This document shows positions 1 through 64,000 of a stretch of 64,000 nucleotides of DNA, one piece after another; the first letter of the stretch is position 1; each line of letters starts with the position of its first letter. Source of the DNA: Cymodocea nodosa. Taxonomy: Eukaryota > Streptophyta > Magnoliopsida > Alismatales > Cymodoceaceae. The translations under genes were made by a program, and so were the position numbers. The notes beneath the pieces were generated by a model. The model did no database searches and had not been told where the DNA came from. It saw only the letters and a program-made list of their open reading frames with translations. Where the stretch lies: contig CM072335.1 in NCBI GenBank assembly GCA_036874045.1, forward strand, positions 1,074,001 to 1,138,000. Reading direction: 5' to 3'.

Positions 1-3000
1 TTACGCTTTGTCGAATGTTAGAACAATTTTTTGACAGAATTTCGTCTGTTTGATATGGTGGGCCGTGCTCCACAAAGTTGTATTGTTAGCCGATGTTATT
101 GAAGTGTCCCAAAAATCAAATCGCATCATTTTTCTGGAAAATTTCTTTTCGCCAGACTCGTTACGGTTACATATCAGTCTCCTGAGCATACTACGGTAGC
201 ATCAATTGCAAATTGTACATTGTGGTAAGAAAGTTGGTCTGAAACGAAAATGTACGTTATTGAATTCTTACCTGACAAGGAAGTCCAGTATGATTGTTAC
301 GTTAATTTTCTTTTGATGCACTTCTTTATGAACACTTTATTAGGTTATTTAGAAATTGGTAAGAATGTGTTGTCACCAGGATTCAAATCCTAGTGGGAAT
401 TATACTTAGAGTTGTTACTTTAATTAGCTTTGGCCAATTCAGACCCTTAGACGTGGTTTTGAACACTTTATTACTTTAATTTAGTGTGATTTCAATTCAT
501 CAACTTCATGTCTGGTACTTTCTGTTTTAAGGTGAAAAAAACCATAAGGTGTTATCGGAGACAGGGAGGCATGATAGTGCCTAAACACTCTTGTTTTCTA
601 CTAAATGTTCCTCTAACTATTACTAAGGTCCATAAGCACTACAGTGTTGCATAATGGGAATCATGCAACTTAGAAAGTAGCTAGTTATTTTTTTGTAAAC
701 AAAGTAGCTTGTTTTTACACTCATGTGTATTTTACTTGAACTATCTACTTTTGATGGCTCATTCAGAAGTTTTAATTTCATTCTTTAATTCTTTGTATCA
801 TGGGTTTCGTTTTTCTTTTTTCTTTTTTCCTGCAGCTCAAGTCTTATATTATATATGATAATTTTGGTCGAAAATTGTCAAAATGATGTCTGTACAAAGT
901 CAGCTGTATACTTCTGTTATACTAGCTTCAAGGTCTACATTGCAATTTGCACATCCAGCAAACCAAGTCAGTTTTTAAGGAATATAAATTCCAACCATTT
1001 TTCCTTTTACTCTCATGAGTCGTGTCTCGGTTGCAGTATGTCTCATCTCTCTTTCTAATTTAAAACTTTGATTGTTTATTTCAAGTTATGTGTTGGAAGC
1101 TTTTCCTGCTTCTAACTTGTTTAAATTTTTAGATAGTTAATCACAGATTTCTCTTGGAATGTTGACAGCATTTTATGATTGGAAAAGTCTCTCTATTGTA
1201 AGGCACCTTTGGAGAACTTCTGTTAAGGTTCCTTTTATTTTATCATTATTATTCCTTTTAAATGTTTAGATTTAACCATTGTAATTAGTTAATCCAAGGA
1301 TAATCTACTATGTATTAAAATTTAAACTTAATCTAAGTTACATTCCTTAAGATATTTTAATTACAAATCAATTTCTGTAATCTAATGTAAGTTGCTGGAT
1401 TTCTAAACCTCCAGATTAGTGATTGATATTTATTTGATCGAAATAAAAATTTTATCATGTATTAATAATCATCTAATAACTTAATTATTTTTATCTTTAT
1501 GTGTATTCATTCATAAGGAGATACAAGAGTATCACTTGAGAAGTGCCCAGCCTAGATCTATTTTATGATATATGGGTAGCGACTGCCTTGAATACAAATA
1601 TTTCTCTGTGAACAACATGTTCGCTGGTGAATGCAATTTACTTCTGCGTGTGCCGCACTTTAGCATATTTCTTTAATTTATTACTATAAAACAGTTTTTG
1701 AAGGTCACAGCTTTCGGATCAAATTTGATTTATGGTATATGGATAGCGTCTATCTTGACAATATTAGTTTACATGTCGCAGGATCTTACATGGCCTACAA
1801 AGTATATATTAGTCTTGCTGTTATGGCCACAGGAATGTATGCGAACATTTTGTGGTGGAGTAACCAACCGTAAGAGTCAAGTAAAACGTCATATACACAA
1901 TTCTTATTAGGTTTCGGATCGTTATAGAAAATACATTGCATGGTAGAGATATACGATAAAAAAACAAGCCTGCCAATCTAGATGTTTCTTCTAACAGAAG
2001 GTTTAAGTGGGCGTCTTATGAAGAGGACAAATAGCCTTAATTTTTCTGGATCCATCTTATCAGAAAGTGGTAGAGATTGATTGGATTGGGATGTTTTAGC
2101 CGTCGTGTTTCGTAAACCGTCGATGAAATTTTTTAACGTTTTAGGCGAAACGCTGGTTCGCCATATGAGCAGATTATTTTCTAAATATGAGTTCATAGGA
2201 TTAATTTTCTTGGCGCTCCTGTTCGTTCTCTATTTTGAGGCTATATCTGGTGGGGTTTTTTATAATGATGTCGGTAAAACTACAAGTTAGTCTACCACCC
2301 AGAAAGAAGAGGTCTCCTCCGCCAGTGAGTCTCGGTTTAATGACAATAAAACAGAGGAGTAGATCCAATAGAAGATAGCACGGTGTGTCTCATATAAAAG
2401 ACATTTGAAAGAAGAAAATTTTGAGTTTCAATTTAGGTAATGTTTGGAATTAAATTTAGAAATTTAGAAATTTAGTTTTTTTTTTTTTTTTTTTTTTTAA
2501 TTACAAAATGATGATTTAATATTGATTTCAATTGGAAATTTTGAGCTATTATGTAAAATTTATTTGAAATCCTTTTCGATTTTGTCTAGATTTTAAAATC
2601 AAATTTTAAGAATCATCCAAAATTGGTTAGTATCAAAATCATTTTCGATCTCGTAATTGTAAATAATAATAAAAACTATGGAATACTATTCAAAATTTTC
2701 TTGATTTTACTCAAAATCTGTAATATCTACCAATAACAGAGAAAAACAAAACCAAAAGGGGAGAGCATACATGTGCAATGATACAGGTGGTTAGCTTCGA
2801 TGAAAATTATACACCAAGAGTGGGATAATGTATCATACGAAAATGCAAAATTTTGATTATGCAAAAATCATGGGAATTCATTTCTCTGCCCGTAACCACA
2901 TCACATGGCCAGCGGCTGCCCATATCTCTGTCTCTCCCTGCAGGCATCCGCTCTCTACTCCCGCATCTATCACAGCAACACAGCTTGTTTGGGGGTCCGT

Positions 3001-3890
3001 TCCATGTGCTTTTTGCCGCCCATAGCCAATAATGGTGATGTCCGCGACACAGTGGTAATGGAATCGTCCAAATTGCTACATTCCAAATCTTCGCATCGGA
3101 AAATTATATGTCTTCCGCTGGTGTGCGTGCGAGCATTACTTGGATGGCCAGTACTGAAGTCCAAACCCGTGCATGTGTACGTACTATTGTGCCATCCATT
3201 GCAGGAAAGATGTCGGCGTCTGTTGCCATTTTGTCGTCGTTTCTTGGGTCTTCGTGCCCCTCCATCGGAGGTTACCGAATGAGCGTTACCCACGAAACTT
3301 TTACAGTACATTTTCCAATTTAACTTACAGCTGCAATGGCCAGTGCCCATCAACTGGATGAGCAAGAAAGATAATGTTCCGTTGAGAACATCCACTTATC
3401 CACCCGGAGTATTCAAAACTAGAAAGGTTTACATAATGCCCCCATTATCTCATACCTCAAGAATGAAGGATTGAAAATTCTCATTGTAGTTGCGTGCAAG
3501 ATAAGTAAACCTTTGGTTTTATGCCAACTAATAAAAAACATTCATATCAAACTCAGCCTTTGGCAATTTTTGATGTTGAACGAAGACTTCCAAGCAGTAG
3601 AGCATGTGCTGTTGTGATATATACATACAGCGCGGTGGCATGACATCACTCAACTTTGATATCTGAGGGATTACAAAGATAACAATAAAATCTAGAAAGT
3701 TTAGATCCTGGAGCTTTGAAAAGTTGGTTCACAAGTATACGGTGCATTTAAAGTGAAAAACGGGTTCAATCATCCAAACGTCGGAACAGCTAATTTAAAG
3801 CAAAACCTAGACGATCGATTGTAACACTCCTAGTTTCTGTTCATTTTTTCCACACGGGGCAGGATACACCATTCATCCATGTCATGAGTT
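1..3890. other. No supported gene; AT-rich spacer
   Basis: I see no gene I can support here. There is a poly-T run near 2468-2499. Several short open frames exist, but none matches a family I recognise. The stretch around 2900-3300 is more CpG-rich than its surroundings and open on both strands for about 125 codons, without a recognisable product. A possible decayed membrane-protein fragment at 1698-2290 is listed separately. Confidence 0.5.
1698..2290 (+). pseudogene. Possible decayed membrane-protein coding fragments
   Basis: Two short open frames (1698-1910 and 2081-2290) use codons such as CGT, CGC and TCG that are uncommon in the AT-rich surroundings. Each encodes a hydrophobic stretch that could span a membrane: YGIWIASILTILVYM in the first and LIFLALLFVLYFEAI in the second. 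The second frame continues past its TAG with a polar Ser/Glu/Lys-rich stretch to about 2360, as a broken reading frame would. I do not recognise the family. It could be a gene relic, an unrecognised exon or chance. Confidence 0.2.
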
Positions 3891-3896
3891 ATGATC

Positions 3897-4430
3897 TCAA
3901 GCTATGGCTCCGAGAAAATCACCGGCCAGAGTTCCTAAAATTCTGAACGTCCTTTCAACCTCCTTCCACTGGATGCCAAGTATTTTGAAACGAACAATGC
4001 CACCTTTCTCAAGTTTTGAATGTTTTTCATTCAGGAAAACTGGATTTTCCCCGGGGACATATTCGTATTCATTCATTGTCTGGGCATGAATAAATATTTC
4101 TTCCATTGGGCCGGATTTCAGAAAGATTCCCTGTTTAAGGACTTTGTCCACCGTACCAGCCAAAACTTCACCACGAAAGGGTTTCAGGGTGATACAGTTA
4201 AATTCTACTGGAAAAAGCACATCCCCACTGAGCTCGCGTACCTTCCCATCGCCCAAATGTTCCAGAGTAGTTACTGCAACATAATAACCATACTGCTCTG
4301 TGGCTCTTCGAACTGAAAATTCTTCCAGAAGGCGTAGGAGGATCGTCTTATGGAGCAACAACCCATTTGGGTCCAGCTTGTCGGGAGAAATGACCAAATT
4401 CAGTGACATTTTGACCTTAAGAAACACCAT
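3897..4430 (-). CDS. NRPD7: DNA-directed RNA polymerase IV/V subunit 7
   Basis: Single-exon coding region of 177 residues. It belongs to the RPB7/RPC25 family, the stalk subunit that pairs with subunit 4. The plant-specific versions serve nuclear Pol IV and Pol V in RNA-directed DNA methylation. The N-terminal tip domain is residues 1-80 and carries GYYVAVTTLEHLGDGKVRE. The C-terminal S1/OB fold carries FRGEVLAGTVDKVLKQGIF and VPGENPVFLNEK. The stretches GYYVAVTTL and PGENP.F.NEK favour the Pol IV/V paralogue over Pol II NRPB7, which has a different N-terminus (MFFHIVLER). The ATG at 4430 is chosen because family similarity starts there and no ATG lies upstream in the open frame. An acceptor (CTACCAACAG) at 4553 joins a distant leader exon near 6.8-7.0 kb. 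Length matches the family. Confidence 0.92.
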   Translation of the reverse strand: MVFLKVKMSLNLVISPDKLDPNGLLLHKTILLRLLEEFSVRRATEQYGYYVAVTTLEHLGDGKVRELSGDVLFPVEFNCITLKPFRGEVLAGTVDKVLKQGIFLKSGPMEEIFIHAQTMNEYEYVPGENPVFLNEKHSKLEKGGIVRFKILGIQWKEVERTFRILGTLAGDFLGAIA

Positions 4431-6776
4431 TTTCGTATCTGCCGGACATGACAAAGCCAAGTTTTTAACTGTTCTCTCGGTAGTAATAACCACTTGGAGA
4501 CCTAAATATGAGTGCAAAATTTTAAAGCTACTGGTGGTTCTACAACCTTCTGTTGGTAGAAGAAATCACAAATAAAGAAATATCAAACTGAAAAAACAAA
4601 GTAGGCCATAAATTGCGTAATCACTCAGTGAAGCAGAAGATATCCTGAACATAAGCACGCTTTTACCTGCTGACCTAAAAAGACTTATTTGGATAAACAA
4701 TGAGAAATAAGCAATGTTTTACTGGGCATTGCCATTGCAAACCATGTTCAAGAAAACCAAGATATGATAATAAAGGCTAGTCTGCTAGTTTATTACTTAA
4801 AAGTTCAACCTATAGCTTAAAAGTTGATTGGAGAAATGTATACAATGCTGAGCAACAAACTTAATGGAGAAAATGAAATACAGAAGTAGGATATCTTACT
4901 ATTAGGACATATTGGCATAAATTAATATGTTATTCAGTGATTGTCAAACAAACGCAACTGCCTGGTTATTAGCTAGAGTATGTGCCTACAAGCTGGGACC
5001 GCTATTGAAAAGTTTCACTTCAATTACAGTATGCTTTACACCACATCATATCGGTGGGTATAGAGAAGTGCAAAAGAATGTATCATAGGTCAACAATCCA
5101 TAGGAAAGGGCCGGAGGAACCAATCCATGACATTGGCAGAATGATACATTTTCCTACGATTAATCTTTTATACAAATGTGCATATAAAATAGTAACACCC
5201 TATAATTTTGCTGGGAAGAATGAGAAAAACTAGCAAGAGAAATAATGTCACAAAAAGAAAACTGACAAAGAACATGTTAAGGACTAATGTATATGTTCAT
5301 AGGAAGATGGCCAAAAATAGAAAAGCCATGGGAACAATTCACACTCTTTTTATGCACATGTAATGAATAAGTAGAAAAAAAGCAGCTACGTCATGGACGG
5401 ATGGTAAATAAGCAACCAGGGTTAAGTCCTACAATGCATATTTAACATATTGAACTTCAGCGTACAACTCAAATTAACATAAACAATCCACCAGAAAACA
5501 TCCAAATCTCAAGGACTGAAAAATCCCATCAAGTCCACAAATCCAAAGTTAGGCAAGAATCTTAAAGTTTCAGAGAGTCATGGAAATCCACATATGCTCA
5601 GGGACAAAAAAAACCCTATTGGCTGAAAGCACCATATTACCCCCAATAAAACACTGACCAGTATGAAAAGCAATATCTTGAAGATTTGCATAAAACAGAT
5701 AACAACAGTGGGAAAACAACTTCATAATTCAAATTCAAATTTCATTTCCACTCATGTATTTCACCCCGTCACTATGTAAAGAAATTCTAAGATCACCACA
5801 ACACATGATGATCTAAGAAAAGCAATCCACTTGCTTATTCTAACATTACATATTATAAATGTCATGTAAGATCAGAAATCAGAGTTACAACATGATTCTT
5901 TTTTTCACGTGAAGGATTATAACATAGCGTTGATAACACAAAATATATCATATAAGGTCTTAGCAAAATCATGACATTTAACACAACCATCATTAATTTA
6001 TTAAAATGCTATGTAATGCATTAAAACTACCAAGTACAAAATGCGTAATATAGGCCTAATCGATTTGTGCATAAATTAATTATCGTCAAACTAAGCTTAT
6101 ACTCATAGTATCTATACATGATTTGTCAAGCATGGACACATGGTTGTTAATAAATCACGCTAACATAAGGCCCTAGATATGAATCAACAGACTTAGTCAT
6201 GATTGAGTCGTATTTGACATGCTGCCATGCTAGGTTCAGTTTGAAAGTGAGCGACATTGATTCTACATGCAACTAATTGAGTAGACTAGAGCTAAATCAT
6301 TTCGTGCATAAGATGCATCCCAGATGTCGAAACACGATTCAACAAGCTCGCTTGCTAATTGAAGCTGAAGCATGAAAGGAAAACATTCTAAGACCTGATC
6401 AGTGGATTAATTCGTCACACCATCAACGGGTCAGCACTAGCAGAAGTATACAAACTTCAGCAAGAACCAGGTAGTACAAACCGGACACGCATGTCCAGCC
6501 CACGCTCTCGGCACCTTCTGGGCACCCGAGCGTCTCCTGGGCAGCGCACGCTCCGGGGCTCAAGATCGAAGCCGCAACACGCGCACCCGATCCGGCGAGT
6601 GCTGCTTACGGAGGCTCAGCCGCCGTCGCTAGATGCTACTGCAATGTGCAGCCACAACCCCAGGGACGCGCCGATCACACCGCATACACAAACGATTAGA
6701 CAAACACAAACAGCACATACAATCCAGCATCCATTTCACACATCATGGCACGATTTCTTGCCCCAATGCGTACCTG

Positions 6777-7010
6777 TGCCTGAATGACCTAGCGGCCTGA
6801 CACACGAGGACGCCTGCTAAACCCGTCGCCCTTTCCAGCCTACCGCAGCTCCCTCCAGTCTCTCTCTCTCTCTCTCTTCCTCCCGTGCTGTATGGAAGGG
6901 AACGAGAGGTAGAGAAACGGAGAGAGCGAAGATTGTACTCTCGCTCTCTCTCTCTCCCTTCCTCCGCGCCCTCTCCGATGGAGGAAGACGAAGGCGACGC
7001 CTGAATCAAA
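6777..7010 (-). other. Probable 5' leader exon of NRPD7 and 2.2-kb leader intron
   Basis: On the minus strand, GA/CT-rich sequence typical of plant 5' leaders (runs at about 6858-6880 and 6940-6955) ends at CAG|GTACGC with the donor at 6776. The only convincing acceptor before the NRPD7 ATG is CTACCAACAG at 4553. The intron therefore spans about 4553-6776 and lies wholly in the 5' UTR. The transcription start near 7010 is a guess. I see no gene within the intron. Confidence 0.5.
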
Positions 7011-7015
7011 AACAT

Positions 7016-7737
7016 AAAAACGAGGTGTTTTCTAATATTAATAATATCATGACATTTTTAACTTCGGTAGATATTAACAAAAATGACGTCCACTGTGTGA
7101 TTAATCATTCTGCAAGAGAATCTATTATATGATAACATCTCGTTGCAACTTAAATTTAACTTTTTATTATCAAAATTTTTTATTGTACATTTGAGATCAT
7201 TCCAGTTGAAATCCTATAGAAAGGCGTATTTTACGTTGTAACTGAAATGAAAACAAAATTACAATTGCCAAAAATAATAAAATGATTACTGATTCCTGAA
7301 TAGCACAAATATTGACTACGACTTTTGAACAAGTGCATGACCATTGTCTGTTGTACTAGCCTCATGGGTCTCTCATGTATCACTCATCTCCTTACTTGTT
7401 GATTAAACCTCTGCCAAATTCGCAAAAATTGACGATGGAGAGCACCCATCTACCAGAAGGATACACACAGCGGAGTTCAAGTACGTGAATCAGATTTATT
7501 TAACCTGTATGTTTTGGCAATGACAACTGCATCTTTTACAACCATCAAGTTTGTACATTTGCAATATGGATGCCCTCTCTCAAAGGGTCATTTTTTCTCC
7601 TGTGTATTTTGTTTGTCCGAACCATGGAATTTTCTGCCAGCTTCGACGGCCTCCCTGTTGCAACCAGTACCAATATTTACCAATGGTTCAAAGGACCAAA
7701 AGAATAAGTACAACAGTAGTAATGGATATCAGTACGG
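7016..7737. promoter_or_regulatory. Spacer: NRPD7 promoter and ankyrin-TPR 3' end
   Basis: These 720 bp separate two genes lying head-to-tail on the minus strand. The right part should hold the 3' UTR of the ankyrin-TPR gene and the left part the NRPD7 promoter. I see no further gene. Confidence 0.4.
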
Positions 7738-10700
7738 TCATAACCTGAAGGCATCCACCATTTCTTTGTTTTCTGGGTCAAGCTTTACACCATCATAGAA
7801 ACAGTTTGCGGCTTCCTCGAACCTCTGATTCAGAAGAAGGAATATGTCAAATTGAAAGACACAAGGTTTTGAGAGTGCAGTAGAAAGTGCAGCAAGAAAT
7901 GTACTTGTAACAAGCGTAATGCTGCACCCTCTCTATAGCAAGCTTTGGCCCAGTCTGGCCTTAATGCCCGACAAGCCTTTGCATCGGCGAGAGCTTGCTC
8001 TGCTTGTCCTAGCCGGATCCAACAGAGAGACCTATTAGATAGGTGAATAGCTTCATTGGGGTCCAAATCAGTAGCCTGCCGGTGTTCAATTCAGATGCAT
8101 TGTTAGGGACATCCAAGATATCAATGCCAAAAACTGAAACATGTTAGATAGCAAACTTTAAGGCAGAAATAAACCACACAACAGTTAAAATACTCAACAT
8201 AAGCAATATTATTATAATTTTACATGCATGTAATTCTGTGAAATTAAATTTGGATGTAGGAAATATAGAAACCAGTGAAATAAATACACAAAAACGAAGG
8301 TGGCATATGTGGTTCAAAATGGCCACAAAGCACAAGCATTGGCAAGAGCAATATGCTGGTACTCTAGAATATATATGCCATTGTCTGGTGCAATGTGATT
8401 CAATAAGCCCATGCTTATCGAGCAAAGTATGAAAACGATGCTAGTCTTCTACAAGTATGGCCTTGACGTGAGAAGCAATATAGACACCAGTAGGGTGATC
8501 AATTGATACTTCTAAGTCGTATAATTCTGCTCTTTATACAAGCTAAATTAGATACTTTACATCAGACAACTAGATGGTTTTTCACCTGCTACAGATGCCC
8601 AACCATAAAAAAATCTGGTGATTCAAGGTTGAGGTGACTACCTGTGTGTAAGCATCTACTGCACCAAGAAAATCCTTTCTTTTAAAAGCATCCTGTCCTC
8701 TTGCTTTAGCTTCCAATGATTTAGCCTTCACCTCAGGTGAGACCTGCAAATTATCCATAACAAATAATAGAAATGGTAAATAGATGGATAGTGTAGTTCC
8801 TATTTCATTTTGCGTAAGATATGAGTTTTATGGTACTGTTTATTACGAGAACTAGCTTAAGGAAAAGATAAAGAACTCTGTAGAGGCAAATCACATTCCG
8901 ACAAACCAGAATATTTTAAACTGAGCATTTTCTTGGTGACACGACTCATAATTGCTAATAGGAATTTGCTTGCGTATATATGTAATGGAACAATTGTATG
9001 ATTAGGTAAGATTAAATTTTCAGGAATCTTTAAAACATACAAAAATATTGATTTCTTCCCAGATGTTGGTAAAAGCATTTTCATATGAAAATGCAAAAAA
9101 TAAATCAAGTTATCATTCCATGGAGCTAATTTAAGAATCAAGATGTGCTACTTGTTTCCTACAACCTCATCAATCAATACGTTAACCTTACCATGTGATG
9201 TTGATCACATGAATTATTTCTTTCCGTTAATTTTTATCCATCACTAAATCTTCTCCAATTTTGGGTTCAAACAACTATTTGAATGCATATTTTATATAAT
9301 ATGAAATCATTTTTCACTATTTCCAACCAAGTAATTTTTGGACTTGTTCTGCCTCTTTTAGTTTCATCTAAATTAATTAATTCTTCTTTACAAGTAAATC
9401 ATAGTCTTTCTGTGAATATGACCAGAATGTGATACCTGTTTCCTGATAATTGAATGCATGAGTTAGGATATGATAAAATCAACACAAAAACGGTTTGACG
9501 AAACAATTTTTTTTTACACAAGACAGGAGCAAGAAAAGTGCTTTACTTCCACAACTTCTGCCTTTGGTAAGTCATGCTTCTTTGACAATACAGGCTCCTT
9601 GAAATTTTCCTACAGAAGGTTCTGCATAAATTAAAAGTAATGCAAAAATTCTAAATGAAAAAAATGTCAGAAATAGGAATTGTGTAACATATTAATGATG
9701 GTAATGCCTCCAACTTGTCAAATATCTACAAGTAACCACCAATATGTTGAACAAAACCATATTGTTTGATCATTTTCTAGTGATTAGCTTATGGGAACTA
9801 GAAGACCATAACATACCTGCCTTTTGGTTTCTTCCTTTTGGGCATGTTCAATCAACCCATCAACCGTCCAATCAGGAATATTTTGAATGGGAGATGTCAA
9901 GGGTAAAAGAATCTCAACAGCGGCATGGTTACTTCTCAAAGCAGCAACTTGTACAGGTTTCAAACCATCCTATCATGAAATATAGTATCATACAAACCTG
10001 GTTATAAAATTCCATCTAGTGCATCCATTAAGACATCACACTTGCTAGAAATACAGCTATGGCTTTTTAAAGACCATACACAACTGATGTACATAGCATG
10101 CGTATGTAATCTAAATTGAGCATACATATTAAGACGAGCATACATAGGACAATCCCGAGAGATGAGATGAACAATGACAATAATTATGTGGAATAATGTG
10201 ACTATGGATCTGATTGGCACCTTTGTAACATGTCAAACTCACATTCAAATAAACCACAATTTAACAGGATCTTTTCTAAAGGTCATTCATTAGCACAAAA
10301 AGAAAAATCAAGCACCACTTATAGAATGTTTTACAATTTGGTAATGATCACAAACATAATCCAAGCACTACCTCGTCTAGAATGTTGGCATCAGCACCAG
10401 CCTTCGATAAGCATTCTATCATTTTCCTATTCCCATTATCAGCAGCAATATGCAAAGCAGTCGCCCCACTTGCACTAATATTTGTATTAGCTCCAGCCTT
10501 CACAGAACACAATGAAATAAACACTACAATTGGTTTAGTCATAAATTGATATGATTGAGACATGCATATACATACACATATATATGGAACCAATCCCTTG
10601 CAGTTGTGTGTCCATGTGTATGTGTGTAGAGCAATTGAGACATATTGATACAAGCCAGAAGCATCCATTAATTTTTTGGGTGCCAGTTAATCAAGCTAAT

Positions 10701-13700
10701 TACAACGTGAATATCAAATGATGTTACCCATTCTTACAGGATTTTTTTAAAAACAAGAAAAAAAATATTTGGCCGTTAAGAAATTCACTTTAATACCCTA
10801 TTAATCAAATTGTTTTAGTTGAAAATTCTAAATAAATAAACTTGATCAGTACCAAAAAATGAAAATTTTTTTAGAAAAAATAAATAAAACACAAATTATT
10901 AAATTTTTTAATCATAACTCTACAAGATTTGATGCTCTTTAAATTGTTTTTCCTTTAAACACAGATAGCATTTATTCATATGACATGACTAGAAACTCCA
11001 AACTTAGAAGAGCATCCTTAGGCAAAAGGGAAAAGATATCGATACCATCAATGTGCACAAGCTCATCAAATTGAATTATTTGATTTTTTTATGGCATTCA
11101 ATGTTTGTTCTGTCATTGAAAAAATCACACCTTGATGATAGCCTCTCTTTAACTGAATACAAGATTATGTTATATTTTTTAAAGCATAGCAAGTGTTACA
11201 GTTATTTTGCCATATTGGAATTGGGTTATGTGTTTTGAAGTAATAATAAACATTCTAAATGTCTTAGGTAAATTACTCTAGAATTCAAAAAAAATACATG
11301 TTAAGTGTTAGCACATTTTACAGTACACATTTTCGTTGGTATCTCACTTTACTAGCCATGTTAGATCTACTGATCACCCATGTTGAACATTCATATATTC
11401 ACTGTTGAGCGACAATGTATAACAAAAATCTGTAAACTTCAATCAAGAACCATAAATATCTTCCCATTTGCAGTCCCCAAGAAAGAGAATTTACATTCCA
11501 CCAAATGCATTTCATTACTATCATATATGAATGAATAAAAAGTGAAAATATCTGCATGTTTCATAGATAAAAGTTGTTGACATATTGTTAGATCACAATC
11601 GCTTTATCGAGATAAAATAGAAATCAAATAAAGCAAACTCACAAAAATGTAAATTATTAACAACTAAAGATTCACCGGGACAATGATATACATTCCGTAC
11701 AATATAGTAAAGTTCTTGGAAATGGCAAGTGTTTGACCTGAATCAATAGCTCTACACATGGCAGTGAAGCAGCTGCTACAGCCGACAATAGAGGAGTAAT
11801 ATCATCATCTGTTTGGGCATTTGGCTGAAAAGCAGAATTCCAAATCAATTTCAACTAAGTGAATGGCTAGAATCCATGCAAATATCCATTGGAAAAAGAA
11901 AAATATGACTCTTTTTATTAAACACAGATATATAACTTTAATAAAACGTGCATGTCATTCAGTTTCAATCAGTGAGAAGAAGTTTATTTGTATCAAGACA
12001 GGTAGCATTTAAATAAACATTCATTTATAAATGTATAATATAAATAAGAAAAATAGATGGTGCAAAAAAAAAAGGGAAATATATAGATGAAACAAAATAA
12101 GATAAGCAACAATGATACAAGTAACTTTAGAAGAGTGTACAATATTACTTGAGAAGAGATATGACACCAAAAAGGAATATCTACACATGGCATCATTTGA
12201 TATGCATTATGAACAAGATGATGATGTTTCTAGATAGTGACATTTTCAGATAATGCTCCTAAACCACGAACATAATTTTTTTGAATGGAAAATCAAGATC
12301 AAAAGTTATCAGTGTCACAATTCATGGAAGAAGGCCATCTTACATCTGCTTTGTGTTCCAACAAAATGTTGACAGCTTCCTCCTGTCCATGACCAGCAGC
12401 CCATAACAATGGAGTGCCTGAATCACTTTGGGAATCCACATCAACCTTCTTGGAGAGTAGCAAGTTTAATAAATCAATATTTCCTGCATGAAGCGTTAAA
12501 AACATTAATGTCAGGTGGAATTGAAAGATGAAATGGATGAGTTCATGTTGCAAAGTTCAACGAGAAGACATTCCTTTTCAGTATTAAAAAATTACAAATG
12601 ATGAATCAAACTCTTGGATTAATAATAAAGAGTTTCTGTTCCAATACAACAAAATAGCAAAGTTAGGGTAAGTACAATAGCACTAATATCTCAGGAGGTC
12701 ATTGGAAAACGTTTAACTATGCTAAAAGTGAAATCATAAATTTATATAGACTGAAAAGGTTGAACAATATTTATTCCATATAATATAAGACTACCAAAAG
12801 CACCAAGTTTTTTGTTTCCACTTTCAAGACAATGAACAAGATGACGAGAATAAATAGGAAATGAAGAGTCCTTTCAAAAGAGAATTTCTATGTCCTTTTT
12901 GTGAAAGAATGGTTAATGAGAATGATTTACGGGGTGAATGTGTGTAGTTATCTCAAATTCTTTATGTGGAAAATTATAAATCAATTGATCATTTATTCTT
13001 CTCCACCCAGCTTAACAGAATATTTTGGTACAATGCAACTTGACTTAGCTATATCAAACCCAAAACCATAAACTGAACCAAACAACATGCATCACAGTTC
13101 ATCACATGATGTTAGTTAACATAAATTACGAAAAAAAGTTAATTAGCCAACCTATTCCAGCAGCATGGTGCAGAGGACAGACTCCTAATTGACTAGCAAT
13201 CGATGGATCTGCACCCTTATCAAGAAGGTATTTTACAGTGACAATGTGTCCCTGTCGGGAAGCATGGAGAAGGGGGGTTTCACCTATGAAACATTAAATG
13301 TCATATTTAATATAAGGAAAGAAAGTGAACATTAATATTAGCAGCTTGTGTAAAAGGAACATATAATGATACAGAAATTGCATGGGAAACGTGAAAAAAC
13401 TGATACTGATGTACAAATGCAAGGCAAACAATTTTCTGACTATTTTGTCCAAATCTAATGACGACTTCAAGGATTAATTGATAAAAGCATGGTCTTGAGG
13501 ACAATGGGTAATCAATCTAAACCTATAACTTAAGATCCACCAAGGCACAGTTTGGTAAGGATTGTGGCCAACTTTTGGAAGTGAACCTTTAGGATTAAGC
13601 TGTAGATCTTAAACAAATGCTGAAAATGTGCTCAGCTTCTGAACTTTTTGGCTTTTGGCCAATTAGTTCAAAAGCATTCTTAAAAAGCCAAAAGTTGAGA

Positions 13701-15660
13701 AAGTAAAAAATGCTTTTTTTAAAGCTTTTAGCATCTTGGTATGATAAAAATTTTTACCAAATGGGATTTATAAACCAAACATCTTGAATGTGTGAGAGAT
13801 GTCCATATTGGCTTATCAAAAGAAAAGTCAACTTTTATAAAAGCCTGCTTGTCCATAATCCTTACCAAACTAGGCCTAAATTTGATCAAAAACTAGTCAA
13901 TGCAAATTATGAAATGAAATCACCTTAACTAAAGATGGAAAGTACAAATAAATAGCAGTTCAAAAACAATACAAGCAACATAGTAGTCTACAAGACCCTA
14001 CTTGGAATACACGACACTTTATCAAACATGCTGTGAAAGATTAAAGTTGTGTTTGAAACTGCAGTTGAGAATAAAGCATTTTCAGAAAAGCTAGTTCATT
14101 AGAAAGCAACACTGTTTGTAGCTTTTTTGATGATTTTTGTGTAAAAAAAAAAAGGACAGTCCTAAAAATATAGGACAATGCTTTCATGACTTTTACATAA
14201 ACGGATTCCATTTTTCTGAAAAGCATTAAATTGAATAGAAATATAAAAGTTGAAACCACTAGGTGTGTTTGGAAACATGTTTTAAAAAGGCTTTTCTAAA
14301 AAAGTTATGATGGAACCATAGTCTTAAATGCAATCACAGGTTTTGTTTGGAATTGTGGTTGGGATTACAGATTTTTAAGAAAAAATATTTTATTATAAAG
14401 TAGTATTATTTGCATCTTTTTTAGTGATTTTTGTGTAAATATAAAAAACATCATGAGGATAGTCCTAAAAATGAAAGACATTGTTTCTATATTTTTTCCA
14501 TAACTTAACTTTCATCATCTTTGCAAAAAACACTGGATTTGATTGCAACATTGAACAAAAAAAGTGCATTTTCAAAAAAAGTTGAAATGACTAGGTGCAT
14601 TCGGAAATGCATTATGAAAAAAGAAATGTTTTTCTAGAAAAACTGTGATGGAATGGTAATTTCAAACGCAGACCACTTCAAAAACACATTTATCAGTAAT
14701 TTAAAAGAAACCAAAAGTAGTCTGATACCAATTGGTAGTCCCTACTCCCTGTGAAGCACAAGAAAGCAGCATGAGTAAACTGAACTTCTAGTAGCATATT
14801 TTCCTCTGAAAACTGTAACTCAGTTATATATTACCTATTAGTAAAATAAAATGTTTTTACTTGCGTGCCCTCGAAAAGTAACGAATTACTTGTGAGCCAT
14901 TTTTTTTTTGCTTAAACGCCACTAAAAGTATTCTTTTTTTAATGGCATGTAAGCAAATAAAAGTAGTATGCAAGTAATTTGGTACCTTTTCCAAGATAAA
15001 TAGGGTATAAGTGTAACAGGAAAATCAGAACAGGAGCATATTTGGATAATTAGCAAGCTCCAAGCAAGCCCAAGTATAAGATTTCCAACTGACGATACAT
15101 TTACTGTGTTGACAAACTCATGCAGAATTACGATAGTACATCATACTAATTCTCTACGCAACAAAGTAATAAACTAAGAGAGAAAAGAAAAATCAGTGGA
15201 TACCATCTTCATCCCGCACGTCAATATCGAGCTTCAATTCCTCCAGCAAGTACTTGCACATCTCAAGCCTCCCCTCCCTCGCAGCGAAGTGAAGAGCAGT
15301 CCTTTTGTTGGCGTCTTTCACATCGGCCGCCGTCTTAGACAACCCCTTCTTCTCCTCGTCCAACCGCATACCAATCTCTGCACAGCATTGTCCATCAAAA
15401 AGTCACATCTGCCTGATCTATGAAAACCAAATGACTCCCCAAAGAGGAACGAACTTTTGAACAACTCGAGGTTCCCGGTGCATGCCGCGTCGAGAAAAAC
15501 CTTCACTTGCTTCCTCACTGCAACAAGAAAGGCACGCAGAATGCTCTAAAGGTGAGAAAGAGTTGAACAGAAATCACAGATTTGCAGGAAAAGATCGCTG
15601 TTTTCGCGGAATTGGCGATCGGAGTCAACCTGCGAGGGCAGCTGATCCATCGGAAGCCAT
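7738..15660 (-). CDS. TPR10: Ankyrin-repeat plus TPR protein (TPR10-like)
   Basis: Twelve exons in transcript order: 15660-15630, 15517-15455, 15377-15204, 13283-13152, 12483-12344, 11824-11738, 10497-10372, 9969-9817, 9609-9547, 8743-8642, 8075-7905, 7824-7738. All junctions are GT-AG, phases agree, and the sum is 1329 nt (442 residues). Residues 20-290 are ankyrin repeats (RTALHFAAREGRLEMCKYLL, TPLLHASRQGHIVTVKYLL, TPLLWAAGHGQEEAVNILL, TALHIAADNG). Residues 325-440 are three TPR motifs (LSNRSLCWIRLGQAEQALAD, CYREGAALRLLQ). The layout matches the plant TPR10 type (Arabidopsis At3g04710), cytosolic TPR proteins related to Hsp90/Hsp70 co-chaperones. The clamp residues N of SNRSL, K of WAKAC and R of CYREG are present. 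The first clamp Asn (usually GN in the first helix) reads GQDAF here. The final exon ends right after FRL. Confidence 0.92.
13543..13877. mobile_element. MITE with 25-bp terminal inverted repeats
   Basis: Left end AGGCACAGTTTGGTAAGG (from 13543) and right end CCTTACCAAACTAGGCCT (to 13877) are inverted copies over about 25 bp with three mismatches. The element is about 335 bp, lies in intron 3 of the ankyrin-TPR gene, and has no coding capacity. GGCC-GTTTGG ends recall Tourist/PIF or hAT MITEs. The flanks CAA and TAA do not give a clean target duplication, so the superfamily is open. Confidence 0.65.
14045..14690. repeat. MITE-like repeat cluster, two diverged copies
   Basis: Two diverged copies of one unit (about 14045-14260 and 14340-14600) share the phrases GTGATTTTTGTGTAAA-like, GGACAGTCCTAAAAAT-like and ACTAGGTG.GTTTGGAAA. 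The outermost ends (GTGTTTGAAACTGCAG near 14049 and the inverse of TTTCAAACGCAGACC near 14660) look like decayed terminal inverted repeats. It is non-coding and lies in intron 3 of the ankyrin-TPR gene. Confidence 0.5.
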
Positions 15661-16250
15661 CTCTAGAGCGTCGAACTAAAACCCTAGAGTTTTCCCAGAT
15701 GTTGCAGAGGTTTTAGTATCGCCGAGGAGGACAACGTCGGGGTTTTTTTTTTGCAGGAAAATGGTACTGTAGATATTTACAGCAAATGGTAAATTTAAAA
15801 TTTATTAATATTAATTTATAAATACATTACAAAAAATGATAATTTATAAATATTTATGTTAAATATAACATTGATGATTATAAATTTTAAATTAATATAT
15901 TTAAACTACAGAACATCAATACCAGCAGCAATGTTAGACTCATTAAGTTAATAAAGTTGGTAAAATAGAAAGAAACTAAAGTAAAATACAGATATTGGCT
16001 AAATAAGACCAGGATTGTACAAAAAATTCAAAATTCGTAAATAATTCGAACTCCATTTCATCTCGATTCGTTCGTAAAATGAATTAAACTTCCATAAAAA
16101 GTATTTATTTATTAAAAATTTGGTTTGATTCAATTAATAAATATTATTTAATTATAATTATATATTATCTTAAAAATATAAAAATAATTATATAAAAACA
16201 CTGGGATATTACCCTGATCCACCGCCCAAATCGCCTCGACCACCACTCCC
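15661..16250. promoter_or_regulatory. Shared divergent promoter region
   Basis: These 590 bp separate the start codons of the minus-strand ankyrin-TPR gene and the plus-strand CFM3 gene, so both promoters must lie here unless leader introns extend further. The middle (15770-16200) is very AT-rich. I cannot assign a TATA box with confidence. Confidence 0.45.
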
Positions 16251-19200
16251 ATGGCCTTCACCTCCACCTCCTCACTCCACCCCGCGGCCCTCCATTCGCT
16301 CGCCAAGCTCCAGCCCTCCCCACTACTCTTCCTCTGCCGCTCCCATTCATCCCTCCCTCCTCCTCGGAAACCCCGCTTCTTGACTCCCGTGCTTGGCCTC
16401 ACCTCGACCACCAGCACGCCCTCCTCCTCTTCTTCACGTCCGAGCTGGATCGACAAATGGAAGCAAACTCACCCCATGAAGCTCCCAAAACGCCCTCGGG
16501 CGGTGGTGGACTACCGAGGAAGTGGCGTATCCGAGGACGACGAAGAGGAGTTTGGCACGAGCAGGAGCACCGGGAGCAGCACCATGGAGAGGATCGTGGA
16601 GAAGCTGAAGAGATACGGATACGTGGAAGACGTGGAGGAGACAAAGGAGGCGGCTTTTCCGGAGAAGGGATCCGTGGAGGACGTTTTCTATGCGGAGGAC
16701 GGGGTTCTGCCGAATACGAGAGGTGGATTGTCGTCGGGGGAGGAGCTGGCCAGGTTCCCATGGGAGAAGCCGAAGGAGGAAGCTCCTGGAGTGGGTCCGG
16801 CGAGGCGGAAGGCGAGCAAGTCTTCGCTGGCCGAGCTTACGCTCCCTGCAGGTGAACTGAGGAGGCTGAGGCACTTGGCGATCAGGATGAAGTCGAAGAC
16901 GAAGATCCGTGGTGCCGGGGTCACTAAGGAGATCGTGGATAAGATTCACGATAAGTGGAAAACGGAGGAGGTTGTGAGGCTCAAGTGCGAAGGACCTCCT
17001 GCTCTCAACATGAAACGAATGCATGAAATTTTGGAGGTTCATCTTTTCCTCTTTCTCGATTTTCTTATATTAAGTTGAAATTTTCGGAATTCCGAGTTGA
17101 CAATAAAATTAAGTACTTGTTGATAGAATATAAGCTAGATTACTAAAGTCAGACTCATGTTGGTAGCTTAATCGGCGTAATGGACTAATGGAGAATACAA
17201 ACAAAAGGCCGAAGCCCATGTTTTCCACTTTGGGCACGGAAATATGTTTGCCTACTCTGAACACGGAGAGTCTGGTTTCTTCATGTTTCCAAACCACAGA
17301 ATATTGTTCTCCATGTTACCTGGATCTCTGTTTGTGTGTGTTTTATAATGATATTGGTTTTTGGATTCACTAAGATACAAACTTTCATGGAAGTTACAAG
17401 TATCACTGCCTTAGTCAATTGAGCTATTGTAGTTTGTGTTGAGATATCTTGTTAAGATATTTAAAACCTGCTTCTTTTTACGTTGAGATGTTTACATCCT
17501 TAGCTTATCTTTTAAAGCTAAATTCTAAGTTATAATGTTGAATATAAGCTATAATATTGCTATTTCTTGCATATCCATTTCTACATGCAGCCAAGACTAC
17601 ATCTTTAATCACATGAACTCAATCCCATGTATGGATAGAGTTTTTTTTTCACCCATTGCCATGCCATGTAAGGATAATCAACCGAGCCTGACAAGAAAGT
17701 TGATGTTTGCTAACAGAGGAAAACTGGAGGATTGGTGATATGGAGATCAGGCAGTTCTATTTCCTTGTATCGGGGTGTCAGTTACGAGCTTCCTCAGCCA
17801 GTGAAAAAACATGGTGTTCCTCTTACAGGACTGGGCTCCACAAACAATGCTAAAAGTCTCAGCTATCCTAGTGAAAATGTTGACAGTGAAATTGCACAAT
17901 CTCTTTCTGATGGTGATGCATCCTATCCAAGGAACAAGGATTATAATAGATCACAAACTGATCTCAAATATGAGCATGAAGTGGACAGTCTGTTAGATCA
18001 CTTGGGTCCTAGGTACACTGATTGGTCAGGATGTGATCCATTGCCAGTGGATGCAGATCTACTTCCTGGATATATCCCTGGTTATGAGCCACGTTTTAGA
18101 ATTCTTCCTTATGGAGTGAGGCGTAGTCTTGGCATGAAAGACCAAACAAACTTGAGGAGACTAGCTAGGGTTCTGCCACCTCACTTTGCACTGGGTAATA
18201 TGTTTATGCATTTTCTTCATCATGTTGGTTAGCAGAGTGCATGTCTTATCATTGACATATTTTTCTTTTCATTTTTTTACTTGTTAAGGAAGAAGCAGGC
18301 AACATCAAGGATTGGCTGCTGCTATGTTGAAACTTTGGGAAAAAAGTACAATAGCAAAGATTGCTTTGAAACGAGGGGTGCAACTTACAACCAGTGAGCG
18401 AATGGCAGAAGACCTTAAAGTAATCTTATATCATTAATAATACACAAGTCAATTCTTACCCTGACTTTGTTTTTCCAATTCGATTAAAATTGTTCCCTTT
18501 TAGTTTGATTCAAGTTTTTTCATTAGTTAATCTTGTTTTAGGTATGCATGTCTCTTCTTTAATAATTTTTTACATGTTGTGCAAGCATGGGGTTTACCTT
18601 CTAATCATGCATTATCTACTTGGCATGCTTTTCACTTTTTAGGCTCACTATCTTTTTAGTATGAACATGGATTTGAACTTGGAAAATCTATTCATTATAG
18701 CATGTTATTTGCGCTTTCTTAAATAAAATGACCATTTCTACTTATATCAGATAAAAAAAATTGTTTTGATTCCATCTTTTGCTTTTTACACCTGGAACAT
18801 TCATTGCATCTTGTATCCATTGCAGAAATTGACAGGAGGTACACTTCTCTGTAGGAACAAGGATTACATTGTGTTTTATAGGGGAAAGGACTTTCTAGCT
18901 CCAGAAGTCACAGAGGCTTTGCTTGAAAGGGAAAAATTGGCAAAGTCATTGCAGGATGAAGAGGAACAAGCTAGAGCAAAGGCTTCATTTTCAGTTTTTT
19001 CTAACATATCGACAGTTGAGGAGTCTGGGACTGCTGGTACACTCACTGAAACACAAGAAGCAGATGCCAGATGGGCAAAGCAGTTGGACGATAATGACAT
19101 GGATAAAATGGCTCAAGCTGCTGAAATTGCAAGGCATGCTAAGCTTGTGAGGAAGCTTGAGAGAAAATTATTTCTAGTGAGTTTATAAATATTCTCCTTG

Positions 19201-22200
19201 CTATTATCATTCTATTTGCCATTGTTGATTACATTTATTGGTTTTGTAAACTTTGTTCAATTTCTGAAGTGTAGTTGCATGCATAACCACTTTTAAAATT
19301 TTTGTAAATTCCTGTCTGAATTAAAATATTTATGGTATCATTTTTATTAGAAGTTTTCATTATTTCCGTTGATTCTTTATTTTGTTGGAAATATTGAACA
19401 AGGCATATGAGAAATTGGTCGTAAGAAAATACATCTCGTGTTCATCATGTCCAATTAGTCTATTAGGCGCTATTACATATCTATGGTTTCCATCACCATT
19501 GCTTAGACTCCACTTGTCAGTGTCAATCACAGAGGATAGCTTTTGAAGTGCTTTATACTTATTTAAGAAATCTTGATTAAAAGCAAAAAGTGGTTTAGTT
19601 TATAACTGACACTCAATAATTTCCTGTGCTTATCAAAGATAGGTTAGGGGAAGGTACTAGCTAGATACTTAAAACAGAAGGCATTTCCTTAAAAAATGAT
19701 TTCCTTTTTTTAGAAGAACTTCAAGCTTAAATTGGGCCCTTCTTCTATCCATGATGTTCTTTATATACCCTGCTATTTCTAATAACATTGACATAAATCT
19801 TTATGTGCATATATGTACCTAATTTCCTTGTATTTACCTGCTTTTCTACAGTTCCACTTATTCTCTTACATGCTTCCATTAGTTATAACTGCACAGCATA
19901 TTGCTATTTTAATGAAGTTGAGATGATACTGAAGTGCTGCACTTACTCTACTAGGTAGTGTATGTTATTTGATAGATTGTTTATTTTTGCAACTCCAAGT
20001 GATAGGTGGCTTTTTGGTACCAATGGTATTTATGGCACTCGTACTGACGAGCAATGACTCAAATATGAATCATATTATTGAAGAACCAAGGCTCGGTAGA
20101 AAATTGTACTGAGAAATGAGGATGTGAATTGATGTTTAAGTGAATACGGTGTAGATCTTTTGTAGAAAATGATGGTGAAGTGGAGGATATAGTACTTTCT
20201 TTTTTTAAGTGAGCATGAGAGAAAAAAGCATTTTGGTGAAAGGAACATGATAGGCATACTTAAATAATAATACTAATAACAACCATGACTAGAATGCATG
20301 GAAGAGTTGGCATTTTCTTTTAAGTGAAACAAGGGGCAAAAGCCAGGAAGTGGTTGGCAAGCTGTCATGGTGGTAGGAAGGGCTCCATCAGAAAATTGGC
20401 AAATATCAGATAGCAAATCTCATTTTCTATCCATTCAGTGCATGTTTTGTGTCTAGAATATTTGAAAATTTCTTTGGTCATGAGCTGGATAGCGTATTTA
20501 TATGAAAGATCTATTTTTGTTAATCAGCTGTGTGGTTTCATGCAAAATTGCAACAATATAATTATGTTTGGGATATATCTCAGGCACGTGATGACTACAT
20601 TTAACCTTTTCTGTTGCTATGAGTATCACCTTGATTATTTTTGTTTTTATTCACCAGGCAGAGAAGAAATTGGCAAAAGGTGAGAGGGCTTTAGGCAAAG
20701 TAGAGGAATTCTTGAAGCCAACTGACCACAAACCTGATCCAGAAAGCATCACTGATGAAGAAAGGTTCATGTTTCGAAAGCTTGGATTGAAAATGAAGGC
20801 TTTCTTACTACTCGGTAACTTTTTGTTCATAAATTTTGAGATGTTTTTGAATTGTTGTTTTGCTGGATAAATTAAAAAGTACTTGTACTGTTTCAATGCT
20901 TGCGGAATTTTATTTCCCGTGGTTTTCTTTAATAGGTTTTCTGGATAAATTAAAAAATATTCTATGGTTTCTTTTAATGCTTCATTTTCAATTCAATTTT
21001 TTTGAACAGCATTTTCAATTGAAAGTCTTCCTTGCTAGAAACGAAATTAAAGTCCATTATCTTATTTGCAGAAATTTTAAGAAATATCATTTTCCTGTAA
21101 ACGATAGCATGATTCATGACCGCTTTCAATATTCTATTTTTTTCTTTGTTTCACTAGTTTTATGCATATTTTAGTTAGAACTTCTCTTGATTTCTGAAAA
21201 TGTCTACGTGCAGGGAGGCGTGGAGTATTTGATGGCACTGTGGAAAACATGCATCTGCACTGGAAGTACAGGGAATTAGTTAAAATTATTGTGAAAGCCA
21301 AGACTTTTGCACGGGTGAGGAATGTTGCATTGTCACTAGAGGCTGAGAGTGGTGGAGTCCTAGTCTCTGTGGACAAGGTTTCAAAAGGATTTGCTATAAT
21401 TGTGTATCGTGGAAAAGACTACCAGCGTCCTCGTTCACTCAGACCTAAGAATTTATTGACAAAGAGGAAAGCTCTGGCAAGGTCTATTGAGCTCCAGAGA
21501 CGTGAGGTCAGTTTATAACTTATAATTGTTTGTTTGTGAAATTTATAAATTGTTGCATAGAGACTAAACAAATGTTTTTGTTGTTGCATTTTTTTATTAG
21601 CTACCATCTAAGATTACTAAAAAGGATGCCTAAATATCAAATTCTTTGATACCAGTGATACAGTTCTTCAGACAATCCGTTGATGAGTTTTATTTTCCAT
21701 AACAATAACAGGCTCTTAATGTACACATCTTCAATATGCACAAAAGGGTGGAGAAGCTTAGATCAGAACTTGTAAGTGATCTATTTTTTACCTTTGAGAT
21801 TGATCGGTGCTTGAGGCTTGTTTTTTTTTCATTGAATTCATTTTCTTGGTTGGTGTATTTTTGCCTATTTTACTCATATTTCTAATTCATTTGCCTTATC
21901 TAAATATCAATAGCTTCAAATGGAAGTTGTTGAAGGACATGGAGATGAGGAGCTATATGCAAAACTAGATTCCACATATCCATCCGGTGATGAAGATGCA
22001 GAGGTAGATATTCAAGTAATTTTTTTCGTTTTGCATGTTAGCTGAGTCATGGTGATTCACATGTGCACAGCCCCAAACTATGAAATACACCATAGCACAT
22101 CCACAAAATTGCATTCTTAAATTGAACTACATTTTATTACTGATGAATGGACATCTGTGTTTGTGGTAGGATGAGGATGACAAATCATACCTCGAAACTT

Positions 22201-22499
22201 TTGAGGGAGCGGTTGATGATGATGGTGCTTATGTTAGCGAGGACAATGAGGGCATAACTGTTGAGAATACTCTTAGTAATGACGATAATGATATTAGCAA
22301 TGATGAGACTAATGACTACAAGCAAGATGGCATCAATGTTGAGGTCGACAAGGAGGATTCCAATGTCAGTTTTCATTCGGTAATAAACTCCCACAATCAC
22401 TATACTTCATCGCCTTCTAGAGATTCAGAATCTTATGTGTTGTATGATTCTCATACTTGCACCAGCAATAACAGCTTAAATGAAGCAGCCAAAATTTGA
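16251..22499 (+). CDS. CFM3: CRM-domain chloroplast group II intron splicing factor (CFM3 type)
   Basis: Nine exons: 16251-17036, 17717-18194, 18289-18419, 18826-19176, 20658-20814, 21214-21506, 21712-21771, 21914-22003 and 22170-22499. The sum is 2676 nt (891 residues) and all phases agree. The N-terminus is Ser/Pro/Leu-rich and poor in acids, as in a plastid transit peptide. Three CRM RNA-binding domains follow. CRM1 (about 196-288) has [17 protein letters not shown] and [20 protein letters not shown]2 (about 397-493) has [23 protein letters not shown]3 (about 612-711) has [15 protein letters not shown]. The family binds group II introns in chloroplasts, with CAF proteins, and promotes splicing; three CRM domains and [20 protein letters not shown] fit CFM3 better than CAF1/2. 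The acidic tail (783-891) is Asp/Glu/Asn-rich and poorly conserved. Exon 8 could instead end at 22015, adding four codons in frame. Confidence 0.92.
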
Positions 22500-23276
22500 A
22501 ATTCAAGTTGATTGTCTTAGTCATTGATGTCCAAAAAAAAAGTAGCTACGAAAATTCAATTTGTAAAGTAGTCAGCTGCACAAGGTAAAAGAGTTTTGCA
22601 TGTAAGAGGGCAAGTGTTCATTCATTCTTTAGATGTGCTTTTCTTGAGATAGCATGATATATTATATCAATGCCTGCTCCGTTTGAGGTGCATCTATTGT
22701 GTTTGTTTATTAGAGTCAAATTCCAAGCCCGGCAACTATGTTCATCAACTGGGCAAGCATTGACCATCTTCGTGGTTACTTTTCTAGTCTCTAAACCCTA
22801 ATAACTTCATTTTCATATTATCTTTTTTATGACCTCGATTTCTAGTGGAAACATGCATATGATAAAAGAATTTTTAAATTTCTGAATTAGAATTTCAAAA
22901 TCCATCAACAGTTAGGGTAGGGTCTATATTTTCCTGAGGTCATCGTCACTAATTAACACACGTCAAAGAACACCTCACATTTTCGTTGATTTAGTCATCC
23001 CCCCATTCATATAGGAGACCATGACATATATGGTACACTCTGGGCTAATGTCAGCCGAGAGACACCCAAGAAAACCCAAAAAAGCAAAGGAAGAAGGGGA
23101 AAAAGAATATAATCCCCAACTATCATAACTGTTTCTTTCTAAAATCAGAGGCTCTTATTCTCTTCCATTCTCCTCCATCCACCCATCCTCATGTTATAAC
23201 TCCTCCTCCACCCTTGCTAAGAATTGCTCTTGTCCTCATTTTGCAAGGCCCTTGGGTCTCTTCATTCTCTCACTGC
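22500..23276. promoter_or_regulatory. CFM3 3' UTR and LRR-extensin promoter
   Basis: Same-strand spacer of about 780 bp. The left part should carry the CFM3 3' UTR. The C/T-rich stretch just before 23277 (about 23155-23215) looks like the leader of the LRR-extensin gene. I recognise no further gene. Confidence 0.4.
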
Positions 23277-26177
23277 ATGGCGTGGTCGAAGTTGACCTCG
23301 CCAACCTTCGGCCACCTTCTCCCTCTTCTCATCTTACTATCTGTCTTTGCCACCACCACCATTGTTGCTCTATCTGATGACGTTGATGTTGCATCAATCA
23401 CTCGTCGCCAGTTGCTCACAATCAAGGAGGGAGGTGATCTACCAGACGATTATGAGTTCAAGGTTAAGATAAATGAGAAGTTCAAAAGTCAGAGGCTACG
23501 CCGTGCTTACATCGCCCTTCAGGCATGGAAGCATGCAATCTTCTCTGACCCCTTCAACTTCACGGTCAACTGGAATGGCCCTGATATCTGCTCTTACAAT
23601 GGTGTGTTCTGTGCCCCAGCGCTTGATGACCCAAAGCTGGACGTGGTTGCCGGCATAGATCTTAATGGTGGCGATATCGCTGGGTACCTGCCTGCAGAGC
23701 TTGGTTTGCTTACGGACATGGCACTCTTCCATGTCAACTCCAATCGTTTCTGCGGCATCATCCCCAAGAGCATGTCAAGGTTGGTGTTGCTGCACGAGTT
23801 TGATGTGAGCAACAATCGCTTTGTTGGATCCTTTCCAGAGGTGGTACTTGAGATGCCCGCACTCAAGTACCTTGATGTACGGTACAACGACTTCGAAGGG
23901 AAGCTACCTCTGGAACTTTTTGAAAAGGATCTCGATGCACTCTTCCTCAACGACAATCGTTTTGTAGGGCACATCCCAGAGAACCTTGGCAACTCCACGG
24001 TGTCTGTCGCGGTACTTGCCAACAATGAGTTCGTCGGCTGCATACCCAGCAGCATCGGTCGAATGGTCGGCACGCTTGACGAGTTCATTTTGTTGAACAA
24101 CAACATCTCTGGTTGCCTCCCCATGGAGACTGGACTGCTGCACGACACGTTGGTGTTTGATGTGAGCTACAATGCTCTCACCGGAGCGTTGCCAAAGGAC
24201 CTCTCCGGGTTGACAAAGATTGAGGAGCTTAATTTGGCACATAATGTACTCACTGGGTTTGTGTCGGAGACCATATGTGAGTTGCCACATCTCACGAACT
24301 TCACATTCTCGTACAATTATTTCAAGGGAGAGGCACCCAAATGCAAGCCATTAGGGATGTCTAGCATTGTGTTGGATGACACGAGCAACTGCCTCCCATT
24401 GAGGCCACGGCAGAAGAGCTTCAAGACATGTCTTCCAGTTATCAGTCACCCTGTCGACTGTACCAAGGCCAGGTGTGGTGGTGGTGGTATTGGTGATCGA
24501 ACACCATCAACACCTTCTTCCCCTGAGTCACCAAGATCACCGACACCGGCGCCAACGCAAACACCAAGTGAACCAAGCCCTCTGTCTCCGGTAGAGGCAC
24601 CAGAACCAACACCAAGTGGAGCAAGTCCTTTGTTACCATTGCGTCCTCCCATTCCACCAATACAGTCACCAACACCGGCGCCAACGCAAACACCAAGTGA
24701 ACCAAGCCCTCTGTCTCCATTGGAGGCACCAACACCAAGTGGAGCAAGTCCTTTGTTACCATTGCGTCCTCCGATTCCACCAATACCAACACCACCGACA
24801 CCGGCGCCAACGCAAACACCAAGTGAACCAAGCCCCCCTCTGTCTCCAGTAGAGGCACCAGAACCAACACCAAGTGGAGCAAGTCCTTTGTTACCATTGC
24901 GTCCTCCCATTCCACCAATACAGTCACCAACACCGGCGCCAACGCAAACACCAAGTGAACCAAGCCCTCTGTCTCCATTGGAGGCACCAACACCAAGTGG
25001 AGCAAGTCCTTTGTTACCATTGCGTCCTCCGATTCCACCAATACCAACACCACCGACACCGGCGCCAACGCAAACACCAAGTGAACCAAGCCCCCCTCTG
25101 TCTCCAGTAGAGGCACCAGAACCAACACCAAGTGGAGCAAGTCCTTTGTTACCATTGCGTCCTCCCATTCCACCAATACAGTCACCAACACCGGCGCCAA
25201 CGCAAACACCAAGTGAACCAAGCCCTCTGTCTCCATTGGAGGCACCAACACCAAGTGGAGCAAGTCCTTTGTTACCATTGCGTCCTCCGATTCCACCAAT
25301 ACCAACACCACCGACACCGGCGCCAACGCAAACACCAAGTGAACCAAGCCCCCCTCTGTCTCCAGTAGAGGCACCAGAACCAACACCAAGTGGAGCAAGT
25401 CCTTTGTTACCATTGCGTCCTCCCATTCCACCAATACAGTCACCAACACCGGCGCCAACGCAAACACCAAGTGAACCAAGCCCTCTGTCTCCATTGGAGG
25501 CACCAACACCAAGTGGAGCAAGTCCTTTGTTACCATTGCGTCCTCCGATTCCACCAATACCAACACCACCGACACCGGCGCCAACGCAAACACCAAGTGA
25601 ACCAAGCCCCCCTCTGTCTCCAGTAGAGACACCAACACCGACACCAAGTGGAGCAAGACCTTTGTTGCCATTGCGTCCTCCAATTCCACCAATGCAGTCA
25701 CCAACACCATCACCAAGCGAGGAAAGTCCAAGGGAGTCATTGCATCCACCACCACCACCTCAAGATGAATCAAGCCCAGTGGCGAAAATGCATTCTCCAC
25801 CTCCACCAACTCCACCCACACAGTCACCACCACCGCCGGTCCAATCACCAACACCTCCACCTACGTATTCCCCGCCTCCGCCAATGCACTCACCACCACC
25901 ACCACCTCCCATCTACTCCCCTCCACCACCACCACCACAAATCTTCTCCGCACCGATGCATTCTCCTCCTCCGCCACCACCACCAATATATTCACCACCG
26001 CCATCCCCTCCTCCCATGATTCACTCTCCACCACCAGTCCATTCCGCACCGCCACCAAGACCATCGGTTCATTCACCACGCCATCCTCCTGCAACCCCAT
26101 CTCCACCCTCCGTCCTCCCTCCAACAACTGGTTTCGACTACTCATCGCCCCCACCACCGGTCTACAAGGGTTACTAA
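23277..26177 (+). CDS. Leucine-rich repeat extensin (pollen LRX/PEX type)
   Basis: Single exon, 966 residues. The ATG at 23277 begins a clear signal peptide (hydrophobic LLPLLILLSVFATTTIVAL, residues 14-32); the frame upstream has no ATG. Residues 35-120 form the LRX N-terminal region. Residues 122-355 hold about ten plant-type LRRs (HVNSNRFCGIIPKSM, FLNDNRFVGHIPENLGNSTV, NNNISGCLPMETGLL, NALTGALPKDL). A Cys-rich hinge (355-400) follows, then a Pro-rich tail (about 410-966). LRX proteins bind RALF peptides through the LRR part and anchor in the cell wall of pollen tubes or root hairs through the Hyp-rich part. The tail has two zones: AP/TP/SP-rich repeats (a 258-bp DNA unit) and a terminal extensin zone with SPPPP and Tyr (IYSPPPPPP, TYSPPPP). 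Long array and single-exon layout fit the pollen (PEX) branch; expression cannot be seen here. Confidence 0.95.
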   Translation: MAWSKLTSPTFGHLLPLLILLSVFATTTIVALSDDVDVASITRRQLLTIKEGGDLPDDYEFKVKINEKFKSQRLRRAYIALQAWKHAIFSDPFNFTVNWNGPDICSYNGVFCAPALDDPKLDVVAGIDLNGGDIAGYLPAELGLLTDMALFHVNSNRFCGIIPKSMSRLVLLHEFDVSNNRFVGSFPEVVLEMPALKYLDVRYNDFEGKLPLELFEKDLDALFLNDNRFVGHIPENLGNSTVSVAVLANNEFVGCIPSSIGRMVGTLDEFILLNNNISGCLPMETGLLHDTLVFDVSYNALTGALPKDLSGLTKIEELNLAHNVLTGFVSETICELPHLTNFTFSYNYFKGEAPKCKPLGMSSIVLDDTSNCLPLRPRQKSFKTCLPVISHPVDCTKARCGGGGIGDRTPSTPSSPESPRSPTPAPTQTPSEPSPLSPVEAPEPTPSGASPLLPLRPPIPPIQSPTPAPTQTPSEPSPLSPLEAPTPSGASPLLPLRPPIPPIPTPPTPAPTQTPSEPSPPLSPVEAPEPTPSGASPLLPLRPPIPPIQSPTPAPTQTPSEPSPLSPLEAPTPSGASPLLPLRPPIPPIPTPPTPAPTQTPSEPSPPLSPVEAPEPTPSGASPLLPLRPPIPPIQSPTPAPTQTPSEPSPLSPLEAPTPSGASPLLPLRPPIPPIPTPPTPAPTQTPSEPSPPLSPVEAPEPTPSGASPLLPLRPPIPPIQSPTPAPTQTPSEPSPLSPLEAPTPSGASPLLPLRPPIPPIPTPPTPAPTQTPSEPSPPLSPVETPTPTPSGARPLLPLRPPIPPMQSPTPSPSEESPRESLHPPPPPQDESSPVAKMHSPPPPTPPTQSPPPPVQSPTPPPTYSPPPPMHSPPPPPPIYSPPPPPPQIFSAPMHSPPPPPPPIYSPPPSPPPMIHSPPPVHSAPPPRPSVHSPRHPPATPSPPSVLPPTTGFDYSSPPPPVYKGY
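24669..25700 (+). repeat. 258-bp coding tandem repeat, four copies
   Basis: Units run 24669-24926, 24927-25184, 25185-25442 and 25443-25700. A half unit precedes at about 24538-24668. The first three look identical by eye; the fourth differs near its end (GAGACACCAACACCGACACC). Each unit encodes 86 residues made of two related halves containing TPAPTQTPSEPSP and GASPLLPLRPPIPPI. The period is a multiple of three, so copy changes keep the frame. Confidence 0.95.
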
Positions 26178-29100
26178 TTAATTAACGAGCGAGCACAAGA
26201 CAAACCAATCCCGGTAGACCCCAGTTATGGATGGACCATGGGCAGATATCTCATAATTAACTAGAATATCATATGATGGCGGCTAGAAAATATTTTTTGT
26301 CAAAATTATACGTTTATATTTCATTTTTATTTCGAACAATATCAATTATCCAAGTCTTAATTTGGTACCCATGCCAAAGACCAATCAATCTCTTGAGCCT
26401 TTCTACACGAATATTAACCAACCGTAAGGCATGTAAATAATATTTCTAAGTTTTGATATATACATACAGGTATCAAGACTGCATTACATGATTTATATAC
26501 AAATAATTTACTGGGGGAAAAAATCATTGATCATTGATGTGTACATCTTATCGAAATATATATTCCATAATCTTTTAAATACATACATCGACGTCCCATC
26601 CGAGGCGATCATCTGGTCGTCGAATCTTCGGTGTGATAAATGCCATAATTAAGTTGCCCCCAATCCTTGCGTGAAGGAGATTTTTCTTCGAGTAGGACAG
26701 AACAAGTATATATATATATATATATATATAATTAAATAAAAAAAGTGAATTCTAAGTCATTTAGATCAATGATCAATATTTATTTAAAAATTTTATCGCA
26801 AAAATTATATACATACTTTCACCTCTCTGTGTACTGACATCTTCAAATTTTTTTTTAAAAAAAGGAAGCGATACTTGTCTCTTTAATTCATCCATGTTGG
26901 TAATATTAATTTTTAGTTAATGTAAAAATACATCTGAATTCAAATCCTTGGAGAGTTCCAGGGACTTGTGCATTACCGACATGGAGTGATTAATTTGATA
27001 GTTGTGGGACCTTTGGATTGATTTGATTTTCAAAACCTCAACTTTTCAAGAAACTCACCGTTCATTCCAACGCCATCTGCTCTTTCTCTTCCTTCGCCCA
27101 CAACACCCCCATTTCATATCTATTAATTATATTATCAGGTTGGGAAAGAGATATGTTCTTGGAATTTGTCCTGGAACGGTGGAGAGAAAGAAATAAGCAA
27201 GAGGATAGAATTTTTGTGCGTGATTGCCGTTGCAGTTGAGTGTAGAATCAAACTTAAGATTTGTCCTGCAGTGTTTTTCACCGTTGAAGTTTTAATATAC
27301 AATAATTTTTTGTACTTATTATTACTTAATTTTAAAATATAATATTTTACATGATATCAAAATAAATTTAACACATTTACCTGTAAAACATTTTATACTT
27401 AAAATAAGTTAATTTTGAAGAGGAGCATGAAAAACCTCACTTGGATAAATGAAGAGATGAGATCTGAGTCAATATATATGACGAATTCTTTTATTTATTA
27501 TTAAATAGTTTTGAAATAAAATATTTCGTAATTACATTTAAATAAACGTCGTCAAATGCAACTTTTTATCCAAATTCCAGAAAAAAGGTAAAAAAAGAAG
27601 AAGACACTTAGTAGTTCATATTACAACTTATGGAAATAATCACTTATTCAATGAATAGTTATAAACCAAATTATTAAAGTACATTTCAGGTAATATTTAT
27701 TTTAGCTAATATACGAAAACAAGTTAACATTTTAATCAACAGTTATTATCAAATGCATTTTAATACGTAAACTTATCTGTATACGCTTGTTTAAAAAATA
27801 TTAGAGTTTAAACAAAAAACACCAAATAAAAAAAAAAAAAATGAATTCTACAATTTTTTTCACAACACAAGTTTACCTTCATGCACTGAATTAAAATCGT
27901 TATCCAAACAGGCCATTAATCTCCTACTCCATTTTATTTGATTTCTTTCCCCCTAAATTTTATATATGAATTTTCATGAAAAAATGTTATTTATATAAAA
28001 TATTATATGCGAATTTGCTTGTGGTCTAGGCCGAACAAGGAAGTCAACAATGTCCTGTCCAAACTGGGCCCATGGGTTACTCACAAAGTGACGGTTGGTA
28101 CAAAAAAGGGCCGAGGCCCAAGAGAAATAAATATGTGAATAAATAAATTCTCAAGGGTGGATCGTGAAATTTTTCCTGTCGTGTTGCGACAGGAAGGAAG
28201 AGAAGGAGAGCGGATGCGGTGGGACCCAGCGCGCGACATCTGACGGATCGTTTGACGAAACTGGAGAGCAAATAAGATAAAGTAACGAGACGTAATTTTT
28301 TTTTTTAAAAAAAAGGAGTGAAAGCGAAAGAAGTGGAGAATAACGAGGTTTTGGCTTTCTTTTTTTTTGCCACCTCCGGTTGTGTGGGGCCCGTCGGTTG
28401 TTCCGCTGCTACTTTCCACTTCGGGATTCAGTTTTCGCATCCCTTTGCCTCTTTTTTTTTTTTAAAAAAAATAATACCGGTAAATTTTATTTTATCAACT
28501 GGTTATTTTCATTAGAAAAACATTTTTTACCTGCAGGATTAAAGAATTTAATAATTTTTGTCTGACAACATTGACATCTGTTGGGAGATTTATTTACTTG
28601 AATGGCCTAAGTAATTAAATTATTCACATATCGTTGAACGCTACATTACTAGAAATTTTTTTTCTGATAAGCATTAAAAAGAAATCTACGTCACCTGTTC
28701 ATCGTTTTCCTGCTGGGAGTGTAATAATTGAGGCTGGAGGGTTGGGAGCAACTCCAGGACATATGTCAACTTTCTTACTTTTTATTTTATTTTAATAGTA
28801 GCAGTAATTTTTATATTTATTAAAATTTCAATTTTCATCGATATTTAAAATTCGATAAACGTAAATTACCATTAGCTGTGAAAAATAATGATATCTGTAA
28901 TTTTTAAATGAGTTCAATATTACCATGGACAATGGATAATTAAAAATATTTTAGATATTTATTCCATGCATCGATATAGAAAATTATATATTAAAGAAAT
29001 TTTTAAAAAATAGGTATTTATTTATTTATTTTAAATTAAAGTATTTAAATTATATTTATAATATTTTTAATTATGAATGTTTATTATTTTATTTTTTTTG

Positions 29101-29200
29101 AAATTTAAATCTGCTCGTATCGATAGAATCTAATGCTCTTGCATTAATAATGAGTTGAGCGTCTGTTACTTCCTCCTGGTCTGCCTGGGTTTTCCCCCCC
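26178..29200. other. Intergenic, AT-rich; no gene seen
   Basis: 3' UTR of the LRR-extensin gene, then AT-rich spacer with a (TA)n tract at 26707-26731 and poly-T/poly-A runs near 28300 and 28450. Short frames at 28080-28515 lie in a locally GC-richer patch (28180-28260) but show no family resemblance. Confidence 0.5.
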
Positions 29201-30099
29201 GGTGGTCCCTGTGAGCCAGATTATAATAGCTTAAACGAATATAATATGATAATCAAAAGATAGCAGTCGTTTCCTTCTTGCTCGGTCTTCCTTCCGCACC
29301 TTACGATCCACTCGCAGCTGCAGAAAAGCAGCTGATGACATCTATGGTCGTGAATGGGGAGAAGACCGCCACCGCCACCGCCACCAGCAGCACCACCACC
29401 ACCGTCAGGGGGAGCAGCAGCGGCTGAAACATTACTAGGGTGGTTTTGCAACCACTTCTTTTGCAGAGATTTAACTGGCGTGTCACTGTGAATCTCTTTT
29501 TTTTTTTCACCTTTCTTTTTGGGTATTGGCTATCTTGTGGTGTTCGTTGGTTTCTCCTCCCGCACTTATTTGTGTCAATGATTTAGGTACTCTGCTGCTT
29601 CTTTTCTTCTCCTTCTCCCCCTCTTCTTCTTTTTTTTTTCTTTTTCTTTTTGGGTCTCAAATCCTTGTTTTAGTATAGAGTCGTGCGCTTGCAATCTCTA
29701 TTCTACTCATGGGTATTTGCGCGATCGTGAAGATCTTGGCAAAATCTCACATGGTCAATCTTCGTTTCCCATTTCGGTGTTGATTTCTGCGTTGGGTTGC
29801 CAGGGATCTTTCTTCCCAACTGGGCTTTCAATTTTTGATTCATCTGCTTCTTGGTTTTGGTTCTTCTGCTTCACGCTGTTCCAAGCTTCCGACCTATGAT
29901 ATTATTCTTTTCTTGATCTAGAATATGTTGCGAGAGTTCCTTTGAAATCCCAACCTGTTTTCTTCACCCCATGTGTTCTGTTGGTGTCTTCTGATGTCCC
30001 ATACGTTCTAGGCTTGCGCCCAGTTGGGATGCTGCTGGTCCTTGCTTGTTTGTATGTTTGGGATTTTTAGGGTTTTTAGATTCAAGCTTGTTTGTTGAG
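29201..30099 (+). promoter_or_regulatory. WRKY leader region with upstream ORFs
   Basis: A C/T-rich stretch (29590-29650) of the kind found in plant 5' leaders precedes the WRKY start. If this region is transcribed unspliced, it contains upstream ATGs. One opens a 24-codon frame at 29709-29783, and another a 6-codon frame at 29897-29917. A leader intron could remove some of them; I cannot choose the splice sites. Confidence 0.35.
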
Positions 30100-33000
30100 A
30101 TGGAGGAATTAGAGGAAGCCAATAGAGCTGCCGTGGAGTGCTGCTATCGAGTCTTGGGCCTCTTGTCTCACCCCAAAGAACAGCAGAAGTTTGGGAGTCT
30201 AATGGCAGAAACTGGAGAGGCTGTGATTAAATTCAAAAAGGTGGTGTCTCTACTTGGTGGTGGCTTGGGCCATGGTAGGGTCAGAAAGCAGAGAAGAGTC
30301 CCAAATCCATACCATCAGAAGATATTTTTGGAAAGCCCTGTAGCACGTAGAATGGTGCCTTCTGCTTCTTCTTCAGAACCTCTTCAGCTTCTCCCTCCAA
30401 GAAATCTCTTGTTAAATCCAGCGCCAAAGTTGGATTCTGGTACTAGAACTCCCCGTCTGCTCCCACAGAAGATTTTCATGGACAACCCAATGTTGGAAGT
30501 TGAGTCAGGTTCCAGGGGAAACCTCCAACTTCCTTCTCAGCAAACACCATCCACCCACTTCCAGTTCCTCCATCATCAGCAGCAACAGCAGAACAACCAG
30601 AGACTTCTGCTTGAGCAAAAGATGAAGTTCCAAGACATGTACAGAGGGAGCAACAGTGGCATAAACCTCAAATTTGAAAGCTCCAGCTGCACGCCTACCA
30701 TGTCATCGACCAGGTCCTTCTTGTCGTCCCTCAGCATTGATGGGAGTGTTGCTAGCATGGATGGCAAGGCATTCCCCCTAATGGGCATGCCACAGTCATC
30801 AGATAGGACTAATCCACAGTCCTCTTCCAAGAGGAGATGCGCTGGTAGAGGAGAGGATGGGAATGGGAAATGTTCCACCAGTGGGAGATGCCACTGCTCA
30901 AAGAGGAGGTTGGAATTGGATCCCTTTTTTTTCTTCTCGTATTTGTAATACTGTTGTTAAATAAATTATTTTCTAATGGTTGCAGGAAACTAAGAGTGAA
31001 GAGATCCATTAAAGTGCCTGCTATCAGCAACAAGCTTGCTGATATTCCTCCTGATGAGTACTCCTGGAGAAAATATGGACAAAAACCAATCAAAGGTTCT
31101 CCACATCCTAGGTATTACAAAGCATATCACATGCCTTTTATATCTACTTTTACTTTGTTAATTTCATTGAAGTCTGGATGTTGATCTATTTAGTCTTTTT
31201 TCCTTGGTTAGGGACCCAATTTGACTTTGAACTCCTTTCCTTGGTATAGAGTGGAAAATTAAGTGCATTACCCAATGTTTTTCGAGGCCCAATTTTTGTG
31301 GAGAAGAATGTGCTGGCATTGTTGTAGTTGATTCCTTGTTTTGCTTGTGAGTTTTTAGCAATCAATGTCTAAATCCCATTATGTGTGAGAATATTCGCCA
31401 TGCATTCACTACCAAAGTTCCAGCGGGTAGGTTTTGTTGTTGTTGTCACAAATAATTTTTTCACGATCCACTATAGAATCATCATACAAACTTTAAAGCC
31501 TTAAGGGTAACTAAGGGGGCATTCTGCGTTTGGAAATATACTAATATTTTTCAATAATCGTTACCAAATGTATTATTTATATGCCACTTTTAAAAAAAGT
31601 TGTAATTTGAACCAAAAATACTAAATGAAAAAAAGAAGAGTTTTATATTTTTTTGAAATCACCAGCATATTTTCATAACCAATGGACCCTAAGAGTATTT
31701 CTGATAGGCTTGTAAATGGTCATTAGAAATCTAAAATCTGATTTGAATTCAAATTCGTTTAACAGGAAATATCCAAATTCAATGTCCATTGAACCTAACT
31801 TGGATATCAATTTAATATCTGAAAATATTTGAACCAAATTTGGATACATTTGGTACCCATCCGGTCAAAAAACCTAGTTTGTATTCATTTATCTAGTTAT
31901 TTACATTTTTGGTTATATGTATATATATAATTATATATGCTATTTATTTATTATATATTTACATGTGTACTTATGTAAATATTTGATTATTTATATAATT
32001 AATAGATAAAAATAAAATTTTAAAACATTGCTGAATTTGGATTATTTGGATACTGAATGTTTGAATTCAAATTTCTCACAGATTCAACAGATATTATTTG
32101 GATGCTGAATACTGATATTATCGAAATTCAAACAGATTCAACAGATATGAATTTGAATATGCTGAAACTATTTGAATATTGATTGGTCAAATTCAGATAA
32201 TCCAAATATTAATCAGATATGATTTCAAATATTGCTATATTTGGCTTGAATTTTTGAAATTGTCCATGTTGTGCTACAAGATGACAACTCCAATATCCAA
32301 TATCCTTTGTTCTGATATTCAAAACTTCAAAGTGCCTGTTGCTTTGTGGTCAACCTCTTTCATATTAGAGAGGTTTGCAAAATTATCGCCTTTCTTCAAT
32401 AACCAAATTCCATATCTAAATCACCTTTTAATTATTATGTGCATGTGCCATGTGATCAGCGTGATTTGCAAATGTTGTGTGTATCGGACCCAAAAGTTCT
32501 TTAGTTCACAACTTCTTTGTGAGTTTTATAGCTAAGACTACATGAATATATCCACACATGCCATTTTTCATATAGATGGTCATTTATCACACTAAGGAGG
32601 CCATTACACCTAAAATGACACGTTTTTCTTTTGAATAAAAAATTAACAAGAAATAAACTTGTCTCGTTTAATAATATCAGCAAAATGTACATGGAATATT
32701 GTATGTAGATAACACATTTTCTCTTACATTTTTTCTTTATTTAAATTATCTTCCTTATCTCCCATAATTTTCTCCACTTCTATTTGTTCTAATCTCTCTC
32801 TCTCTCGATCTTCTTGTCTTTTTTGCCCATAATTTTAAATGGTTATTGTTAAATTTACATGGGTACATGTGAAAATTTTCAATTAAATGTTGGTCGGCAC
32901 TATTTCTCTCTCTCCTCTTCCCTTTATAATGGTGTAGATAGATATGCATGTAGTTTTCTCCCTTTTACTGTGCTCTTAGTAGTTAACCACCAAATTTCCC

Positions 33001-33435
33001 GCTCAGATCCTTCTTTATAAAAAAAATGCCATGATCTCTCTTTTCTTTAAATTTACTATGATACGTCAAGAATTACACACTTGACTGAATGAACCCTGAG
33101 ACAAATATTCCATTGGCAAGAGTGCTTGTATCACGATCATGCACACGTTATTAATGGTAAAACGTCATGCATTCTGTGAAACATTTGTTGCTTTGCCTTT
33201 GTTACTCTAATTAATCATGACCAAGGAAGTCTTTATTGGAAAACGTCTGTTCATGTTTGAGTGAAAAGAAAAACTTGAATCGTGCAGGGGATACTACAAG
33301 TGCAGTAGTATGAGAGGCTGTCCAGCAAGGAAGCATGTGGAGAGGTGCTTAGAAGACCCGTCGATGCTCATCGTAACCTACGAAGGCGAGCACAACCATC
33401 CAAGGCTACAACCATCGCAGTCGGCCCACAACTAG
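30100..33435 (+). CDS. WRKY transcription factor, group IId (WRKY21/39/74-like)
   Basis: Three exons: 30100-30908, 30986-31111, 33288-33435 (1083 nt, 360 residues). Residues 297-303 are WRKYGQK. The zinc ligands are C317, C323, H347 and H349 (C-X5-C-X23-H-X-H), a group II finger. Intron 2 splits the codon for the Arg before GYYKC, the conserved position of group IId and related WRKYs. Just before the domain is the plant zinc-cluster, [15 protein letters not shown]. Near the N-terminus, [20 protein letters not shown] corresponds to the group IId calmodulin-binding C-motif. Its HARF part is degenerate (GHGRVRK), as in the WRKY21/39/74 branch. The product is a nuclear factor that binds W-box DNA. 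The ATG at 30100 is chosen because the N-terminal [13 protein letters not shown] is typical and no ATG lies upstream in frame. A glutamine run (QQQQQ) occurs near residue 178. Confidence 0.96.
31700..32260. repeat. Degenerate ATTTGAAT/GGATAT-rich repeat in WRKY intron 2
   Basis: This part of the 2.2-kb second WRKY intron (31112-33287) repeats variants of GATTCAACAGATAT, ATTTGGATACTGAAT and TTTGAATTCAAAT on both strands. Such self-similar sequence is common in plant non-autonomous transposons. I could not define termini or a target duplication. Confidence 0.45.
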
Positions 33436-36400
33436 AGATGTCAAAGAATGATTGATTTTGGGGTGGGGGGGATTTACTGCTGCTCCATATGTATTTTACT
33501 CACCTGACTGTTTTTTGTTGTTACTGTAAACAAGATGGGTTTAGATCATTTACACGCAGAGTTGGAGCAGTTGTAGACACAGAGGAGATACTGACCAAAG
33601 AGGATTAAGAAATGTCTCTGTAAAAGGGGAATGGGGGGATGGTAAGTGCAAATCTCTTTAATGAAAAAGAAAGAGAGAATTATCCGGTATATTTGATAAT
33701 AGATGTTTTCAGGCGGTATGTCTTTGTATCAGAAACTTGGATGTCACATTTTCTTTAGGTTTGATTTTTAACTTTCTTGTTTGGTGACACATCTATTGTC
33801 AAAGAACCAATTACAGTAGTTTAGTTAAGAGTGAAATATTATCATCAGCATTCGAATTTTGATGAATCTAAACTTACCTTAGGTGCAAGTGCAGAAGAAT
33901 CCAGTATCTGGGTAATGTGAACGAACGTTCAGTCCAAGACAAAGTTCCTTTAATTGCAAGGTCCTCGGATTGTGCTATCGTTTGCTTGGAGATGATCAAA
34001 ATGGATCAACGGGCAAGTCTAAGTCTGTCTGGATTTAATATGTTTACAATGTAACTGGTTACCAAATAAGTTGAAAATCTAAGTGATACGGTCAGAGGCA
34101 ATCGAACTACTGTGTACCAATTGAGATGATTCGAAATATGGAGAATGTTTTTAAGTGTTGCTTTGGAGGAAAAATATACATTCTTGCGATTTGTATCGAA
34201 GAATCAATTTATATTTTGGTCATGGTATAAGAGTTGGATAAGAGTGGACTTCAAAGAGTTGACGGATGATAAGTTTTGGAAATCATTCTACTACTTAAAA
34301 GTATAAAATAGCTAACCTCTAAGCCCTTGTTAAAACCAACCTCATCGTGTTGGAAATCTCTCACCGAGCTTAGACACCATCTTCCCTCCCTTTGGCATTA
34401 CACCAGTATCAATAGTTTCACCATTACTTAATATAGGCTATTAAGTATGATCTTAATATAAGAGTAGACTCTCTTTTTTATCAGACAGATCTTTTAAAAT
34501 GAAAATTTCCAAACCTATAACATCATCCTAGCCCATGGTTGACCACCTCCATCTCTTCTCAACACCACAATAAATAGCTCCATCTTCAGAACACCACATT
34601 TCCAGCACCAGCCTCTTCCACAGTTCTCTTGGTCGTCCTCATGGATGGACAAAGTCATGGTAGGATGGTATGTTAGTACCAGACGAGATATGTAGGAAGC
34701 ACGTGTTTTATGAGAACCCAATGTGTTGTCGTGCACAAGGAAGTGAACTGCCGTGCAAATTAGCCCATGAACAAGCCTTTTGACAATTGACCTTATTTAA
34801 TAGGCCATGGACTTCAAGCAAAAATATGAACATGATATGATATCAAAGCCTATAAATTTGCTCATGACCCATGAGCATAGCCATCTTGCAAAAACTGCTG
34901 CTGCTTCACCAACACAACCACTTCACTAGCTAACCTATACATCACTTTGGAATAAGCCATGAAGGTGTCATCTAAAATGATCGGCATTCACTTGAAAGCA
35001 GCATCAAAACCAGCTCTTTGCTTGAGATCATAGAAAGAAGAGGAACTTGGCTAAAATGAAATTGATGCAGAATAAGATTGCCATTCAATCGAAGCAGTAG
35101 GAATTGCATTTACTACGATGAAATGAAAATGAGGTAGAACATGATGAACTCTGGAATGAATGACAATGGAACGGCTTCATTTCATTACCCTGTTGGGTAA
35201 ACATTTGCAATTATCCAGAAACAGGTTTGAAATCGTCATTTTCCTCATTGTATAAACAAGGTGCATCTATCAAATGCTTTGATCCCAAAGATACTCCTAT
35301 TAGAACTGTTATTATTAAAAAAGGAAGTCAGGTTACCCAAGCATAGAGAACACAGCAGAGTATAATGCCTGCAGAATTGTGCTGTCTGCTACATTTGGTC
35401 CCTTAAGTGGAAAAACTACATGGACACAGAGCAAAACCGGAAAATTTCATCACGCAATTTGCCGTCTCTGATCAAGATGTTGGCAGCGATTTGTCTGTCA
35501 ACATTTAGTGATTTGTACCTAATAAGAGTAAAACTTGAAGAAGAGATTTCAAGTTCTAAATGCTTGTCTCAGGCTCTTTCGATAGCTGTACATTCAGCTG
35601 TGCACCTCAAAAGAAGGACCTGGAGGAGGAAATATCAATGTATCAGAAATTTCTGCTGAAATATGAGGGGCACTAATCCTTTTTCTGATATTGGTAATGT
35701 TTTTGAATTGTATTGATTGACATTTCAGTATTTATGGCAAATCAACATCTTCTCCTCATCGAGTTTCCTTAGATTCCTGTGCAGGCCATTAGGATTTCTG
35801 CAGAATCTGAACAAAATTTTGTCAGAATCTATTTTCAAAGATTCCTAAATTTCGTACAAATTACTAAAATTAATGGCCAAACAAATATAATCTGGAATTT
35901 GCATTTCTGAAAGGTCAGGAAAAATCAATTCGACCCAAAATAATACTTTCGAGAAGTTGCAATATAATCCACTTGAACGAAAGCAGACAGTCACTGCCAG
36001 GAGTTCGAATGCACGCGTTTTTTAAGTTCTATTTAGCAAGTAAGTGTGAGGTGAAGTCAAAGAACTTCTTAATTAAAGTGTAGTCACAGTAGTATACAAA
36101 ATGCAGGTAAATAAATTTCCAAGAAGCATAGAAAAATATTGTATTTTGCTTCTTGTACTTCTTTTACCATTGAATTACTATATGCACAAGCAAAGTCATA
36201 CTAAAGAAGCAAAGATCACTTTTCATGTTAAAGGTGGAAATGCATAAACACCCATAATAAATACCAATGAACCGTACTAGAGTCATCACTTTCCAGAGGA
36301 TACCAACTGCACCTCTTTGCACCATAGAATTAAAGAATAGATGTTTGCTAGCAAATTATATAAATGAAAAGGAAAAAAGAGAGAGGGAAATTATACTGAC

Positions 36401-37171
36401 CTCCATGAATAGCTCTAACTAATGCTAAATGAAGGCAAGCATATTACATCTGATGTAAACATAACTGTATTAACATGTGCAGGTCGACAGAAACTTCTAA
36501 TCCCATCACTTTGCCAATTGTTCGCCCAACAGCATTAGACATATTTCAAAGATCAGAAGGAACATACAACAGATAACAATTGTTTAAAGTGGGGCTCCTA
36601 AAACAAAAGCTTCCCTAGGTTGATGGTGATAAATAAAATAATAGGCAAACGAAACAAAAAGACCCATGATGCAACGAATTGTGTCCTTTGAAAACTGAAA
36701 GATGAATGAGCCTTTGGCCGGGAGTGGTTGAAGTCTAAACAGTAACGAATGATGTAGAATCTCAGTTAAAGCAACAAATGGATTTCCTTTTATTTTTGGA
36801 AACGTCAATCTAAACTCCAGTAGCCACATTCAAACAAGCACCGCCAACAACAAAACCAGCCCAACCAATCATCAAAACTTATGGGCTACAAGAATCCCAA
36901 GCATCCATCAAACTACAATCTTGGTCTGAAAGCAATCCACAACCAAGAAAACCCAAGATTCCAAGGAGCAACAGAAGATCCTCAATACTAAATTAGTCGC
37001 TCGGCACTAAACCGAAAAACAATCCCCAAAGCAGAAAAGCATTGCCATGTAAGAAAGGAAATAGAACGACACAACAAAACACGATGAGAAGAATAAAAAA
37101 CATTAGTTCCGAGAAAGAAAGGTCAAATCCGGAAAGCACAGGGGAAAGGACGAGAAGAAAATTTCTTACTT
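33436..37171. other. WRKY 3' UTR and intergenic; no gene seen
   Basis: The WRKY 3' UTR probably ends near 33.7 kb. The rest holds short interrupted frames. One stretch (35340-35665) reads with few stops across three frames (SGKTTWTQSKTGKFHHA, then LEEEISMYQKFLLKYEG). It could be a decayed exon, but I cannot name a family. Confidence 0.4.
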
Positions 37172-37549
37172 TTATCTCGACAGGCGGGGTCCAGTCTTCC
37201 TTTTCTTCCATGGCTGAAGAATGGAGTCCTGGAACTTGGTGGGCATTGTCATCTGCCTTCTCCTGCTCCTCTTTCTCGTACCCAATTCAGATACTCCCTC
37301 CCCTTCTATCCCACCATTGTCCATCTCCTCAAGCTTCACTCCCACCTCTTCCCATGCATTCCCAGCCCCCCGCCCCTCCACTTCCCCCACGGCCATGACC
37401 AACAGATCGAGCCCCTTGCAACGGAAACTTGGTGCAATGGAAGTGGATGAATTGGATGGAGGGGAAGGAGAGGAGGAGGGTGCCGGAGGTGGTTTGTAGG
37501 AGGGGGTGCAGTTCAATGAAGAAGTGGAGGAGAAGTCTCGAATTCTCAT
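37172..37549 (-). CDS. Small basic protein of unknown function
   Basis: 125 residues starting at an ATG (MRIRDFSSTSS) preceded on the minus strand by a C/T-rich leader (about 37550-37730). The N-terminus is Ser/Pro-rich. The middle has FRCKGLDLLVMAV and an acidic stretch. The C-terminus is strongly basic (RKRSRRRQM, then QDSILQPWKKRK), so nuclear localisation is likely. I do not recognise the family. A GTAAGA donor lies two bases after the TAA, so a 3' UTR intron is possible, with 3' exons between about 36.5 and 37.1 kb. The opposite strand is also open (37221-37499), but its frame lacks a convincing leader. Confidence 0.45.
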   Translation of the reverse strand: MRIRDFSSTSSLNCTPSYKPPPAPSSSPSPPSNSSTSIAPSFRCKGLDLLVMAVGEVEGRGAGNAWEEVGVKLEEMDNGGIEGEGVSELGTRKRSRRRQMTMPTKFQDSILQPWKKRKTGPRLSR

Positions 37550-39451
37550 CGGGAATGGTCTGGGATGGTCAGAACTCAGAACAAGAACAGGCCCTGCACG
37601 GAGAGAATCGGGGGTTGGGATCGGAATGGTCGTCGGAGGAGGAGAGGTCGCGGTCGGAATCGATGGAGAGAAGAAGCAGGAAAGACGAGGGGGAAGTATC
37701 GGAGAAACGAGAATTCCAATAGGAGTCTTCGTTTTTTTTTTTTAAATAAAAAATAAAAAGACTTTCAAATACCAATTATTTAATGTGGGAGACTTATTTC
37801 ATCTCGAAAATTTCTTGTCGTTATAAATTTTACAAGAGAAAAAAAATAAATCAACCACGTTACATTTATCTGTCATTAGTAAATTTTATTTTTATTTTTT
37901 TTCGTAAGAACAAAACGTCACACTAACAGATTTGGTGGTGCAATGATTTCACAACTGATTAGAAGATGTTCGGTAATGATTACTTGCTGACAAGCTTCTC
38001 AAGCATTTTTCATATGTTATGTCATTTACATATTTTAGCTTCAACTTGAACTGGCATGCTAAAATTGATGTGATTTATATGATTTGAGTATCATTCTAAT
38101 GGGCCATCATGTCAAACTGAAGGTGGGAGTTGAAGTCCAATTTCTACCCGGCTCACATTGCTCTTTTACGGTGAATTGCCCAACCCCGTTTAGATAATCT
38201 ACCAAGGAATGGAAAAACCAGTCATACCATCCAACGCAGGTTAACCTCTACATACATGTAGTGCTGTTGTTCCTTGGATATCAGGCAAAATAATGTTTCC
38301 AAACCTTTTTCATAAGTTGACTCCCGATTGGCTTATTGAAAATACAATACTACGATTGTATCTTCTTTATCAGTGCTTTTCTAGAATTTTTTATATGATT
38401 ATTACATACAGAACCTCATCCGGACGACGGTAAATCGTTTTACATGGAAGGATACAAAGCAGTTCATTTAAGAGTGAGGCTACAAACATAGAATTTACTC
38501 CGGAAAATATCATTTGATTTAAATGATAATTGTTTGCATCCCCCCCCTCCCCCCCCCTTGCAATGAAACGCGGACTAGCAGTACCGAACAGGTCCACAAA
38601 GAAGGAAACTCAGAGTGGGGTTCTATTCCATTTCGGAATAAATGGGTCCCATGATGTTGTGGAAGTCGGGATAAGTATACTGGATGAAAGTGCCAGGCAT
38701 CTCTTTCATCCTATCAACTTGTCCCAGAGGCCCAAGGACGAAAACACACTTGAGTCGGCTGAAATAATTTTTGTTTGTAGTTCTACATGTGTAACAGCAA
38801 ATTAAAATTCAGGGGTTCAATACCAAGCACATATGACATATCCAATCATCCACTCCTTTAGACCCTCCATTTTTGCTATTTCTCAGCGGTGCCATCAAAG
38901 TGGGAGCTAACCCCATTTTGTCTTCCCCTTTCTGCGCCCTAACATAGACATTGATATGATTCTGTTTTCTGAACATTATTTAGCATTTATTTTTGTCGTA
39001 TAGGATTAAAGATAATGCCTGATGAGTGTTTCTTTTACATTTATTATCTTGTATTGCATTAGATTTATTTATTTATTTATTTATTTTTACCAAAATTCAA
39101 CCAAACGGACTTGAATGCAATCGATCTTGATTAAATATAACGATATATGGGCAATGAAAAACGAGTAAATTTTCTTATATATAGCATGACTTCAAATCGA
39201 GGGCTCATCGTCAGGCTCTCATAATAAATACTTCAGGAACAATGGTGCTCGATGAGATCTAGCATGCGAACCCAGGGAAATCAAGAATCCACACTGAAGT
39301 TTTTTTGCACATCAAGCCACACCAAAGTTATGACTGCAAAGTCAAACTTGAAATTGAACTGGTATAAGGTGTGAACAAAATGTGGGAAGTGCAAGCTTCT
39401 TCCTTCAGCTGAGGACGTCACACAGGCTAGGTAAAGTTAGCGTGGTCTCTC
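37550..39451. other. Intergenic; no gene seen
   Basis: Leader and promoter of the small basic protein on the left, and the 3' flank of LOLITA on the right. A C-rich tract lies at 38540-38557. The short frame at 38530-38805 has no recognisable content. Confidence 0.45.
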
Positions 39452-42400
39452 TTAAGCATCGGTTGGAGGTTTTAACCGAACCAGCCTTCTGATTCTATCC
39501 TTGTCTGTATTCTCCAGCATGCCCTTCAAAATCATATAAACAATATGAGCATAGTTAATTCGATGTAATTGGAAATATAATGGTAATTAGTCAATGAGAA
39601 AAATAGCATCGAATTCCCATTGACATTAGCATGATTCTCGCTTTTAAACCAACAACCTGAGTTTGTGATTGGAAATTTTATTGATTCCCAAATCCTTGGC
39701 AAATGACAAGTCCATATTAGGAGTAACACGACATAATTACTATGTCCCTTATTCCTTTAACGAAACCAATTGTAACATGCAATGCGCATTTGTGTTCAAC
39801 GAGAAGAATTGTGCATTTGTGTTCAACAAGAAGAAATGCACATTCGCATTTAATGAGAAGAAATCCATAAGTGAAGATTAGGAGGTTTTTCCTGACGGCC
39901 TCCTGAATTTAGAGATTCTTCCCACAATACCAATGCCCTTTTTATGGCCTCTTTGAATACATATTCCAACTATCACCATGCAAAACTAGGAAAATCTGTT
40001 GAACATTTGGAAAATTATAAGAAATATCTGTTCAGGATGTCAGTCAGAACCCGTGTTCTGCATGCACGCCAAATCATTGATTGTGTTATTTAGTCAACCA
40101 TCTCCTGTCCCCCCCCCCCCCCAGCCCCTCGACCCCGGCGCGGGGGGGGGGGTTGACTCTGAGACTTCTAGAAGTCAGTCTCTGTTTGTGGAAGTCAGGT
40201 TTAGAAGTTGCTGGGACTACTCCAATGAATCCTTCTTTGGTGAATAAAATGGAGTATTTGGCATCCCAAGCTTCACTCGGATCGTAATAAACTTTCTCGT
40301 TACCATAAAACTTTCTAATTAACACTTGTTGTCTGGTAATTGGTCAGCTCTCACCCACCACCACTAACTATGACAACTATAAATATCCCCTCAACCTTAA
40401 AAGCATCCATTAAAAGAGAGAGAGAAAGGCAATCTCCTGTTGAACAATTACTACCAAAAAAGATCTTAAATGCATACATTACATGAGAGAGAGAGAGGTA
40501 ATCCCTTGCCGAGCAATTATTCCTAGAATCTGATCTTCATTCTCAAATCATTTATTTAACTTGAACATCTAAGTTGACCCCATGCACTGAAGATTGGTCA
40601 ATCATTTTTTAATAAGCTCAGTACTGAACATCAATTTCCTTCTAAGTTGTTCAACATCGCAGCCCCACCTTACACTCAACTCATCAATAGTGCTATTAAC
40701 ATGTTGCCTGTCACTTGAGGCAATACCCAATCCGTAGGTTATGGGTAGATCATTCCTAACTATTGATTCATGTAAGGCACCCCAATCACTTGATTGAACA
40801 CAATCATTTTACATTATAGGACTTTTTTGAGGACATTACTAACATAGTCCCCTTAATGTGGTAGGCACCGCCGGTCTTGTACCTTGAGCCCACTGCGACC
40901 TGGATTGTAACAGTGCCATTGTCACCGAAGAAGACAGTTTCCGAAAAGAATGAGAATTACGGTGGGACACAAACACAAATTATATTACTGCAGAAACACT
41001 TGATAACAAAATGGAAGTTGAGTTCTGGAATAAAGGAAATTGGCAAATCAATAAGAGACATAAGTCTAACAGATCGACCATGCCCCTTCCGATCAAGAGG
41101 TGCTTATTTATGTTACTTAATACTATAATAAACAGCATGTGAGATTCATGTGCCCAATAATTAGACATCCTCAAACAGCAGCTTCTTCATTTTCTGGATC
41201 AATTGTTTCTTCATCTTCCTCCCTAGATGCCTCACCTCCTATGCCTATCGCCTCATTGTTGGTCCCATTTCACTCAGTGTTATGAGTTTGCTTTCTAAAG
41301 TTGTGATGTATTAACTTCTCCCCCTCTCAGAGGAAGCTCGTTCGCTGAAATTCCAGGTGTTTCTTGTTAAATGTATAATAATCCTCCCAGGTAGTTATTT
41401 CCTCACTTCCTCACTGCCTTTGGATGAGCAGTTGACTGACTGCTTGTCCCTTTCTCATGTGGCACTCTTAAGAGTTTCGGAGGTTTCAATTTGGCTCCTT
41501 GAGGGTTAGACTGGTAGATATTTTGCAGTTCTATGAGCTCCATCTAAGGGGCTTCTCCATGATACAGCTTTAGTTGAGACACATGGAAAACTGAGTGAAT
41601 TTAGGCCCCTTCAGGTAACTGCAAGTCATAAGCAATCGCTCCAACCTTGCCTCAGATCTTATATGGTCCATAATATCGAGGTTGGAGTTTTTGGTGTGTC
41701 AATGGCTTGATCGTTATCTACTTGATAGCATGTAACTTAACCTAAACCCAATCCACTATCGACAAGTTGCTTCATGCGGCTCTATGCTTGCACCAGCTAC
41801 TGCTTCAAGTTGCTTAGTATCTTATCTCAATCAATGGCTTGCCATTCCACTTCCACATCCTTGATTGTGCCTGAAACATGAAGAGAGTTGGAGGTGGTGT
41901 CCCATATACAGCTTCAAAGGGGGTCATTCTTGTCATTGAGTGCTGCATAGTATTGTGGCAATACTACACCCAAGTCATTGGCTCGGCATGACAGAAATAC
42001 CTCAAATATATCTCCACCCACTAATTTACCACTTCACTTTGCCAGTTGGTTTCCAAATGATAGGAAGAACTCATCTAGAGTTTGGTGCCCATTTGCACGA
42101 ACAGCTCCTTCTGGAACAAACTAGTAAACATGGTGTCCTGATCACTGACAATTGATAATGGTAAGACATATAGTCTTACGATATGGGTTGAGAACATATA
42201 AGCCACGTACTTGGCAGTGTATAGATGTTTCAGGGTGACAAAATGTGTGCATTTAGTGAGTCTACCACCATTAACATCGAGTATCCTTTGGAAAAGGGTA
42301 GCCAACAAATAAAATCCATAGAGATATCCTTCCACAAAGCACTCAAGATTGACAACAACTACAGGAGACCAACTAGCTTGAGTGTTTCATACTTACATTG

Positions 42401-45400
42401 TTGACAAGTATGACACTCCTTAATGAACTGCTTCACTTCTTTCATCATGTCTCTCCAATAAAAATTCCATTTGAGAGTTGACAATGTGTTCTTAAATCTT
42501 ACATGACCACCAATTCATGAAGTATGTATTTCATCTATAATCTTACCTATCAGTGTTGTCCTACCATGGAAGAATATCCTGCCTTTGTATAGCAGTGTCC
42601 TGTTCCGCATGTTGTATTTTGCCTAATTCAATTGTCCTTCCAGGTATTCTTGCGACCTTATTTGCGGGAATTGATCTTCCACATAATTCAACTTTAACTC
42701 CTCAAACCAGTTGTCTTGAGGACCTAAGATGGCAAATGCTTCGACTCTTCATACCCTCTAGGATAGGGCATCCACAACAGCATTTGACCAACCCTCTTGT
42801 AGGCCCACTTCATCTAAGCTTCATTGTTCAATCATTGGTCCAGTAAATGTTTCAAGCTCTTGTCATCTGTTCAGATGACGAACATCATTCCTACCAAGTA
42901 ATTTTTCCAATTTTTGAATAGCTATAGATAGGGTTTTTAAGTCTTGTTGGTAAGTTGGCAGTTTTTACGTTGTCTATCCTTAAACAAACAACTAAGATAC
43001 GGAATTAGCCTCTTGTTTTGCATCAAAACAACCCTAACTCCCCCTCGACATGCATCACATTCAATTTCGAAGGGTTGATTAAAGTTTGGTAGCATTAACA
43101 ATAGTACACTGCTCATTGCCTTCTCAAGCTTCTCGAAGGTGGATTGCACAGTGTTTGTCCACCAAAACTTGTCCTACTTGATTAGCACCAGGTGCTGCAA
43201 TGATCCCATATTGAGGCATGAATTATCTATAATAGCCAATCAACCCAAGAAAACCCCTTGGTTCCTTGGTGTTGGAAGGTGTCAGCCAATGGGTCATAAT
43301 TTTCACCTTCTCTTGTTCAATTAACACCCTTTCCAACGAAATCAGATGTCCCAAGTAACTAATCTCTGATACACGATACACTGAATTGGCATTTACTCCA
43401 TTTGGCTTGAAGCATGTTGCTTTTCATCAATTCAAGCACCTACTTTATATAGTGGTGATGGGTACTCCAATCCAAGCTATAAATAAGAATATTGTTAAAG
43501 AATACTATTATAAACTTTCTCACACATCCTTTGAAAATGTTGTTCATTAACGACTGAAATGTAGAGGGGACATTTGTGAGCCCAAATGGCATTATGAGGA
43601 ACTCATAGTGGCCATTATGAGTTCAAAATGCAATTTTGTGCACATCATCCACACACATTTGGACCTGATGATACCTTAAGAGCAAATCAAATTTTAAGAA
43701 AGCATGACTACCTTTGAGCTCATCTAAAAGGTCATCAATTAAAAGGATAAGGAACTTGTCCTTGATGGTTTGCCAATTCAATCCTTAATTGTCCACACAC
43801 ATCCTCCATTTTTCGTTCTTCTTGCATACTAATAGTACCAATGCTAAATAAGGGCTAGTGCTACACTATACCAATCCATCTTGCAAAAGTCCTTCCAAGT
43901 AGTCCTCAATCACCTTCTTCTATTGAGGGTAGTATTGATGAGACCGCTAAGCAATTGGTTGGTTGCCTACTTAGATCAAAATTGCATGGTCTTATTCTCT
44001 TGATGAAGGTAATGATTTGAGTGATTGGAAAACTTTCAAATTATCAAGTAAAATTTGTGCAAGATCTTTGGATACTATTCTTTGTATGTTGTCCTATAGG
44101 TCCCCCAATTCATCACTGCTAGATTGCAATAGCTTAACGATAAAGACTTTATTGGCCTTCTACAAGAGCTTGTTGTGCTAACCTTTTGTTCTTGAACTAG
44201 ATAAGCCTTAAATCTCCTTAAGCATATAGCTTTGATTCTAGATTTCAAATTTCATTATCTTTTTGAAAAATTCCATGGGATATTACCCAAGGATTCCAAC
44301 CATTCAACCCCTAATACAGCTCCATACAACTACAAATTCATTACATAAAAGGTGTTTGTCACTATTAAATCAAGCAACTGTAGTTTTAGGGATCGAAATA
44401 CCCCCAAACATTGGGTCATTATTTTACTTGCCACCCATATGGGAAAATCTCCTACCTCCATGGGTTGTTGCATTAGTTTCTAGGAAACATGGAGAGTTAC
44501 AAAATTATGGGTGTGACTCGAGCCTATTAACACCATTATCTCCAAATTTTCAAGCCTCATTGTCTTGGTTGTGATCTTCCCACTTAAAGCGTGGATGGAT
44601 ACTTCCAAGCTAGATGAGTCTCCAATATCTTCATCTAAATCTTCATCATCATCTATTAATTGCAATAGGAAGGCCTCCCCTAGAGGGTACTTGTGGCCCA
44701 TCTCCCATTTTCCATTCTAGTTGAAGTACAACCCTAGTTGTTTCCTTCTCTCATATTCTTCATTAGTAATTCTTCGAACTAAGAACTTCTCTTTGTGATC
44801 CTCCCAGTTAAAGCATAGATGGATACTTCCAAGTTGGATGAGTCTCCAATATCCTCATCTAAATCTTCCTCATCACTGTCTATTAATTGCAATAGGAAGG
44901 CCTCCCCTAGAAGGCACTTGTGGCCCATCTCCCATTTTCCATTACAGTTGAAGCACAACCCTAGTTGTTTCCTTCTCTAATATTCTTCATTAGTAGTTCT
45001 TCTAATTAAGATCTTCCCTTTGTTTTAATTTCTAGGCCATGTACTAATCAATGGAATGTTCTTGTCATCTGTGTTGATGTCTACCTTTCAAAGCTCTTGA
45101 CTTTTCATTGTTTGGAAGGTAGCCATCTCTATGGCTTCCCTTAAATTTTAGGTTCTAAAGGACCTCACCTTGTATTGAAGTTTTCCTTTTAATCCACTTA
45201 GATGCTAAGTTGCTACTCTTTTATCAAGACATCAATCATGTTGCTCAACCTCTCAAATTCCTTACGGTAATTCTCAAGAGTCCCTTTTTGGCATAGCTTC
45301 ACCAAAACTGTCATTGCATCCTTACATTTTGGGCCAAACCCAATTATCAAGTCAATTACCAACTCCACCCAACTTACTTCCTTCTTCTTTATGTGAAACC

Positions 45401-48400
45401 AAAACCACTCTAGAGCAAGACCATCAAAATGATAGGCAATAATGGTTACCTTCTGATCATCAAGAATGTGGTAGAAAGAGAAATACCTTTTGGCTTTGTA
45501 AATCTAAATTTTAGGGTCTTATGTCCCATCAAACTGTGGCATCTTCACAGCAATGAGCTTGAATTGGCAATCATCCATCCCTTGCACTTTGGTTTCTCTC
45601 CCACCTTGTAGTGGACTCAAGGTGCTACCTCTACTCAAGGCAGTCTCCAACATTTGCATTTGCTACCCCACATCCAACAACTCCCCTCCCATATACTATG
45701 ACAGGTCAGATATCTCTTGTCAAATGTTCTAGTTGACATCATCCATCCAAGAGTTAATAGTCTTCATTTTTCCTTCCAAACTCACTTGAAGTTCTCCCAA
45801 GGCCTCTCCAAGTAGACTCTTGAAAACTGCCATTTCCTTGGGCCTCATTTGGGTTTATAGATGAGGTGGCTCTTATACCAAATTGGTAGCCTCTACCAAC
45901 CTTGTACCTTGAGCCCACTATGACTTGGTTTGGACTAGCACCATTGTCTTCAAAGAAGGCAATTCTAGAAGAGAACGAGAATTATGGTGAGACACAAACA
46001 CAAATTATATTACTGCAAAAACACATGATAACAAAATGGAAGTAAAGTTCTAAAATAAAGGAAATTGGCAAATCCGTAAGAAACACAAGTCTAATTGATT
46101 GACCATGCCCCTCCCCAATCAGGAGGTGCTTGTTTATATTATTTAATACTACTAATATAGGGCATGTGAGATTCACATGCCCAATAACTAGACACATCCT
46201 CAGCTGCCAACTTTTTCATTTTCTGAGTCGACCATTTTTTCATCTTCCTCCCTAGATGCCTTGCCTCTTGTGTTTACCACCTCATTGTTAGTCCCATTCC
46301 ACTTGGTGTTAATTGGGTTCTCTTTCTAAAGTTCTAATGTACCATAATGATTTTTAATGTTTTTTAGTTACATTTAGTGACCTTAATGTTAAAATCTTGG
46401 CTATGCTACCACTCATCATGGTCATGAATGATAAAGTATGAATCATATACAACCAATAGATTTAACAATAAATGGGGATTCACATGCATATACAATACAT
46501 CATAAGTAGGAAGATCACAATAATCCAACAAGAAAATGGAGTTGTAGGCACTCATCTTATAATTTAGATATATCAACTCAAAATCTGTTAATGATAAAGA
46601 CTACATCTAAAATAAGCAATTACTTTTTTTTTGTAAACATTTGTTTTACATGCAATATTCACTATTGAAAGATTTTAAGTTAATGTATTTAGATCATTAG
46701 ATAAGCAACTACAAATATTTTAACTATGGATGCCTACAACAATATTAAGCTCATAATCCAATTAGTATGTGTTACTATAGGTCTGACTAAAAAATTAGTC
46801 AACAGCAAATAGTACACAAGTATGGCAACTATTGTACCTTCCAAATAATCTCATCAAGGCTTAGGCATATCCGTCCATATTTGTCAAGAAAGAGACGTTC
46901 AGTTGGAATTTTCCCACAGACATCCTTCACAGATGATGTTATAACAAAGATCACTTCTGCCACTTCATCCAAAAAGATATCAGAAAAAACAAGCATATGG
47001 ATTTGGAACATTTGAGAAATAATGGTGTGATTTCTCACGGAAATAAACGACAACTATTTTGTAATGCTCAACTAACCATAAAAAGGTAAATTTTCTATTG
47101 TAATTCAATAATCACACATGATCAGATCAGAAGAAAGTTAATTAGCTTTAACTTAGATTTTGTGATGCTGCAAGTATTTATGACTATCCTGTGTCTTTCT
47201 TTAAAGTGATTTTCATTCAGCTTGTGAAGTCACAGGTATGACAAACAAACACTTGCAAGTATAGTAATTTGTTAAGAAATGAATTCTAAATGGGTGGTAG
47301 AACACTTAATCGATGCACATTTATAAAAAGATTCATACATGCAAGTTCGTCATACTCGTCCTTGCCAACAACATAAACACTAACATCCCCAAGCATTGTG
47401 TAGACAATATAAACTGACCTGAAATATCAGATTGATTAGTTCATTTATAGCTATAACAGATGATGTGTATCAAAGTAAAGGGAGAAACCACATACTTATG
47501 TGAAGCAACAAAAAGCTCTTCATTTTTTGCACCCTTGAGATTTTCTGCTCCAAGTTTTACTAGGAAAGATCGCCAATGTAGGCGCTCCTCTGCAGGTACT
47601 CCATGGAATCTGCTAAACAAGGACATGGAATGGTGATTTTTTTTATTTGTTAATATAATGCATGCTAGTGTTCATACTATTAAAATAAAGGAGAAAAACT
47701 GTTTCTACCATTTTTCTGTTCCAACTTTACCTGTAATAAGATTTCAAATCCCAAGCTTACCTTTTAAGGAACAAATCTCTAAACTTCTGCACATCAAACC
47801 ACATAGCATGTTGAACTTCCTTCCTTTTATGATCTTTAATGATTATGATTAGTATAAATTTAACATTTTTATGACGATTAAGTTTTCATTTAGTTTCTTG
47901 CAATGACATGAAATCTCTGTTTAATATACTTGGATAATCATAAAATTATGAAATAAATAATTTTTTTGAAGAACCACTTAATGAAATTGTTTTTCTTATG
48001 GTTATAAATTAAAAAATTCATTCACTGGATTAAATACTTGACATGGACATGCCAATGCTAGTGTTATTTATTAATAAATATATGAAATGAAGTTAATCAC
48101 TGAATTTTGATTCAAAGGTAAATGAAGAGACGCATCCAAATTATGCATGTTTTGAATAATTCATGCATGTATTTCACATGGAAAGCACATCCGAATTTGC
48201 AGGATAGAGAATAATTTTAAACAAAATTTATTGATGACATTAGCAAACACTATAATTTTGGAGATAGGTAACCAATTGTATATATACAAAATATTTCACA
48301 AAGAGAAACTACACTATAGATAGAGAGTGGAATTGTTGTCTTAAGCATGGTACATTTCTAATATGATATTTTTAGATTTTATTAAAATAAAAAGTGAAAA

Positions 48401-50606
48401 TTGTTGTTATAGGTACTCACAACATTTTTGTTGTGGGTATCTAATCTAAGCCATTAATCTTTTTCCGGTGACGAAACACACGTTCACTCACTCCCACTCC
48501 CATTCACCATTCGCAAACATCATGAATCGCACAACCTCTCCAATTCACAGACATGTGTTGTCTCATCACTTCCAATCACACCCCTACCTTATACATGAAT
48601 CACACATCTCACCTTGCTAAATAGTATACAAAGATCAAATTCAGTATGCTGTTTTGGACAACCCAAAATAAAAAATTTTATAGGTGCCTACAGCAAAAAT
48701 GACCTTAAATAAAAATGATAATTCTTAAGCAAAGACGATACCAAATAAATGGTCCCAAGTGGTGATTTGTGCCATAGGCTCTCAAATGGGAATTCACTTT
48801 TCCCATATAGTGATTTTGCTTCCATGCACCCCATAAACATTATAAAAAGAGAGATCAACTTTATTGAAGAAGAAAAGAAGGGCCAATAGCTTATGACCTC
48901 CTTCACTATGAGCCATGTATCCCTAATAGCCATCTAGTTTTGACAACGATGGATTCTTCAATCATCATTGAAAATTTGTGTTTTATTATAAAGCAAGTTT
49001 TTCATTCTCTCCTTAAAGCCCACAACAAGTACAAGTAAAGCTCAACAAAGTAGCATGGAGGGAGGGTCAATCAAATAGGGGTGATGAGGGCAAAAGAACT
49101 TTAGATGTAGAATGTCTATATTATGGTCAAATTCCCAAGCTTGGGAGTTAGAGAAAGGCATATCCTTAAAGTAGCCATAATCTTTTCCCCTTTTGTTTCT
49201 TTTTTAAAAGGAAATCCAATGGAACTGCATGAGTTTTGTAGTAAAGAAATTTCAACATGAAATTTGAAATCCAATACTATAGATCAATTTTGGTTTCAAA
49301 GAACAAAGATTCATGCAAGATTTTAATTTATTCCCTCTTCTAGGGAGGTGGAGGCAAGTTGAATGCCTAATGGTTTCATTACTTTGGAAAAACTTACTAG
49401 ATTAGACTCTTCTTGTGTATTTTCCACATCTATTAATTCTAGAGAACCTTGGGAAAACTTACTAGATTATTTCTTCCTTCCATTGAAAATCAAATGACGT
49501 AGAATGTAATGTAGGATATAAAGCATGAGCATATGCAAAAAGTTAATATTGTTGAGATGTATATGCTTAAATGGATGAGTGATGATACTATAAAGGATAA
49601 ACTTAAAAACAATTTTATTGGGAATAAAGTAAGAGTTGCACCTAGTGAAGATAAAAGAAAATCAACTTAGTTAATTTGGTCATATCCTTAGGAAACCAAG
49701 GAACACATCAGTTAAGAGAGAAGAAACAATTAGTGTACAAAAAAAATTAAAAGAAATAGAGGTAAGCCTAAAACTACTTGATTAGGAATTGTAAGAATAG
49801 ATTTAAATTTATATAATCTATGAACCCTTACAACCATGAACTACCCAAGGTGAGCAGGTTGTCTTGAAAAGAAAAATTCAGGAGGCAGGCACATGAAAAA
49901 ATGCCCACCATATAAACATTTAATCCACCATGCTACCCTCATGCTCCAACAGTCCTTAAGCCAACAACAAATGTCTACAAATTTGAGAAAAGGTGTATAG
50001 CAAACAAGACACCCAAGCAAAGTCCCATGATGCCCATGGGAAGACAAGGAGGCAAATCTGCTTGCTCCCTAACACTTAGCCGTGCACTATCAGCCTCACT
50101 ACTAACATTCCCTAGACATCGACTACCATGATGCCCAACCCCATCACAAATTCAGTGGCACACAGGATCTCAGTGGCCACTTGCTTTATGCCCGAATCTC
50201 TATGGCAGAATAGCCATTGATTTGATCTCCACCAGGCATCTGCCCTCTCTCGACTTTCCTCCCTCCTCCAACCATCCCTGAATTCAGATTTGAAGAAGGG
50301 GACGCGCATGTGCTTCGAGGAGTCACGCCAGCCTCCTTCAATGGAGATCGAGACATCGAAAGTTCACTAGCAGATATGGAACTTTCGAAAGGGAATTCGA
50401 AATTTACAGTTCGAATGCAATCTTGATATGGAACTTTCTAGTAAAGACTGAAATTGAACCTAGGAGTAGAGTAGAAAACCAGCTAAATAATCCATCCAGG
50501 CTCCAGCTGAGACCAGATCTGAAGGTTCAAAGGCGGAGGGGATGCAGACGTACCGCTCGACGAGTATATTCCCGTCGTGATTGGAGAACAAAACCGCTAG
50601 CAGCAT
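39452..50606 (-). CDS. LOLITA: LOLITA, longin-like small subunit of the TPLATE/TSET adaptor complex
   Basis: Five exons in transcript order: 50606-50554, 47609-47496, 47418-47339, 46962-46838, 39523-39452. The sum is 444 nt (147 residues); all sites are GT-AG and phases agree. The protein starts [19 protein letters not shown] and continues through [40 protein letters not shown] and [20 protein letters not shown] to LRLKPPT-type C-terminal residues. This is the plant-conserved SNARE-like/longin protein known in Arabidopsis as At1g15370, the sigma/zeta-like subunit of the TPLATE complex. That complex acts with clathrin at the plasma membrane. The last exon ([20 protein letters not shown]) is separated by a 7.3-kb intron holding a Ty3/gypsy element. 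Exon 3 ends CTTGCAT|GTATGA, and only the acceptor GATGAAG|TGGCAG restores the family sequence DELALAEVIF. Confidence 0.9.
39784..39864. repeat. 27-bp tandem repeat, three imperfect copies
   Basis: Units at 39784-39810, 39811-39837 and 39838-39864 share the pattern G.GCATTTGTGTTCAACGAG followed by AAGAA. It lies in the last intron of LOLITA. The period is a multiple of three, but I see no reason to think it is translated. Confidence 0.7.
40091..40158. repeat. C15/G11 inverted repeat (foldback)
   Basis: AGTCAACC (40091-40098) and GGTTGACT (40151-40158) are perfect inverted copies. Between them lie a run of 15 C (40108-40122) and a run of 11 G (40142-40152), which can pair as a hairpin or form i-motif/G-quadruplex structures. 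It lies in the last LOLITA intron. Confidence 0.75.
40859..41313 (-). repeat. 3' LTR of the Ty3/gypsy element
   Basis: About 455 bp, aligned end to end with the copy at 45884-46344 (shared stretches include CACAAACACAAATTATATTA and TCATCTTCCTCCCTAGATGC). Its inner end abuts the polypurine tract. Confidence 0.92.
41315..41328 (-). other. Polypurine tract of the Ty3/gypsy element
   Basis: Minus-strand GAGAGGGGGAGAAG, one base from the inner end of the 3' LTR, as expected for plus-strand priming. Confidence 0.85.
41900..42600 (-). pseudogene. Integrase relic of the Ty3/gypsy element
   Basis: The longest intact piece (42075-42335) reads [20 protein letters not shown] and [20 protein letters not shown]. 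This matches the Ty3/gypsy integrase core (consensus-like SKYAHFIPLKHPYTA and SIVSDRD). It contains the second catalytic Asp in VSDQD. The reading frame is broken on both sides. Confidence 0.85.
42900..43900 (-). pseudogene. Reverse transcriptase/RNase H relic of the Ty3/gypsy element
   Basis: A broken frame encodes [13 protein letters not shown] around 43470-43510, the position of the conserved FFDDILIYS motif. Both catalytic aspartates are changed to asparagine (AAC AAT, complement of 43491-43496). The segment at 42937-43149 ([20 protein letters not shown], then FEIECDA) is the start of the RNase H domain. Numerous stops are present. Confidence 0.85.
44200..45833 (-). pseudogene. Gag relic of the Ty3/gypsy element
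   Basis: The gag start is likely at 45833 ([20 protein letters not shown]). Further on, [20 protein letters not shown] and [11 protein letters not shown] match the plant gypsy capsid region. [14 protein letters not shown] is the nucleocapsid zinc knuckle. Several in-frame stops break it. The zinc-knuckle part is tandemly duplicated. Confidence 0.85.
44571..45020 (-). repeat. 224-bp tandem duplication inside gag
   Basis: The phrase GGATACTTCCAAG followed by GATGAGTCTCCAATAT recurs with a spacing of 224 bp (44597 and 44821). The similarity continues through the zinc knuckle and downstream to about 44795 and 45020. The two copies have diverged at scattered sites. Confidence 0.85.
45868..45880 (-). 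other. Primer binding site (tRNA-Met type)
   Basis: Minus-strand TGGTATAAGAGCC, three bases inside the 5' LTR. It differs by one base from the plant initiator-tRNA-Met primer site TGGTATCAGAGCC. Confidence 0.88.
45884..46344 (-). repeat. 5' LTR of the Ty3/gypsy element
   Basis: About 461 bp; begins TGGTAG and ends GTACCA on the plus strand, followed directly by the target duplication TAATG. Confidence 0.92.
49551..49815 (+). pseudogene. RTE-type LINE 3' end relic
   Basis: The frame from 49551 reads [20 protein letters not shown], then [10 protein letters not shown], and later RGKPKTT with stops between. This follows the C-terminal region of plant RTE-clade LINE polyproteins (MRMLRWM..., VAPIE.K, RGRP..TW). 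Only the last about 265 bp are recognisable. It lies antisense within intron 1 of LOLITA. Confidence 0.75.
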
Positions 50607-52550
50607 CCTGCTCCCTTGCCTTCTTGCTGATTTGTACCTTTCTCGTCGTCCTCGCCCGCTCTCCCGGTGCCGGAAGGAGAAGAAAATGTCGTCGCCCTTC
50701 CACGGCGGAGGGGAAAGTGGAATCGAAATTTTAATACACCACTTTTTTTTTTCTTATACGTATAGAAATCAAAATAAATTTTTTTATAAAAATTAACGTG
50801 TTTGTAAAAATAATTTATTTTATCACATGAAAGTTAATGTACGATGATCTTTTTAACAAATATGAGTATATATTTATTAATAAATATATTAATGATAAAG
50901 ATCAAATACTACATTACTATATATTTATTTGAAAATAGTTTTTCTTTTGCCCATGGTAAATCATGGGGTGTCCGTTTAATGATAAAGGTTTTTATTATTA
51001 TCGTTGATTAAAAATGACAGGGTACATAAAACAACGATAGAACGAATGTATCTATGAATAATGTAGGTTATGTGATTTACGAGACTTATGCAGTTCATGA
51101 GAGGAAGAAAATGGTTACGTGAGAGGCAAGAAAATGAAGACGGTGAAATAGATAGTTCGAGAATAAATGATCATATAATAAGAGGTGAGAGAACAAAGGT
51201 AATGCAAGAAAGGAAGGGACTTGCTACGTAAATGTTATTACGTAGAAATTGTTGAGTTATTACGTAAGTTGAAGATTGTTAGGTTATTATTACGTAAGTG
51301 ATTTAAATGTTTGATTGTGAAGAACAAAGTCATGTAAAACCTATGCAAATAAAATAAAATAAAATAAAAAGTGATGACGAAGGCAGGAGGCAATAGTCAT
51401 GCGTGCATAAAACAAAAGGTTATGTAAAAAGCAAGGAAGTGGATTCTGCAAGTGGTTAAATCATTTGATTGCGAAGAGAAAGGATTGTGCAGAGTCAATG
51501 CAGAAGATGTGGAAAAGACGATGATGTAGAAAATCATGTATGTGTGAGATGAAATTGTACAAGAGGCAAGGAGTAGAGAGAGTATACAAGGTTGTGTATA
51601 AATCTTCACCCTTAATCGATAATAATATAATGAATCTATATCATTAAATCTGCAAAATCAATCATAAGATATTAATTGTGTGGTAGTAGAGATATGTAAA
51701 ATTAACTTGCAAATCTTGAAGTTGCCAGAGGCATCTACAAATATCTCATGTTTAATAGGTAATTTAACCCTTAAAATATAACTGTACCATTCTTATACTC
51801 CGTTTGCAGGCATTTTTTGTTAAAACATAAAATAATAGAAAATGGTGGAAATGATAAAAGATGAAAATGACAGGATATAACAAAAATATGGTAGTATTTT
51901 ACACTAGAGGAAATGACGAAAAATCAAAATAAGATATTTGTGTAGTTATAGGAAGTGATAAGAAATTAAAAGTTAATATATTTTTTTAAATATTAAATAA
52001 TAAATTAGAAAAAATATATATATTATTTTTGAAAAATATTATTTTAGAATACAAACAATAGTATATATTAAAATTTCAAGGAAGACAAATGTAACATGTA
52101 AAATAATATATTTGCAATTAACATTGCAAGTATGATTCATTATAACTCAATTTTTTTCAAAAATATTACATGTTATATATTATTTCTTTCTCACATAAAA
52201 TACGTAATTTGTTCGTATAATTGATTGACTAATTTATTTATTTGTTCTACACTCAATGTATACCATCTTTAGGTGGATCATCAACATTTACTTTAAGTAA
52301 TTCATTTGCAAGATTTTTAAGTAAATTTTGTTGATACGTTCTTTTAATGAAATTGTGGAGAAGAAAATATATTAAAATAATTTTTACTTATTGTATTAAA
52401 CAAAAATTATATATATCATTGTAAAATAGCAAACTAATGTTTAATCATTCTAAATGTATACTTAATCATGTTTTTCAACTATAAATATTTATAATTAAAA
52501 TTCTCTACTGTACTATTGAGAAGTCAGTTTTGATCATACTCTAATAAATG
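50607..52550. other. Spacer upstream of LOLITA; no gene seen
   Basis: LOLITA promoter and leader near 50607-50730 (GC-richer), then AT-rich spacer. Four TACGTA palindromes lie at 51225, 51239, 51261 and 51291. No coding sequence is recognisable. Confidence 0.45.
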
Positions 52551-52559
52551 ATAATGAAT

Positions 52560-53310
52560 ACTTTGAAATAGATAAAGGAATTCTAAGTAACTTGAAAAAC
52601 CTACATCTACCAAATAAAACCTACCCATACAATATTTTCAACAATTACTACTTAATACAATTTAATATTAAATTAGAAATACATTAACGTTATGAGTAAT
52701 GTTATACTAATGAAACTTTAAACAAATTTGATCAAGAAGTAGTATCTTGCAATATTCAAGTGTCTATAGTTAATTTTTCTCATCCTATAATAATATAATT
52801 GATTTCCATATCAAAATTATAAGTTACAAAAACATTTTATGTCAATTCTTCTTTTCTATTTTTAAATCTAGCATTTTCTTCTCTAAAAATTATGACCTTG
52901 ATATATGTACCATCGATAGTCCTAGTGCAAATCTAAGTAAAAAAATTTAAATAACATCAATTCCATAACAAATACTATTAATAAATTAATATATATATAT
53001 AATGTAATGAATATATTATCTTAAAATATGAGAAAACATTTACATTATTTTAAATCCTACTTAATGTTGACGATAAAGATTTAACTAAAAGTATATGATG
53101 TAATTTGATTATAACATTTACCATCTTATTGAAGTACTACTTATTTAAGCAAATTGATAAAAACACTCACTTGTAATGTCATATTGTTGATCCTAAGTAA
53201 TTGCAACAAGAAAAATTATTAATTTCTTTCAACACTTCTATTATTTTGCATTATTTCCTCTTTTCTAAACAAGTCACAAAATTAAATGAAAACATGTTGA
53301 CTCATGTGAT
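52560..53310 (-). pseudogene. PIF/Harbinger transposase relic
   Basis: Reading the minus strand from about 52930, TIDGTYIKVIIFREENARFK followed by NRKEELT and, after a stop, NVFVTYNFDMEINYIIIG matches the DDE nuclease of plant HARBI1-like transposases (consensus-like LDGTYI, Y/FRNRK, TNVL, YVLPGWEG). Further upstream (to about 53310), the reading FCDLFRKEE and NRSVERN resembles the N-terminal part of the same proteins. The stops stand mostly where Gln, Arg or Trp codons are expected. Confidence 0.75.
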
Positions 53311-56100
53311 ATATTTTTTGACAATTGTTTGATTGACAAGATATGAAAGAATATAACAATCTATTAATATAATCTTATCCTTTTTTAATATATATTCATT
53401 TGATTATTTGAAAAATAACAACATTTATAAGGAAATTTACTATTGTCTGGTATATTTGTGCAACTAACATCAATCATTATCACTCATATTCTTCATTATT
53501 CTATGTATGGATGATGACTACTTGCCAAAATAAATAATCAACATATAACATAATAACTATTTTAACAATTAACATGAATATACTTTTCATTTCAACAATT
53601 CAACATGAATATATAAGCTATTTTAATAATTTATCATAAAAGCATACGAAGTTAATATAATACCTAACATAAAATTACAACAATTTCAACCTAAGTGAAT
53701 GTCAACAATACATGTTTAAACATAAAATATGCAACAACAAATATAACAAGAATATCAATTCAACAACACTAGTCCAACAATAAACATAACAACTTAAAGT
53801 TTTACATTTTCCTTGAAATTGTCTTAACCACTCTTAACTCACATTTTATTATTCTTTAGAGATAGAAAAATAACATTCTTCACTTAGACAGACGAGTAGC
53901 GTCGATATCACTTGAAAGCGAAGCAACGTCAATCGCATCTAGAGAAGCTAAGCAGTGAGAGTAGTGGAACTTAGGGCATGACTTGGAGCTCCTAAAGAAG
54001 TCAATCATAAGAGGAAAAGAAGTTGGAAGCAACGATCGTCTACAGTGGTCCAGAATAATAGGTGAAAGTCGCAAGCTCACGATGGATGCTGAAAGAAGTC
54101 AAGAGAAATTTTCAAATGAGGGGAGGTTAGAAATTATTAGGCAGTAAAGGTAATTTTAAGTATTTATATGTTGGGTAAAATTTAATTTTCTTTTCTTTTA
54201 AATATTATATCGTACACTAACTTCCCTCGAATGTCTACTCTCCAACAGTAAGTAAGATAAGGTGACATTCTTGAAGAGAGGATGTGCTTTTGATTAATTA
54301 CAAACGATGTCATGAGTACTTGATTGTTTCCAAAGGGCTGGGGATGCATGATTTTTCCTTGTTAGAATAATGGAATCCCATGTTCAGAAATTGTGAGTTG
54401 ACATGGAATGTGTCTGGGTTGTACTAAAATCAGCCTATGAATGACATAAACTAGGCTGAGTGATGGAATGCTAAATTTTTTTAATATTGTCCAACTACGA
54501 ATGATATAAACATGTGTTAGCACCTTTCTCACTACTACGGGAAGCTAATCCAAGCATGCCAACTATGAATGATATAAATAAATGCATTAGCAGCAATTAT
54601 TATCCATCTCTTCATTATTAATTCTTATGTTCTTATGATTATTTATGGCAATGCTACACCAATTTGGCAATAATGTTTCAGTAATTTGAAAAAAGAAAAG
54701 GTACCGTTTGAAATGCCAATGATGACAATTTGAAAATGAAAATTATGGTTGAAGGATGACAAGGAAAAGTAAGAAAAAAAAAAAAACTTAACTACTAGAT
54801 TTCATGTTTAAAAAATGAGTTTTTTTAAACATTCATATTGAATCTAGTAATTTCAGAATTGTTGGGGAATCAGGATTTAATATGTAATACCCAGCACAAG
54901 TTTGAAAACTTGCACAATTTATTGAAAGAAATAATATTTGTAGTTTTTAAATATAAAAATAACAATTATTATAAAAAAAACCATTTATTACTAATTTTTA
55001 AAATATATAAAGATCTAATTATATTATTATATAGCATGTTAATTGATTAATGTAAGTAATAAATTCATTGATTAATTATATTTTGACTAATTACCTCAAT
55101 TCATTAATTAAAAACTTCATCGATAAATTAATTATATTATATTATTATTATAAATAAATATAAATTTCAATTCTATTATCTACACAAATATTTGAATTTT
55201 AATTTTCGTCAAATTTCTGAACGTGCATAAACATTTGAATTATGAATTCTATTTTCGTCAAATTTTATAAAATTTAAATTCTATTAAATTCAATTTTACT
55301 TACACAAAACAGACGTTAAATGTCAAGTATACTTTTATCATAACTTAACAATATTGTATACTAAGACATGCTATTAGTCTCTAAATGATTTCCATTCTTT
55401 AGTAGTGTTTTCTATAAGGATGGCAACACTACATTTCCATTTGGTATGCTATGGAGAATCAAAACTGTAAGGCCAAAAATCAAAGTTTAATTTTATGTGG
55501 CTATACTTACGTACATATTCATGGCGGTCTTTCAATAAGTCGACATAGACTATATATATATCTATGAAAATTTTTCAAATAATTAGGGTTAGATTTCATG
55601 TTGGTAATTTGAGGTATTACATGAACACTGTTGCATGCTCAAAGATTAAAATCACATGCACGAATCCTCCTCCTGTGCATTTTGAAAGAATACGAACGTT
55701 AAAAACTAAAATACATTGAAATTGTGTGACTAAAACTAAAACAAGAAATTATAATAGTGAAACTGTTAAATGCCATTAATCCACAATTAAGATGAAAGAC
55801 CTCAAATTATAAAGATAAGATCTGACCTCTTTATTTTTATACATAGCATTCTAGAGAGAGGTATTTTATTTGATAGGCAAGCATCAGGACATCCTTTTCT
55901 TTTGTTTTACAATTGTTTCATATTCCAAGGATGTTCATCTTCAAACCCTTCTCATGTTATCTCTCCATTGCTATCTAACGAGCATGAATGGGGTTTTTTT
56001 TTTTTCATTCATTCAAAGAAAATATGCAACATCTTTCTCAATGTAACTTTCAACGGGAATAATGTAGGTGGTATGATAAAACATATATTTGTCTTATTCT
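53311..56100. other. AT-rich spacer; no gene seen
   Basis: Very AT-rich. The phrase CTATGAATGATATAAA recurs with small changes at about 54435, 54497 and 54563. A GC-richer patch at 53880-54090 has only short frames without recognisable content. The outer parts of the Harbinger element may reach into this region, but no termini were identified. Confidence 0.4.
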
Positions 56101-56169
56101 TATAAAAAGGACTCAAGAGAGAAGTGGATGCCATCTTGGGTCATGTCAATATTAATTTGAAGATTAATA

Positions 56170-56718
56170 TTGAACGATCTATTGTTCAATTTGAGTATGC
56201 TACTGCAATTGGATCTTTGATGTGCATTAGGTATTGTAATGATATAGAAACAACAAATGAGAACAAAATTAAGGAAATTAATTTCAATTTCACCTTTCTC
56301 TAACATACAAACAAGGATTAGGATGATTATCAGTGCATCATTTATTTAACTAGTGTAGAACATTGGAAGGCATTGGATAGAAAATTTTAATAATTTCCAT
56401 CTGATTGTATTGGAAGGACATACCATTTCTAGTTGGAAAATAAAGAATGATTCACAATTCTAGGTAGACTTTTATCCCAAGTAGGTTTTATTTCTCAGTC
56501 AAGGAAGAAATATTCCCATATCTGCTGTCAACGATGGAGTATGAGTTCATTGCTTTCAAAGTAATGGAAAATATGGTTGAATGGATCAAGAATTTAATCT
56601 TGTGGCATGGTCTTATATATACCTCTTTCTGATTGTCGACCATTGTGATAGTGAAGTCATTTATATATGAAGGGCTTACATAATTTGTATCTACAATGGT
56701 GAGACTGATTAAACGCAC

Positions 56719-56753
<35 letters not shown>

Positions 56754-56910
56754 AAGCAATTGATACATGAAGATACCATGGCCAGCATCTATGGGAGATC
56801 AAGTAAAAACTTGGTTGATTCTTTTGCTAAAACTTTCTCCAAGGGAGATGATAAATAGGGTGTCAAATGAAACATGCCTGAATTAATTTTCACCGGTGGT
56901 CATAACCTAA
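56170..56910 (+). pseudogene. Ty1/copia RNase H relic
   Basis: Broken frames read FEYATAIGSLM (near 56190), LLSTMEYEFIAFKVMENMVE (near 56530) and, after the AT microsatellite, a stretch ending LVDSFAKTFSKGD (near 56815-56850). These match the order at the end of Ty1/copia pol (YASAIGSLMY, LSTMEAEYMA, ADPLTKGL). A purine-rich run AAAGGGGAAGAA near 56946 may be the polypurine tract, which would place a decayed LTR after it. Confidence 0.8.
56722..56751. repeat. (AT)n microsatellite
   Basis: About 15 uninterrupted AT units within the Ty1/copia relic. Confidence 0.9.
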
Positions 56911-57866
56911 CCCCTTTACCAGTTTCACTATATATATGTAAGAATTTAAAGGGGAAGAATCAGTTGATGTAAGTGAATATTTGATACTGGCAAATTAATC
57001 AGTATACCTAAAAGTGAGAAGTTGATGTGGTTTTTTTAAAGGTTTAGCAATCTTATATAATTAGTGACGCTTCATATCGTATTATTTGTTAATAGAGATA
57101 CTTACATTAATTGTAAACTCCATCTGTATCTATGAACTAGAAGTGGTGTCACTTCTTATAAGAATCAAAGGTTTGCTCCTTGGAATGGTAATGTTCATGA
57201 AAAGGGATACAAGTACTTGGACCATGATGATTCACCAAAACTTGTTTCATCGTGATAATACATATTCATTTATATTGGTTTTTTAAGTGCTCAACATTGT
57301 AAAATAAAACTACCCATGAAATTGAACATGGGAGTAAGCCATCTTTCCTACGTACAGGGAGCTGATGAGTCAAAGTAAGGTCTAAGTGATTGAGATATTT
57401 CTTACTCTACAATGAAAGAAGTAAAGAAAGAAAGAAGAAACCATTTTGATGATTGATTGTATACCTAACAATCATCATCGGATGCATGTTGCACTTGTTG
57501 GGAATCAAAGATGGACAACAAAGCAACACAGGAGAGAGTTGATAAAACCATTTCAAAACAAACATACACTCTTGCTTCAAGAAACCATCCACAGGAAACT
57601 CCATCCATTGATTGCTTAATCAATAAAGTTATTCTTAATGGCATGATCAAACCAGAACACATACGATCACAAAACCAGTTTAACATTCACCTACATGTTG
57701 AATTTTGTAACATGGAATTGGATCGAGGGCTTGGCAAATTCGGAATATGGTTGAGAGCGAGCGTCCCAACAATTAATCCACAAACGCCACTTCCGATCTC
57801 ATGGCAAGAGGTGTATTAGTTTGCTGTCATTGTTAAGCCCCGTTCTCCTTCGATTCTTGCCCGATT

Positions 57867-58049
57867 TTGATGCTTCAAAGTCCGATGGATTCCCCTCTTT
57901 GTGCAGAATCGGATTCTGGAGAAGCTTCGGTAAGAATCGGTCGGCGTTCTCGCGGAGGACCTCCCAAGTGCATGGAACTCACTGGGAAACGCTCGCCAAA
58001 CCAATCCATACTTGGGGCGGGATATCTCACAACACCAACAACCGTCTAA
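57867..58049 (+). other. Short GC-rich open frame, unknown
   Basis: A 60-codon frame (starts MLQSPMDSPLCAESDSGEAS) in a GC-richer island upstream of histone H1. Composition is Ser/Gly/Arg-rich (RIGRRSRGGPPKCMELTGKR). It may be a truncated copy of another gene's first exon, or part of a leader. I cannot name a family. Confidence 0.2.
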
Positions 58050-58355
58050 GGCGAACAAAAGCTCGTTGGAAAGCTCAGCTCCGTGACTTTAATGTGGGAG
58101 AAGAAATTTTAAGAATTGGTTGAAAGAATAAGAAGATATTAAGGTTTGAATCGAGGGGAGAAACACACCATATACAAGTCTACCACCTCAGACCCTCATC
58201 TCTATCCAGACCCCCTTGAACAGAACAATTCCTAGCCGTCCATGTGTTTTGATCCAAAGGCCCACGTTTGAAAGTCTTCCAGGTCTCGATCCGAGGGACG
58301 TCCCTCTCCACCAATCAAACCACTCCGTTCCACCACCGCTCGTCTCCTCCACAGA

Positions 58356-58362
58356 TATAAAG
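58356..58362 (+). promoter_or_regulatory. Probable TATA box of histone H1
   Basis: TATAAAG lies 105 bp before the H1 start codon, with a C/T-rich leader following; spacing is right for a start site near 58390. Confidence 0.55.
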
Positions 58363-58466
58363 TCCTGCCTCTCCTCCACCTTCGTCGCCACGCATTTCTT
58401 TCTACTCGTCTTCCTCCCATACCTGTGTGGAGTTCCCAAACCCTAGCTTGGAATTCTTTCTACGTC

Positions 58467-59682
58467 ATGTCTGCGCCGGAAGATGCGTCTGCCCCAGCGG
58501 AGCCGACCGCCCCTAGCTCCGCCCCGGTGGAGCCTGCAACGGTTGCCCCCGATGAGGAACCTGCTGGTAAAGCAAAGAAGGCTAGGGAGCCAAAGGCGAA
58601 GAAGCCGAAGAAGCCTCGGGCTCCTCCCGCTCACCCTCCCTACCTCGAGGTGTGGTACTCGGCATCTTGATCTGTTTTTCTAGCTTTTCGTTCGTAGCGT
58701 AGTTCTAGTTATGGATATTTCGCGTTCAATCGAAATCGGTGTGTTCGAGCTTGTTGGAACCGTAAATTATGGTGGTTACGTTATACATGGATTCTAAGAA
58801 TTTCTTCCTATTGATGGAGAGGAGCTTTTACAGCTGTCGTTTGCATTGTTTTTAGTGGATTTGCCCTCTTGTTGCATTTGAAACCATACGGAAATCTGAA
58901 ATCCAGCAGTTCGTTGTTCGTTATCCTGCTTGTGCTGAACGAAGCCCTGGATTTCACAATTGTTTCTGATTTGGTTGTGTTTGCCGGTACCACAGATGGT
59001 GACCGAAGCGATCGCAAGTTTGAAGGAGAGGACGGGCTCGAGTCAGTACGCGATCGCGAAGTTTATCGAGGACAAGCACAAGAGCCACCTTCCCCCCAAT
59101 TTCAGGAAGCTTCTTCTTCACCAACTTAAGAAGTTCGTTGCGAGCGGCAAGCTCGTCAAGATAAAGAACTCATACAAGCTCCCGGGCGCCAAACCGAAGC
59201 CCAAAGTGAAGACAACCACCTCTGCCGCCAAGCAAAAGCCGAAGGCTAAGTCTGCCAACGTTTCTACAAAGCCGGCTTCGAAGCCGAAGGCGGCTGCTGC
59301 GGCCAAGCCCAAGCCAAAGCCCAAGCCAAAGCCGGCTGTAAAGACGAAGGCGGTGGCTAAGCCTGCCACCAAGTCGAAGGCCTCTGCAGCGGCCAAACCG
59401 AAACCGGCAGCGAAGCCGAAGGCGGTGGCCAAGCCTGCCAAGCAGGCCAAGGCGGCAGCTCCTGCAGCGGGGAAGAAGAGGAAAGCATCGGTGGCCACTT
59501 CGAAGCCGAAGCCCGCTGCCCGACCTGCCAAGGCGGCAAAGACTTCTTCGAAAGCCTCTCCAGCGAAGAAGACGTCCGCGGCGAAAGTGAAGGCCGCTGC
59601 TGCGAAGAAGCCGAAGAATGTGAAGTCGGTGGCGAAGTCTCCGGCCAAACGAGCTGGTCTGGCTAGGAAAGTTAAGAAATAG
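58467..59682 (+). CDS. H1: Linker histone H1
   Basis: Two exons, 58467-58649 and 58996-59682 (870 nt, 289 residues). The N-tail is Ala/Pro/Glu-rich, then Lys-rich (KAKKPKKPR). The globular winged-helix domain spans about residues 53-125 (PPYLEMVTEAIASLKERTGS, SQYAIAKFIEDKHKSHLPPN, FRKLLLHQLKKFVASGKLVK). The C-tail is a long Lys/Ala/Pro repeat region (PKPKPKPKP, AKPAKQAKAAA). The intron falls between Glu61 and Met62, inside the globular domain, as in many plant H1 genes. The protein binds linker DNA at the nucleosome dyad. Length and composition are usual for plant H1. Confidence 0.97.
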
Positions 59683-60541
59683 GTGGCTGCTGCGTTGTTT
59701 CAGTGGAGCTTTCTTTTCTTTTTAATGTTTTAATTTTTTCGTGTTTGTGTTTGTAGTTTTTACGCTGGGTTGTAGTGTGGTGTAAATCTTATGATCCGTG
59801 GGGGGTATGTTGGTGCGAACCAATCCTAGAGCGAATTGAGTACAAAGTGCAAGAATTCTAGTTTACGGGCTTGGTATACGTGAGGGTATTTGTAATTTCT
59901 CCTATGATTTTCTCTGTTTTTCTTGTTTCTGTAGTTGGTCCAACTATTGCCGTTGGGTCGCATTTATCGCGCTGCCTTAGTCCGTTCGTGCCATGGGTAT
60001 TTCCGACGTCACGTTCGTGATGGTTTGTGGCGGTTCGTACCGTTTAGCTTTTCCGTGTTAGTTTCTTTTTCTGTCTTTCGTAATTGGATGATTAGATTAA
60101 AACGATAAAATTACGAAACCAGAAACGTTCACCAGACCCACAACGTTAATTTCAAATGCAGTCTGTCCGCTCCGTTAAGAACTCTCGGACGTTATAGAAT
60201 TTGTTCGATTTTGCGTGGCAATTTTTAGTCATAAAAATCGATATTTTTGTTGATTTCGAAATTTTTGGGCCTCCTACGTGTGGTGCGACTCTGATCGTGT
60301 GTAAAGTAAGGGGGGGGAGAAACAGGAATAAGCGACGCAACATCACACTTACGTTCCCTTGCGTGCGGAAAACTGAATTATTTAAGTCACGTATGTTGGT
60401 GATGAATTTTTATATTTTAGATTGTAAATAAATTCGATGGCCCTGCGTTAAAAAATTTCTAACCCTCATACGTTAGTGTTTGATCGAGAACTAAGCATAG
60501 TAGATTATATAATTATGCTTAATTGGCGCAATTTCAAGAAT

Positions 60542-60584
<43 letters not shown>

Positions 60585-61730
60585 CCTTAATTATTTGGTT
60601 TTATTTTCATTTGTAGTTTATGTTAATGTACGACACGAATCATTTTCTAACTTGTATCTTTGAATTTGAATCGATTTTTTTTTAATTTTTAGTGAACTAA
60701 GAATTGAATCGAAACCTATAGATTTTATAAATGATCTTAGGTCAATTCTAATTTGTTAACAATTGGAAGATATGATTCAGTTAGAAAGAATTAGATGAAA
60801 TGGTAAGTGAAATCAATCCTATACCGACGGCCCACAACGTCAATGACAAACTTCCAAGCACATTGATTTACTAAAAATACAAGATCAACTCCGCGTATTA
60901 AAGAAACAATCCATATCTCACAAATTCTCTAGTAATATTGCGCCATGTGTTTGTAAATAATCGACCTACCTTCAGGTTTCCCTTTGTCTACCACTAATGC
61001 AAATCGCAAACACTGCAAAATTTGGCTAATGAAGGAGCAAATGTTGAGATTCATTTATAATACGTTAGCTTAAACATATACCTGCACTGATCCAGCTCAG
61101 ACCAGGTCGTTGGAAAAATTTGACAACGAAAGACGCCAGGGAAACACCCACATGTGAGATGTGACGTTATCTTACAGATGACGCTTAAAAAGGTGGCGAT
61201 CATGTGCAACCAGAGATGTTTACAGTTTTTGGTAAAACCAACAAATTTACGAATAGATGCCTCATCTCATTGTAAAGCTTCTGAAAATCTTTGAACCGGA
61301 AACGAAACTCACCAAATAAGGTAGACTTGTTTCACCAAATAAGAGTGGCCTGTGATAAATTTGTTTCAATAAAGCTTAATATTGAAACCTAATCTAGGAA
61401 AGAACCTCTTTAAAAATATGATTCTAGGAGGAATGACCTTGCCGCTATACAGATCCCGTGTGGTGCGTAGAGAGCATGCCCCATCCCACATGAAATGTGC
61501 GCAACAATCAATCATATCATCCTAACCTTTCTCTGTATCAAGTAACCTTCATCTTCATATACAACCATTTCTCTCAAATACCACATACTTTTACCAACAC
61601 GAAAACTAAACTTTTGAGAGATATAAGCCCCTGAAACTCCGCTCTACTCTGCAATGGTCAACAATAATCTCAGATGATCTGCCCTGTTAAGTATTAGCAA
61701 AGAAAAGCATCTAAGAATAACCTGTGGAAG
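59683..61730. other. Convergent spacer between H1 and TZP
   Basis: 3' ends of histone H1 (+) and TZP (-) face each other across about 2 kb. It contains a (TA)n(TG)n microsatellite at 60541-60584. I see no gene. Confidence 0.5.
60541..60584. repeat. (TA)n(TG)n compound microsatellite
   Basis: About ten TA units followed directly by about eleven TG units. Confidence 0.95.
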
Positions 61731-64000
61731 CTAAAAATTTGCTTTCCTCCTCTGTTGGAGTTTCTTGGTAATTTCTTCTTCGGTAGGCAGCTTTTTACCA
61801 CTTTTAAGTGTTGCAGACCACCAATCATTAAGTTCATCCTGAAAGCAACATGGGGGAACAACAAGGTCAAAAATGCCTTCATATTCAATCAGCTTTTTTC
61901 GTGAACATCCCATAGGCACAGACGATCGCCTCCTGTAATCATGGATGGAATACCACATAAATCCTAATTTCAGTTCTTAATTTGTGGAATTTAGAGCAGA
62001 ATTATTTTTGTTTGTTTCCAGCACTAGAATAACATGGGTCACATTGGTGTATAAGCATGTAAATATGATTGATATAAGCAGATTGAAATAGCTATGCCAA
62101 TAAAGTTATTATCACCTGATCAGAAGGCCCATATTGAAGCCAGTAACATACCTCAATGAAATCGTTGTTTGAAACAAATCTAAAATCAATCGAGCATTTC
62201 AAACCCACTATGTCCACAGAAACATGACTTCTAGGACGTTCATGTGATTTCTCCAATTCCCCTGTAATGAAGATGGCACGTCAACAAGGACATATATATT
62301 TGATAAGCATTTCCTGCAGTCACTGCCAAACCAACATAAATAAAATCTCCTATTTTGTTGCTTAGGGAACGTTGCCGCCCATTAACATGTGAAAAGGGAA
62401 AGTATAAACATTACCGCATATGCAGGCCACCCGGTAACCACTCCTTCCAGTGCCTCCCTCATGCTTCCCAAGTCGCACTCGAAGAAAATACCCTTCAAGA
62501 TTTGAACGTGATTTCATCCCCCTGCCATGAACACAAGAAATGTTTTACTTGTGAAACGAAACAGAGGATTAGTTTGTATTATTCCCTTCAGCACCAACAT
62601 AAAAATAATATTTAAACCAAAAAAGATAGATTAAAAAAAAAAGCAGGTTCATCCATCGGGGGCAATGGGTGGGAGAAAAAGAGAAAACAGAAAACAACAC
62701 ATAACCGGGAACTGCTCACTCCCTAGTTGCCCTGATAACTTAATAAATAACATCTCCAGCAGAGCCCTCAACCCCCAAACCATTAGGATGATCTCGCAAG
62801 GAAGCATGAGACGCCAATGCTTCCACATGCTGGATGATTGATTCCCACCAATCTGAACAGTTGAAGGCTTGAGTCCTGAAAGATCCATCACCCATGCCTC
62901 TCCCGACCCACTTCGATCTCCACCAAATACTTTTTTGTATTATCATGGCTTATTCGTTCTGAAATTATCATAGTCATCATGTACTATGATTTTAAGTCAA
63001 ACCCACAATCACCATTCATGATGACCACGGCACATACTCCCATATACACTGATGCGCCACATGACGATCCAACATAGAAGCATGCCCATATTGCAATACA
63101 AAAAAATTGATCAAATAATGTGCAACACTGAATACAGGTATCTAATTGGTCCAAAGAAAACTAGATGATCCATAACAATCTCACAAAAGTAGATTAGTGT
63201 AAAACTAATTGAAATCATCATCACCTGACTAGTTCTATACGGGACAAACGAAGGCCCTTAATCCCTTCAAAAACTTGGATATGCTTGTCAAACTTTTCCC
63301 TTCTCATAAAGTTATTTACTGGTATAATCTGATAACCTTCTGATTCCTTTTTCCTTGAATGAAATGCAATCTGCTTTCCACTCAACTTTCTTTCTCCTGG
63401 AGAAAGTGCACCACCTCGCACTAAGCTAAAAGCCTTAGTGTCCATGTCGGTTCTTTCATTTTGCAGAAAGTTGAAGCTTGATCCCTCCTTACCATGAATC
63501 TCATGTCTAGCAGGATCAATGGTAGAAGTAGAGTTTAAAGGTTGCTTCTCTATTTCCTTACCATTGACAAATGTAGTGTGATTGGTTTTCTTGAAAAGGA
63601 GTGGACAAGCAATAGCCCAGTGGCCCATCTCAAAACATCGAATGCACAAGCAAGATATAGATGACTTCTGTGTCCCTTCGTACAAATTAATGCTTTTGTG
63701 AAGATCCTCAAGCTCGGAACCCTTGATCTCTGAGCACTCCTTCAAGCCATGCCCCATTTGTCCACAGAAAAAACATGTTACTCTTGCAAATAATGCATTG
63801 TCCACAGGTCCTGATGTTTTTATGTGCCTAAAAGTGTCCAGTCTCTTTGCAAAAGCAGAAGCCATAGGTTCCAAGTTTTTTAACCGTTGAGATGGTAAAA
63901 TAGGCCTCAACCTTGAATTGAGCTTCTGATCATTAGCCATTCCTTTTAATGAACAAGAATCTGAGGGATTACTGGTGTGCTCTTGATTGTCTGTTGTATT
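61731..64000 (-). CDS. TZP: TZP (tandem zinc knuckle and PLUS3 protein), 3' part
   Basis: Four exons are visible in transcript order: >64000-63225, 62521-62415, 62261-62152 and 61838-61731. All junctions are GT-AG and phases agree, and the frame is open to the window edge, so the N-terminal part lies outside. Two CCHC zinc knuckles occur in the first visible exon: CFFCGQMGHGLKEC and CIRCFEMGHWAIAC (both C-X2-C-X4-H-X4-C). The last three exons encode a PLUS3 domain (RSNLEGYFLRVRLGKHEGGT, HVSVDIVGLKCSIDFRFVSN, DELNDWWSATLKSGKKLPTE). This combination is that of Arabidopsis TZP (At5g43630), a nuclear protein that acts with phytochrome B in light-dependent growth and flowering. The stop follows KANF. 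Confidence 0.87.

Follow-up and report, generated by a model that had tools for sequence, protein, structure and literature searches.

In a 64,000-nt window of the Cymodocea nodosa genome (contig CM072335.1, positions 1,074,001 to 1,138,000; coordinates below are window positions), the last intron of a LOLITA-like gene contains a 5.5-kb LTR retrotransposon, which raises the question of how the element arose and decayed there and how the gene might be expressed across it. The explanation that we prefer, with a probability of roughly 0.72, is that a Ty3/gypsy element inserted once, in sense orientation, into this last intron and would since have decayed where it lay, in the state of methylated heterochromatin. 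Transcription by Pol II would pass through the element, and the 7.3-kb intron would be spliced out. Because the whole intron would be removed, the host protein would be unchanged.

The host gene lies on the minus strand and comprises the coding part of exon 1 (50554..50606, with the ATG at 50606), exon 2 (47496..47609), exon 3 (47339..47418), exon 4 (46838..46962), and exon 5 (39452..39523), which holds the final 23 codons and the stop. With exon edges placed by eye, the reading frame is intact (147 aa) and the junctions are GT/AG. Intron 4, the last intron (39524..46837, GTACAA...GAAG), is 7314 nt long; the element makes up 75% of it, and other sequence accounts for 1818 nt. Use of the last exon requires that intron 4 be transcribed and spliced, and transcription and splicing across the element presumably continue.

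Pfam analysis identified Clat_adaptor_s (PF01217) at residues 1-138 of the host protein (E 7.9e-6). Against solved structures, similarity was only distant both to zeta-COP (best E 5.4e-4) and to AP-4 sigma (E 0.35), so the protein is probably neither of these. LOLITA, the small subunit of the TPLATE complex, is of the small-adaptin/longin type and about 150 aa long. The host is best read as a small-adaptin-like, endocytosis-type gene that appears LOLITA-like, a name that draws on domain, size, exclusion of zeta and sigma, and general background rather than on similarity to any sequence annotated as LOLITA. When viral contigs were scanned with the host protein, no relative came up. The TPLATE complex is reported to be essential, and the eh1-1 mutant to be male-sterile (PMC8691179, PMC13176895, PMC10431929, PMC7615741); this printed evidence concerns the complex and that mutant, not LOLITA itself. 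Our literature search found no paper joining LOLITA, TPLATE, and a retrotransposon.

The element occupies 40859-46344 on the minus strand, with TGGTA...TACCA termini, and it is flanked on both sides by the target-site duplication TAATG (40854..40858 and 46345..46349); agreement over 5 bp at just this pair of positions would arise by chance with a probability of 1 in 1024. Upstream by gene sense is the 461-nt 5' LTR (45884..46344), with a TATA-like TATAAA starting at 46138. Downstream is the 3' LTR (40859..41313, about 455 nt), whose inner end reads TA where TG is expected; its final base was placed by eye, and the LTR comparison, base-context counts, and poly(A) counts used 40859-41312. Direct-repeat families D1, D3, D5, and D6, collinear and ~5.03 kb apart, correspond to this LTR pair. 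A polypurine tract (41315..41328, 14/14 purines on the minus strand, identified by eye) abuts the 3' LTR. Using a tRNA-Met-type motif as query, we located the primer binding site TGGTATAAGAGCC at 45868..45880 on the minus strand, one mismatch from the motif and separated by 3 nt from the inner end of the 5' LTR. At ≤2 mismatches, the motif had three matches in the window (shuffle mean 1.16; at least three in 10/100 shuffles), of which TGGTATAAGAGCC fitted the motif most closely and was alone in lying at the edge of an LTR.

Paired LTRs, TG...CA ends, a target-site duplication, and a primer binding site and polypurine tract on the same strand are the structural hallmarks of an LTR retrotransposon. 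The sequence-only reading had listed the TAATG duplication, the TG...CA ends, the primer binding site, and the polypurine tract, and each was found in its place. It had also described a single ancient insertion rather than assembly noise, running in the same direction as the host gene. Both points hold: the target-site duplication and paired LTRs (K2P 0.228) are the product of one insertion event, and the element and the GT/AG-spliced gene are both on the minus strand. The insertion, called fixed in that reading, is seen here in a single sequence of the locus.

Coding remains of the element, all on the minus strand, include a gag piece (Retrotrans_gag, 45216..45503, E 1.6e-5), a reverse transcriptase piece (RVT_1, 43443..43622, E 3.4e-7) that also matches PDB chain 4ol8_A (Reverse transcriptase/ribonuclease H, E 9.7e-8), an RNase H piece (RT_RNaseH_2, 42940..43173, E 1.1e-12), and an integrase zinc-binding piece (Integrase_H2C2, 42362..42514, E 2e-12). 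By eye, integrase core remains are discernible in two frames at 42233..42386; one of the pieces matches Ty3 Gag-Pol weakly (E 0.39), and a Pfam search of these pieces returned no integrase-core match. An integrase C-terminal piece (SH3_Tf2-1, 41655..41717, E 3.7e-4) reached 21 bits, short of the 30 that Pfam requires. Also by eye, a 27-aa piece (41330-41410, minus strand) resembles the end of a chromodomain, with no Pfam match; a chromodomain following integrase is the mark of the chromovirus branch of Ty3/gypsy. Along the minus strand, the order RVT_1, RT_RNaseH_2, Integrase_H2C2, and sub-threshold SH3_Tf2-1 is that of Ty3/gypsy elements; in copia elements, the order of integrase and RT-RNase H is reversed. 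The element is thus a Ty3/gypsy LTR retrotransposon and a coding-dead fossil. Its earlier description as complete stands for structure and fails for coding, as no stop-free stretch exceeds 103 aa on the coding strand (110 aa on the opposite strand). No relative of the reverse transcriptase piece was found among viral contigs, and blastn of the element against the remaining window gave no match at E 0.01. In scans of the window, none of the Rfam families reached its gathering score, and tRNA genes were likewise absent.

The LTR alignment contains 454 columns, of which 368 are identical (81.1%; K2P 0.228), and the differences comprise 69 transitions vs 17 transversions. Because LTR copies are identical when inserted (PMC2996936), these changes postdate the insertion. 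Within the element, two ~227-nt copies form an internal tandem duplication (44569..45023, minus strand), with identity at 209/228 positions and K2P 0.089. This divergence is 0.39 of that between the LTRs (p 2e-4), and judged on that ratio the duplication is younger than the insertion. Taken purely as rate conversions, which faster mutation at methylated sites affects, a K2P of 0.228 corresponds to 8.8 My at 1.3e-8 and to 17.6-114 My at slower rates. The wheat TE rate of 1.67e-8 (PMC2996936) gives 6.8 My, likewise a conversion from which we propose no date. The divergence supports a very old element.

Where C/G in one LTR was considered against T/A in the other (both copies counted), changes were found at 12/24 CG, 16/44 CHG, and 40/288 CHH positions, a count that left out one edge transition without context; Fisher tests against CHH gave p 8e-5 for CG and p 8e-4 for CHG. 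At the level of sites, leaving out those spanning gaps, 0/11 CG and 2/18 CHG sites are intact in both LTRs, compared with 17/39 GC/GHC controls (p 9e-4), and this result was unchanged across three alignment settings. Because LTR decay is specific to CG and CHG, the element was very probably once methylated heterochromatin, and we infer past methylation in both contexts. The footprint records the history of the element, not its present state. CpG observed/expected is 0.22 in the element vs 0.60 in the remaining window, and it is also low in intron 1 (0.30) and in the non-element part of intron 4 (0.37).

CpG dinucleotides number 3 in the 5' LTR vs 9 in the 3' LTR. Losses of CG/CHG fall 22:6 (5' LTR:3' LTR) by base (p 0.004) and 16:4 by site (p 0.012), roughly a fourfold excess, in a post-hoc test at one locus that takes every change to be C to T or G to A. 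The CHH context shows no such skew (18:22), and GC/GHC controls fall 7:6, against which the CG/CHG asymmetry is not significant (p 0.14). It is rather improbable that the LTR pair records polar heterochromatin in a transcribed intron, stronger at the promoter-bearing 5' LTR. The use of the locus would be mainly methodological, in that differences between intragenic LTR pairs could record the strength of methylation at each end since insertion; applied to all intronic LTR elements, sense and antisense, such counts would offer a sequence-only test of polar heterochromatin tied to avoidance of early poly(A).

Poly(A) hexamers were counted on both strands and compared with 200 dinucleotide shuffles. 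AATAAA/ATTAAA occurs 0 times in the 3' LTR and once in the 5' LTR; in the whole element there are 4 (8.3 expected) on the sense strand and 8 (6.1 expected) on the antisense strand, and the 1818 nt of non-element intron 4 contain 5. The suggestion that poly(A) signals in the LTRs pose a special threat to host transcripts was therefore rejected, since these canonical hexamers are not in excess over shuffles. A wider set of 11 hexamers was mildly raised in the LTRs (6 vs 2.9 and 5 vs 2.3, counts reached by 16/200 and 10/200 shuffles), with no excess in the whole element (34 observed vs 39.5 expected). The LTRs may thus carry a weaker plant-type poly(A) signal.

Read-through from exon 4 into intron 4 gives VQ and then a stop. 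Should protection against intronic poly(A) be lost, a transcript terminated within the intron after exon 4 would encode a product that finishes in VQ-stop and lacks the final 23 residues, among them the last part of the small-adaptin domain. In Arabidopsis, the IBM2(ASI1)-EDM2 pathway acts on methylated heterochromatin in genes (PMC4417168, PMC10241880), and in rice OsIBM2 acts on a group of genes with heterochromatic introns (PMC7145194). It is plausible, as the sequence-only reading proposed, that such control applies to this locus; an IBM2/EDM2-like pathway would then guard the gene against intronic poly(A).

Possible, though on the unlikely side, is that the element is now inert intron filler, no longer heterochromatic, such that its removal would leave LOLITA transcripts unchanged. 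This reading shares its anatomy and history with the preferred explanation and denies only the final inferred step. It is consistent with the 19% LTR divergence, the broken frames, and the scarcity of canonical poly(A) hexamers, and with a rice survey in which about half of TE-containing introns (980/1,967) had no overlap with heterochromatic introns (PMC7145194). However, the CG/CHG decay points to long-lasting methylation, and the element is 5.5 kb long; Arabidopsis genes with transcription defects are reported to carry longer and more methylated TEs (PMC4417168).

That the element, through a promoter or poly(A) sites in its sense-oriented LTRs, yields stable alternative LOLITA isoforms with a function is very unlikely: the TATA-like site in the 5' LTR, the mild rise of the 11-hexamer set in the LTRs, and the TE-dependent isoforms of some Arabidopsis genes (PMC10241880) point in this direction, but the 3' LTR lacks a canonical hexamer, the element has no excess, and the truncated product would stop two codons past exon 4, minus 23 residues. 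We give almost no credence to an assembly artefact or a chance repeat pair. No point in favor of either was seen; the target-site duplication, the collinear LTRs, the correctly placed primer binding site and polypurine tract, and the order of the coding pieces are all concordant, and the LTRs are not a duplicated assembly copy because they are 19% diverged.

In Arabidopsis, TEs within genes are reported to carry less methylation than TEs between genes, only about 17% of the intragenic ones reach 1 kb or more, and Gypsy elements are biased against locations inside genes, where long ones are uncommon (PMC4417168); a 5.5-kb intronic Gypsy element is therefore atypical by that standard. Arabidopsis genes carrying intragenic TEs showed no relaxed constraint in the same report. 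Heterochromatic introns occur in >10% of rice genes, and no family of rice intronic TEs had a significant orientation bias in that survey (p > 0.01; PMC7145194), so the sense orientation here is unremarkable by the rice standard.

Like plant Ty3/gypsy elements generally, the element has the order gag-RT-RH-INT. Its 5-bp target-site duplication (found in 93.4% of surveyed LTR elements), tRNA-Met primer binding site (the commonest type, at 39%), and 5.5-kb length (surveyed range 4.4 to 24.1 kbp) also agree with a plant survey (PMC6317226); it differs in being degenerate, with an internal ~227-bp tandem duplication that postdates insertion.

The situation is already known from other plant genes, and this locus adds another case, one further plant gene with an intronic retrotransposon. 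Whereas the element here is Ty3/gypsy, the intronic element of RPP7 is a Copia. As in RPP7 and PPD7 (AT3G05410), two Arabidopsis genes whose long heterochromatic intronic TEs are under IBM2/EDM2, a retrotransposon of ~5 kb lies in the gene with a downstream exon beyond it, and there are signs of CG and CHG methylation, here as a mutational footprint alone (PMC4417168, PMC10241880); in contrast, the element in AT3G05410 is a LINE, and the present case affects the last intron of a TPLATE-type gene and is known from its sequence. Rice genes with heterochromatic introns, a common class, likewise have a long TE-bearing intron; however, the rice introns favor promoter-proximal positions (PMC7145194), whereas the element described here lies in the last intron.

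The element at 40859-46344 (5486 nt, minus strand) was delimited by an LTR pair and by TAATG copies directly outside it (40854-40858 and 46345-46349). A PBS-like site, TGGTATAAGAGCC, begins on the minus strand 3 nt inside the right LTR (45884-46344), and the same strand carries 14 purines in a row next to the left LTR (40859-41313); we therefore treat the right LTR as the 5' LTR, the left as the 3' LTR and the element as minus-strand. These features bear out in detail the structurally complete LTR retrotransposon described in an earlier, sequence-only reading. Aligned with a left LTR one base shorter than the boundary read from the sequence, the LTRs are identical in 368 of 454 columns (81.1%), with 69 transitions and 17 transversions (K2P 0.228). 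A tandem duplication of ~227 bp on the gag side (44569-45023; 209 of 228 positions identical) is less diverged than the LTRs (K2P 0.089; p = 2e-4), which makes an origin later than the insertion most likely.

The long reading frames have all gone, the longest stop-free pieces being 103 aa (minus) and 110 aa (plus). A Pfam search covering 16 distinct between-stop pieces gave retroelement matches in five, all on the minus strand and, in 5'->3' order, to gag (PF03732; 1.6e-5), RT (PF00078; 3.4e-7), RNase H (PF17919; 1.1e-12), the integrase zinc domain (PF17921; 2e-12) and an integrase SH3-like end (PF24626; 3.7e-4, under its cut-off). Because RT precedes integrase, this domain order assigns the element to Ty3/gypsy. 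Solved retroelement reverse transcriptases, including that of Ty3, match the RT piece. For the integrase core there was no Pfam match among the pieces searched and only a weak Ty3 match (0.39). A chromodomain-like piece near the 3' end, suggested by eye, had no Pfam match, so the assignment stops at the Ty3/gypsy level. Queried with the RT piece and the host protein, a viral-contig collection yielded no relative.

The host gene, with exons placed by eye from genomic sequence alone, has five coding exons on the minus strand (50554-50606, 47496-47609, 47339-47418, 46838-46962 and 39452-39523) with GT/AG introns and encodes 147 aa; gene and element thus share an orientation, as had been claimed. 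Clat_adaptor_s (Pfam; 7.9e-6) spans residues 1-138, and matches to solved structures are distant ones, to zeta-COP (5.4e-4 at best) and to AP-4 sigma (0.35). This fits the TPLATE-complex subunit LOLITA, a putative name reached by exclusion. The element makes up 75% of intron 4 (39524-46837, minus strand, 7314 nt). Exon 5 supplies the last 23 residues; read-through from exon 4 into intron 4 would add VQ and then a stop.

The window (64000 bases, no N) is plant-like as judged by its genes. Pfam identified gene pieces of Rpc25/S1 type (3900-4565, minus), CRM-domain (CRS1_YhbY) type (16218-18229, plus), WRKY with a plant zinc cluster (29995-31181, plus) and linker histone H1 (58939-59679, plus). 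A 1042-aa open frame with leucine-rich repeats (23049-26174, plus), presumably LRR-extensin-like, includes a tandem array (24530-25708; 258-bp unit, 4.6 copies, 98% match).

CpG observed/expected is 0.22 in the element and 0.60 in the remaining window; intron 1 (0.30) and the remainder of intron 4 (0.37) are also low, so CpG depletion by itself is not element-specific. In 500-bp bins across 39001-46500, the ratio starts at 0.71 near the last exon (39.0 kb) and declines, apart from small reversals, to 0.05-0.06 near the element's 5' end (45.0-46.0 kb). Between the right-hand TAATG copy and exon 4 (46350-46837), 488 nt contain no CpG. Separately, a host-gene intron stretch (49001-50000) has one CpG in 1000 nt.

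Since LTR copies are identical when inserted, their differences post-date insertion. Transitions at C/G positions of both LTRs, omitting one without context, affected 12/24 CG, 16/44 CHG and 40/288 CHH positions (excess relative to CHH: CG, p = 8e-5; CHG, p = 8e-4). Excluding gap-spanning sites, both LTRs kept 0 of 11 CG and 2 of 18 CHG sites; among GC/GHC control sites, 17 of 39 were kept (p = 9e-4), a contrast unchanged under three alignment settings. This CG/CHG bias reads as the signature of methylated cytosine decay. CHG decay suggests heterochromatin, not CG-only gene-body methylation (a distinction also made in PMC4417168), and the counts newly add sequence evidence for past heterochromatin at the element. 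The interpretation offered previously is reasonable but generic: the insertion is old, and both the element and its setting are of familiar kinds.

A post hoc test, which presumes that the changes were C-to-T or G-to-A, compared the two LTRs. By base, the 5' LTR shows 22 CG/CHG losses and the 3' LTR 6 (p = 0.004), with CHH changes at 18:22, and the asymmetry was significant relative to CHH (p = 0.007). By site, losses were 16 and 4 (p = 0.012), with GC/GHC controls at 7:6, a comparison without significance (p = 0.14).

LTR poly(A) signals had been proposed as a hazard to host transcripts, but the canonical load is ordinary and does not single out the element: AATAAA/ATTAAA occurs 4 times on its sense strand (8.3 expected), with none in the 3' LTR and one in the 5' LTR, and the remaining 1818 nt of intron 4 contain 5. 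A wider 11-hexamer set is mildly high in the LTRs (6 vs. 2.9 and 5 vs. 2.3), levels reached by 16/200 and 10/200 shuffles.

The decay-based method is established in wheat, where one paper (PMC2996936) gives transition/transversion ratios of 2.8 for TEs and 1.9 for introns and UTRs; the ratio for this LTR pair is 4.1. According to work on Arabidopsis intragenic TEs (PMC4417168), Gypsy elements are depleted within genes (1.7% vs. 17% intergenic) and ~17% of intragenic TEs are at least 1 kb, so a near full-length intronic Gypsy is uncommon there. Proximal poly(A) use is described in another paper (PMC10241880) as likely suppressed by IBM2 and EDM2; by analogy, similar suppression might operate at the host locus, put forward earlier as a candidate target of that pair.
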